Positions 1 through 64,000 of a DNA stretch of 64,000 nucleotides are shown piece after piece; the first letter of the stretch is position 1, and each line of letters opens with the position of its first letter. Both the position numbers and the translations under genes were made by a program. The notes beneath the pieces were generated by a model. The model had not been told where the DNA came from and did not search any database. It saw nothing but the letters and a program-made list of their open reading frames with translations. Location: the NCBI RefSeq assembly GCF_037975245.1, contig NC_092572.1, forward strand, positions 17,584,273 to 17,648,272, read 5' to 3'. The stretch is from Apostichopus japonicus (lineage: Eukaryota; Echinodermata; Holothuroidea; Aspidochirotida; Stichopodidae).

Positions 1-3000
1 CCCGGGGTTCGAACCAGGGATGCAAAAGAGAGTCTCGATCATCAGCTCGTACAGCGCGCCGAGCCATCCCGCCACTGTATGGACTGAGATATTAGGTGGA
101 TGAACTAATACTTACAGCTCCCCGTCTAGGCACTTGCTGTAAAAGATCGGCAAAAGACGTCATCACCCGGGGTTCGAACCAGGGATGCAAAAGAGAGTCT
201 CGATCATCAGCTCGTACAGCGCGCCGAGCCATCCCGCCACTGTATGGACTGAGATATTAGGTGGATGAACTAATACTTACAGCTCCCCGTCTAGGCACTT
301 GCTGTAAAAGATCGGCAAAAGACGTCATCACCCGGGGTTCGAACCAGGGATGCAAAAGAGAGTCTCGATCATCAGCTCGTACAGCGCGCCGAGCCATCCC
401 GCCACTGTATGGACTGAGATATTAGGTGGATGAACTAATACTTACAGCTCCCCGTCTAGGCACTTGCTGTAAAAGATCGGCAAAAGACGTCATCACCCGG
501 GGTTCGAACCAGGGATGCAAAAGAGAGTCTCGATCATCAGCTCGTACAGCGCGCCGAGCCATCCCGCCACTGTATGGACTGAGATATTAGGTGGATGAAC
601 TAATACTTACAGCTCCCCGTCTAGGCACTTGCTGTAAAAGATCGGCAAAAGACGTCATCACCCGGGGTTCGAACCAGGGATGCAAAAGAGAGTCTCGATC
701 ATCAGCTCGTACAGCGCGCCGAGCCATCCCGCCACTGTATGGACTGAGATATTAGGTGGATGAACTAATACTTACAGCTCCCCGTCTAGGCACTTGCTGT
801 AAAAGATCGGCAAAAGACGTCATCACCCGGGGTTCGAACCAGGGATGCAAAAGAGAGTCTCGATCATCAGCTCGGACAGCGCGCCGAGCCATCCCGCCAC
901 TGTATGGACTGAGATATTAGGTGGATGAACTAATACTTACAGCTCCCCGTCTAGGCACTTGCTGTAAAAGATCGGCAAAAGACGTCATCACCCGGGGTTC
1001 GAACCAGGGATGCAAAAGAGAGTCTCGATCATCAGCTCGGACAGCGCGCCGAGCCATCCCGCCACTGTATGGACTGAGATATTAGGTGGATGAACTAATA
1101 CTTACAGCTCCCCGTCTAGGCACTTGCTGTAAAAGATCGGCAAAAGACGTCATCACCCGGGGTTCGAACCAGGGATGCAAAAGAGAGTCTCGATCATCAG
1201 CTCGGACAGCGCGCCGAGCCATCCCGCCACTGTATGGACTGAGATATTAGGTGGATGAACTAATACTTACAGCTCCCCGTCTAGGCACTTGCTGTAAAAG
1301 ATCGGCAAAAGACGTCATCACCCGGGGTTCGAACCAGGGATGCAAAAGAGAGTCTCGATCATCAGCTCGGACAGCGCGCCGAGCCATCCCGCCACTGTAT
1401 GGACTGAGGTATTAGGTGGATTAACTAATACTTACAGCTCCCCGTCTAGGCACTTGCTGTAAAAGATCGGCAAAAGACGTCATCACCCGGGGTTCGAACC
1501 AGGGATGCAAAAGAGAGTCTCGATCATCAGCTCGGACAGCGCGCCGAGCCATCCCGCCACTGTATGGACTGAGATATTAGGTGGATTAACTAATACTTAC
1601 AGCGCCCCGTCTAGGCACTTGCTGTAAAAGGGTTCGAACCAGGGATGCAAAAGAGAGTCTCGATCATCAGCTCGTACAGTGCGCCGAGCCATCCCGCCAC
1701 TGTATGGACTGAGATATTAGGTGGATTAACTAATACTTACAGCGCCCCGTCTAGGCACTTGCTGTAAAAGATCGGCAAAAGACGTCATCACCCGGGGTTC
1801 GAACCAGGGATGCAAAAGAGAGTCTCGATCATCAGCTCGTACAGTGCGCCGAGCCATCCCGCCACTGTATGGACTGAGATATTAGGTGGATTAACTAATA
1901 CTTACAGCTCCCCGTCTAGGCACTTGCTGTAAAAGATCGGCAAAAGACGTCATCACCCGGGGTTCGAACCAGGGATGCAAAAGAGAGTCTCGATCATCAG
2001 CTCGTACAGTGCGCCGAGCCATCCCGCCACTGTATGGACTGAGATATTAGGTGGATTAACTAATACTTACAGCTCCCCGTCTAGGCACTTGCTGTAAAAG
2101 ATCGGCAAAAGACGTCATCACCCGGGGTTCGAACCAGGGATGCAAAAGAGAGTCTCGATCATCAGCTCGTACAATGCGCCGAGCCATCCCGCCACTGTAT
2201 GGACTGAGATATTAGGTGGATTAACTAATACTTACAGCTCCCCGTGCAGGCACTTGCTGTAAAAGATCGGCAAAAGACGTCATCACCCGGGGTTAGAACC
2301 AGGGATGCAAAAGAGATTCTCGATCATCAGCTCGTACAGTGCGCCGAGCCATCCCGCCACTGTATGGACTGAGATATTAGGTGGATTAACTAATACTTAC
2401 AGCTCCCCGTCTAGGCACTTGCTGTAAAAGATCGGCAAAAGACGTAATCACCCGGGGTTCGAACCAGGGATGCAAAAGAGAGTCTCGATCATCAGCTCGT
2501 ACAGTGCGCCGAGCCATCCCGCCACTGTATGGACTGAGATATTAGGTGGATTAACTAATACTTACAGCTCCCCGTCTAGGCACTTGCTGTAAAAGGGTTC
2601 GAACCAGGGATGCAAAAGAGAGTCTCGATCATCAGCTCGTACAGTGCGCCGAGCCATCCCGCCACTGTATGGACTGAGATATTAGGTGGATTAACTAATA
2701 CTTACAGCTCCCCGTGCAGGCACTTGCTGTAAAAGATCGGCAAAAGACGTCATCACCCGGGGTTCGAACCAGGGATGCAAAAGAGAGTCTCGATCATCAG
2801 CTCGTACAGTGCGCCGAGCCATCCCGCCACTGTATGGACTGAGATATTAGGTGGATTAACTAATACTTACAGCTCCCCGTCTAGGCACTTGCTGTAAAAG
2901 ATCGGCAAAAGACGTCATCACCCGGGGTTCGAACCAGGGATGCAAAAGAGAGTCTCGATCATCAGCTCGTACAGTGCGCCGAGCCATCCCGCCACTGTAT

Positions 3001-3730
3001 GGACTGAGATATTAGGTGGATTAACTAATACTTACAGCTCCCCGTCTAGGCACTTGCTGTAAAAGGGTTCGAACCAGGGATGCAAAAGAGAGTCTCGATC
3101 ATCAGCTCGTACAGTGCGCCGAGCCATCCCGCCACTGTATGGACTGAGATATTAGGTGGATTAACTAATACTTACAGCTCCCCGTGCAGGCACTTGCTGT
3201 AAAAGATCGGCAAAAGACGTCATCACCCGGGGTTCGAACCAGGGATGCAAAAGAGAGTCTCGATCATCAGCTCGTACAGTGCGCCGAGCCATCCCGCCAC
3301 TGTATGGACTGAGATATTAGGTGGATTAACTAATACTTACAGCTCCCCGTCTAGGCACTTGCTGTAAAAGATCGGCAAAAGACGTCATCACCCGGGGTTC
3401 GAACCAGGGATGCAAAAGAGAGTCTCGATCATCAGCTCGTACAGTGCGCCGAGCCATCCCGCCACTGTACTTACAGCTCCCCGTCTAGGCACTTGCTGTA
3501 AAAGGGTTCGAACCAGGGATGCCAAAGAGAGTCTCGATCATCAGCTCGTACAGTGCGCCGAGCCATCCCGCCACTGTATGGACTGAGATATTAGGTGGAT
3601 TAACTAATACTTACAGCTCCCCGTGCAGGCACTTGCTGTAAAAGATCGGCAAAAGACGTCATCACCGGGGTTCGAACCACGGATGCAAAAGAGAGTCTCG
3701 ATCATCAGCTCGTACAGTGAGCCACGCCAT
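1..3730 (-). repeat. 165-bp satellite array with a tRNA-like Pol III promoter in each unit
   Basis: About 23 head-to-tail units of 165 bp run off the left edge of the window. On the minus strand each unit contains an A-box-like segment (TGGCTCGGCGC), a D-arm-like pairing (GCTC with GAGC) and a perfect B box (GGTTCGAACCC) starting about 51 bases downstream. Two TTTT runs follow the B box; another TTTT lies between the boxes. The T-arm folds with four of five pairs, but no full cloverleaf closes, so this is a tRNA-derived repeat and not a tRNA gene. Four units (junctions near 1630, 2595, 3065, 3504) lack the same 25 bp. Units in the first 1.6 kb are nearly identical; those on the right vary more. 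Confidence 0.9.
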
Positions 3731-3924
3731 TTTTTTTCTCTATTATTGGGAGATGAGCCCACTGGCTCACCCATTGACAATATTATTTACAAGGGTGTTT
3801 TTTACAGAATTAAAACTTAAGTATGATTTGTTTTAACTAGAACATTAAATAATAATTACCTTAACATTTACTCATGTTTAGGTTAAGAGAAAACTAAAAT
3901 ACTAAACACCACAGACATAAGAAA

Positions 3925-5170
3925 TTATATACAAGAGATAACAATGTCTAAAGCAAAGTCAAAAGACCAGACCCTGATTACGTCAACACGTACTGTATAC
4001 AAATTAACCTCTTTCCAGATGGTAAGTATAGCTGTTTGATTCTTTCTTAGAGAGCACAATATCGTTCTGTGTAAATATATCAAAAAACCGTGAGGTATTG
4101 TTTTTGTGATAGTACACATCAAAAAGTAACCGAATTTTCTTCTTGAGTACATTGTGAAAAACTTTTTCAATATTACAAAGATAGTTATTATTGAGGCGAG
4201 ATATTCTGCAATTCCAAATTGTACACTTATATATATTGAAGTCACACAAAATTCCTACAATACAGTTGTTTTTACGGCCAAGACCCAGAAGGGACAACCC
4301 CTTCCATTCAACAAAATTAACTACCGGATGTAAAGTATTCAACTTATTAACCAAAAAGTGCCATAAATTTTCGACTTCAGAACACTCAATAAAAAGATGA
4401 ATAGTACTTTCGTGCGTGGTTTTGCAAAAGGTGCAGTAAACTTGTACAATTTGTCGTTAGTGTAAAGAATATTATGTAATACTTTGAAGTCGATATCGGC
4501 GTCAAGGAAACACTTTGGAGAACGATATATGTTACTCCATCTATTAGAAAAATCAAGACTGGGAAAATGCTGCTTCCAGTATTCTTCGCCCTTGGGCGAT
4601 GTGTTAAGATTGTCACGCAAAAGGCGTTTAAGCTATTCTGCACGAAACTGAGGAGGCATCTATAATGTTTTTGCCATTTTGAAATTTTGCAGTAGGAATA
4701 TAGTCAATTTGCGTAGATACAATTGCATCAGAAGAAAATATATCACCTAACCAGTCAGAGGGGAAGGCGTGGAGAATGACATCGATATAATTCTGAACAT
4801 CGGTTACTGTAAGGGGATTATCAGGATTAGCAAGCTCAATGCACTCATGCACGGCCTTGGCTGGCAGAGAAGTGGGTATAATCTCATACATCAGAACACT
4901 TACAGAAACGATACCACCTTTAATGAAGTGACGATTAAAAAGTGTTTGACTATCATTGTCAACAATCAGGGTATTACTAAAGATAGGTTGATTGAGGATG
5001 TCTTCTCTGGTCTCTGGTAGCCAGAAACGGCCTTGAATTAGCCGATCCCATGCTAACATGAGTTCACAGTAATACGGGCTTAGCTTATGAACAGACTTGC
5101 GGTTAGGAGTAATTTGAAAGATACCACGCCCAAGGCTCATATCTTCATACATATTCAAAAAATACAACAT
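3925..5170 (-). pseudogene. LINE ORF2 C-terminal region with CCHC-like knuckle, frameshifted
   Basis: Three overlapping frames (5170-4628, 4620-4339, 4354-3925) together form the C-terminal part of the LINE polyprotein. Blocks of the type seen in Tx1-like elements are present (LMLAWDRLIQG, then W-x4-YRSPKCFLDADIDFK). At 4440-4380 the shifted frame reads C-x2-C-x8-H-x4-C (CTFC, then HLFIEC), the cysteine-histidine knuckle typical of these elements. A one-base deletion in the run before CTFC separates the frames. No function is expected in this copy. Confidence 0.7.
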
Positions 5171-5228
5171 TAATTTTTGTAATTTAATATTAATGTTATT
5201 GCTTAATATCTTACTACAAAATTTAACT

Positions 5229-6680
5229 CTAAGAGCATCTCTTGTTTAATTCAATGTCGCTGAAACTGAATCCCCCTCTGTCGATTGGTAAAAGCAAGTT
5301 AAGATACTTAATAGAAGGTTTTTTACCTCTCCAGATAAAATCGACTACACTCTGACGTAATGTGGTGATAACCCAATCAGGGACTGGTAAAACAGTGGTC
5401 AAATATACTAAGCGAGTTACGATGAGCGAATTTATAATGAGAGATTTACCCTTAAAAGATAATTTTCTACCTTTCCAGGTATTTAGTAATTTACGGCAGG
5501 AGGTAACTTTTTTCTCCCAATTTTCTTTTTCGATTGATTTTTTATCGTTAGCAATAGCAACACCTAATACTGTAATGAAATCTTTCCTCACAGGGAAGTC
5601 GAAATTGCTGGGATTAACATGGCTGCACCCAATGCTAAGTAATTCAGTTTCATCAATATTACAACTAGAGCCAGAAGCACGTTCATACAATTTAATGATG
5701 TTAAAAATAGAATAAATACTTGTGATACTAGACACGAAAAAGGTAGTGTCGTCCGCATGCTGAAAAATTTTGGCTTCGACTTCACAAAATTTAATACCAT
5801 GAATATATGGACAATTAATTATAGCTTCAAGAAACGGTTCGGCACAGAGAACATAGAGCATGGCTGAGAGTGGGCAGCCCTGCCGAACTCCCCTTTTGAC
5901 AGGGAAGGGATCGGATATATAACCATTGTGCTTGATTCGGCCCTCGATATTGGTATAAAACAGTTTGATCCATTTTAGGAGCTTAGGGCCAAAACCCAAT
6001 TTTTCAGCGACTTCGAAGAGGTAGTTATGGTCAACTCTGTCAAAGGCTTTATATTGGTCTATTTTAAGAATAAAACCTGGTTTATTATATGAATTTACAT
6101 ACTCAATTACATTTTACATAGTAAGCACGTTTTCAGAAATATCTCTTCCTGGAATACAACACGTTTGATCTTCTGAAATAATATTCTTACTGATACTTGT
6201 GATACGTTTGGCGAGAGCTTTGGCAATCATTTTGTAATCGACATTTAAGAGGCTTATTGGCCTCCAATTATTTAAACTACGAAGATCTCCTTTCTTGGGT
6301 ATAAGGGTAAGTATACTTATTTTCATGGATTCACAGAGTTCGTTGTCATGGAATGATGTCTCAATGAGTCCTATAAAAATATCGATAAAATCCCGCCAAA
6401 ACACTTTGTAAAATTCAGCAGTTGGTCCATCTAGTCCTGGACTTTTGTTCGGTTCCATTGCTAACAGAGCGGCTTTCAACTCATCTAATGAAATATTTGC
6501 TTCACATGCTTTAACGTCCATTGGCGAGAGAAATCTTCTGAGTTCACAAAGTATCTGATTCCGCGATTCGTTGTCGGTTTCTCCGGCTTGGTAGAGGTTT
6601 GTATAAAACTTTACTTGTTCTTTCATAATTTCGTGTTGATCGGTGATGATTAAGCTCTGGTCAGTTAGTAGTTGTTTCAT
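5229..6680 (-). pseudogene. LINE ORF2 reverse transcriptase domain, interrupted
   Basis: The open segments 6680-6114 and 5999-5229 are parts of one reverse transcriptase, broken by an in-frame TAA near 6115; the intervening bases still read as RT sequence. Visible blocks are EPNKSPGLDGPTAEFYK, LTLIPKKGD, NNWRPISLLNVDYK, the region around DQYKAFDRVDH, and GVRQGCPLSAMLYVL. The catalytic box reads HADDT where YADD or FADD is usual. The thumb-like segment with VLGVAIAND follows. Upstream (6680-6950) a linker with the W-x-EEGEKSTKFFFNLEK signature joins it to the endonuclease. HADD and the stop codon indicate an inactive copy. Confidence 0.9.
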
Positions 6681-6952
6681 TACCTTCTTTTTTTTTTGCC
6701 TTGATTTTTCAAGATTAAAGAAAAACTTTGTTGATTTTTCACCCTCCTCGTGCCACTGAATTTTAGACCTGAGGAAGGTTCCTTGTAATTCTCTTAATGA
6801 AAGTTGGTTCGACTCATCTTCTGGGTTTTTAAAATGGGTACAGTCGTAATCGGAGAATTTTTGAGCTTTGTATTTCTCGTAGTCAATTTGTTTTGTTAGC
6901 TAAGCCTTCTTCTTGGCCCGACGTAGTGATTTCTGTTTTCTTTTGCTAAATT

Positions 6953-7850
6953 TCATCGTTGCATCTTTAATTCTTTTTTTTTTTTGAGGCCGTCGTACCA
7001 TGATAAGAAATTATTTTCGAAATCCTCGTGGAGTTTTGCTTCTCGAAGTAATTCACGAATTGATGTAAGGTAGTCATCATCATAAAGCAGGGAATTGTTA
7101 AAAATCCAACAACCTTGTCCACGTGGTTGACTAGAGAGATCTAGACTAATTACAACGAAATCGTGCTCTGACCGTGGGTATTTGGCTATATTGCTGTTAG
7201 AAACACAATTTACGATGGTTTCAGAGGTAAGTATTCTGTCTATCCTTGATGATGACAGGCCATTCATAGTATTCCGGATACATGTGAAGTTAACTTTGCG
7301 AGGGTTTCTCTTCCTCCATATGTCAACGAGATGATATTTTACCATGATGTCATTAGGAGGTTTACGAGAGGAATCTGGGTGAGCTCTGATAGGGAACTTG
7401 TCTAAATTGGTGTTCAAAACATTGTTGGTCTCCAGCTATTATAATTTCATTGTCGATTTTAGTAAGCTCATACTGTAGATTTTGATAGAAAACTCTTCTT
7501 TCCATCTGGTTGTTCGGAGCATATATTCCAATTACAGATAGTGGACGCTCATCAATGATAAAGTCTATTCGAATAAAACGACCATTATCGTTTGTTATGC
7601 AGTTTGTAATATCAATATCACTATTTTTCCTGAACAGAACGGTTACTCCTTTTCTTTTCTGGTGGGCACAAAAGGAAGAGTACATTTTGCCACCCCATTC
7701 GACTAAAGCAGCTTTTTGGATTTCTTCGTCCCAGAAGGTTTCAACTAGAACTGTAATGTCATACCCATTAGATTTTACAAGGCTGAAGAATTCCGTCCTT
7801 TTTTCAGCATTCCGTAATCCATTACAGTTCAGTGTGTTTAAGAGGAACAT
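6953..7850 (-). pseudogene. LINE ORF2 endonuclease (APE-type) domain, frameshifted
   Basis: The segment starts at an ATG (7850) with a typical LINE opening (LLNTLNCNGLRN) and runs through the conserved ETFW, GVTVLFRK, IGIYAPN and IIAGD blocks of apurinic-type endonucleases. Just after IIAGD, near 7425-7436, a one-base shift breaks the frame. The second frame continues with NTNLDKFP, SSRIDRIL and SEHDFVVISL, the last standing for the catalytic SDH motif with Asp replaced by Glu. This domain nicks target DNA during retrotransposition. The frameshift and the SDH-to-SEH change indicate loss of function. Confidence 0.85.
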
Positions 7851-7867
7851 TGTTACAAGAAAAAGGG

Positions 7868-8300
7868 GTCATGGTATCGTCTTTTCCTTGGGTTTGTACA
7901 TCCTTGCTAACCGGAGATTTGGCGATATATTCATTCTGCGTGATATGGTCTGTACTTTTTGTTTTACTATTGTTTCAAGGAAAGCTTCTTCATCACTAGA
8001 CGCAGTTCGCTTTGTCCCTGTTTTTCATGGCTTCTGATCTGTGTTTGCTTTATTTTTTACACTTGACTTGTCATTAGTCTCCATAGTTTCGGTTTCGGCT
8101 GGGCTCTTTGTTGCCTTAGTAGTTGTGGCCGTGTCCATTGCATTAGAATCGGCCGGTACTGACAATTTTCTGTTTGTTGGTGTCGGTATTTCTGACGGTG
8201 TCGGTGTTGCTGGCGGTGCTGGTGTTGGTGTCGGTTCTGGTGTACCTTCTATAGGTTCAGATTCAGAATGAGAGGCTGTGCTTTCTGCCTCACATAAAAA
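7868..8300 (-). pseudogene. LINE ORF1 C-terminal remnant
   Basis: A Pro/Thr/Ser-rich stretch (PEPTPTPAPPATPTPSEIPT) is read from about 8268 down to a stop near 8028. After a one-base frame change the reading continues through a basic segment (KTGTKRTASSDEEAFLE) to a stop near 7868, just before the ORF2 start. Position and composition fit the end of a LINE ORF1. No RNA-recognition motif or zinc knuckle is visible, so the 5' part is missing or was never inserted. The assignment rests mainly on its place upstream of the endonuclease. Confidence 0.5.
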
Positions 8301-8339
8301 AAAAACTGCCAAGCCAAGCCAAGCCATCGCGCCAAGACA

Positions 8340-9295
8340 AGCCACACAGTGCACCAAGCCGTCTCGCCACTGTTTCGGCTGAGATATTAGCTGATTATTT
8401 AATAGTTAGGGCTCCTAATTCAAGCGAGAGTTGTAAAAGATCGGCAAAAGACGTCATCACTGGGGTTCGAAGCACCAAGTGAAAAAGAGAGTCTCGCTCT
8501 ACAGCTAGTACAGTGCGCAAAGCCGTCGAGCGCTTGTATAGGCTGAGATATTAGCTGATTATTTCAAAGTTAGGGCTCCTAATGCAAGCGAGAGTTGTAA
8601 AAGATCGGCAAAAGACGTCATCACTGGGGTTCGAACCACCAAGTGAAAAAGAGAGTCTCGCTGTACAGCTATTACAGTGCGCCAAGTCGTCGAGCGCTTG
8701 TATCGGCTGAGATATTAGCTGATTATTTCAAAGTTAGGGCTCCTAATGCAAGCGAGAGTTGTAAAAGATCGGCAAAAGACGTCACCACTGGCATTCACTG
8801 GGGTTCGAACCACCAAGTGAAAAGAAAGACTCGCTCTACAGCTAGTACAGTGCGCAAAGCCGTCGCGCCACTGTATCGGTTGAGATGTAATGCTGGTTAT
8901 CTAATAGTTAGGGCTCCTAATGCAAGCAAGAGGTGCAAAAGATCGGCAAAAGACGTCATCACTGGGGTTCGAACCACCAAGTGAAAAAGAGAGTCTCGCT
9001 CTACAGCTATTACAGTGCGCCAAGCCGTCGAGCGCTTGTATCGGCTGAGATATTAGCTGATCATTTCAAAGTTAGGGCTCCTAATGCAAGCGAGAGTTGT
9101 AAATGATCGGCAAAAGACGTCATCACTGGGGTTCGAACCACCTAGTGAAAACGAAAGACTCGCTCTACAGCTAGTACAGTGCGCAAAGCCGTCGCGCCAC
9201 TGTATCGGTTGAGATATAATGCTGGTTATCTAATAGTTAGGGCTCCTAATGCAAGCAAGAGGTGTAAAAGATCGGCAAAAGCCTTCACTGGCAAG
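8340..9295 (-). repeat. Second, diverged 164-bp tRNA-like satellite array
   Basis: Five to six tandem units have B-box centres near 8462, 8626, 8800, 8964 and 9128. The period is 164 bp except for one 174-bp unit carrying a 10-bp insertion around 8790. Units share the framework of the 1-3730 array (gatcggcaaaagacgtcatc, the B-box palindrome, agagtctcg, cagtgcgc) but differ elsewhere, for example ttagctgattattt in place of ttaggtggat. A related subfamily therefore lies on the other side of the LINE. The array ends near 9295 at gccttcactggcaagag. Confidence 0.85.
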
Positions 9296-9755
9296 AGCCC
9301 CACATTTTTTTTCATTTCGAAAGACGCACACTTCATTACAAACAGAAGGCTTCGATTCTCTATCTGCCTTCAGTTTAGGGAAGATCTTGGAATTTCCATA
9401 CCTAGATATCGCTAGATAATGCTATATATCCATAAAGTACAGTGTCCTTGCGATTTCTTGGTAATTTTCGGACCCTGTTCTTGGAAATTGCAAAATCGGG
9501 AGTGGTCACACTCCATGTACAGTAGGTCAGTTGACGACCTCTAGACGTCACTAATACACAACCCGATCACTTGTTATCGATGAAGTGGTGTGTTGTCGGA
9601 TTTTGTCAAGGTTTTGGTACTACGGGCGAAGGTCTTTAATTAAGTTTCGTAACTCATCGGGTAGCGATTAGAGGCCGGGTGGGGCGTAAGGTTGTGGGGC
9701 GCCCTTTTACATGCAGATGGGAACAATCTCAAGAAGTGATGAGTGCGTCCGTAGT
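9296..9755. other. Unannotated spacer
   Basis: Single-copy-looking sequence between the satellite and the TA microsatellite block. I see no coding exon, RNA gene or terminal repeat in it. Confidence 0.4.
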
Positions 9756-9831
9756 TGTTGGTTTCATAGCACAATTGTACAACTGTTTAATGCGTCCATA
9801 CACACACATACGTTATGATAGACCATATATA

Positions 9832-9838
<7 letters not shown>
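9756..9838. repeat. Dispersed repeat ending in a TA microsatellite (copy 1)
   Basis: The segment with tagcacaattgtac, gcgtccatacacacaca and gttatgatagaccatatata recurs at 13641-13731. In this copy it runs directly into a long TA array, as if the microsatellite grew from its AT-rich end. Its class is unknown. Confidence 0.6.
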
Positions 9839-9899
<61 letters not shown>

Positions 9900-9925
9900 C
9901 ATTTATATATATATATATAAATATA

Positions 9926-9960
<35 letters not shown>

Positions 9961-9997
9961 CCATTTATATATATATATATAAATATATATACATATA

Positions 9998-10048
<51 letters not shown>
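9835..10048. repeat. TA microsatellite
   Basis: Two or more TA tracts separated by short interruptions (ttcaattcattta, ttccattta). All ORFs here are IYIY-type artefacts. Confidence 0.95.
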
Positions 10049-10050
<2 letters not shown>

Positions 10051-10130
10051 CGGAAGGCCCGTGGTTCGAATCCCGGTGGAGGCTGAAAGTTTTTTCACTG
10101 TTCTTGATTTTCCAACTCATTACGATTTTC

Positions 10131-10132
<2 letters not shown>
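10049..10132 (+). mobile_element. tRNA-derived SINE fragment between TA tracts
   Basis: The sequence gtggttcgaatcccggtgg contains a B-box-like segment followed by a body (ggctgaaagttttttcactg). It sits between two TA microsatellites. No clear A box is present, so only the 3' part of a tRNA-like head is preserved. Confidence 0.5.

Positions 10133-10217
<85 letters not shown>
10133..10217. repeat. TA microsatellite
   Basis: Pure TA repeat of about 80 bp followed by a short ATCC/ATCT run (10240-10263). Confidence 0.95.
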
Positions 10218-10221
<4 letters not shown>

Positions 10222-10264
10222 CATATTACATATTACATCTATCCATCCATCCATCTATCTATCA

Positions 10265-10391
10265 AGGTATCACTTTTCATTACTCTACTGTCTGTATTTT
10301 GTAGCGACACGAACAAATTGTCACTTGCAAGCCACGGAAAGTTAACTTTTTCAGATAGCCGCACGCGGTTTGGGGCGAGTCTTCAATGCCA
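10265..10391. mobile_element. 3' half of the TTAA-flanked MITE (copy 1, truncated)
   Basis: The sequence from aaggtatcac to gcgagtcttcaatgcca matches the right half of the complete copies at 17616-17962 and 25910-26262 and ends exactly before TTAA (10392-10395). The left half is missing; the break is at the ATCC microsatellite. Confidence 0.75.
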
Positions 10392-10395
10392 TTAA

Positions 10396-10861
10396 ATTGA
10401 CCCAATGTTTGCTCCATATGTATTTTCATTTATGCTCTTCAACATGCAAGCCACAAAAAAAACCAAGATCATGATTGATAATGGGTCAACAAAATATGTT
10501 CTCCTGCTGATGTTTGGAACTTTTCCTGAGAAAGAATAACAATCGGGCGGATGGATATTGACTCTAATAGGAGTATGCCACCCTAAATCAAACACTTTTT
10601 GCAATGTGCAGACGACGCTGCCCTTTCAACACATATTTTGTATAAAAAAACATGCGTAGGCTAATAATGGTTTTGTATTGTTTTAAAGAAAACATCTTGC
10701 CTTGCTATGCGGCCTGATGTAGCCAGCGAAATTGAGTTCGTTTCTTTGGTTTGCCTACCAAAGTACAAAGACGAGAGATTTGCGAGACAAAATTTCAACT
10801 GCATGACGGTCTAGAGGCCTACCAAGCTGTGTGAGGTGGGGATCACTCGTTGGTGGGGAGG
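10396..10861. other. Intergenic, weak dispersed repeat
   Basis: No exon is recognised. Part of 10425-10580 (atgctcttcaacatgc, then a stretch near tatgccaccc) weakly resembles 15318-15460, suggesting an old uncharacterised repeat. Confidence 0.35.
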
Positions 10862-10871
10862 TTACATCCCT

Positions 10872-11678
10872 ATGTTCCGACGTCTCTATGTTCCGACGTC
10901 TCTATGTTCCGACAATTTTTTTTTTCTCTTATTTTTTTGTTCCAAATTTTTTCGGACTCAATTTTTTTGGACCAAATTGTTGACCAACATGTTTTCGGAC
11001 CAACTTTTTTCGGAGCAAAATTATTTTAGACCAATATATTTTTATGACCAAATTTTTTTTGGACAAAATTTTTAACACCAACATGTTTTCGGACCAACTT
11101 TTTTCGGACCAAAATTTTTTTGATCACTGATTTTGGTCCCAAAAAATTTGGGTACAAACAATTAAGTTTCGGGTCACAAGCAATTTTCGGTCACAATTAC
11201 TTTTTGGGTCATAACAAACTTTGGGCCCTTTTTTTCCTGAAAAAAATTTGGTGCGTCCAAAAAATTGTGTCCCCCAAAAAGGTAGGTCAGAAAAAATGTT
11301 GGTCGTAAAAAATTAAGTCCCCCCCAAAAAATTGGGTCCCAAAAATTTTGGGCCCAAAAAATTAAGTCCCCCAAAAAAATTTGGTCCGAAAAATGGGGGA
11401 CCAAAAAGATTGAGTCTCCCAAAAAAATTGGGTCCGAAAAAATTTTGGTCAAAAAAATTAGAGTCCAACAATTTGTCGGAACATAGAGACGTCGGAACAT
11501 AGAGACGTCGGAACATAGAGACGTCGGAACATAGAGACGTCGGAACATAGAGACGTCGGAACATAGAGACGTCGGAACATAGAGACGTCGGAACATAGAG
11601 ACGTCGGAACATAGAGACGTCGGAACATAGAGACGTCGGAACATAGGGGGACGTCGGAACATAGAGACGTCACCTAAA
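10872..11678. repeat. Foldback structure: inverted 16-bp minisatellites flanking complementary low-complexity arms
   Basis: The left end has three copies of ctatgttccgacgtct (10872-10913). The right end has about twelve copies of its reverse complement, agacgtcggaacatag (11476-11678). Between them the left arm is made of degenerate TTTTTCGGACCAAA-type words and the right arm of the complementary TTTGGTCCGAAAAA-type words, meeting near 11150-11250. The whole could fold as one long imperfect hairpin. Each minisatellite unit carries the palindrome GACGTC. The long minus-strand ORFs here are artefacts of the 16-bp period. The class is unknown; a foldback transposon is possible. Confidence 0.8.
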
Positions 11679-11689
11679 AGATAGCTACA

Positions 11690-12185
11690 ATACCCAAGTA
11701 GAGCATGACTGATATATATATATATATATATTGTAATAGACGTTAAACTATTAAGAGTCCATTGCTATACTCAGAGTTTCACGCTTGTGCAAGTTAGGTG
11801 TACAGCAATCGTCAGGCGTACTGATCTGTTATAAAGTATGGGTCGCTATTCCACGAACTACCATATATATACAGTACATGATAGAACTACTAAGCCATCA
11901 CTTGCGTGGGAGCTAATCATATAAGCTTACATATATGCAAAAATGCAGTCCATCATTCATTACAATTTCAACTGGGTTAGTCCCCGCTTGGTAAATTCTA
12001 AAAAAAAACAAGGATTTTTTTGAGGGGGGGGGGAGGGTTGGGGTGGGCAGATAAATATTGAGAGAAGCAACGGGTGGGAGGGTTAGGACCAGAGATGTAC
12101 ATTTGCTGCTATTGTACTGTTCAAAATGTACAGTACTTCAGTGGTTATAGTGTAGACCAACAAATGTTTCCCTGACCAGTATATA
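11690..12185. other. Unannotated spacer
   Basis: Contains a short TA tract (11713-11731) and a poly-G run (12025-12034). No gene seen. Confidence 0.4.
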
Positions 12186-12838
12186 CAGGCGCGTATCCAG
12201 GATTTTCTAACCCGGGGGGGCGCGAATTACCATCTAAGCGGAGCGCCACCATCGGTTGGCGCGGAGCGTACAAGAAAATTTCTGGTTTTGATACCCCCCA
12301 GATCACCGGAAATGGCACTTCTCGGGCTTGAAAATGAGCAACCAGATGTACACTTTTGCCTGAGAACCAAGTATTTCCCAAAAGTTTTTTTTTTTCCATC
12401 CATAACCTTTTTGAAGATTTTTACCAGTCACACATCATGTTCGACCTCATTGCATGTCCTATGGATCATTGCTTTTGTAGGTGATTCTACGTCACGGCCC
12501 ACAATATCCGAAAGCCCCACTTTTCAAGGTTTTAAGCCCATTATTTCTTGAGAATTTGAAAATTCACATTTCTCGTGAATAAAAATCACTTCAAAACATA
12601 CACAAAATGTTGCACAAAATTCAATCTATGGACAACCAATATAGAAAAACCTCCTTCATCCCCTAATAGACAGGTCAAAATTGCACGAGTAGAAGAAAGT
12701 ATGATGAAGAATGTTGGTCGGGAAATTTTCGAAAATTCAGACACAGTTAATTTATTGGTGTACTTAAAACTTGGTTGAAGGAAATGAAAAATAGCAGATA
12801 TTTCCGATATCAGGTATATCGAAACCGAACACTACACA

Positions 12839-13263
12839 CATAGGCGTAGGTCCCGTAGGAGGCGGGGCTGCAGCCCCCCCCCCCCCCCCGCAACCAATTT
12901 GTTCCCATTTTTTTCGGGCACCTACTGAAAGAAAAATAAATAGCAATGAATAGCTTAAAAATTAGTTCTAAGTTCTAAGCTTGGCCGACATAACTACTGT
13001 AAAAGAGAGTTTTGACATAAATGGATCTGTATGCTTTTTCTCCATCTACATAAGACATTTTGTTGTTTACATTAGCATCCGGCGGTATACTGTGCAACTT
13101 TCACGGACCGTAAGATACACGATGCCATGCAATGTAATGACCGATGCTTACTTATATGATATTGGCATCGATATGTTGAACGCACGCTTCGCGCGCGAAA
13201 AATTTCGGCTTTTTTCGGGCAAGTCGTTACAGCCCCAAATCCAATTGGGCTCCTACGCCTTTG
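12839..13263. mobile_element. hAT-like MITE, family CATAGGCGTAGG, copy 1
   Basis: Terminal inverted repeats CATAGGCGTAGG and CCTACGCCTTTG are flanked by a perfect 8-bp target duplication, actacaca (12831-12838 and 13264-13271). G and C runs lie just inside the ends. There is no transposase ORF, so the element is non-autonomous. The 8-bp duplication is typical of the hAT superfamily. The second copy is at 24832-25146. Confidence 0.85.
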
Positions 13264-13346
13264 ACTACACACATAGACAGTTTTTTGAGGCTGTTCATCG
13301 TGGAACATGCATTTCAATGCTCACTGATATGCTTTACAAATTCGAA

Positions 13347-13595
13347 CAGGCGTGTAGCGAGTAATTGCCAAGGGAAGGGCGAAGCCTGTAGGCAAACTAT
13401 CTAAGCGAAGCGCCACCATGGGTTGGCGCGAAGCGTACAAGAAAAATTTTGGCCGAAAATGCCTCCCAGATCGCTGGAAATGACACTTCCCAGGCCTTGT
13501 AAGTTGCATCTAAGCATTGTCTATTTTGAAATTACTAGCGATGTCATAAAGAAAATTTGCTCGGGGGGGGGGGCGGTCGCCCCCTTCCCGAAATG
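13347..13595 (+). mobile_element. MITE of the CAGGCG family, right end lost
   Basis: Starts CAGGCGTGTAGCGAG and then follows the reverse complement of the complete element at 29198-29500 almost base for base (ttggcgcgaagcgtacaag, acttcccaggccttgtaagt, attactagcgatgtcataa) to the G run at 13562. After this the similarity stops. No target duplication is identifiable. Confidence 0.7.
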
Positions 13596-13640
13596 CGTCA
13601 TGTTCCCCGACGACTCGGTCGAGTTCAAGAACAGCCACAG

Positions 13641-13731
13641 TTGGTTCCATATAGCACAATTGTACTACAATTTGTACAATTGTTTAAGGCGTCCATACAC
13701 ACACACGCGTTATGATAGACCATATATAGTA
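13641..13731. repeat. Dispersed repeat, copy 2
   Basis: Matches 9756-9838 (tagcacaattgtac, ggcgtccatacacacac, tgatagaccatatatagtat) but carries a short duplication of the acaattgt motif and is not followed by a long TA tract. Confidence 0.6.
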
Positions 13732-13915
13732 TTTATATAGATACATTAGTGAGAAAGGAAAAATGGAAACGTCAAAAATGGAGTTGTCGTTGTAAGGGGT
13801 AGGGTGAGGCGCACACCCCCTCCGTAATCCTTGATCTGTCACTGGCTACCCTGTGTATATAATAGGGATCAGCGCTTTAACTATGACTGTTCCTCTTTCT
13901 CTTCCCGAGGTCTTG

Positions 13916-14047
13916 GCTCTCTTCTACTCCCTCCTTTTCTTCTTTTTCTCTCTTTTTTCTTTTTCTTTTCCCTTCCTTCCTCTCCTCCTTTTCTTTTTTC
14001 CCCTCCTTTTCCCTTTTTTCTTCTCTTTTTTTCTCTCCTCTTTTCCT
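13916..14047. repeat. Polypyrimidine tract
   Basis: About 130 bases of almost only C and T on the plus strand, ending at a C/G-rich terminus of the TIR type. Overlapping ORFs are Ser/Phe/Leu or Lys/Arg/Glu artefacts. Confidence 0.9.
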
Positions 14048-14096
14048 TACCCGGGGGGCGCGCGCCCCCAACGCCCCCCCCCTGGATACGCACCTG

Positions 14097-14937
14097 ATAT
14101 ATATATATATTTAGTTCCAGGCCTATTGTAATTGAAGCCATCAATTCGGCAGAGAAGTAAAGGGTAAATCTTTATAGATTTTTCGCTGTCTGAAACAACC
14201 AATATCCATAGGTATTACAACATTAAAGATATTCTGACTCATTCACACTTCTCATTCTCACAGGTTACTGTGGCATTGACAATCACAATTGGTGTATGCC
14301 AACCCGGTCAACGTTTTGCTGCTTTGTAGCTATGATTTTGCCTTCATGTTCTGCAGGTTTTTGTACAATTTTGACTTAACCGGCAGGCACTGCAGATCTT
14401 AACATATCTTAGGCAAGGTATGTCTCTATAAACCCAAAGGGACTTCTCCTTTGCAATACACACAGCATGCAACATACTATTTGGTATTATTACAGTAGTA
14501 CAGTATTAGCTAGGCTACTGTAAATGTAATGTTGATGCACTTTTAAACATTGCATTCCATCATGTTGGACTACTGTACCTTAACACCAGTTGCGCGAAAT
14601 TTTATGTAAACATTACCACACATCGTAAAAGTATTAATTGATACGCCAATGTTATTACACGGGAAAGGTCGAATTATGTATTACCATGCTTATTTGGCTT
14701 ATCTACCGTCATACCGAATGGATTGATGTTACCAGCCTAAAGTCAGTGTGTCCCGAGTTGTTTTGGACGTGTTTCGATGAAAGAACGGGCATATAATTAT
14801 AAGGTAGCATACGCTTCTTAAAAGCCCTGTTGACTTACACACTAAATCACAAAAGTACTATCTAAACGCTACCCATCACTGGATAGCTGACAAGTTGGCC
14901 ATTGGTGGCACCATCGAAATTACGTACCATAACCGTG
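14097..14937. other. Unannotated spacer
   Basis: No exon, SINE promoter or inverted termini recognised. Confidence 0.4.
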
Positions 14938-15210
14938 CAGTGGCGCGACCAGAATTTTCAATCTTTGGGGGGGGGGGACATTAATTAAGTGTCCTTAGAT
15001 GCAATCTGGTGCTATAATTTGCAACTTGAATTAACTTTATGTTCAAGAATTTTCGGGCTTAGTTTGTCCGATATTTATGTTTTTATTTGGGGCAGATCCA
15101 GTTTTTGTTTGACTATTTTTATTAACACTACAATCGCATTGGGGAGTGAACGATTTTTTGGGAGGGCACGTGCCCCCCCCCCCCCAAGCCACCCTTTGGG
15201 GACGCCACTG
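14938..15210. mobile_element. hAT-like MITE with CAGTGGCG termini
   Basis: Left end CAGTGGCGCGACCAG, right end GGGGACGCCACTG, with flanking 8-mers taaccgtg (14930-14937) and tcaccgtg (15211-15218) that match at seven of eight positions. Inner G and C runs resemble the other MITEs here. No transposase is present. Confidence 0.75.
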
Positions 15211-16354
15211 TCACCGTGCAGATGTTTTTGCTATGAGAACCGGAACTTTTTGTCACTTGTAAACAACGGGAGGCCTAAAGGGCACTACAATTGCCTCAAT
15301 TGTTGCACCACATGTACTTGCAGTCATGCTCTTTAACATGCCCTACCCCCCCCCCCCCAATAAAAAGCTGATCCTGATTGAATAACATATAACAGAAAAG
15401 ATTTTACTGCTTTTTGGCACTGTTCCTAGGCTCTAATTAAAGTGTGCCACCTATAAGTTGCCCTATGTGGCAAATGAGGTAGAAGTGAAAATAGCTTGTA
15501 AAAGAAGCTTATCAAAGTAGCATTCAATAAACTATAAACTGTAGTGAAGGGGGTTTGAGAAGGTATTCCCCCCACACACACACACGCTGACTTTAATAGG
15601 GGGAGGGTACGTGAACATTTATGGAATGGCCAGAGGCGAATCCAGGATTCCATATAGCAGAGTGTGTGTTCGTTGAAGCCGACTATATGATACAATGTAG
15701 GGACAGTGAATGCCTAGCTGGACTTGCTTACATGGCTCAGATGGTGCATTCTCAGGCATATTTGGAGTAAACTCTAGGTCTACAACTATAGGTTGTAATG
15801 CAAGTTGTCAATAAATACTTTTTTATGTGGTTGAGCCATTGTCCCAGTCCGAGGGGGGAAGAGGTGGCTGGTTGCATACTTTTGAGTGTTGGGTGTATAC
15901 ACATGTGAGGTTGTGCCCCACCAACAGTGCCATCCATAATTGCTATCACCAGTCAATTTCTTGGAAACAGCAGAAAGTGCAGCAAGTATTTGCTTGTTTT
16001 ATAAAAATGGTAATGCTTGAGAAATTTCTAAAGCTAAAATACCCCAGCATCATTGCAAGTAACAAAGTCAATTTAATGTCCCTTATTCTTTCAAAAGGTT
16101 TAGTAATGTGACATATCTCCTTTCTGTGGAACAACTGAATAACTTACAGGGGAAGAAAAGGAATAACCAAAATAAGTTTAAAAGATAATACAACTGTATT
16201 GATTTTCTGTGTAAAAAGGCAAAAAAAGTAATAGCTCCTTTGAGAAACAATTCCAACATTGATGAGTCTTCAAAAAACTTCTTTCTCATTTCTAAATTCA
16301 TTTAAAACTATCAGATACTAATAAACCAGATTTCAAGTGCTTTTAAAACATCAT
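15211..16354. other. Intergenic
   Basis: Contains a C run, a CA tract near 15573 and a lone terminus-like motif (cagaggcgaatccaggattc, near 15640) without a partner. No gene seen. Confidence 0.35.
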
Positions 16355-16450
16355 AACTGGACGACATACATTAACCTTGGCGTGACTCGAACTCTGGAAC
16401 TTATGATTGAAAGGCACCGGCGTTAACCATGCACTGAGCTAACACTCCTA
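16355..16450 (-). mobile_element. tRNA-headed SINE fragment (AGTGTTAGCTCAGTGG family)
   Basis: On the minus strand it reads aggagtgttagctcagtg, with two extra bases, then an A-box/D-arm-like region and a B-box-like gagttcgagtcacgcc. The same head occurs at 57507-57586 and 58332-58409. The body beyond aactggacgacataca is missing. Confidence 0.65.
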
Positions 16451-17611
16451 AAAAAGCTAAAACTCCCTTGAAATGAATGCAGTCAAATTAATTAGCAAAA
16501 CAAAATAAGAAAAATCATAATAGAATCCAAAGCAAATGACACATTTATATGCATTTAAGTACTTCTTTAAGTGGCAGTAAACATGTTGCTCTGAGAAATG
16601 TATGGTATTGGATTACCTGATTTCATTCATTTATAGTCATTTGACCCTGGGCACAAACACCCAAATAATATTCATAGTAATACAACTCACCCCGCACTCT
16701 GAGACACATTTTATACATTTTACTGCTTCAAAGCACTTGTACTGACAGTATTAGCGGTGGGTATCGGATATATCTTTTTTGTATGATATAAAGGTTTGGA
16801 AATGTTCTTACTGTGACCGGACAAGTGGTATTCAACGCATGATATATAGAAGGACGGTATAAATTATTGTTGAATGGAGTCGTGACTCCAGTCACTTAAA
16901 CTGAAAATTGAAGCGGCTCAACAGAGCATACATGAAATATTTCCCTATAAAGATAATACAGTGACTAGACAAAATTACCCCACACGAGTCAGGATAAAAT
17001 AACTGACTACGACTCAACTCCACACAAAAGTGACTTGATACAACGTTGGTATAGAGTGTTATAAGCATTTTAACTTGTCTCAAATGCTTAAACCCGATTA
17101 AAATGGCTGCTATACATCTGTGTCATTGCAGCATTTAAGCAGCTTTTTGCATATTGTCATCAATGTTAGCAACTTTTAGTAAACAACTAAACATAAAACT
17201 TGTTATTTGATCCTTAAGATTAAGGCATCCTTTTTTTCTTTTCTTTTCTTTTCTTTTGCTATTGATGAATTATTGATGAATTATATTTAGTTCAATACAT
17301 TTTTGTTTCTCAAAATCTTTACATTTCAATGTTAACCACATACAAATAAGTACAAACAGAAAATCTCAAAAAAATTGATTAACTGATAGTTTGAAAGAGT
17401 AATCAGTCGAGGTAAAGAATTCCTGACAAATTTAGCGTAATGAATGCAGAAATAGAACAAATTAACAAATTGTGGCACAGAAATGACATTACAACTGTGC
17501 CAAAATTAGTACAAAAGAAAGCTGATTTAAACAATGTTCCCTAAGTTCTCATCAAATAGCTGCATACAGTAACTGTGTCATAAGTACTGCCCATCCCCAC
17601 CAGAGTTACAC
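16451..17611. other. Intergenic
   Basis: AT-rich sequence with a short TTTTC repeat near 17230-17258. No coding exon recognised. Confidence 0.4.
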
Positions 17612-17615
17612 TTAA

Positions 17616-17962
17616 AGGGTGTGAAGACTCGCGCAAAAAGAAAAGTCTAATGCCGGTAATCTGACCTAGTTTCGAAATGAGGTGTAACAGAAGTGTTAGA
17701 CACCACCATCGATCCCAGAAAATACACACACACAGCTTGCTACCGTCGGTAATTATACACTAGTGTACTGTCAGGACATACAGCTACGGTCAATACCCAC
17801 AGCACAGTGTACTAACGATACAGCGATGGACATCTCAGGTCCAGCTAAAGATAACAAGGTATCACGTTTCATTACTGTCTGCATTTTGTAGCGACACAAA
17901 CAAAACGTCACTTACAAGAAAGTTAACTTTTTGAGATGGTTTGGGGCGAGTCTTCAATGCCT
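17616..17962. mobile_element. TTAA-flanked MITE (piggyBac-like), copy 2
   Basis: Termini AGGGTGTGAAGACTCG and CGAGTCTTCAATGCCT are imperfect inverted repeats, bounded on both sides by TTAA (17612-17615 and 17963-17966). TTAA duplication is the hallmark of piggyBac-type transposons. The element is 347 bp with no ORF. A second full copy is in CDCA7 (25910-26262). Confidence 0.8.
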
Positions 17963-18143
17963 TTAAAAACTTTGTCAGTTACACTGTTCATTTAATAATA
18001 GTGAACTGAATAATAACCTGACCAATCTGGTTTAAACACTACACATAAGTGATTAAGACAGCTACATTAAAAAATATGAATTGTAATGATTTGCTTGTAA
18101 AGTTAATTATAAAATGTCAGTTATAATGCTTAATTATGATGAA

Positions 18144-18350
18144 CCTTTCTAGGTAATTTGCATATGCATAGAATCAAATCATGTAATGACCCTGGTGAAA
18201 CCTTTCAGGTAATTTGCATATGCATAGAATCAATGATGCTGGTGAAACATTTGAAGTAAATTGCATTTGCATAGAATAAAATCATTTAAAGACGCTTGGT
18301 GAAACATTTTAGGTAATTTGCATATGCATAGAATCAAATCATGTAATGAC
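18144..18350. repeat. Minisatellite of about 54 bp carrying octamer motifs
   Basis: Four degenerate units each contain ATTTGCAT (18156, 18212, 18265, 18316), three of them inside the palindromic ATTTGCATATGCAT context, followed by agaatcaaatcatgtaatga. ATTTGCAT is the POU/octamer consensus; any regulatory role is inference. Confidence 0.8.
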
Positions 18351-18506
18351 GTTGGAGAATACATTTATTCATACTGTTGATGAGATAGTCCTTCCGTTAT
18401 TTCAATCTTTTTTTCGCGCTTTTTCAAAGCTGGTCAGGAGATGTCGGCCAAGGTTTCAGCTACTTTGCCAAGCTGTGGAAAGAAGAATGTACAGAGAGTA
18501 AATAAG

Positions 18507-18800
18507 AGACATGTTAATTTGAAGACAGAAGGCATCGGTCAGACATTAGTTAAATAAAGTTAGTATATAAGGGACATGTTAATTTGAAGACTGAAGGCAT
18601 CAATCAGACATTAGTTAAATAAAGTTAGTATATAAGGGATATGTTAATTTGAAGACTGAAGGCATCAGTCAGACAGCAGTTAAATAAAGTTAGTATATAT
18701 GGGACATGTTAATTTGCAGACTGAAGGCATCAATCAGACAGATGAAGTTAGTATATAAGGGACATGTTGAAGACATCAATCAGACCTGTAGCAATCAAAT
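18507..18800. repeat. Minisatellite, period about 64 bp
   Basis: Four to five units of acatgttaatttgaagac, gaaggcatca, tcagacattagtt, aaataaagttagtatataag, shortening toward the right end. Confidence 0.85.
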
Positions 18801-18873
18801 AAAGTTAACATTTACCTTATAAGAAATTTGGGGGAGGGGGATTCTATCAAATCAAGTCACATGGATAGTGGAA

Positions 18874-19187
18874 GTAATAATAATAATATTTGCTTTTTAT
18901 GTAGCGCTTTATACCAGCGATAGGTCTCAAAGCGCTTTACAGACGTTATATTACCCCTGGTCAATGATAACCTGTCCCAGAGACAATCCCTCCAGTCGGC
19001 AGCAGTTATATACTGCGCCCAATGACAAGTTACCTCACAGGTACCCATTTAACCCTGGGTGGAGGGAGGCAATTGAGATAAAGCATCTTGCCCAAGGACA
19101 CAACGTAATGCACTAGGCAGGTATCGAACCAGGAATCCTTGGATCACTAAAGAGTCCGACGCCTTAGCTAATTGGCCACCACGCTCT
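18874..19187 (-). mobile_element. tRNA-derived SINE with central conserved domain and ATT tail
   Basis: Minus-strand reading: GTGGTGGCCAATTAGCTAAGG (A-box region), a B box TGGTTCGATACC, the central motif tgtgtccttgggcaagatgc, a body with a tataaagcgct-type end, then an (ATT)n tail at 18874-18890. This order is classic for tRNA-headed SINEs. A second, shorter copy is at 29838-29992. Confidence 0.8.
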
Positions 19188-19307
19188 CGTAGTCTACTTT
19201 AACAAGGGATATGCAAAACAATGAGATACCTGCTTCGAAAAGAAATGTATTCCAAAATGTCAGTTGGAAACCCCATCTCAATATCTTGCCCCAAACTCAA
19301 GATATGG

Positions 19308-19313
19308 TTTATT
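19308..19313 (-). promoter_or_regulatory. Candidate CDCA7 polyadenylation signal
   Basis: AATAAA on the minus strand, about 230 bases after the CDCA7 stop codon. Plausible by position only. Confidence 0.4.
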
Positions 19314-19539
19314 GAACGGAAATTTGTAAAACCCTGCATATTTCCTTACCATCGAAATTAAGATGACCTGGGGGGATCACTCTACAGTACAAAATGTACC
19401 AACCACGGAGGGTCATGTGACGTGCTCCAAGGTGGTACTTACATAATAGTCTTACAGATTTTTTTACGCCAGTCATACGCACTTGTTTAAGTGCAAAAAG
19501 TGCAAGGAGCCCAGTGCTGTTAAGGAGCAACGATTTCTG

Positions 19540-22500
19540 TTAATTTTTGCTATTCATTGCACAGTACTGCTGAACATACCTATCAAGGTACTCCCTAACA
19601 CTATGGTATCCTCTCTCCTTAGCCAAATGTATCAGGATACCGGTTGCGTGACGACCAGCCTTTTTACGACAGAAGCTACAATTACAGATACCACGGCAGG
19701 GAGGACATGTCCAGTCCTACAAAAAAGAAAACAGAATAAAGCATTTAGGAAGAAAGATTTCAAACAGTCACATCAAAAATCAAAATAAAATAAAAAAATA
19801 GGTGCCATGAAACGATCTAAATCGGGAATTTATCTTATTAAAGCAAGAATAACATCAAAATGTTCAGGAATAAGATGGGGAGTAACTTAAAACTTGGTAA
19901 AATTAAAATGATATTATACTAAACTTCTATTTCCCAGTAGATATTATTTTGTGGTTCCTTCCAATTGTTTGTTGTTTTTTGTTTGTTTAACTAACACTTT
20001 TCATGTAAATACCATCAGCCATGCCCCCCACTATCCCAGTATCTATACTCTACCCAACCCTGCAGCGCCCTTTTAAGTCTTTCGTACTCACAGAAACTCC
20101 TGATATTTCTAGTTTCCTTCCTCACCAGGCCCCATCTACTAAATAAATCCTAAATAGGGTTTAACGTGTTAAAGTGGTAATGATAATTATGAAATATTAC
20201 CATATAGGATCATATGTTTGTGTCTGTTATCATTGACTCTTTATGAACTCCTTTCCACATGATATTGAAAAAGACCTTCAGTAATGGCAAAACTAAAAAC
20301 CATCCATGTAGGAGAACCATCAATGTAGGAGAATGTAAGTGCAAGTTGTGTTTGAATATCTTACATAACCATCACAAAAAACGAGCTGAAAACGCTCCTT
20401 GCAATTTTTACCATAGTAACATAGGGAAATTCGGTCTTCGTGATAGAGCAATACAAGTTTGGAATGATCTATCAAAAAATTAGAAGTCTATAACTTCAAA
20501 ACCCACATTCACCAGACATTTGAAAAAGGAATTTATTAACTCGTACTTGTATTATATAATCTATTCACGTATCCATCTCAGCATCATTAGGATATTATTA
20601 CTGTATGTTTAATCCTTAAGTATATACTGTATAATATATATTTGTACATTTTCTCCCAGGGAGTCTCCTACCTTGTTAAGTCTTTTTTAAGACTTTATAG
20701 GAAACCTCCTTTCCCATTGTAGACAATTGGCGATAAAACAAATTAATAAATAAATATCATTTTAGTCTCTAACTTAGAAATAACTTTCAAGCACTGTGGG
20801 CTCCTTATATTAAGTGGCTGGACTACCCAGTTTACCAGAGAGATGATTTAAGCTAACAGCTAATGAGTAGCACGATGATCAACATAACAACATAAGACTG
20901 TGTGTTCTAAAGAACAGCTTTTGATCACACATTTCAAACTGTCAACCTTGGGTGATTTGGATTATTCTAAAACAACACATTTGGAAAGAGAATAACAAAA
21001 CAATAAATAACATTAAAAGTTGCATGATAAAATGTGTAATCTTGAACAATGTTGAAAACAAATTAGCTTTAAATAAATTCATGATTTTGAGTTCAATCTG
21101 GAGAGTTTTCCACACCACTTGATTATCGAATCATTACTCGACTAGGACATAATTTACATTAAAAAGGCTTCAGTCATACACCACTCGGTTATAGCTTCTG
21201 ATAATACATCGTTGTACTTAATGACAAACTTGCAGCTTTGGGAATATTGGAAGGTACTCAACAATTATTTTTTTTTTCAAATTTAGCCATGTCTTTCAAA
21301 GGACACTTTCGCTAATCTTTTCACAAAACAATTCAACCGTTCACATAGAATTGCAGCACAATTTGTCTTGCCTCAGGTTCGTCTGTTACAAAGTGCTTCC
21401 TTAATTAAACTGACAACTCACCGGATCCAGTAGAGCATGTTTAGCATCTTCACCATATCTGTTCCTGAGACATGGACCACAGAATTGACCTCTGACGCCA
21501 CGACAGGTTGAAGACCTACAGATGGTCTTCATATCCAATGTTTTCTGTCTGCATTGGTGGCAGGACGTTCCCTGTTGATGATAGGGTATTAAACACACCA
21601 CCATTAAAGTACATTATTTACAGTGAGTGTAGTATATATTGGCACTGGTTATTGCTCTGGCAACAGAGATGGCTGAACAAAATGTAATAGAAATTAAAGG
21701 AGCAACTACAGTCCTGGCACACAAAGTAGCAAAACCGCAAACCGGAAAGAAGCCTGGCCAGAATGCATCAGACAAATGATATCATTGTGGAGGGGAAAGG
21801 ATCACGGATTCAGAACCTATGGAGAAGGGAGAGTTGGTACCCTAGGACAGACAATCATGATAAAGGGAGAGAAGTTAGAGGTTATGAGCCAGGAGACAAA
21901 TGCTTAAGAATTTTCTCGGTCCTGATAAATGGCTGGCTGGCGTAGTTACGCAGCGGCTTGGTTCTTTAACTTACATTGTTAATTGTAAATGGAATGATAT
22001 GTCAACTTTATGTTGATCTGGTTTACCTAATCAAACCCAAGGTTATCAAACTGATTCCAGAGTTTGGGTCAACGAAAGTTTACCAGTTGTCAATGTACCT
22101 CACATACCACAACTTCCTGCTTAAGAAGAAAAACCGCAAAGGGTTGTTGAATCTCCACAAAATAATGTGAGTGTTCAACCTCCTCAAAGCTTTACAACGA
22201 GTGACATTCCCATTGTATAGTCACGTACAAAACAGCAAATAATACTGCCAAGTCATTTAAAAGACTTTGAAGTTAACTTGCCTTGTGGGTATAAATCCAC
22301 ACTGGAAAAGCTATAAATTTAGTCGGGAGGAAATGTAGTACATTAGCAAAGTATCGCATGCTACTTTAAGCAGTTACTTGCAGTTCGTTCTAAGGTCAAT
22401 AGCATATAGTACCTGTTGTATTATGATGTATATTACAGTCAGGTATGTCGTTACCTCAAAACCAACACGAGACAGAAGGTTAAAGACAACTTATGAAATC

Positions 22501-25500
22501 AGAATTAAACATCTAATTGGCTTCCATTGTATGATATTAAAGTTGACAATAATGCAGTACCATTGTCTAGATATGACTACTGATTAGCCACTGAATACCT
22601 ATAATCATATGGTTCTTTTTTCTATGTCACCATATCACAATATGTCAGATGCTTAAATGATCTGCTCAAAAACACTTCAATAAACACATCTAGTTAACCT
22701 GATTATAGTTCTCTAACGATGTGTTTACCAACGGTATTATTGCCTCGTTAATATCTTATATGAAGAAGATACAACAGCGAGTGTTGCAGTAAATTGGTCA
22801 GGGCAATGGACTTGTCAGTCCAGGCTGGACCGATACCTTAGAAGTGTCTTAAAGTCAAGACAATGGCATTAATCTCCATGTGTGCTCTCCAGCCAGGTAT
22901 ATACATGGATACCTCATTGGTAACTTGTAAACATACGTAAAGGTAGCCTGCACAGCTGCACCCTATAAGATGTACCCCCGGTGACATGTAGATGTGGCAC
23001 ACTGTAGTTTCTCAGGAGAGACTAAACACTATAACACTGTAATGTATTCAACTTATTGCCTTAATGGCATCCCATAATACCAGGATATTGTTACACTATT
23101 GGCATTCCATGTTACAGAGATCAGAACTGTTTAAATATAGCATGGCGGCTGTTAGCCAACCATTTCATTAACGTATTGTGTCGTCTTTCCTTTGAACCCA
23201 TAACTAACACTTTCAGTGTGGGTGGGTGTGACAAGTTACCAGTGACTAAGGGTTAATAACTTTGGCAGTGGCGTAGGAAGGTACTTTTGAGTGGGGGGGC
23301 TGAAGACTGATGGCCGGCCTAGGGGAGGGGTCTAAGGGGAGGGGGTGTCCCCCTCCCCTTAGACCCCTTTTTTTTGCATTTCCAGGTGGCCTCAGATGCA
23401 AGTTGGTGCAATATAGCACACTTCAACTCCCACTCCATTTTGTAAAGAATTTTGCATTTTCACCTGGCCTTAAATGCAATCTGGTGCTCCAAATGAGATT
23501 TTTTTCTCATTTGGAAATGTTAAAGGGGTTTTCTGACTTGCGGAGTGGGGGGGCGGAATGATACTTCCCACTCCCATATTTTTCACTGGGGGGGCTGGGG
23601 CCCCCCCCAGTTCCTACGCCCTTGAACTTTGGTTAAGTCGTGCTAGAAGGCCTTGACTCTAGAGCAGGTTTGAAGGGTGAGCACGTACAGTACTTTTTTT
23701 CTCCAAATTTTGTCGATAAAAGAAGGGATTGCCACTCCAGAATTCATAAAGCAGCCATCGATCTGTCCTCCAATTCTAGCTTCATATTCGAGCTTCTAGC
23801 TTCATGTCTCAATGGTCGTGGTATGGAAATTTGCGAGTAACATCAACTAAACTATTTGTTCTCATACGTTGGGTATGAAACGTTACTCAAAAACTAGCAC
23901 CTTAATACCAAAGGTGGCATTTGGAAGTGAAACGTTTTGTGTTTTTAAGTTACACTACGTTTTGCTGGGTTATGTCAAGTGTGTAAATGTGCACAAAACA
24001 CTTTAAGCTTCTGCACTGGTGCGACATCTTACTAATGCTTACAAAATTTTGATTTCCAAGACTTTAGGAAAAAGCAAACAAATGTGAGTTAGAGCAAAGG
24101 TACAGAAAACTGAATAAGAAAGTAAACTAATAAAAAGACAACAAGGTACTTGATTGACAACAGGATTTGAACTAGTGAGTTTACTGCCTACATGAAATTT
24201 GTATTCAATGAGACACACCTTTGAGCCAACACAATGAACACATAGTCAATATTGATCTTAATTTCTAGCATGCACTCAACTTGTTAATCATGAGACTTTC
24301 GGTTTGAATGTTGATCTAACTGATAAAAAAATTCCTTTGGCTTACGTTTTTGCAAAATGGCTTTAAGAGATATTAAATTTTCAAACATTTCTCAAACAGC
24401 AAAAAAAAAAAAAAAAAATGAAAACTTACCAATTCCTGGTTATAAGTTTTGTCCCGGACTCCTTCTGCTACCATGTCCAGTTCCACTTGGGTAATGTCCT
24501 CTGGCGGCCGATGCTGGTAGATTTGTGGAGCGTGAAATTTTCTTCTCTTCTTGGTAGGTGTAGGAGCAAATTCAGAATTATCCTCGCTCTCCGAAGATTG
24601 CAAGTCGTCAAGATCGTCGGGCTCAACTTCATCCTGACAATGTGAGAATAAAACTGTTTTCTAATACAGGCTCTACTTTTATACATATCACTGCTTGAAA
24701 TATTGTCAACTAATGAATAGCTGCTTTGTTCTAGAGTCTGTGTTTTTGACAGGAGATAGAGTGCTCGAGCCTTCTATGGACATTTTAATATAAAGTTCTC
24801 TTCAAATTATTTCTATCTGGTTTACTGCACACATAGGCGTAGAAGCCCAATTTGATTTGGGGGGGCCCTAACGACTTGCTCGAAAAATATAGCCAAAATT
24901 TTTTGCAATAACAGGCAATCATTTGCTGTGTTATTACACTTCCATATTAATTATAATTTTTGGGGAAGTCGTTACAATAATCATGATCATAATAATATCA
25001 GTTTAACCATTGAAAAACACATTGAAAATTATTTTTCTTTCAGTAGGTGCCCGAAAAATTCTCAGCATATTGCCCCAATTTTCACAAAAAATTTTGGTTG
25101 GGGGGCTGCAGTCCCCCCAGCCCCCCCCCTGCCTCCTACGCCTATGACTGCACACAACTAATAGATCCCAAACTGTCGCAGTAATAAGAGCTAAAAGGCC
25201 TTCAGTGACCAAAGGTATTTCATCCCTGTCTTATTTCTGACTGCTACACAGTTGGAAAAGCCTACAGCAATCTTTTACAGAGTCCAGCATTTAGTAATTT
25301 GGAGTGATATATGCAAGGGCTTCAGTAGTTAACCCCCAACCTGCCTAAAGTAAACTGATGTCGATGACACATTTTTGGAGAAGCTCCCAAACTACCAACT
25401 TCAAGGCAACTCAGCTATACTAAATGCTTGTTGGAAGGTGAAAACTGTTGCAATGGAAGGACATATTCAACTTTACTCCATCACACATTTGGTTTTCCAG

Positions 25501-28500
25501 TTTCAAAAAAGGATCACATAAACCTGAAAAAAGATACTAAATTTGAGACAATTTTTATGATAAATACCTCAAATACTTCCAGTTCCTCATAATCCAGGCT
25601 GTCTGTATCACTATCACCGTCTGAGGCCGACAGCTTTCGCTTCCGTGAAGGGCCAAATTTTATCACCAGCTTCTGTTTCAAAACAAATGAAAATGTAAAA
25701 AGAAAGAAATGTTATGCTTTGGAAATATTTTGCTAAACACTTATAAAATATTGAGGAAGTATTTTTTGACCTCTTGGAGGACCTGACCATCAATGATGTC
25801 GATGCTAGAGTAGGTGGTTCTGCCACTTTCATAATGAGACTCTTCAAAGATAAAATTAGTATATAACCAGAAGACCTACGCAAGTTGCACTATGGCAAGT
25901 GAAACTTAAAGGGTGTGAAGACTCGCGCAAAAAGAAAGATCTAATGCCGGTCATCTGACCTAGTTCCGAATGAGGTGTAACAGATGTGTTGGACACCACC
26001 ATTGATCCCAGAAACAATGCACACAGCTTGCTACCTACACACTAGTATACAGTCAGTACATATAGAGCTGCGGTCAATACCAACAGCACAGTGTACAAAT
26101 GATACAGCAATGGACATCTCAGGTCCAGCTAAAGATAACAAGGTATCACGTTTCATTACTGTCTGCATTTTGTAGTGACAAGCAGAAAACTTCACTTGCA
26201 AGCAACGGAAAGTTAACTCTTTCAGAGCACGGCACGCGGTTTGGGGCGAGTCTCCAATGCCTTTAAATGTAAAAAAAATCTTTTAGTAGTGAAACAGATC
26301 ATACCTCTCCACCCCTCAGTGGGAAAACATCTTGATCCAACTCTCTTCGCTTCTTGATTGTCAAACGTCTGGACCTTCTGACGGCAGAGTCCGGTAGCTG
26401 GCCTGGTCGAGCTCTCCTAGAAGGGTTCTTCCTGGGGGTGTAAGCGCTGTCAATGGATTTCTTAGCTTTGGGTGATCTCTGTTCTTTCTGTTTCAGATGC
26501 ATTGGAGGGAAAAGGTTGAAATATCGATAGACATTAATTTAAGTTTAGCTTACTGCATTGAGACCGAAATTTGGAAACACCAGATATTTCTCACAATTTG
26601 GGGAACATTGATTAGAGTATCGTCAGAAAAAAACAAACTATAAGTTGGCAAACAAAATTATTCAAGAGAGAAAACTAAATATAGACAGATTATACAACAA
26701 AATTAATTTGCAACTAGAAATGGGGAAACGAAATAATTGCAAGCTTTCATTTTGCTTGCTCCGTCTGATGCAACGAGGCACACGAATAATGTGGTGATAT
26801 ACGTTTGAGGAAAATGATCAAAGCCGGATCAATGCTGACTTCAACCTTTACTGATGAATGGAATATGAAGGCAGCTACATCTCCTTGAGAAAGTTAAAAA
26901 GATGTGACTATTTTGAAATATGTATTAATAAACCCTCTTCCCCCCCCCCCCAACCATGCACCAAGGCTAGCTGTGAGGTCCACAGCCAAGCAGTGGATTG
27001 GACTCTTGTTTTTCATTTTTCAAAGAATGGATTTAGAATTTGTGAATGATTGATAAACAGACATATATATATTATGAAAGACAGAAATGCTTACCTTTTT
27101 GCCTGCATTGAACAGAGGGACACTTGGTAAGTGTTGTATATCTGCTAGCAACTTTTGAAGCTGTGGGTTGAAACAGTATAAGACATGAGGCAGTTCCCTT
27201 AGGAGAGATTGTGCAAGCAGAATTAATTAATTCAGAATTCAAGATACATTATAGGCCTCAAAAATGACACAAATGGGCAGAAAGGATTACACTTTACTCA
27301 CCACAGCTTTATTCTCCTGAATGTTCTTTTGTCGTCTCTCTTCATAAGAACATTCTTTAAGAATATCTTTGAAGATAGCAGAATTCTTAAACAGTTCAGC
27401 CTGATAATAGGAGAGAGAACAAGGGGAATAATTTGGTAACAAATCTCAGAACATTAATTTGTTTGGACCTTTTTTGGACTATTTTAAACTAATGTAGTTG
27501 GCACTATGTATGATTCAGCTACTGAGGTTGGTATACATATTCAACCTCATTAGTAATTACATAGCTAAAGCCTACAGTGTGTATGATATGCCAATAAATA
27601 GCATCACAGCTCTATTCTTTGGAAAGGTTTACACTTCATTGTATCTTATTCTTATCCATATTACTCTATATTTTCTGTACAGGAATGTTAGGCTACGGTA
27701 CAAACACAGTCTTGCAAACCTGTCATACACAGCAACAACAAACATATTAAATATATTAGCCTAGGCCTACAGCTTTCCATCACAAACTGTCTGGAGATAA
27801 AGGCAAAAGGAGGCAAAATTGGGCAAAATCGAACCAAAACAAGAAAACCCATAGGCTATAGCCTAGGTCTAGGCTAGCTACTTCTAATCAGGATTTGCCT
27901 TGGATCGACTAGGCTAGTGGTCCTAAGAAAAATAATTCAACTACGGATGGGTTAGCCTAGGCCTAGGCTATAGGGTTACATCATTCTGGCAGGTTATTGT
28001 CGCTGAATGAATATTCTGTAACTTATACTACTAGTTCTACCTGACTTAGGATTAGCCTAGTTAGGTTAGCCTAGGTCTAACTTTGGCTGACTTAACTGAA
28101 GTTACAAGTAGGACTAAGTTGACAATTAAGTAGCATGATTCATAAATTTAAGTTTAAATGATTTAGGCTTAGGGCCTAGCCCTAAGAAGAATAAATAAGC
28201 GATCTATAGGCCCTAACTTATTCTACCGACAACGATGTACTCAATAAAAAAAACTTAGGCATAACTGTACAAGTTCAACTATACAAAAGACAAGAATTAT
28301 ATGGCTATAGGCTGTATACTGCCTAGCTACAGTACACGTGCATGTGGACATTTAAAATTTAAAGGTCTAGGCCTAGCCTATGCCTAGAACTTGTTCAAGT
28401 AGTAGGCCTAGAAGAGACGCCAATATTCATATATATCTGAAAGAAACCTTGATGACAATTAGTCTCGATGACGTATCTTTTTGGCAACATGAGTTGGGAA

Positions 28501-28535
28501 ACGATAAAACTTGTTACGAGTTCACTTACTGCCAT
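19540..28535 (-). CDS. CDCA7: CDCA7 (cell division cycle-associated 7), eight coding exons
   Basis: Coding exons, minus strand in order: 28530-28535, 27302-27400, 27095-27160, 26305-26487, 25568-25672, 24430-24633, 21422-21571, 19540-19716. All joins are phase 0 with GT-AG ends and give 329 residues. The N-terminus has the NIQENKAV-type helix. The middle holds a basic block (KNPSRRARP) and an acidic Ser-rich stretch. The last two exons encode the CXXC-type R1 zinc-finger domain: [56 protein letters not shown]7 is known to bring the remodeller HELLS to chromatin and to support DNA-methylation maintenance; the Arg and Gly positions mutated in human ICF3 look intact. A further small exon near 25770-25840 is possible but not needed for the frame. 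Human CDCA7 is somewhat longer. Confidence 0.95.
20206..20755 (+). mobile_element. 3' end of a LINE inside a CDCA7 intron
   Basis: The frame around 20259-20483 ends in [16 protein letters not shown], typical of the last residues of LINE or LINE-like RT polyproteins (R-x-W-N-x-L). It is followed by a short untranslated region and an (AATA)n tail at 20738-20755. It is 5'-truncated and lies in the last CDCA7 intron in opposite orientation. Confidence 0.6.
23266..23624. mobile_element. hAT-like MITE, family CAGTGGCGTAGGAAGG, copy 1
   Basis: Inverted termini CAGTGGCGTAGGAAGG and TTCCTACGCCCTTG with a perfect 8-bp target duplication aactttgg (23258-23265 and 23625-23632). It lies in a CDCA7 intron. 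Internal sequence matches the copy at 30773-31119, including matching spurious ORFs. Confidence 0.88.
24155..24235 (-). mobile_element. Possible tRNA-like SINE head
   Basis: Minus strand: TTGGCTCAAAGGTG (A-box-like), then actagttcaaatcctg (B-box-like) about 50 bases later. It lies within a CDCA7 intron. No tail or body is recognised and only one copy is seen. Confidence 0.35.
24832..25146. mobile_element. hAT-like MITE, family CATAGGCGTAGG, copy 2
   Basis: Ends CATAGGCGTAGAAG and CTCCTACGCCTATG are flanked by a perfect 8-bp duplication actgcaca (24824-24831 and 25147-25154). It lies in a CDCA7 intron. The inner sequence (gaaaaatt, cttgctcgaaaaa, tcagtaggtgcccgaaaa) matches 12839-13263 in inverted order. 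Confidence 0.85.
25910..26262. mobile_element. TTAA-flanked MITE (piggyBac-like), copy 3
   Basis: The same 16-bp inverted termini as 17616-17962 and the same TTAA on each side (25906-25909 and 26263-26266). The 353-bp element lies in the CDCA7 intron between exons 26305-26487 and 25568-25672. Confidence 0.82.
27770..28420. repeat. TAGGCCTA/CCTAGG-rich tract in CDCA7 intron 1
   Basis: Many overlapping words of the set CCTAGG, TAGGCC, GGCTAGGC and AGCCTA are scattered through about 650 bp of the first intron. There is no fixed period, so this is compositional or degenerate palindromic enrichment and not a minisatellite. Confidence 0.6.
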
Positions 28536-28720
28536 TTTCGTATCGAAGAATACGCTCTTAAATTGTAGATTTGTTTAAAAATTGACCATGAATTGTTCGA
28601 ACGCACGGTGTACATCGAAGGTCTTCTACGCACATTGAATGTATACAAACTAGACAGTTATAGTAATCGTGTTACAACACTGACACATCGCTTGTGTACA
28701 TTTACATTAGGCAATTCCGT

Positions 28721-28743
28721 TTTCCCGCTAGGACGTTTCGCGC
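28721..28743. promoter_or_regulatory. Two E2F-type sites upstream of CDCA7
   Basis: TTTCCCGC (28721-28728) and TTTCGCGC (28736-28743) each fit the E2F consensus TTTSSCGC. They lie about 190-210 bp upstream of the CDCA7 start codon. Human CDCA7 is a known E2F target; use in this organism is inferred. Confidence 0.6.
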
Positions 28744-29189
28744 CACACGGCTTAAAGCAAACCATTTGGAACATTCCAAAATAATTAAGAGGTTTATATA
28801 AACGTATGGATCAATTTGAACATGACTTTTAGACTTATAGAAAATGTTTAAAAGTAGACTATTCTATGCACGGGCAATTATATTTTCATTTTACTTTCAT
28901 TAGGGATATCATAGGGATCAGCATACAGCAAAAATATCCATGCAAGGCAATCGATTACTTTTATCCCCTATTGTCGAATCCCAAATCGCGTTCTGTCCCA
29001 GGGCAGTCCAGTCTGGTAAACATCAAGTCTTTCAAATCGAGTCGTAGTAGTTCTTATAGTGATAATTGTAGGCTAGTGTTACCTTCTAGTTACAGTACGC
29101 GTATTTTTCAAACCCACGTTTAAAAACGCTTACAGTACTGGCAAATGGAAATAATTTTATAAATTTCCCAGTCAGTCATACTCATAGGC
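28744..29189. other. Upstream spacer
   Basis: No exon or repeat recognised; the core promoter of CDCA7 probably lies between here and 28540. Confidence 0.35.
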
Positions 29190-29197
29190 GGCAAATG

Positions 29198-29500
29198 CAG
29201 GCGAGTAGCCAAGGGGAAGGGGGCGAAGGGGGAAGCCGGCCCCCCCCCCCCCCCGAGCATATTCTTTTTTTAATGTTTTTATGATATCGCTAGTAGTTTC
29301 AAAAGAGAAAATGCTAAGATGCAACTTACAAGGCCTGGGAAGTGCCATTTCCAGCCAAAATTTTCTTGTACGCTTCGCGCCAAGCATGGTGGCGCTACGC
29401 TTAGATAGTTTGCAGAGCCGTATATAGACGGCTCTGATAGTTTGCAGTGCCGAATCTACAGTTTCGCCCCTCCCTTGGCAAATTCCTGGCTACGCGCCTG
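29198..29500 (-). mobile_element. hAT-like MITE of the CAGGCG family, complete copy
   Basis: Termini CAGGCGAGTAGCCAAGG and CCTGGCTACGCGCCTG with a perfect 8-bp duplication ggcaaatg (29190-29197 and 29501-29508). Contains the motif gtacgcttcgcgccaag/ggtggcgctacgcttag shared with 12230-12288, 13400-13455 and 40688-40740. No transposase ORF. Confidence 0.88.
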
Positions 29501-29837
29501 GGCAAATGTAAGGGGAGTGGCATAAACTGAAAGTGGAGGCGGTGTGACTTAATTTGACTCGAATGAAAAAACCTCAAAACTTGACATAAAAGACTGAAAG
29601 ATCACACAAAATGAGGAATCATCCGAGTGTGCCACCGGGGTCAGCCACGTACTTCGCCTTCAATCAGGAGTGCGGTTGTTCCCCAGTTATTCATATATAG
29701 GCTACTATATAATCACATATAAGTTATAGTACGGTAGGCCCTATACGAAACCGTTACTTACGGTAATTAGCTATAAAACGATGGTGATTAGAAGCATGCT
29801 GTAAGTTTTGCAAACACTGAAACCGCTAAGCCACCGA

Positions 29838-29992
29838 GGGTTCGCCCACTTGACCTTCATCGCCGGTGGAGAGAGGCAAGTGAGATAAAGCATCTTGCCC
29901 AAGGACACAACGTAATGCGCTAGGCAGGAATCGAACCAGCAATCCTTGGATAACGAGTCCGACGCCTTATAATTGGCCACCACGCTCCACAT
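29838..29992 (-). mobile_element. SINE fragment, same family as 18874-19187
   Basis: Shares tgtgtccttgggcaagatgc, the B-box region (tggttcgattcctgcctagc on the minus strand) and the head near gagcgtggtggccaatta. The 3' end beyond the gagataaag motif is replaced by other sequence. Slightly deleted in the head. Confidence 0.75.
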
Positions 29993-30009
29993 GTCCACGC
30001 TACCAAAGG

Positions 30010-30764
30010 TCAATCAGTACTTAAAACATTCATTATCATTCTCTAAAATGTATATTACACGTCCTTCCTAAGAGAGAGCCTTGGTTAAAGGAGAACACAA
30101 AGACCAACCACCATCGGTGAGTTATATGATGACAACAGCCCCAAACCGACCATGATACAGTATATAATAATAGTACATGACCATCAAATAGGGCAACTAT
30201 CTCTCTGTCGGTGGCAAGGGGGTAGGAAAACGAGTTGGAATTGCGATTAGCATGACAACCCTTTTAACACTGAATTAAGAATGTAACACTTTTCTTTCAT
30301 GTTGTTCCCCAAAAGTTCAGGCAAAAACCGAAAAGGTGAAAATTAAGGGCAGAGATATGACATCTAGATAAAGCAACATTAAACTTCACTTATGGTTAAT
30401 ATCACTGATAAATGAAACAATCATTACAATCATAGACAAAAAAAACAAACATAAAAATCAAATTAATTTTTTACAACATTCTGTTTTATTTCTATAATAG
30501 GCCTATACAATGAATGACAAATGCTTTAATTATGAAATATTTCAAGTACTTGTATTTTGTAGATTGGAATTATACTTTAAATGTAGTACCGTATTTAATT
30601 TCGAGAATTCGATGTATTTCTCAGCTTCAGTAATCACGCTAATGAGTGGTGCACAAGCTATTACAGAATCAAATAGGTTCTTTCTTGGCTTTTGGCTGAA
30701 TTTTTAAACATGTAACGAACTGTAAAACGATTTGACAGCGTCCTTTGTTGACTTGAGCCGTGGA
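30010..30764. other. Unannotated spacer
   Basis: AT-rich, no exon or inverted termini recognised. Confidence 0.4.
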
Positions 30765-30772
30765 TGTATAGA

Positions 30773-31119
30773 CAGTGGCTTAGGAAGGTACTTTTGAGTG
30801 GGGGGGGGGGGCTGAAAACTGATGGCCGGCCTGAGGGAGGGGTTTAAGGGGAGGGGGTGTCCACTCCCTTTTGGATTTTTTTTGCATTTCCAGGTGGCCT
30901 CATATGCAATTTGGTGCAATATAGCACATTTCAACACCCACTCCATTTTGTAAATAATTTTGCATTTTCACCTGGCCTTAGATGCAATTTGGTGCTCCAA
31001 ATGAGATTTTTATCTCATTTGGAAATGAAAAAGGGGTTTTCTGACTTGCGAAGTGGGGGGGCGGAATGATACTTCCGCCCCCCCATATTTTTCACTGCCC
31101 CCCGGTTCCTACGCCCTTG
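30773..31119. mobile_element. hAT-like MITE, family CAGTGGCGTAGGAAGG, copy 2
   Basis: Ends CAGTGGCTTAGGAAGG and GGTTCCTACGCCCTTG with a perfect 8-bp duplication tgtataga (30765-30772 and 31120-31127). It aligns over its whole length with 23266-23624. Confidence 0.88.
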
Positions 31120-31127
31120 TGTATAGA

Positions 31128-32170
31128 TCTCAATTGACCTTCTTATATTTGAGAGGGAAGATATCTAAACGGTATAGTATAATTGAAGTGTTTATCTCCA
31201 AAAGGTTTGGAGTATATAAAACTATCGAATTTATTTTCCAAAAATTTGTACATTTCACTAGGTATATACTAACACATTAAAATGAAGATAGCTGTATACA
31301 ATTATCAATAAATCTACATGAAATCAAGTTTTAATAAAGGCGGGATTTCCTCTTATTATATTTAATAGTGGATATTTTTCTCGCAGCAATACTAATCAGC
31401 TGTCAACTATACAGCCTGAGTAATTGACTCTCAACAAAAGATTACATACAATTTGAAACAATAGGAAAAATTCCAGTTGGTTGTGCAACAACTTTTAGTT
31501 CATCATTTTGCGAATGATATTGCTAAACGTAACGTTACACAGTGTGTCTACAGAGGGGTGAGGGTGGGGTGTCCGATCTCCCATCGTTAGTCTGAAGGGA
31601 AGGCTTCAGTCGGGGAGTTTGTGTATTCAGCTGGGAAAGAATTGGATCACAACTGCCGGTGTACAGCCTCCTCACGTCAAAGTATTTATTAGAATAACAT
31701 TGCGTCTTAGCTACTTTAAAGGACCTAAAACCTCAGAATGAAGTAATTGACATCTGGAAGCTTTACTATACCTAAATCAGATGGGGACAATTTTGAATAC
31801 CTCCTTTCCCACCTTTGAAATCATGTGCACGCCACGGTGTTGATGTCCAAGTAATTAGCAAATATATTTATCACGTATTAATCACTTTATTCCCAATAAA
31901 TGAGTAACATGAACTTTGCAGATACACAGGCCTCTTTCCACCGGAAACAGCATCTTAGAAGGACCACTTTGAATTTGAGATTAAGTTTTTTTTTCCTTCA
32001 AAATATGCATATAACAACTAAACAGAAGACTGCAAAACTTAAAGACTATAGGTTAATGAACGATGTTTATATGATTAGTCACAATGAAGTTGTCTTTGAG
32101 ATAGATGCTGTATATTTTCTGCAACAACAGGTGAAAACTAAACTCTGATGTTATGCTGTCGTCGTGCATT
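31128..32170. other. Intergenic
   Basis: No exon, SINE or inverted termini recognised; the 82-codon frame at 31900-32148 shows no family features. Confidence 0.35.
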
Positions 32171-32179
32171 TTCTTTAAT

Positions 32180-32500
32180 AGATAGATAGAAACTTTATTG
32201 TCCATTTCAGAAACAGAAAACGGAAATTATTTCCCGTCGACAGTAAACATAAAACAGAAGTGAATACAAACACAATCACACAATAAACAAACTATACGTG
32301 AACAGCTATGAGAATAAAACTAAATAAGCAGAACAGTATCAGAGGCAGCACAGAGGGCTGCAAGTGACAGATCACACACTGTGGCCAAATCGCTTTGCAC
32401 GCGAGTTAAATAAGTGTATTGCCTCAGGTAAGAAAGAATTACGGAACCTGGACGTTTTAGAATGTATAACAGATGAGCAACGCCATCACGAGTGATTTCT
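32180..32500 (-). mobile_element. Possible LINE 3' end with TATC tail
   Basis: On the minus strand the segment ends gacaataaagtttctatc followed by TATC repeats. A polyadenylation-like AATAAA shortly before a simple-repeat tail is common in LINE 3' ends. No diagnostic protein motif is preserved. Confidence 0.35.
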
Positions 32501-33265
32501 CCAGATATTCATCTTTCTTTTGGATAGGTATTGGTATGGTAAGGAAGCTGTTACAAGCCAAAGACAAGCAATGTTTAGGCAAGCAGGAACCTAAGGTTTG
32601 TTTGCTTATTATGTAATCGATGATAATTGTTGTTGATCACATTTAGCACTCTCTGCCCCCATTCCCCTCCCCCCCCCCCTTTACTCGCCCGTCATAAATG
32701 ATGTAATAATTTTGTTGTTCGCTGTTTTTTTTTTATATAGAAGTTACCATTCTGGTTATCAAATAAGTAGAATGCTTTTTACGAGATCCGCCCAGCAGAA
32801 TCCTAAACGTCACGGACTAAAAGTTATTAAAAATCAAATCCTACCCTATACATAAGTCGAGTGATTTTTACGAAACTATTTTCTGAAAAGTGTATGGGTA
32901 AGTTTTTATTTCATGACAAATAACACATCTTAGCATTCGGTTCAGTTTAGAGTTAGAACTCTTTCTCTTCTCTTGACGATATAAAAGTTATCTCTATGTC
33001 CGATGATTTTGAGCACTATTTTACACATGACCGTCTATTGTCAGTAAGATGTTTAGTGTATACTTAAACGTCACACGAACAGAACATTATATATATATAT
33101 AGTCGACAGAGTGGACATGTCTCACTTAATATTAAACAGTGAACATTTAAAACAAATACCGATATATAATATTTATATGAACAATGTTCAACTCATTTGA
33201 AAAGTTCCTTTTCACAAAATGATTCTATTCAAGCAACCATACTGAGAATATGTACCATTCACATC

Positions 33266-36200
33266 CTACAACAGGTTTCTCTGACAAGCGTACCAATTAT
33301 TATTCTGGCAATTTTCGGCAAACACGATGCTGCTGGTTAAGTCCACTACAGCACATTTCTCTCCCATATATGTATCAAGGAGACTCGGGCTATCTGCAGG
33401 ACTATCGCCATCATACCACATATCTGTGAACAGAACAAATATCTTCAGAACTAATAAAAAAATGTTACTCTACTGGGTGTGTATTACTATCATAAGGCTG
33501 AATGTATTACTATGCATAAGCTGAATGATTGCCAATTTCACTGAAAGAAATATAACCAACAACACTTTATTTTAAGTGAAGGTCTTTCTAACATTCGTAA
33601 AGTTTCATTTGACTAACCCTTGCTATAACAATGTTTTGAACTACACAACATTAACACAAAATATGCCATGCCGAGATGGATATTCATCCTCACCTGTGGT
33701 CTCATTCAACTGCGAGCTGACCCAAACAAGTCGATGCGATTGATCATGATGATTGCAATCGAAGTTAGTCGAGCTACTAACGGCACTTGCTGAGACCAGT
33801 TTGCCTCCAAGAAATCGGCAAGCTTCGCTCGCTTCATGGTGGTTCAGAAATCGCCTTTGACACGTATATCTCATCGTTGATGGCACCAATTGTCCTCCGT
33901 CGAATGTATTCCAAATAACTGTTAAGAAATATCACTTATATGCATGATGTGCATCTTGTTTTTATTTTCCATATACTGCTTTAGAAACCATGCAAATCCG
34001 TGCTAAATATGGAGTCACATGAATGCATACCAAATATCATATTACATATCTTCTATATATCTTTTTGCAATAATATTCCAAGCTTTTCAATATCATTTTG
34101 GTTACCTTAGATATCACTTTATATAAACGAAAACACGTATAATATAATACCTCTCAGAGTTTGCAGAGAACACCAACTTCCATCGGCCCATCGATAAACA
34201 AAATGGTTCAATGAGCCAAAATAATATGTCTGTACTTCATCGGTGAAAGGTCTTCCATTCATCTGTATATTTGTAACATTGGCCAGCAGAGTCTTCAAAA
34301 ATTATAAGAAAAGGATCACCAAAAAAGAGAGTTATCAACCAATGTTTGACAATCGACGTCAGAGATATTTTAAAACTCAACGATTCTTTAGCACGATCGG
34401 AATATTTAATTGCCGTTCTGAAATTATAAAGTAACTCCTGACTATGCAGTTTTTTTTATGTCAACTTAGTTTCACCAATTAATTTATTGTAGATAATGAA
34501 TTAAATACAATAGATGTGTGACAACTGCTGTGTAAGTATGAATTTTCTATCTTTCTTGCAACGTCTCCACAAAAATTGATAGTATGGATTCATCGATTAT
34601 TAAGTGGCACGGTAGTAATTACTATTTCAGCGTCATAATCGATGTCGTGAAGTGATTACGGCATTAACGTGTGATCTAAAGATTACAGGTTCGAGTCTTG
34701 GTTAGGTCATAACGTGCCTGATTTTACTGCACCCTATGGATTGCAAATTTCTTGTACTCCTTTATTAGGTTTGCGTTCATTTATTTAAGAGAGGAGTCTT
34801 TCTAGTCTCCGAATGTCTTCGTTAAACATTCTCGGGAACCTCTATTCCCATGGGCAAAGTTGATAATATCTCAGCTGTTGTGTAACATTTGTAGTTCCTC
34901 ATTCCTGCTAGGAACTGAGAGGGGGGAAAATATTCATTACCGAGTTTTCCGAGGACCGCAGAGGAGGTATCCAAGTTCCATTATCAAGTTTCATCACATG
35001 CACGTCCGCAGGGCAAGGTTTAACTTTCATCTGATCTATAAAGCGACACAAATTTGAAAAATTATATGAAGGAGCAGAATGTAGTTCATATCACGACTCG
35101 TCGAGTCCAGTAGATCGGAGATCTAGCCCGGGTCCAAAAAGTCCGAGTTCGTGATATGTTCCAAGCAGAAGCATTCCAAATGCAAAATAACCCTGAGTCC
35201 ACACCACTCCCAGTCTAAATCCAAGTCCGAGTCCCGGCTATAAACTACGCACGCTTTCAATCTCCTTTCACGCACCTCCTATCTGTCTCACCTCTAGTGG
35301 ACACCTCTTCTCTCATGTCATACTGTGACATATTTTGTCTCAACAAGTCTCAGCTGAGTAGCCTATCTAATTCCATCGACTGAGATGTAAGATTGAACGT
35401 TTGCACTGTACAGAAGTGCTCGACACTTTGGGAATTTGAGCAAATTGCTCAGTCAGACTTTTTGGTGACATAGCCTCTACTGAGGTCTCCTTTTGGAAAT
35501 AAATATGTGTTATAAAGAAAAGTACAAATGTATACGGCTGGCAAATTTGCTACAGTAGCCAAGTCTTTTTTGAAAGAATTTAGAAGTGGGGACGCAATTC
35601 AGTAAGGGACGTACTTGATTAGATATACACAACTGGACCGAATAAGAAGTTTGTCGGTATTTGAATAATGTGACAACATTCCTCTGGTGGATTCATTAAA
35701 AACCAAATTGTTTTTTGCTAAAATAATCCACCCATACTCAAAAGTATCCATCATTTCTAGTGTTATGGGGGCTTCGATCGCTTCAAGGGCTTCAATTGAA
35801 AAAGATTGGTGCCGACTTAACCGATCCCAATGCAGTTACATAAAGGTTTAATAAAGGGTAGTTTTTACGCTAGAAAATTAAAAATACTATATATCTGGGT
35901 CTTGACATTATGATTCTCGCTGAAGAAGGAGAAGTACTGGCCGTATATTTTTATGATTTACCAATAGATGTAGACGCAAAAGCTTTCTAAAGTAAATAAG
36001 CAAAGCATGTTCACATAACAAAATGTAAAAAGAATCGAAAGTATGGCGTATACCAACATTGACTGTAAAAGATTATATAAACTGAATTTGTAAGCATTCT
36101 AACCTTCATATTCACAGATGTATCCAACAGATTTGAAACACGGCAAGTCCCTCCATATGAATACGCCATCTTTTGTGTTCATAGCATAGCACCCACTCTT

Positions 36201-37098
36201 TGAATTGAAGGTATCCTTTATATTAAAATGAAATGAGTGGAATTTCATCATGGAACCATCATCCCAATGCAACGACTGGTTTAAGTCTACTCCTTCAAAA
36301 GTAAGATTACTCCATGTCGCTGAACGTGGAATCCCGTATGCACCTATCCAGTAGCTAGCGTCACTACCGTCTATGGCATTATGAAGGAAATCATTCTCCT
36401 GTTGGTTGTCTATGATGACAAGGTGAGAATAGTTTCCTTCACAACTAGCACGAGCATCGCCGCGATTGGCTGGTGTGGTCGCATTTACTATCATATAGCA
36501 GGAACCGTTCAAAAAGGTATCGAAATTCCTTGGACAATCTGTAAATAGAAATGCGCAATGCCGTCATATCATTGCTTTGTCTTCAACCTCATTTGCTGAG
36601 TCTCAAAACAAAAACAAAAGCCGCCACGAATATTACTGTCCGAAATAGGGCGCCTGTCCATTGTACTTTGCTTACTGTTTTTAATCACAAACCGTATAGG
36701 TATAAGTGCCATATAAGGTTATTACCACCCAACCCAACCTAAATCCTTCACTCTTAATTATTAATCTGCTGCCTCTCAAAGTGTTAAATTGTCTGTGGAA
36801 AACATCTGTCTTAATTGTACATTCACATGTGTACCTTGTACCACATGGTCGTAATTACGGCGACAATTTATTTATTAACATTACCAACGAATTGGCACTT
36901 CAAAGTTTTCTATAAATTATATTTTATTAGCTTTATACAGTTTAACTATGGTTACATTGACCAAATATTCTCACTTACTGTTGTCAACCGTTGTTGGTAA
37001 TGATGTTTCTGATGTCCTAATAGGTTGGGTACATTTAAAGAAACCTCTCACTTCCCTTGCCTTTACAACTGATGATACCTCACACTGGATACAATAGA
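33266..37098 (-). CDS. C-type-lectin-like gene with two lectin-type domains, partial
   Basis: Minus-strand exons: 36979-37098, 36104-36538, 34151-34292, 33694-33918, 33266-33423 (stop TAG at 33266-33268). Exon 36104-36538 is a whole C-type lectin-like domain: CPRNF start, WIGAYG, WDDGS, a cysteine before YAM, and WRDLPC...YICE at the end. Exons 33694-33918 and 33266-33423 join in phase 1 to form a second, more divergent domain (ASEACRFLGGKLVSA, VWVSSQL, MWYDGD, NWYACQR). No EPN or QPD sugar-binding triplet is seen, and WND is WRD in the first domain, so calcium-dependent sugar binding is doubtful. The signal-peptide exon was not found. Exon 34151-34292 is open only in a phase that does not fit the first lectin exon, so the model is broken there or lacks an exon. 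Expected role: secreted or surface recognition protein. Confidence 0.75.
34630..34800 (+). mobile_element. Possible tRNA-like SINE in a lectin-gene intron
   Basis: An A-box-like stretch (gtgaagtgattacggcatt) is followed about 45 bases later by a B-box-like caggttcgagtcttgg, then a body with gcaccctatggattgcaaat. Only one copy is in the window. Confidence 0.4.
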
Positions 37099-37416
37099 CT
37101 GTAGGAAACATAAAGTCAAATGTTATATCATGATCTTTGATATATTCCTGTTTGTTTTAACACACAAAAGATGACAATATTATCAAAATCATATTATTTA
37201 TAATCATATATCTTTTATTCCTGGGATTAGGGTGTGGGAGTTGGACTAAAATTTGCAGACTAAAATTAATGAGCATCAGCCCCGCTGGCGGACAGAATAT
37301 TACACACAAAAAAGTTTACAGTACATTAATATTAAAGGAGACACAAACCCAGAGCATTTCCTTAACTCTTATGATGGAAAGATATATTATAAACATTATA
37401 CACTATACTGGTGTGT

Positions 37417-37468
37417 GGTGGGGTGGGGGAGGTGGGGGAGGTGGGGTGAGGTGGGGTGAGGTGGAGTG
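37417..37468 (+). repeat. G-rich minisatellite
   Basis: Repeats of GGTGGGG, GGAGGTGGGG and GTGAGGTGGGG give at least six runs of three or more G within 52 bases, enough for a G-quadruplex on the plus strand. Confidence 0.75.
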
Positions 37469-38871
37469 GCAGAATTAACAATATGAGTGCGAGAACAGTG
37501 TTTGTGTCCTGTAACATATGAATGGTGCTACAGCCTTCTATGAAGGACTTATACCTACTTACTTACACTTGCTATACACTGCAGTGTATGATTACTATAA
37601 ATGAAGCAGAAGCGATATTTGGCTCTCTAGCTGTAGTTATTCACTCTCCTATCTGTTTCCTATCGATGTCTTCATCTATTGAACGCTTCCTGCTCATAAA
37701 TTCACAGTAACTCTATGAAAAATGTTTGGATTAAACAAATACGTCTATATCCTCTGTTCCATTTAAGTGAAGAAAGGAATGAAAATGCGTGGGATTTTCC
37801 CCTTTCGTGATGACGTTTGAATAAATTCAACTTGTTACAAGAGAGGTGAACATCCCAGATATCTATAATGTTCTTTCCATCTCCGTATTACTCCTTATTG
37901 GTATGAAAACCGAATGAGATGTTTGGACTAAAACTGCAAAAAATATAGTCGACTTGTAATGAAATCATGAATAATTAAGTTAAAATGTGTTAAGTGTCAT
38001 TAATATGACACCATTACCATATATTTCAATGTCCTTGCTGGCGTCAGATTGGTCAATACTGGTCTACTATGATGACTATATGCTTGTTATAGTTGAAAAT
38101 ACGTTGCTGTCTTATATTCGCGTCTTAAGATGTAGAGTTGTTTCTCTCTGTGCAGCTTGGTATGTTTAACTCATATGTACTTATGGCTCATAGGAAGCAA
38201 TTCACGAATATGCCTGCATTCACAGCTTTAACCGACCATACAGAAATCAGTAATAATTTTAACTGAGTGAAACGAAGCGTTGCGAAGGTAAATCATATCA
38301 TAATATATTACTATGGTGTAACTTTATTTGTTATTGAAGATTTTATGTTATTTATATGTACCCCAGGCCATTGTCATTCTTGCTCATGAGCTATTGCTCG
38401 TCCTTGTAGATGTTATATTGATAGCATTAGATGAGTAACTAATACTGTGTATTGTAACCCGTTATGTTGCTCTTCAAATCACCAATCACAAACAAATCAT
38501 CTGTACAAATTTTAGCAAATAAAGTGATTTCGAGTTGAAGAAAAAGGACATTCTCCGCATTTTTCGACCGACTGTGTTCTTTTCTAAGAAATAAAGACAA
38601 TGTAAGGCCAGGGAAAGTTATTGCTTCCGAGAACCGACATAGCTCTCGACTTCACAGGAGATTGTAAAATAATAAAATTATTAAGAACTAAAATATTTCC
38701 TGTTACCGAAATCATTTTTAAGTACGAAATTAACATGTATGATAATTTGTTGAAATAATTGATTATCACAGTGTCTATTGTTCTATTACTTATTGAAGCA
38801 CAAACAAAATTATAGGACATTGACTACAAAAAAGGCATTTCTTCTTTATAAATGTGACCCAGCCGTTGGCT

Positions 38872-38874
<3 letters not shown>

Positions 38875-38947
<73 letters not shown>
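38875..38947. repeat. TA microsatellite
   Basis: Uninterrupted TA repeat of about 70 bp. Confidence 0.95.
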
Positions 38948-38950
<3 letters not shown>

Positions 38951-39647
38951 ACGCTGAAATAAGGAAAAGCACAAACCGTAAAATATTCTCAGCAAGATCA
39001 TTTGTAAACTCCGTTTAAAATCCATCTTACAGTCTTGTTTTCTAGTAAGCAGTCCACAGGTTTGCCCTCGAATTTATTTCCTTACATATATATATATATA
39101 AGAGTACAAGTTGTAAGATGTGAATGATATTGTTATGGATGTCTCCACGGAAACCAAACTTATTATGCTTTTACAATTTCCCGGTTCGAAAAGCTCAAAC
39201 ACGTATACAATAACGGTGAAATTCGAATATGATAAGATTGATTTTTTGACATGTTGATTAAAATTTTAGACGGACTACCTAGCCCTCCTCATTTTTCAAA
39301 GTTCTATTGTTTGCACGCATATCTTTTTCATAGTGATTTATACTTGGATCAATAACAAATGTACTTTCTTTTAATGAGCCACACTATTAATACAGGTTTC
39401 ATATGAAGACAAATAATACCATGGGTTTACGGGCTACAATGGCTATAGCGTATGAAAAGAAAGACAGCGAAGTAAGGTATAACTTTAGCAAAACTCAACA
39501 TGTTATATTGGATGTGAAATTGTGAGATCGTATATGGTCTTATAAATAGTATTCTATGAAATACAATGGATTTTAACGTGGTCTATGTTCAGTGTAACAT
39601 TTGGGCTAGAACACACATGGGTATACACTGAAACCATAACTGATCAA

Positions 39648-40935
39648 CAGGGGCGTATCCAGGGGGGCGCAACAGGCGCGCGCCCCCCCCCCTATTGGCC
39701 GTCACCCAAAAAAAAAAAAGTTTAGCAAAAAAAAAAAAAAAAAAAAATGCTTTATTTTTTGTTTGCCAAAAAAAGGTTCTGGCGAAGTTCGGCGGCATAA
39801 TAGTTTTAGAAAAATAGATGGTAATTGTGTTTGTATTGTCACTATAAAACACTAAATGACATGCCAGCCATACTAAATTGTGCATTTTGTGTCCATATTT
39901 ACTGGAAATGTTGCTTATTATTAAGGTCGAAAAATGGATCACATATGGCCATGGGCGGCGATCCTGGGTGGAGGGGGGGATATATCCCCCCATGAAAATG
40001 GGTGGAGGGGATGTAATGCACCATATCCCCCCCCCCCCACCAAATGCCAGGGATAAGAATATTTTCATGCCTACATTTATGCATCTTCGTTAATGTACGG
40101 CTCTTTTTTAGCTTCATTTCTCGCCTACCATAAACGCAGTGCGATCTTTTCAAATAAAGCGTCTTTATAAAGCAAAAATAGTTGACTGTAGGCTTCATTA
40201 GCCCTATAGCAACAAAATGTATTATTGCGCCCACGGTATTGATATAGTACATATATGCACCCTCATAGTATTCATATAGGCCCTATAGTAGGCCTACACA
40301 CGTACATGTTCCCTCGAACAGCTGAGAATCTCATGTAACCAGGGTAATGCTTAATACACGTTTCACCTGGATGCCCTAGAAATCGGTACCTAGGAATGTA
40401 ACTATGTGTAATTGTGTATTGCATGTGTATAGGCCTATAATAGCCTGCATGAGGCCATTTTCTTCATCGAATAATATAACAGAGCTCTCGAACATTCTAA
40501 CGTTGCGCCTGAAACAAGATTGACAGGGGCAATTTTCCCAAAATAACACCCGAAATTTAAAAAAAAGTATTTTGGATCCTGATTATGAGATATTTCGGAC
40601 ATGACATCCCTATTTTAAAGTTGGGTATATGCCGCTTGGAAACCTCGGGAAGTGCCGTTTCCGGCCATCTAGAGGGTTTGTTAATCCCAAAATTTTCTTG
40701 TACGCTTCGCGCCAACTCATGGTGGCGCTACGCTTAGATAGTCAACAAGGTCATATCCCCCCCCCCCCCCCACTCGGAAGTACGGATCGCCGCCCATGCA
40801 TATGACACCATTTTTGCATTTCAGCCCTTCTTTGAAAGCAAAAATTGTACACTCCTCCCCTTAGACCCATCCCCCAGGACGGCGATCATTCATGCCTGGC
40901 GCCCCCCCTATTGGAAAATCCTGGATACGCCCCTG
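39648..40935. mobile_element. 1.29-kb TIR element with 6-bp target duplication and an empty-site paralogue
   Basis: Termini CAGGGGCGTATCCAGG and CCTGGATACGCCCCTG are perfect 16-bp inverted repeats flanked by GATCAA (39642-39647 and 40936-40941). The sequence around it (from about 39540 and on to 40960) recurs at 41349-41465 without the element and with a single GATTAA, so the duplication is 6 bp. No transposase ORF is seen. A second inverted-repeat structure is nested inside (39950-40798). hAT elements usually make 8-bp duplications; 6 bp points to another superfamily or a variant. Confidence 0.88.
39950..40798. mobile_element. Nested TIR element
   Basis: CATGGGCGGCGATCC at 39950 has an exact inverted partner ending at 40798, each followed inward by C or G runs. 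Flanking ATATG is seen on both sides but offset by two bases on the left. The inner part 40640-40740 shares the gtacgcttcgcgcc motif with the CAGGCG MITE family. Confidence 0.65.
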
Positions 40936-41348
40936 GATCAATGAAAAGGACTGATAGCAGTTGAAAAACATGGGTCTTGATTTGCCTGTACGAAATATTT
41001 GAATATATTACACTAGTACCGTACCTATGCCAACTATGCTTAAAAGACAAAAATATGTAATGACATTGAAACCATTTTGATGCATATTTGCATTTCTGGT
41101 TTAGCATCTCACAGTATCATGTTTCTTTCTTCAACTTGCAGATTGGAACAAACTTGCCACGTTACATTCAGGCATTGGAAAATAAAGGATAAGGGAACCA
41201 ACCATACGTCCTTGTTGTTTTAGGTATATGTTAACGCCATCACAGATAATTTTGGAGAATATTGCTGTGCTCCAGAAGAGTGTGATTGGTGCAGTTGATG
41301 CTCGTCTCAATGGTTGGTATGTTTTAAATGTTGAGCACCCACCCATTG

Positions 41349-41465
41349 GGCTTACAAATAGTATTCAATGAAATACAATGGATTTCAAGTGGTCTATGTT
41401 TGGTGTAAATTAGAACACACATGTGTACACTCCAACCATAACTGATTAATGTAAAAGGACTGAAT
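41349..41465. repeat. Duplicate of the 39540 flank with empty target site
   Basis: The segment runs from aatagtattcaatgaaatac through acacacatgtgtacac to aaccataactgattaatg and aaaaggactga, and matches the joined flanks of the 39648-40935 element. A local duplication therefore predates that insertion. Confidence 0.8.
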
Positions 41466-42870
41466 CCAGATGATACCAAATACAGATTCATAAGGTATAG
41501 GTATTGTGGGGAAATGTGGCAAATGAACTTGAATATTTGGCTGTCAGATCCACCTTTACCCAGTTAAATCTCTCTTTTTGTTTGTGAAAGTTAAAGGGCA
41601 TTTTTTCCTAGACATTTTAAATGCCGCATTTTATACTTATTATTGAGTGTGTAATAGTAAATACGAAAGTAATGATATTTTTTAAAAGTTTTTTTTCTTC
41701 AAGGTTCAATGAGAGAACTGAAAGCAGTGTGTTTTATTTTTACATCTCTCCTTTCGTCCATAATATGTTAACTTAGGTCTTTCAAAGCCAATGTAAATCA
41801 TCATTATCGTCACATGTTATAATTACTCATTATATTTTTACTACTGATACTTAAATATATACCAACTATAGCTGTTACGTAGCTAAATCTCTAGTACTAT
41901 ATATCGACAACAGCTATCAATGTGCACCCCGGGGGAATTTAAATTATTAAAAAGAAAGTTATCTCAACATACTAGAACTTCAGGAGGTTTCAACCCTAAC
42001 TCTTACCACACCCTTACTCACGGGGCCACCAAAAAATTCCATGATAATTGAAATGTCCTTAGAAATGTATTTTTGTGCTTTAAAATCCTCAGTCCATATT
42101 AAATTCTGGAGAAATGTCAATGCTCCCTTTCAAATGCATTTTTAAATGCACAATCGGAAACTATACTTGCTACGCGTTGGTGTATACAATGTCAGCTTTA
42201 CATATAAAACAAATTGCATTTTGTTGATGCAATTTTTGAAACGTTGCTCGGCTAATCAATGCAGTTGGTCTCAACAAAGCTTATCGAACTAATGTACATC
42301 TCATTCCGGCAAAATCAGCTGGCAATCGACTAAATGACCAATGGTCAATATGAGGTCTATTACTGATCTTAAATCTGGAAATGGGCCCTGAGAGCGGCGT
42401 GACAACTACCGAAAATAAAATATCCACTACGGCCAACATACTAAATGAAGACGAAGTTGTCTCCCGATGCACGGCCAAAATGTGAATTTAAAAGAAATCA
42501 TGTACTCAACAGAAAACGCCTGAGACTGCCGTATCCGTGCGTTGACCTGGTCATGGGTTAATATGGACTTTCCTCTAGGGGCCATAATATTGCTGCACCA
42601 CTACTATACACCACTGTCCCCAGCCCCAGACACCATACAAAACTGGGCAAATTTGACGGCTATCCGGTTAATTTTGGACCTGGCTTTTGATAATCCGAAA
42701 TGTGCGTGCCCCCACTTTTTTCTGGGCATCATAGATTCATCTTTATTTGTTCATGCTATGGATTTATACCCAACAATTAGATCCCAATCATTTTCCTGAC
42801 GGATTGAGCTGGATGTGTGCAACCATCGTCGGCCATTTCTTCTCTTGTGATCTACAGCGTGGCATGTTTA
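41466..42870. other. Intergenic
   Basis: No exon or repeat with a recognised class. Confidence 0.4.
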
Positions 42871-42871
42871 C

Positions 42872-43045
42872 AGGTGCTGTGGTCGAGTGGGTAAAGGTGG
42901 TGGCATTTGAAGCAATGTGGCTTACTAATCGGGAGGTTCCGGGTTCGATATCCGACCGGGTCATAGTAAGGTGTGTTTTGCATCCAAGAGCAATCGACGG
43001 TTTACCCATCTGAAAATGACTTTCTAAATTGGAAATATTCAAACT
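42872..43045 (+). mobile_element. tRNA-derived SINE (leucine/serine-tRNA-like head), intact copy
   Basis: gtgctgtggtcgagtgggta gives an A box (TGGTCGAGTGG) and ggttccgggttcgatatccg a B box. A body follows (ttttgcatccaagagcaatc, ctgaaaatgactttctaa). The same SINE, split by a transposon, lies at 48945-50496. Confidence 0.8.
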
Positions 43046-45128
43046 TAGAGTTTAAATGTTGCATTGGAAGCCACCCAACGTGTAAATTGTAATCCATAAG
43101 CCCTTGCGGATTTCTTTTATTATTTTTATGTCAACGTCCCTTTCCCTCACACATGTGCCAATCCGCACAACATCATCAACACATATGGACACTTTCTGAG
43201 TCTACTACTTGCAAATGTACCCCGTGCAATTTGAACTTATTGGCATAACATTTTTTTTCCAACCTGATATAAAGTGCTAATCTAAGACAATCAAACAATT
43301 CTGCTCAAAGAGTTTCTCTAGACTTCCCCATTGCTGATAAGAGCCCGGTGTTATATTATTTCAATTGAAAACAAAGGAAAATGTGTGTATTTGAATACTC
43401 ACATATGTGACAGCTGTGACTGAAACTATCTCTACGGTTTTTGTTCTGGAAATAAAGAATGAATTTACATCGTCATATTAAGTATCGTCTTTGTTGATGT
43501 GTTACTAAGAACTAACAGTTTATTCAATGTGAAGTTCTAGTTACACGACTCGGTGATAGACTTTGTGCAGTCATATGCCTACATGATGTTGCCCATTTAT
43601 TGTCAAACGGGAAAATAGGGGAACTATGCGATAGACGCTTTGTACACTATAGCTTCAACAATAGAGTAAACAGTTTACAACCGTTTATCTCACTGTAATC
43701 ACAACGACAGTAACCCATCCGCTCATACGCACAATGCAGGGATTACATGTTACTTTTTGCAGCATATTGGATCACATTTTCAGCAACGTTGTGCTGTTTT
43801 CTTCTTTTTGGCAATTCCCATAACTCATTCTGTCAACGAATGCACATCCCTTAAATTTACGTGACCTCTGTCTTACTTAATTGGAATTCAAAAAAAACTC
43901 AAATGTTTGAATATTCAGTTTATAACGTAATATTCAACTTTAGCTAGCATACTTAATATTCTTTCTATATGTGTTTTCTACAGTGAAGTGCATCCCTAGC
44001 CGACAAACCGATGGGTAACATGCTACTAACTTTTCCTCAAAAGTTTGAAAAAAGGGGGTTTGCACTGCCACCTCTGTTCCTTACCCATGTTTAAAATACT
44101 GTACGTAAACTTACTGTGGTATCTTTTAAGAGTTTGTACCGGTGGATGACGAAATGCGGCATTTATTGACATAGCAACCATGTTGCTTTCTTATATACGT
44201 TGTTTCTACCATACAAGAAATCCGTTAAGAGTTCTGAGCTCCCCGGTCTCCAAAGATCCGGTGACCGCAACCCATGGCCGGTGGTTTTCGAATGTTTACT
44301 TCCTAATACATGTGATCCCATGCCAAAGTATGTCAGGCTATTATAGGCGAAGGTGGGAATCAATCCCCGGACCTTCTTGTCACATGCCTAAACCCATACC
44401 AAAACAGACACAGTGATTCTACTGATGTTAATGCGTATGAAGGGCTGTAACTATCTGACTATCTGACAATCGACTGATATTCTGACAATGTATAAAGAGT
44501 TAACACTTTTAGAGGCAACCCAAGCCTTGCATTTTTACAGTAAATATGGTAGAAATGGTTGCAAAACGAATTCAAGTTAAACTTGAAGTAAATATATAGT
44601 CTGTCAGTTACTTCATACTCGTTTTCATCTTTCTCAAACGTGATAATCCAATGTCAATGAGAACCACTATATAGAGAAGATGCAAAAATTAATTGCTCCT
44701 TTGAGTGTCCAGATTCTAACTTCCGTATCATTTGGAAATAAAACGAAGTCTTAAATGCCATCGTCGGAGAAAGGTTTATTTGAATTAATAACAAAAATCA
44801 CTATAGGTTTCAAATATTTTCATTTCAGGTGTCTAGCAAATCGCTCATGCATCGGCTACATAGGAAAACGATCATGTCATACTAAACGGAGAAACGGAGA
44901 AAGTATTGATCGTGAAAAGAGTCACTTACCATTCACTGATACACAGCCCTTCATGTATTGTTTGATAAATGAGCTTCTAGTTAAGTCATATAAAAAAAAT
45001 AATAATAACTGATGAACAGAAGACTGTCATACTGTAGACTGTAACATACAATAACTAAATCTTAACATTCAGTAATGATCGTGAGTAAACACAATAATCA
45101 TTTACACTTAATCATGTTTCGATTTCTG

Positions 45129-45178
<50 letters not shown>

Positions 45179-45188
45179 ATAATTAGGT

Positions 45189-45221
<33 letters not shown>

Positions 45222-45830
45222 TTTTTTTTTATATTATATATATATATTTATTATATATATATATTTGAGTTTGTGTGCATAGGAAATAACGGAATAAGAT
45301 GTTAAACGACTATGCTGCATTTAGAGAAAGGCTGGATCTCGAGTGAAATACAAAAATGATTGGAGGTATATATATATATTTCAATAATACGAAAGAAAAC
45401 AGCAGAATTGTTATTCGAATAACTAGAATCACACGAGAGGGAAAGGGGCTCTTATATCATAATCGACACTGGGGATTTTAACCATAGTGTCAAGGGTAAT
45501 GTGGGTAAATATTTGACAACAAATATCTTGACGGGATGTTTTCTCAGGGATCGAAGGTGTTGACCATTTTTTTGTGCATCCATGCACTATCAATTTACAA
45601 AGTATGTGTACCTTGTGTATGGTAAAGAATGTTCTTAAGACGGGTACTTTGGCGTTAATTCTATGAACTTTGTAGCCGTGTGTTCCGGTACTATTACGCA
45701 TAACTTACTCAATTTTGGCTTGGAAGGATTAGGCAGGGTTCTTCGGTAACAAAACGTAGAAGTCAGAGTTTTTTAAATATATGAATATTCAGGCATTAGA
45801 ATATTAGTAATGATATATCATTTTACTTAC
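43046..45830. other. Intergenic or 3' part of the Ig gene
   Basis: The Ig gene must continue leftward because its last recognised exon ends in phase 1, but no convincing next exon was found. TA tracts are at 45131-45177 and 45190-45260. Confidence 0.35.
45131..45260. repeat. TA microsatellites
   Basis: Two TA tracts separated by ttgataattagg and a T run. Confidence 0.95.
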
Positions 45831-47441
45831 AATCTGATCGTACCAGAAAGCTCTCGTCCTGGGCACAAGGTCGTATACATCTAGAAGCAAAGCATCTCAG
45901 TGTAGCATTTCGTTGGTTACCAAGGTTAAAAGGAAACAAGCAGGTTTGGATCATATTGCCTTCGTTTAGTATTGTACCGTTCGTAGGTAAGTTTACCCAT
46001 TGGTTGTTTTCTTCAACATTAAGACGTTGTATGAGAACATCAGGGAAAGGGTTTCCGTCGGATGTACAAGTGATGTTAACGTTGCCATTACTGTCTGCAA
46101 CCAATATATCGAGTGATGGGTGTTGTGGTACCCATCTTACGGTAGCTGGATCTATAGACATAGAGAAGAACCGACCTAAATGTATCATTGTTCTTTGAGA
46201 TTTGGTAAAATCTATCTTAAAAAGTACCAAATTATCGTGTCATTTATTTAAAAAATGTTTACCTATTATTGCGGGCGAACTTATGCCCTTCTGTTGGACA
46301 TTACAGTGGACTATTAAGTTTGTATCGTCGTTGATCGACGAAACATGGGTAAGAGTAATGAACACACAATATGACATGTTGATAATGTAGACGAAGTGCG
46401 CGTTATGAGAAATAGTTTGTTTACTAGGAAGCAAGATACTACGAAAACATTGCTGTTCTTTGTTAAATGTATATAGGCTATCACTAGTGCCTATATTGGC
46501 GATGTGCAAACTTTCAACAGACTTACACAGGACTTTCATCTGTACGGTGGAGAACCATTCAGTTCATTCTTCACTAGGCACTTCAGGGTTTGATCATGAT
46601 GTCTTCGTTTGGCTACAAAAGAAACGTTGCTACATGATGACGATATTTGTTCGGAAATCACGTTATTTGTACTTCTTGTTTTCTCCGAAAGAAGTTTGCT
46701 GCCAATTGTCCAAAGGAATGATGCAGTGTGGGTTGTATCTGTCGATTGACTACAGCACTCTGCTGATGCGATCTCGTTTCTCCATGCAGTTGAGACATGA
46801 ACGATTTGCGGGACACCTTAAATGAAAATATTTTAAATCTAGTGAATAGTTATCAATTCAAATGAACTTTCTCCGAAGACGATATTTTAAAATATGCATC
46901 TGACAATATTTCTACATACCTTGTACTATTATTAACCATTCACACTTTTCCAAAGTAGACAGTTGAAGAGTATATTGGTAGCAAGTATAGTTTCCCGCGT
47001 CCTTGAATGTAGTATTAGTAATTTGTAGACTAGTACTCCTTCCATTTGTTCCTATGGTGAAGATTCGCCTGTCAACTCTCTTTGTCACGGCTTCATCGAA
47101 ACGGTGAGTCAATGGGCCTTCTTTCCAAAGGATAAAGAAGTCAGAATTGGCGGACTCGAAGGAGCAATTGATTTCTGCAGTATCCCCGAGCACCACTAGT
47201 TCTGTTTCTCCCTGACATTGAACTAAGACGTTTGAGAAAGAGGGAAAATAGTATGAATAAATAATAGACTGCAGATTTTCATCAATTTAAACTTGAAATT
47301 ATCGTTTTTACAACGTTTCTACCATGTTTAGCAATATTAAATTTATTTAGTTTAACTGTTGCAATAATTCTTACCTGTAACCAATAAAATCCAAATCTCT
47401 AGTATTGTCATCCACTGGGAACATTGCCGGCGAGTGTTCAT
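45831..47441 (-). CDS. Immunoglobulin-superfamily protein, signal peptide plus at least three Ig-like domains, partial
   Basis: Exon 1 (47375-47441) encodes a start Met and a hydrophobic leader (MTILEIWILLVT). It joins in phase 1 to exon 46920-47222, a V-type Ig domain with EINCSFES, the core W in ILWKEG, and DAGNYTCYQY. This joins in phase 1 to exon 46540-46816, a second Ig domain (SFLWTIGSKLL, TLKCLVKNE). A further piece ending at 46263 (NLIVHCNVQ) joins in phase 1 to exon 45831-46151, a third domain (VNITCTSDGNP, ATLRCFASR) that ends in phase 1 at GTAAGT. Between the second domain and the 46263 piece the frame breaks (TGA after SPPYR), so there is an unseen intron, a frameshift or a real stop. 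No membrane segment was found. Probable role: secreted or surface recognition molecule. Confidence 0.75.
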
Positions 47442-48019
47442 AATGCACTTTAGGGTAGTTTTTGGTTGAATTTGTTGTCAACTGATACGTCAAATCTTTG
47501 AAATGGAAACGATTAAAGTCAGATGAATCTTTCTACGCTTACATCCTTCACTTGATGTAACCGTGTTGTGCTCTTCTTAGTTTATCAAAGGTTAGTCGAA
47601 TACTTCTCTGATTCCTTTCAATATATATTAAAGGATCATAAGATAAAAGAGTACTTAAAGACTTAAACTGCAGTCTGTGATCTTTTAGTTTCAGATCTAT
47701 TTACAGAAATCGAAACATGATAAAAGTGTAAATGAGTATTGTGATTGCTAACAATGATTACTGAATGATACAATTCAGTTATTGTGTATTACTATAATTA
47801 AACAGACTAATATTCAGCAGTCATTATATTTGTGTCATTGATAAACTAAAGCTCATTTAATTAACAAGCATAAATGGCTGTGTAACTTATCAGTAAATGA
47901 TAATTGACTCCTTTCATGATCAATTCTTTCTCCGTTTATAGTGTGTGATACAATTGTTCAAACAAAGTAAGTTCTCATGCTGAAAAATTCATGTTTCAAT
48001 TATCTCTTATATATATATA

Positions 48020-48090
<71 letters not shown>

Positions 48091-48179
48091 TAAAAGCTGA
48101 AAAGACGAGTTGTATCCTTATTTTATTGTTCTTGTTTGTCTATTAATATATATATGTATAAATATATATATATGTATAA

Positions 48180-48236
<57 letters not shown>

Positions 48237-48340
48237 CTATATATAGGCTATATATATATATATACATATTTATAAATATATATATATAGGCTATATATAT
48301 ATAACCTGATTAGGAAGTTAAATAGGTAAATAAACAATAT
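47442..48340. other. Spacer upstream of the Ig gene
   Basis: AT-rich with TA microsatellites at 48008-48089 and 48150-48300; no exon recognised. Confidence 0.4.
48008..48302. repeat. TA microsatellite cluster
   Basis: Several TA tracts interrupted by ataggctatatataggc-type motifs. Confidence 0.9.
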
Positions 48341-48344
48341 AGAC

Positions 48345-48392
48345 TACCTGATGGTAAGAAGGAACTTCCATGATTACATCATAATTCTCAAA
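48345..48392 (+). other. Relic of the ML-gene upstream region
   Basis: gactacctgatggtaagaag gaacttccatgattacatca closely matches the block upstream of the ML genes at 59536-59580 and, less well, 51716-51750. No ML exon follows within the expected 300 bp. It may be a fragment of a third, lost copy or a shared repeat. Confidence 0.45.
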
Positions 48393-49040
48393 AGTTGATA
48401 TTGATTATATCCTCGTAGATCAGCAGAGGAAACCCTCCACCCAGGATGTCTACTTTAATCCCCTGTGCTATTTGTATTAGTGTGTTGTAGGAGAGTGTTT
48501 CCACGGATTAACCTCTAGTTATGGTGTCTTAAGTAATGTCACATAATTCCAGGGAGCAATGCATAGTGGTGGAAACTTAAATTGGTTAAATCTCTTACAC
48601 CTTCAGTAGAAATTTCCAGAGAGAGTCTTGGACACACTCATGTATAAAGTAGTTATCATGGCTGGGGGAAGTTCAGTCTCTTGAAGGAGCGTCGGGCAAC
48701 AACATTTTTAATAAGACAGGCTAGAAGGCTGCCTCAAAAAAAAATGTTATTGTTAAAATCGAGAAAGTGCATGTGTCGATTTATCAAAGTAAGTAAGCAA
48801 ATTTATAGGAGGAGCTGCTTCACTGTGCTGATGGGAGACGCTGGACACAAGGTGGGTGGGGGGGGGGGGATACCGCAAGGGCTTATGGATTACAACTTTA
48901 CACGTCGTGTGGCTTCCAATTCAATATTTTTACTCAAATTTGGATTTTTTTTTTTTTTTTTATCAGTTTAGAAAGTCATTTCAAATGGGAAAACCATATG
49001 ATTGCTCTTGAATGCAAAACCCACTTTACTAAGACCCGGC

Positions 49041-50398
49041 CGCGATTTTTTTTTTCCCAAACAGGTTCTCAATTACGGAGTTTTCAGCCAATCAGATTGC
49101 TCGTGACGTCAGCATCAAACGCTTGATAGTTCGAAGACATACACTGAGTTACACACTGACACTTAATAATGTGTTACGCGGTTTCCCTGCAAACGCCCTA
49201 ACTTTTACTTTTAATGCTTGGATAACATGTTGACCTTACTTATGATACATACGCTACATTCTATCGGTTTCGTGTTTATGCCATCCAAGATTCGTCAGCC
49301 GTTCTATTGAAATCGGAATTCGTTTCGTGGAATGGGTAGGCCTACACCAAAATCAACTTCACGACGCGAGTTCAGCCTTGAATGAATATACGCAAAACAG
49401 TTTAGTGTATAGTCAAGGCTTCATAATTGACGCACCCCCGTAATTGACGCACCTTCAATTATTACTAGCAACGATAGAGCAGGCCACTTAAACTTTTTGC
49501 AGTCAAGCAGAATTACATATTTCATGAGTTTGAATCCATTTCAGCTATTTGATGACCAAATTGTGGAATTTTTAAGCTTTTAACACCCTTCTCCCCGGTT
49601 TTGTACGTTCAGTTTTTGGGCATTTGGGAATCTTGCACCCTAAAGATAACCAACATTTCCTCAATATCATGGACAACACTACTCTCTGGGACCTGATCTG
49701 TCTAAGCTTAGAGGCTCAAAGTATAGCAAACAGCATCTAAAGTCAATGGATGTATTCTAAAGCCTTCACTACAGTTAGCTTATCGACGAATGTGTCAATT
49801 TAGGGGTATGAAAAAACTTGACACGGCAGACATTTTGCGGTCAAGTTCTGCTCAATTGTACGTTGCATATGCACAGAACAATAAATATTTTGAGATCATC
49901 ACATTTCTGAGGAACTACACATATGAAAAACACATACAGTTGAGTGATTTTGATTTTTCCTTGATAGAAATCGTTGATCAAATCCTTAAGTGCGTCAATT
50001 ATGAGCCCACCATGCTACAGTATGATATATTTCCGTCACTGCACTGTGTACACAGTTATAATACATATAGGCCTATATCGCATGTGTTATGTAACCCTGT
50101 ACGAAGCTTTCACTGTGCGATGTTATCGATAAATGCCTTCACAGAAATCTTCGATCAAAGTAGATCATACAATACTAGTGTGCTCATTATGTCTAAACCA
50201 ATTCCAAACACATCTACATATATTTACGAAAAGCTGAGGGTAATTTTGAACGGGTATATCTTCGTTGCAACGAATGGATGCAGACATTTTGATAACCTCG
50301 AAATGAAGGGTTTTATTGTTATGACGTAACTTTTCCGACCAATCATAAGCGACTATTTATACACAATTGAGAACCTGTTTGGGAAAAAAAAAATCGCG
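49041..50398. mobile_element. 1.36-kb TIR element with perfect 34-bp termini
   Basis: Positions 49041-49074 and 50365-50398 are perfect inverted repeats starting CGCGA, then ten T, then CCCAAACAGG. The target duplication is acccggc (49034-49040 and 50399-50405), possibly up to 9 bp if the terminal CG is shared. Imperfect inverted similarity continues inward: each end has a CCAAT box and a TGACGT motif. It carries an ORF (49790-50329) of unknown nature. The duplication length leaves hAT and MuDR-like groups open. Confidence 0.88.
49790..50329 (+). CDS. 179-codon ORF inside the 49041-50398 element, unknown
   Basis: The longest open frame of the element runs from an ATG at 49790 to a stop just before the right terminal repeat. 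The predicted protein has no motif I recognise: no DDE signature, zinc finger or signal peptide. Composition is not repetitive (Tyr, Ile and Asn frequent, six or more Cys), so it is not a simple-sequence artefact. It may be a remnant of a transposase-related gene, a captured sequence, or chance. Confidence 0.3.
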   Translation: MCQFRGMKKLDTADILRSSSAQLYVAYAQNNKYFEIITFLRNYTYEKHIQLSDFDFSLIEIVDQILKCVNYEPTMLQYDIFPSLHCVHSYNTYRPISHVLCNPVRSFHCAMLSINAFTEIFDQSRSYNTSVLIMSKPIPNTSTYIYEKLRVILNGYIFVATNGCRHFDNLEMKGFIVMT

Positions 50399-50496
50399 AC
50401 CCGGCCGGATATCGAACGCGGAACCTCCCGATTGCTAAGCCTCATTGCTTCAAATGCCGCCACGTTTATCCACTCGGCCACAGCACCTGTGTGACT

Positions 50497-51715
50497 AAGT
50501 TGGGGATATTGTTTTTGCATTCATATCCATTATATCTGTTGGTCAGGAGTGTACAAATTCCAATAATAAAATGATGAAAAGTAGGATGCAATCTGAAAAA
50601 TGTTACGTCATGTTTTCCAATCACAAAAGTGAAGTGACTAAAAGTAATGTGCTGCGTATTTGAGCCGTTTCATGTTATTTTTATGTATACGCTAAAGTAA
50701 AACAACTTAAAGTAGTATGCAATTTGAACGATGTTAAGTTACGTTCATGTAAATGAAAAAGTAATCCAAACCGACGAAAGATTTTTCTACGACAGAAATC
50801 AGAGTTGTTATAGTTTAATTTCAGGCTTTTAACCTGGGATAGGCGTTTGTCGCACAGCCTTAGAGTGGCTGGTCCAGCTACCGCCGATGTCCAGAGTCTG
50901 GCAAAACCATAGGTAACCGCTTGGACTCAGCTGGATCTTAGCTGCATGGTTGGTTGGTGGAGGTACCGGACGTGGTCTATCGTGTCATATTGTTGGGGCG
51001 TATGAAAGAAAACCCAGCCCCTTTTAGTAGGCCGTCTTCCGTGTGCCAAAAAAGTGCTTAGTTTTTGGATTTTGCTCAATTTTTTAGGGAATACTTGATT
51101 TGAGTGAAAATGAGTACAATTTGATATAAGGTTTGGTTTTCTGTTTGTTGGCAGCGACCAAATGTGCACACGGCTGTGCCAAGAACCAAAATGGCAGCTA
51201 GCTGCCCATATATGGCTATGATGAATCTGAAAGTTTTTTTTTAATAGCCAGGGTGGAGGAGTAGAGTAATATAAAACAATCCCTATGGAGGGTCTTCTGG
51301 AGAACAAAAAGCCCACCAAATTTGACATTTGTCCAATGCTGACTGGGGGAACAATTAACAGAAAACCAAATAGAGGGCGCCCTTTACTCGTTGATTAGAC
51401 TTTTTGAGAAAATCTACCGACCTGTTTAAGAAACAATATAGTATCAACAGTATCAAAAGTGAAAGTGAAAGTTAGCTAAGTTAAAAGTTCAACTTTCAGT
51501 AGGCATTCACTTACTATGTACCTTTGTTCATACTTCATTTCTATATATATATCGCAAAGCTGTAAATCGTATGTGTGTCTTTTGTGGTTGTGTGAAACAC
51601 CCCAGTTTTCGAAGAAGGCTTAACATATTAGTAATCATAAAAGTACTTGTGACAATTATGCATTCTACCATATCAAATTGCCATTGTCAAGTTTTAAGTA
51701 AATAATCAATAAAGA
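50497..51715. other. Intergenic
   Basis: A 133-codon minus-strand frame at 50927-51328 lacks family features and I do not call it. No other feature recognised. Confidence 0.35.
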
Positions 51716-52009
51716 CGACATGATGGCAAGAAGGAACTTTATTATGTATTCTATACCATTGTCACACATAACTTGATCGTGTCATATAGCTTGGTCAAGT
51801 GTTTTCACACTTACGCTGCTGTGTAAAAGAGGAAGTTCCGTGTTCTATTTCGCTAGTAACTGTATTCGATGTCAGCACCTAAAGTTGTTATTCATGTTTT
51901 ACCAACGAGCCTTGAACAACTGCTATTAGCAATCGAACATATTTATTGGCGTCTTCAACAGTAAATTGTTGCTGAAGTTTCAATACTGCGACCTATAACA
52001 ATTGTAGCA

Positions 52010-54939
52010 ATGATGTCCATTCTTTTGCTGTTTCTGATGGCGTTTCCGATAACCAATGGTTTGCCTGCGTCACCGGGAATCACTCATATCTACAGGGTAG
52101 ACAGTCAAGATGCATCTTCGACTAACAAAGATCAGCCAATGACATGCGAGTTCATAATTTCTAGTAAGTCATTAATGCACGCTGTTAACAAGCTTTACGC
52201 TATATTTTCGCTCTCTTCTGATTAGTAGGCCATATAATATTAGCCCATCTAGTATTAGGTTAATTTTCCCGTGGATACAACCCTTTTTTATTTGTCCAGT
52301 ACTTAACCGTATGATTTAAAATGGAATAACAAATTATGTATTAAAACAAACATGTATATGTTTTACCAAGTTGCATCGTTAACGGTAACTTTGGGGGAGA
52401 TTAGACTTTGAATTAAAGACCAACTTTATAGCACAAATCTGCCTTGGAATGCGCCATTTCAGAAATCCTACCACCCACCCCACGCCTACCCAACTAGTCT
52501 TCCTAATGGGGTCGACTTTGACGAAATCAGGCCCACAATCTCTTCTTTATACATTTATTAATTTGCTTCTGGCCCTTCCATAAAGGTCCATGCTGCTACC
52601 TAAATCAGTGGTTGAATTGACACCGCCTCATCTCTCTACTTTTAAAATCATAAACACCTTTACCGTTTATTGTCGTTCCTTTAATTATCAGTGCAGTATG
52701 GTACCTTCTTCAAAATAGAAGATCTTGTTAATTTCGTGATGACCATTTTGCGATAAGAACATGGCGTGCTTAGAATTGTAGTAGGAGTACAATAGGACGA
52801 GTAACGTGATTGAAAGTAGACTTCCCCCCCCTTATAGTATGTATTATAATTTTTGTATAGGCCCTACAAGACAATATACTATGAGTGTACTCTGAGCTAC
52901 ACTATGAGAATAACGAAGTATATGTGAGCTATACTATGAATACTATGAGCCATACTATAAGTACTATTAGTAGTTACAAGCCATATGATCTATACTACGA
53001 GATACACTATGAGTATTACTGAGTACTACTGAGTAGGCTCTGCGTGTGAGTATGAGTACACCATTTTTTGATCGATAACCGTACGTGATCTATACAAAAC
53101 GCTGAATTTCAAGTTTTGATTAACTTTCCGGTAGATTGTTATACATTTGTTACGCCCAGGCATTTCTTTGTCTTTTTGGTCGTGATTCGCAGCCCGTGCA
53201 TTGCCGACTACGAGTCCGACGGCTCGGAAAACCGAGCATGTGGCGTTTTCCGAATTGGCAGCCGGCAGTGTGCGGTGGTTCACCAACTAAATCCAGCAGC
53301 AAAACTACACGATTGAACACGACCCAACACAACTGGACTGTATAGTTACGTGGAGAATCGTAGATATGAGTCCGGCATTGTGCGTGTGTGTTTAAGACTA
53401 TAACTGATCATGACTTTGGTCAGTTTTATGTCGTATCGGCTTCAGTCTGGAACAATGAATATATAGCGTTTTCTTCGAGACCGGTAGCTGTGCCGTGTTT
53501 ACGGGTTTACAACTGAAACTATAAACTTTATGTAGCCATTAGTTAACACGGTTAGAGATTTTTCACGAAAAAACGGTCGGTTCGGGTCGGGTCGGGAATT
53601 TGGGCAGTGTATTGATGGCGAAAGGTTATATTATGATAAACCAAGGCTGACTCCGCACTTTCTGATTTGTTTACTCTCTTTTTCCTAGGTCCTTGGATGG
53701 GCCACTTCAACTTTTCATTTACACCAAATCCACCAATATTAGGTGGTTTCGTCAAACTTGTGGCCAATGTGGTGCCCTGTATGTATACATGAACTTTTTT
53801 ATTTATACCACCCCCTGCCCCCCCCCTCCCTCCACATAAACAAATCCAGAATAAAATGGAGATGTGCGATCCGTCCACAATTTTTAGATATTTGACTATA
53901 CTGCATCGTGGATTATAGTTTTACTCAACAAAGTCTCACTAGTTTTGTAAAACTTTGGCCAATTTATATACCAATTAATGTTTTATCTAAATTATTCAAA
54001 TTTGTAAGTTTGTATAATCCGACCATTGGTATCACGAAGTCGCGCAAGGCAATACGATAAGTAATCATTACTAATATTCAAAAAAGAAAAGATTTTTCTC
54101 TTTCTGTTTTGGGTACATTTGCAGTAAAGGACATATGGTTAATCCGGGCAAGTGGAAATGGTACATTGCATGGCAGTGAAGTGACTTTCAGATATGACAA
54201 AACATTCTGTGATTTTAGCAGCACATACTATTGGTGCCCTGCTAAGAAAGGAGGTAAATATTGCACTGACCAATTAAAGTCACGTAACTTTTAAGAATGT
54301 TGTGAACAAGTTTGTTTTTTGCAATGTTGAAAAAATCTGGAGAGAAACGAATAGAATTTGTAATGAAGTAATGTAATAGAAAAGATTCCCAATCACTTGA
54401 GATTACCGAGTTGTAATCTCCACATATTCAAAATGCAAGTTCGCCTGGGGTAAACCAACGGCTTCGCTCTTGTGATGCTGGTGTGTTAATGTAAAACAGG
54501 CTTTAGTGATTCCTTATTTTTTTTTTTTTTACTTTAGCATTTTCTTTATAAACTGTGCTAATATCACCAACTATATCTTGCGTCATTTTTGGATAGTATA
54601 TGTCAGAATACACATATTGGAGAATTGGAGATTCTCAGCCGCAATATAGCCAACGATTAGTTCAAACTTGTCAAGGAAATTGCACAATTTTGTTTCTGCT
54701 ATTAGAAACCATAAAGTTGCACGTCCAAACACTACTGCCAACGGTTTCATTACTTAGTTTCATACATATTGAATATAACGAGAAACTAATAGAAAATAAT
54801 ATTGACCATTTATCCCGCTTTACAGAACATATTCACTTCGAGAAAACTTATAAATTTGACTACTTTCCAAAGGTAAGTAAAAATAATTTAATTTGTTACT
54901 AACGTGTTAGGTGATGCCATATAGGCAAAGTATGACCCG

Positions 54940-54993
<54 letters not shown>

Positions 54994-55762
54994 CTGCTAC
55001 CCGTTGACACTTTATAGTTGATACTATATAGGCTAGAGGTAAAAAAAAATTGAACACTCACTAGGATTATTTGTTTTGGGTTTTTTTTTTAATGAGAAAA
55101 GAAATTAAGAAGAGAGCAAAGCATCGATGCAACTCCATTTATCGGATAATTTCTAGGTGTGATTCCTGATTGTTGCAATAAATACCATTGCATGAGGCAT
55201 GTGGTCTCTGACTGGATTTAAACTTACCCCAGTAGTTCCACAGCTATATAAGGATCATTGCACAATATGTAATTGTATGGGGCAGTGTGGGCTCTGACTG
55301 GATATAAACATACCCCAATAGTTCACAGCAACATATGGATCATTGCACAGTATTGAATTGCATGGGGCAGTGTGGGCTCTGACTGGATATATACATACCC
55401 CAGTAGTTCACAGCTATATAGGGATCATTTCACGGTTTATAATAAGATAGGGTAGTGTGGTCTCTGACTTGACATTATACGTAACCCAGTAATTCACAGT
55501 TATATTTGAGGATCGTGGTAAGAGCTGGGGAGATCAGGGCTATTAACAATAAGGTCATTAGGTCGAATATCGTTCCTACCAAACGTGTTCCTGCATATTA
55601 CAAGTTCTGTGTTAGATTGTTGGCCGTTTCATGTTCTTGCCTTCTTTTTTCCCCTTCTTTTTCCTTTTATAACAGGGGACATACTCTATTGCCGCAGAGA
55701 TGTTTATTCAAGATGACGAAAAAATTCTAACATTGGTTGTGAATAATTGCACTTTAAACTGA
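52010..55762 (+). CDS. ML-domain (MD-2-related lipid-recognition) secreted protein, copy A
   Basis: Five exons: 52010-52163, 53689-53778, 54125-54253, 54826-54872, 55676-55762; phases 1, 1, 1, 0; 168 residues. The first 17 residues (MMSILLLFLMAFPITNG) are a signal peptide. Cysteines at about 46, 110, 119 and 165 match the ML fold: an outer pair and a hairpin pair (C-x8-C). The segment WCPAKKGEH, then FPKGTYSIAAE, corresponds to the C...KGE, KG-x-Y block of MD-2 and GM2-activator-like proteins. Three N-glycosylation motifs are present. ML proteins bind lipids such as lipopolysaccharide or glycolipids in a beta-sandwich pocket; the ligand here is unknown. A second in-frame Met follows the first; I took the first. 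AATAAA lies at 55904-55909. Confidence 0.85.
52870..53045. repeat. Degenerate ACTATGAG-type repeat in intron 1 of ML copy A
   Basis: Irregular tandem copies of tactatgag/tacactatgagta over about 175 bp, absent at the equivalent place in copy B. Confidence 0.65.
54942..54990. repeat. TA microsatellite in intron 4 of ML copy A
   Basis: Pure TA tract of about 48 bp. Confidence 0.95.
55187..55525. repeat. 85-bp tandem repeat in intron 4 of ML copy A
   Basis: Four units with tctctgactgg or gctctgactgg at 55205, 55291, 55376 and 55461, each followed by accccagtagttcacagc and ggatcattgcac. Copy B has a single unit near 63275-63335. Confidence 0.85.
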
Positions 55763-56860
55763 TTACCCATATGTTTGATACGTACTTACTGTAACAGTGT
55801 ATAGCTAAAAAAATAATTAGAAAATGACCTTATTTTATTCAACTTTAAGTCTTTCCAACGTTAGCTTGTCATTGTTAGAACGGATTTCACCACCCATGCC
55901 CAAAATAAACAGAGCCTGGCTATTATGTCGGTCACATCGCGTTCCGCTTACTTGACCAGTTCCAATCTCTGACTGCAGATCGCAATGGTACCGTGATGAA
56001 TAATAGTATTCGTTCGTTATTATCGAGGAAGAAATCTTATCAAGCATAACTTCGAAGTTTTAAGCCGTGCTCAATTTAGGAATTACATACAAATTTCACC
56101 AGGATGCTGTAGTAAACGTTCTTCTTTCATTAGTTAAAATAATTATATCTATGAGCTGTCCATTTAATTATTGCGAGACAAGTAACTGAGTTCGACATAT
56201 TGTTGAGTGAAGTCCAGAAGGAAAGTAGTTTATCAATAGCGTGTGATCATTTTTTAAGTTGCATGGCGGCCCCTTCCTATAGCTAATATGTAGGATAAGC
56301 CACAGCTTTTATCCCATAAAGATGCAATGGATAACCAATACAAATGCAAACTCTTCTATGTACGATTCTAAAAGCTTCATTCAGGAATGTCACATGTTAT
56401 AAGAAGTGCCCCTCAAAGCATTTTCCCTACTCTTTCATGGCACCCAGTATACCCACCAGTTTGTTCTTATTTAACTCTTTTGGAGTGTTGATATCCAAAA
56501 GAAAATATTCCTACATAAGCCAGTACTAGCTGCATATTAATACGTTTCCAAATAAGTATCTAAATATGTTAAGGATTTTAGTCGGGCCAAGCACACCCGG
56601 GTCTGGAGTTCCTTGCCAATCGAACCCGAGTTACACCAATCTATGAAGACGGACTCCGAGATAGGTATATTCCCGTAGGCGTATATCAGCAATAAATATA
56701 AGCTGTTTTGCTAAGGTTATAAACAATGTATTTAAGAGATACTCAGACAGTTTTCATTCAATAAACAAAAGTAAGTTTCCAGATTTACTAACTCCGTTTA
56801 ACCTTCTCTCTTCTCATCTCTCGCCCGTTTTATGACTTAACGTAAAACAAACGTAACCCA
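55763..56860. other. 3' flank of ML copy A
   Basis: Homologous to 63578-64000 up to about 56240. Beyond that no feature is recognised. Confidence 0.4.
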
Positions 56861-56865
56861 CATAT

Positions 56866-57063
56866 GTATGTATGTATGTGTGTGTATGTGTGTATGTATA
56901 TATAGGATCCTCCTGCAAGCAGGAACTCTCGAAGAAGCCTCATTAGCGTATCGAAGCCGCAAGCTGACCGAAGTCAGTCTCTTACATTCATATTTAACGT
57001 CCATGATTATGACTGATGAATTCTCAATTGTCAACAACTCTGTCACTGGACGACATACAATCG
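56866..57063 (-). mobile_element. SINE body and tail (AGTGTTAGCTCAGTGG family), separated from its head
   Basis: Minus strand: body from gtcgtccagtgacagagttg through gaccgaagtcagcttg-like sequence to the hairpin CCTGCTTGCAGG, then a short TACA/CACA tail at 56866-56905. The matching head lies at 57507-57586, beyond a LINE fragment. Confidence 0.75.
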
Positions 57064-57506
57064 TTCCTTAAACAGTGTTCCTTATTATATTCGGTTACAA
57101 CTGTTGAATCTCACCGCACTGGAGCTTAGGAGGTTACCTGGGGACTTGATTCAGGTTTTCAAGATTCTGTATGGTTTTGACAATTTATTCTTTACCGACT
57201 TTTTATGTTTGCTAACAGTAGTTGTACCAGAGGTCACTGTCTTAAACTCCAAAAGTCACAAAGTAGGATTATTATTCGGCATTACTTTTTTTCTAATAGG
57301 TTTGTGAATGAGTGGAACGGTTTGCATGAGAAAGCTGTACTTGCAAGTAATGTCAATGGGTTTAAGAATGCTTTGGAGAAGCACTTTAAGCATTGTAATC
57401 GGGTCTGAGTGTTTGTGTCTTCAGTTTTTTCCCTCTCCTATAGGGTCCTTGATGGGGACATGAGTGTCCCTCATGATCCCTTTTCCAACTAAACTAAACC
57501 AACCTA
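57064..57506 (+). mobile_element. LINE 3' end inserted in a SINE
   Basis: Frames read ELRRLPGDLIQVFKIL and, shifted, RFVNEWNGLHEKAVLAS to a stop at 57408, both typical of the final part of CR1/jockey-type RT polyproteins. The following untranslated part holds ggtccttgatggggacatga. It is 5'-truncated, frameshifted and non-functional. Confidence 0.7.
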
Positions 57507-57586
57507 AACATTAATCTTGGAGTGACTCGAACCAGGACCTTTATGATTGGAAGGCACCGGCGATAACCACTGAGCTAACACTCCTA
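57507..57586 (-). mobile_element. tRNA-like SINE head
   Basis: Minus strand: aggagtgttagctcagtggt (A box) and cctggttcgagtcactcc (B box). It continues, across the LINE fragment, with the body at 56866-57063. Confidence 0.75.
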
Positions 57587-57855
57587 GAAATATGAAGACA
57601 AATGCTGTTATGTTTTTGTCATTCGTTCGATAAACGAGATGAAATAAAAAATTTAAAAAGAATTGTTGAACCGGTGATCAACTTATTTACAAAGTGATAA
57701 CATTTTCAATACTTACATATATGTTCGAGGTACCACAACACCTTTAGAATCGTATTGGAACTCTTGCCAATTCAAGAATGAAAGTCTCTCGCGTGTGCTC
57801 TCAAGATACCATCTTGTCAGAAGTGGAGGGCTAAATTCAAAATTTCCCCTGACTG

Positions 57856-57858
<3 letters not shown>

Positions 57859-57886
<28 letters not shown>

Positions 57887-58409
57887 TGTATGTATGTATG
57901 TATGTATGTATGTATGTATGTATGTATGTATGTATGTATGTATGTATGTATGTATGTATGTATGTATGTATGTATGTATGTATGTATGTATGTATGTATG
58001 TATGTATGTATGTATGTATGTATGTATGTATGTATGTATGTATGTATGTATGTATGTATGTATGTATGTATGTATGTATGTATGTATGTATGTATGTATG
58101 TATGTATGTATGTATGTATGTATGTATGTATGTATGTATGTATGTATGTATGTATGTGTGTATGTATGTATGTATGTATGTATATTAGATCCTCCTGCAA
58201 GCAGGAACTCGCGAAGAAGCCGCATTGGCTTATCAAAGCCGCAAGCTGACCGAAGTCAGTCTCTTACATTCATATTTAACGTCCATGATTATGAATTGTT
58301 AATTGTCAACAACTCTGTAACTGGACGACATACATTAATCTGGGAGTGACTCGAACCGGGGACATTATGATTGAAAGGCACCGGCGTTAACCACTGAGCT
58401 AACACTCCT
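57859..58409 (-). mobile_element. Complete SINE with a 328-bp TACA tail
   Basis: Head at 58332-58409 (A and B boxes as in 57507-57586), body 58188-58331 ending with the hairpin CCTGCTTGCAGG, then an almost pure TACA tail (TGTA on the plus strand) at 57859-58187. Because the tail follows the SINE 3' end directly, the microsatellite arose by tail expansion. The MYVC and IHTY ORFs are artefacts. Confidence 0.88.
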
Positions 58410-59535
58410 TATCAATATGGGACTGAAGGATCTTATAAAGGATGGGTGCCTCCCTATGGTCGTTGAATCTGACTCCCATGTGAAGGGGTTTGTGACTTAT
58501 CCCACAGTAAACAAAAGAAGTGTAGACATCCAATCGTAAATTCTGAGTCATATTTAAACTACAAATTAAGTCTTTATATTATAAACACAATGTTGTTCTA
58601 ATTAATACCTGGTGTGAGTCCGAAAAGTAGGCCTGGGGTTGTACACCGGAAGCAGTGGTCTCATTCTCCCTAGTCTAAAAATAGAAATCTCCCACGATTG
58701 ACGATTGTAGATGAGAGCATGGCAACCCCATCCCTTACCTCCAACCCCCTTTCCTTGTAAGCCACTGAATTCAATACCATGACACTATTCGACTAATTTC
58801 TTTCGATTCGATTCGAGCTCGATTTTATTTTCAAAAGAAACAATTATAAATATCATACCGTTATAAAACAGAAAAGTGATTAAGGAAACTAAAAGACTAC
58901 AAAATCTAAAAACGTGTTTCTACATAGCATATTATTAATTTAGTAACTATCTCAACATTAACGAGACTTACACGTCTTCTTCCCCATAATGATTCACTTA
59001 TGTAAGTAATAATTCAGATAGGTTACAGGAAACACACACCCGACCATCATTCTTGATCTTTGCGTTAGAAATTAATGTCAAGTTTTTAACTTCCAATAGC
59101 AGCTGAGACAAATGTTATCCACCTGAGATATTTAATATAAATTCAGTCACATGTGCTTCTTTTTATATGTTTTGTCTTTTATTGATTACTACAATATTTA
59201 ATTTCTGTAGTGGAAATGAGTTTTGCAAAAGCTGAATTTAATTTCAGCAATTTGAAGAGTGAAAGAAATAATATATAGCAGAGAGAGAGACAGAGTTGCG
59301 ATACGGGCAGAAATGTACTTTGGCCGAGGGGGTTCGGAAGTTACCAATTTCCCATAACAATTGCGTTTGCTAGAAAGAGTGCAGCGTTTGACAGAAAAAC
59401 CCAGCGTTTGTCACACCATAAAGCAAGCGTTGTTTGGTAAAAAAGGGGAATTATCAAAATAGAGGCACCATTTTTTTTTGGGGGGGGGGGAAGAGGAAGT
59501 TTAAAGTTGTCAAGTTTTATGTTAATAACGAATAT
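58410..59535. other. Intergenic
   Basis: No exon or known repeat; a G run and a short GA tract (59280-59292) are the only simple sequences. Confidence 0.4.
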
Positions 59536-59815
59536 TGACGACCCGATTGCAAGAAGGAACCTCCGTGATGACATCATTATGCATTCTACCATTGTCATTC
59601 GTCCATTGTTTCACACTTACGCTGCTGTGTAAAATGCGGAGTTCCTTGTTCTATTTTGCTAGTAACTGTATTCGATGTCAGCACCTAAAGTTGTTATTCA
59701 TGTTTTACCAACGAGCCTTGAACAACTGCTATTAGCAATCGAACATATTTACTGTCGTCTTCATTAGTAAATTGTTGCTGAAGTTTCAATACTGCGACCT
59801 ATAACAATTGTAGCA

Positions 59816-62800
59816 ATGATGTCCATTCTCTTGCTGTTTCTGATGGCGTTTCCGATAACCAATGGTTTGCCTGCGTCACCGGTAACTAGTCATCTCTACA
59901 GGGTAGACAGTCACGAGACATCTTCGACTATCAAAGATCAGCCAATGTTATGCGAGTACCAAATTTCTAGTAAGTCATTAATGAACGCTGTTTAATAAGC
60001 TTTACGCTATATTTTGCATAGGGTTATAAGCTAATTTCGCTCTCTTCTTATTAATCTATATAATAGTAGCCCATCTAGTATCAGGTTAATTTTCCCGTGT
60101 ACAACTCCTTTCAATTGTCCAGTACTTAACCGTGTGGTTTAATATGGACTAACAAAGTATGTTTTCAAACAAACATGTAAGTTTAACCACGTTGCATCGT
60201 TTACGATTTAATTTGAGGTACCAGTAACTTTGGTCAAACAGAATTTGATTTTCAGGTAACTCGTCTCAATGACGTACGTAAGACTAGAGGCGAAAGTGGG
60301 GGTGTTAGAGATTAGACTTATAATTAACGACCACATTTATAGCACTTATCTGCCTCGCGAGACCGCGCTATTTCCGAAATCCTACCACCCACCCCATGCT
60401 CACCCTCCTAGTCTTCCTAATGGGGGTCGCCATCATCGATATCAGGCCCACGGCGACGCGCTCTTCTTTATACATTAATTGACTTGCTTCTGCATGGCCC
60501 TTCCATAAAGTTTCATGCCGCTATCCAAATCAGTGGTTGAAATTAACAATTTGTCCAACGCCAACTCTCTCTCTCTCCGTTTAACATCATAAACACCGTT
60601 CCCGTTCATTGTCGTGATTCGCAGCCCGTACATTGTCGGCTTCGAGTCGACGGCTGAGAAAACCGAACATATGAGGCATTTTTTGGATTGGCAGCCGGCA
60701 GTGTGCTTTGGTTCACCAACTAAATCCAGCCACAAAACTACACGACTGAACACGACCCAACACAACTCGACTGTATAGTTACGTGGAGAATCGTAGATAT
60801 GAGTCCGGCATTGTGCGTGTTTGTTTAAGACTATAACTGATCATGACATTGGTCAGTTTTATTTCGTATCGGCTTCAGTCTGGAACACTTAATAGCCTAT
60901 ATAGCGTTTTCTTCGAGACTGGTAGCCGTGCCGTGTTTACGGGTTTACAACTGAAACTATAAATATTTACAAATATAGCCATTAGTTACCACGGTTAGAG
61001 AATTTGCACGAATAAACGGTCGGGTCGGGTCGGATCGGATTGGGAATTCGGGTCAGGAATTCGGGTCGGGAATTCGGGTCGGGAATTCGGGTCGGGAGTT
61101 CGGGTCAGGAATTCGGGTCGGGAATTCAGGTTGGGAGTTTGGGCATTGTATTGATGGCGAAAGGTTATATTTATGATAAACAAAGGCTGACTCGGCACTT
61201 TCTGATTTGTTTACTCTCTTTTTCCTAGGTCCTTGGATGGAAAATTCTAACTTATCATTTACACCAAATCCACCAAAATTAGGAAGTCTCATCAAACTCG
61301 TCTTCAATACAGTGTACCGTAAGTATACATAAAATTGATCATGACCCCCCTCCCCGCCCGCCACCTCTCCATACCCAACAATCCAGAATGAACTGGAGAT
61401 GTACGATTCGTCGACACTTTCCAGATATTCTACTTTACTGCATTGTGCATTAGTTCTACTCGAACACAGACTCAGTAGTTTGGTCAAAATTAAGCTGATT
61501 TTTATATGTTGATTCTTTCTCCCATTTATTTAAATTTGCGAGTTTGTTTAATCCGACCAGTGGTATCAGATAGTCGCACGGGCAATACGATAAGTAATTA
61601 TTACTACCATTTAAGTAAGACAAGAATTTTCTCTTTCTGTTTTGGGTACATCTGCAGCAAAGGACGTATTGTCAATCCGGTTATCTTTAAATGCTACATT
61701 GCAAGGCAGTGAACTAACTTTCAAAGTGGACAAGACAGTATGTGATTTTGAACGTAGACACGATTGGTGCCCTGCTAAGAAAGGAGGTATGTATTGCACT
61801 GACCAATTAACGTCACGTAACTATTAAGAACGTTGTGAACAAGTTTATTTCTGCAATATTGATAACATCTGCAGAGAAACGAAGGGAATTTCTTATGAAA
61901 TAATGTAATAGAAGTTATTCCAAACTTGAAGTTGAGATGACCGCAACAACGGCTTCACATCTTGTACTACTGGTGTGTTCATCTGAAACAGGCTCTAGTG
62001 AATAAATTGTATATTTATTTTTACCAACATATATTCGGCTTATTGTTTGGCTTGATATCACCAATATCTCTTGCGTCACTTTGGATATAAGTATTTGTCA
62101 GAATACACATTTTGGAGGTTCCCAGCCGCAATATAACCAACGATAAGTTCAAACTTGGCAGGAAACTGCACAATTTTCTTTGCACCCGATACACAGAAAA
62201 CACAGTAACTACTGTAAATATTAAAGTTTTGTACCTGAGTAAAATTAAGATCGTGTTATAAATCAGTTACATATACTTTTAGGATTACAGTAAGAACTGA
62301 GGATACATGTAACCCCAACAAATCCTCTACCATGCTGCATTTGTTTGGATTACACATATCCTCGGTTTTTGCTGTAAACCTAATAGCGCATGCTACGGAT
62401 ATATCATATTTATCAGCATGATCCAGTATTTACTGTGGTACAAAACTTTAAGATTTATAGTAGTTACTATAAACTCAATGTGAATCAGTTGTGCTTTTGG
62501 AAACCATAACGTTGCACGACCCTGAATTAAGGTCAACAGTTTCAATACTGGGAATAGTAGTCTTCATACATATTGAATATAACTAGACACTATACTTGAA
62601 AATAATATTGACCATTTATCCCGCTTTACAGATCATATTCACTTCGAGAAATTGTACAACTTAACTTACCTACCAAAGGTAAGTGATATTTATTTTATCT
62701 GTAACTAACGTGTTAGGTGATGCCATACAGGCAAATTAGGCCAGGCAAATTTAACCATCCTAGCCCCCCCGCCCCCGCCTTCCTAATTGTATATACATAT

Positions 62801-63577
62801 ACGTATATTAATATAGTAGAATTGAAACTGTAGTATAAATATAAAAAATATTTATATATATATATATATAAATATATATATACAGATATAAATATGTATA
62901 TATGTATTTATTTATATTTATATATATAAATATATATATATATGTATATGTATGTTATTTATATCTTGAAGGTTTCAACCATCTTTTCTATGATACAGTT
63001 ATGTCATATATAGTTATTACGCTGGACTACGTGTTTTATGCAAACCTTCTGCATGCCTATTGCACCATTAAACGTTTCACTACACGTAGTCTCTCTTTCC
63101 CTGCCTCGGTCCCTGGTGTAATAAAAGCACACTAACTGGTTGTTTTATGTGTTTCTCCAAAGTATAATTATTCTACTTCAAAATTGGGACTCATATCAAT
63201 ATGAATGCACGGCTGTTATTAGTATCATTGTTAACTTCACATTCTCTTGGTTAAACAAGAAGTTTGTTTTGTTTGGTCTCTGACTGGACATTTTACATAC
63301 CCCAGTGATTCACAGTAATATTTGATAATCGTGGTAAGAGCTGGGGAGATCAGTGCTATTAACAATAAGGTCATTAGGTCGAAAATCGTTCTTACAAAAC
63401 GTGTTCCTGCATATTTCAAGTTCTATGTTAGATTGTTGGCCGTTTCATGTTCTTCTTTTCTTTCTTTCCTTCTTTTTACTTCTATAACAGGGGACATACT
63501 CTATTGCCGCAGAATTTTTTATTCAAGATGACGAAAAAATTATCACAATGGTCACGAATAATTGCACTTTTTACTGA
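59816..63577 (+). CDS. ML-domain (MD-2-related lipid-recognition) secreted protein, copy B
   Basis: Five exons: 59816-59969, 61229-61318, 61658-61786, 62632-62678, 63491-63577, with the same phases and lengths as copy A, giving 168 residues. By hand alignment without gaps 116 of 168 residues equal copy A. The signal peptide is identical and the four ML cysteines are kept (C-x8-C in CDFERRHDWC). Glycosylation motifs differ: NLS, NAT, NLT and NCT. Changes concentrate in exons 2-4, the part expected to form the pocket. All splice sites are canonical, so the gene looks functional. The ligand is unknown; the role as a secreted lipid-recognition protein is inferred from the fold. Confidence 0.85.
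61022..61142. repeat. 15-bp minisatellite in intron 1 of ML copy B
   Basis: Seven to eight units of gggaattcgggtcgg; copy A has only a one- to two-unit equivalent at 53577-53606. Confidence 0.85.
62203..62490. mobile_element. Palindromic foldback MITE in intron 3 of ML copy B
   Basis: Arms of about 130 bases are inverted repeats: cagtaactactgtaaat, attaaagttttgtacc at the left and ggtacaaaactttaagat, ttatagtagttactata at the right, plus inner ggattaca, gaggata pairs. The equivalent intron of copy A lacks it. Confidence 0.8.
62850..62960. repeat. TA-rich microsatellite
   Basis: TA tracts interrupted by aaatatgtatatgtatt motifs, in intron 4 of ML copy B. Confidence 0.85.
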
Positions 63578-64000
63578 TTACCCATATGGTCGAAACGTAT
63601 TAACTGTAACAGTTTATAGCTAACAGAAAGGTAATTAGAAAATGACCTTATTTTTCTCGACTTTTCCAACGTTAACTTGTCATTGTTAGAACGGATTTCA
63701 CCACCCACGCTTGATCAGTTCCAATGTCTATCTGCAGATCGCAATGGTACCGTGATGACTAATAGTATTCGTTCGTAATCATTGAGGAAGAGATCATATA
63801 AAGCATAACTTTGAAGTTTCAAGCCGTGCTCAATGTAGGAATTACATACAAATTTCACCAGGATGCTGTAGTAAACGTTCTTCTTTCATTAGTTAAAAAT
63901 AATTATATCTATGAGCTGTCCTTTCAGTTATAGCGAGACAAGTAACTGAGTTCGACATATTTTTGAGTGAAGTCCAGACGAGAAGTAGTTTATCAATAGT

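Follow-up and report, generated by a model that had tools for sequence, protein, structure and literature searches.

The two ML-domain genes analysed here, A and B, open a tandem array that encodes MD-1-like ML proteins, which are probably secreted. Our preferred reading, to which we assign a probability of about 0.6, is that about a third of the mature codons in this array are under selection, that the changing residues largely face the putative lipid pocket and that block exchange between copies has spread the variants.

The window, i.e., the whole stretch of 64,000 nucleotides that was analysed, corresponds to C12:17584273-17648272 of the 671.6-Mb genome, and the next 200 kb were also scanned for ML genes. 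A (g01) and B (g02) are intact ML-domain genes on the plus strand, each consisting of five exons that have consensus AG/GT splice sites and together give a 168-codon open frame. The exons of gene A span 52010-55762. Exon 1 (52010..52163) has an ATG, an open frame and a GT donor, and encodes the leader (codons 1-17, an assumed cleavage point) and the start of the mature protein. Exon 2 (53689..53778) and exon 3 (54125..54253) both have AG/GT sites and align with B without gaps, exon 3 containing the loop between C110 and C119. Exon 4 (54826..54872) has AG/GT sites, and exon 5 (55676..55762) has an AG site and includes the stop codon. The exons of gene B span 59816-63577 and lie at 59816..59969, 61229..61318, 61658..61786, 62632..62678 and 63491..63577, the last including the stop codon. 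Neither tblastn (E up to 100, among the matches listed) nor nucleotide comparison revealed a third copy in the window.

Elsewhere, the window holds a variety of repeats and coding fragments. A tandem satellite with a unit of about 165 bp occupies positions 1-3730, its in-register copies being mostly 96-100% alike, and is followed by a LINE-like element on the minus strand (4004-7868, in several frames), in which two ORFs match RVT_1 (reverse transcriptase). An exon-sized ORF on the minus strand (36099-36563) encodes a C-type lectin domain (E 1e-13). Inverted repeats are found at 42870-50490, where pieces of 42870-45130 match pieces of 46774-50490 on the opposite strand at 72-90%; an Ig-domain ORF (46912-47286, minus strand) lies within one side of them. 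Three copies of a sequence of roughly 90 bp (16354-16454, 57508-57594 and 58318-58419) resemble part of a tRNA, and these may perhaps be a tRNA-derived SINE.

The earlier note on this DNA had assigned the two genes to the ML lipid-recognition family, and profile searches bear this out. Pfam PF02221 (ML domain) scores 24.1 bits for A and 28.7 bits for B, above the gathering cut-off of 22.7, and all nine of the nine array members scanned match it at E up to 0.01. When a profile of nine proteins was compared with PDB chains, the best solved relatives were MD-1 (LY86) chains, with a best E of 5e-4; MD-1 accounts for five of the ten PDB sequences listed, two of these five at E < 0.01. MD-2 is absent among these ten sequences (E up to 10), and so is any insect ML chain. 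We also considered an NPC2 sterol-transfer identity, with NPC2 as nearest relative and three disulphides. This was rejected, as the search, which covered PDB only, gave no NPC2 chain among matches at E up to 10, and mature A and B each have four cysteines. These cysteines (positions 46, 110, 119 and 165) are invariant across the nine aligned proteins. In the alignment to MD-1, cysteines 110 and 119 fall on a pair of cysteines, and we infer that 46 pairs with 165. The N-terminal leader is hydrophobic, which makes secretion of these proteins likely, and it occurs in four amino-acid versions among 16 genes.

In the scanned region, 18 ML genes lie in tandem on one strand over 157 kb, from 52010 to 208675 in coordinates continued from the window. 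Two of them are incomplete, g05 having no exon 1 and g16 missing exon 4 together with most of exon 3; the other sixteen are intact and have all their splice sites. The 16 intact genes give 14 distinct CDS, since g07, g13 and g15 have identical CDS. These three (array positions 104334, 163859 and 180174) are 16-76 kb apart, and their identity reflects either a recent multi-gene duplication or a stretch repeated by the assembly. Gene g09 is the sole close twin of A. Between the A class and the remaining genes, pN/pS values are 0.016/0.159 in the leader and 0.189/0.192 in the mature part, and among the remaining genes they are 0.031/0.095 and 0.078/0.093, respectively. Among the matches listed in a search of the open-licence literature, no title described a tandem ML array of this kind.

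To these sequences we applied site models, using the mature part of the 14 distinct CDS with one tree per exon, a design in which exchange within exons is outside the model. We implemented the models ourselves and took the topologies and relative branch lengths, which were held fixed, from IQ-TREE. The likelihood ratio tests (LRTs) gave 34.6 for M1a versus M2a, 35.0 for M7 versus M8 and 34.7 for M8a versus M8, and a single tree in place of the per-exon trees gave 54.3. In this comparison among paralogues of one array in one species, 31% of the mature codons fall in a class with an omega of 4.07 and 69% in a class with 0.44. About a third of the mature codons thus show an excess of replacements; the other two thirds or so, like the leader, are constrained. 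The mean omega (M0) is 1.28 and does not differ from 1 (p 0.20), nor does any of the per-exon values (0.79-1.46). Single-exon LRTs are 8.8 for post-signal exon 1, 6.7 for exon 2, 13.1 for exon 3, 1.2 for exon 4 and 9.6 for exon 5; post-signal exon 1 and exon 5 together give 15.6, and exons 2-4 give 18.8. Without A and g09 the LRT is 17.9. By naive empirical Bayes, 33 sites have a posterior above 0.8, distributed over exons 1 to 5 as 5, 9, 8, 3 and 8. Selection on replacements across the array is therefore likely, and it is not limited to exons 2-4. The earlier proposal of positive selection in exons 2-4 stands insofar as the 14 paralogues contain a selected site class, while the restriction to these exons does not hold.

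The pairwise comparison of A and B, on which that proposal was based, provides no such evidence. We found 28 replaced and 5 silent codons in exons 2 and 3, in close agreement with the previous hand count of 28 and about 4. A large ratio of replaced to silent codons is expected under neutrality, however, because there are almost four nonsynonymous sites for every synonymous one. With 46 synonymous and 173 nonsynonymous sites, carrying 11 and 40 differences, NG86 gives a dN/dS of 0.97 for exons 2 and 3; for exons 2-4 it is 0.82, and 1.00 by maximum likelihood (ML). The earlier note had looked for a dN/dS well above 1 in exons 2-4 and had named a value near or below 1 as evidence against its claim, and for this pair the value is about 1. 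Over the whole CDS, dN/dS is 0.93 by NG86 and 1.11 by ML, where grid values of 0.7-1.8 lie within 95% support. The highest pairwise value belongs to post-signal exon 1 (NG86 3.95, bootstrap 0.018 uncorrected, ML p 0.12). Pooling the mature part of exon 1 with exon 3, a combination picked after the exons were seen, gives 2.8 (p 0.051). Replaced residues in the pair are not clustered beyond chance, and residues shared with MD-1 are no better conserved in it. An abundance of multiply hit codons was considered as a sign of selection and discarded: 24 mature codons carry two or three changes versus 14.8 expected, but with the frame shifted the counts are 21 and 23, and the clumping is therefore not specific to codons.

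Values of this kind could also arise from relaxed constraint, where redundant copies drift and a hydrophobic core tolerates exchanges among I, L, V, M and F, which would bring omega near 1 in the absence of positive selection. Consistent with this, both the pairwise and the mean omega are about 1, differences between A and B in the mature part are spread evenly over codon positions (31/27/30), and g05 and g16 are defective. However, the reading frames of A and B appear to be maintained. Their aligned noncoding DNA contains 42 indels versus 364 substitutions, and the CDS contain no indels where about 10 would be expected (P 3.5e-5), or 7.8 when expected by length (P 4e-4); they also contain no stops, against a mean of 3.4 in a neutral simulation (P 0.03). 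Relaxed constraint also fits poorly with 16 of 18 genes being intact, with the conserved leader, with the constrained class at an omega of 0.44 and with a site class above 1 that exceeds the intron control described below. We consider it unlikely as the main explanation.

Next, we focused on the contrast between exons and introns. Nucleotide identity between A and B is 90.3% in exon 1, 75.6% in exon 2, 77.5% in exon 3 (100/129), 74.5% in exon 4 and 87.4% in exon 5. This agrees with the previous estimate of about 77 percent for exon 3 and with the better conservation reported for exons 1 and 5, although the conservation of exon 1 is partly owed to the signal peptide: past codon 17, all 11 of its altered codons are replacements. 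The sequence flanking exon 3 is less similar than the "near 92" percent reported before, with 88.3% identity in the 77 bases upstream and 90.5% in the 63 bases downstream, and near-90% flanks are limited to about 70 bases on either side. Over their whole length, introns 2 and 3 are 77.8% and 81.4% identical. Neither exon 3 (29/129 differences versus 171/855 in introns 2 and 3, p=0.56) nor exons 2-4 together (63/266 versus 171/855, p=0.20) are more diverged than these introns. Of the claim that exons diverge faster than introns, what remains is a modest excess of the five exons over their 100-base flanks (CMH odds ratio 1.57, p=0.005), which is found with upstream flanks only (p=0.0003) and not with downstream flanks only (p=0.39). 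In circular-shift tests, which preserve the autocorrelation, comparing exons with their flanks yields P 0.020-0.038 and comparing them with all noncoding columns P 0.077, and single exons range from 0.08 to 0.45, none below 0.05. In addition, synonymous sites are raised over local noncoding DNA as much as nonsynonymous sites (odds ratios 1.47, p 0.21, and 1.38, p 0.04). Two repeats lie within the introns of this pair: an 85-bp tandem repeat with three copies in intron 4 of A (55239-55493), most of which cannot be aligned with B, and an imperfect 265-bp palindrome in intron 3 of B (62204-62468), which is a gap in A in the pairwise alignment and looks like a small mobile element.

The divergence between A and B is arranged in blocks. 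Noncoding divergence is overdispersed (variance/mean 2.47, P 2e-4), and a two-state HMM divided the genes into tracts of low and high divergence. One low-divergence tract (53254..53700, 5.8%) covers the end of intron 1 and the first bases of exon 2, and two more such tracts contain exon 1 (7.8%) and exon 5 together with its flanks (9.0%); in the middle of intron 1, divergence is 17.8%. A high-divergence block (53701..55511) reaches 20.9% over 1182 compared columns, excluding 54890-55455 in intron 4, which is unalignable. Exons 3-4, introns 2-3 and all but the first bases of exon 2 fall within this block. The contrast in this pair is thus mainly a block mosaic and not the result of selection in exons 2-4. 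The earlier note had conceded that gene conversion of the introns could account for the pattern, and copy exchange does largely explain why exons 2-4 differ in divergence from exons 1 and 5.

Similar mosaics are found throughout the array, where the nearest neighbour of a copy shifts along the gene. Genes g18 and g11 differ by 0.2% over exon 2, intron 2 and exon 3 and by 16.1% at the 3' end, g07 and g02 by 1.4% at the 3' end and 16.5% in the middle, and g10 and A by 3.6% at the 3' end and 22.6% in the middle. When the A class is compared with the other genes, exons 2-4 (0.185-0.271) are again about as diverged as intron 2 and the segments adjoining exons 3 and 4 (0.144-0.265). The array genes are mosaics of blocks common to different copies, which reflects conversion or unequal crossing-over.

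Such mosaicism raises the question of whether exchange between paralogues yields both the exon/intron contrast and the signal in the site models. Among 11 completed null datasets simulated under M1a, the maximum LRT was 1.87. Pseudo-codons from seven noncoding segments gave 13.2, 20.3 and 8.9 in the three frames (285, 277 and 289 pseudo-codons). Introns read in this way thus surpass the nominal null as well. The test is anti-conservative here, and we do not accept the nominal p-values of the site models (3e-8), which are too small, at face value. A 200-base alignment upstream of exon 2 (A class versus rest 0.343) was left out of the seven segments, as was a short segment after exon 4; the former looks misaligned because its A/B value of 0.33 contradicts the pairwise 5/100. 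In controls matched in size to the exons (151 pseudo-codons, five blocks), the maximum was 13.4 in 17 replicates and 10.1 in 8 more, and the exon LRT of 34.6 is 2.6 times the largest of these 25 replicates, which are few and overlapping and count finished fits only. Without the A class, the intron control reached at most 6.2 in 10 replicates, versus 17.9 for the exons. When double and triple changes were allowed at fixed rates, the LRT decreased from 34.6 to as low as 8.5, the low values occurring at rates that fit much worse; a comparison of the best null with the best alternative, multi-nucleotide changes being allowed, gave 31.1. The strong mosaicism, the overdispersed noncoding divergence and the inflation of the test by intron pseudo-codons speak for an artefact of block exchange. 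This would account for the A/B contrast, but it leaves unexplained the exon excess over the matched controls, the signal that remains without the A class, the constrained leader and the alternating hydrophobic pattern presented below, and we regard it as quite improbable.

A last alternative, positive selection confined to exons 2-4 and visible as exons outpacing introns in A and B, draws on the replaced-codon count and on exon 3 having the largest single-exon LRT (13.1), but is very improbable given that exons 2-4 lie in a single divergence block with introns 2-3, that exon 4 reaches just 1.2 in the site models against 8.8 for post-signal exon 1 and 9.6 for exon 5, and that 13 of the 33 sites with a posterior above 0.8 are in exons 1 and 5.

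Returning to selection across the array, we examined which positions change. Mature positions with at least three residues form 11 pairs at lag 2 versus 4.9 expected (P 0.0013), with no excess at lags 1 and 3. Thus, positions 75, 77, 79 and 81 are variable and 76, 78 and 80 fixed, and 145, 147 and 149 are variable and 146, 148 and 150 fixed. Between positions 44 and 168, 39 of the 57 positions with a hydrophobic majority are variable versus 27 of the 68 others (p 0.002), and at least three residues occur at 19/57 versus 7/68 (p 0.002); 19 of the 26 positions with at least three residues are hydrophobic. Twenty-three sites have a posterior above 0.95. Twenty-one of these align with MD-1, where 15 are hydrophobic, compared to 36 of 92 other positions (p 0.014). 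This enrichment in MD-1 varies with the choice of sites (at least three residues, p 0.02; posterior 0.8, p 0.07; any variable site, p 0.13). Judging from the strand alternation and the MD-1 alignment, selection plausibly acts on the pocket-facing side.

Positions 60, 75, 90, 92, 145 and 147 would correspond to MD-2 residues 46, 61, 76, 78, 133 and 135. PMC6274477, PMC8469597 and PMC9496124 name these MD-2 residues as contacts of the ligand in models. Not all selected sites can belong to the pocket, as exemplified by 113-116 in the C110-C119 loop and by 45, 49, 52 and 56, which lie beyond clear strands. The Cys95-Cys105 loop of MD-2 is described as critical for TLR4 contact in PMC6274477. Because sites 113-116 fall in the C110-C119 loop, partner contact may vary too.

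The ML domain, the cysteine pair aligned with C110 and C119 and the matching alternation of hydrophobic positions liken these proteins to vertebrate MD-1 (LY86), and the domain is also that of MD-2 (LY96). MD-1 and MD-2 are single-copy genes in vertebrates. Unlike these, the array has 18 tandem copies, a diversified hydrophobic face and no known TLR4- or RP105-like partner. Expanded ML genes are also reported for Clonorchis sinensis, where a section of PMC6979364 describes 35 and 32 predicted NPC2-like ML genes in two isolates, often with members of a group on one scaffold and with the predicted cavity kept, and cites positive selection for two orthologue pairs. Those proteins are NPC2-type, whereas the array here is MD-1-like by best match, and that section reports neither block mosaicism nor a pocket-face pattern such as we find. 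Insect ML families share lineage-specific expansion, the likeness drawn here being one of copy number: PMC6979364 quotes 13 for Anopheles gambiae, 15 for Aedes aegypti and 8 for Drosophila. Four ML proteins are listed for sand-fly saliva in PMC4943706, in which the passages on gene conversion and selection concern other families.

Taken together, we propose that the changing positions would largely be hydrophobic, inward-facing residues of a putative beta-cup. The copies may keep a common outer surface, and perhaps a common partner, while their lipid pockets differ, and duplication and block exchange may have spread the pocket variants among them. Whether this amounts to a germline repertoire of secreted lipid sensors, in which MD-1-like cups combine a constant outer face with a diversified inner face and exchange of exon blocks mixes the pocket variants, is a tentative suggestion. 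The array also illustrates that a comparison of a gene pair can arrive at the right conclusion while its exon-versus-intron evidence is confounded by block exchange.

Selection in recognition proteins is usually seen at the exposed surface, and the residues that are conserved are usually the buried ones. Here, the variable positions are mostly hydrophobic and alternate with positions that are fixed. If the variable face lines the lipid pocket, the array would be a naturally occurring collection of lipid specificities built on a single scaffold; if this is true, ML recognition could be read from the ligands that the paralogues separate.
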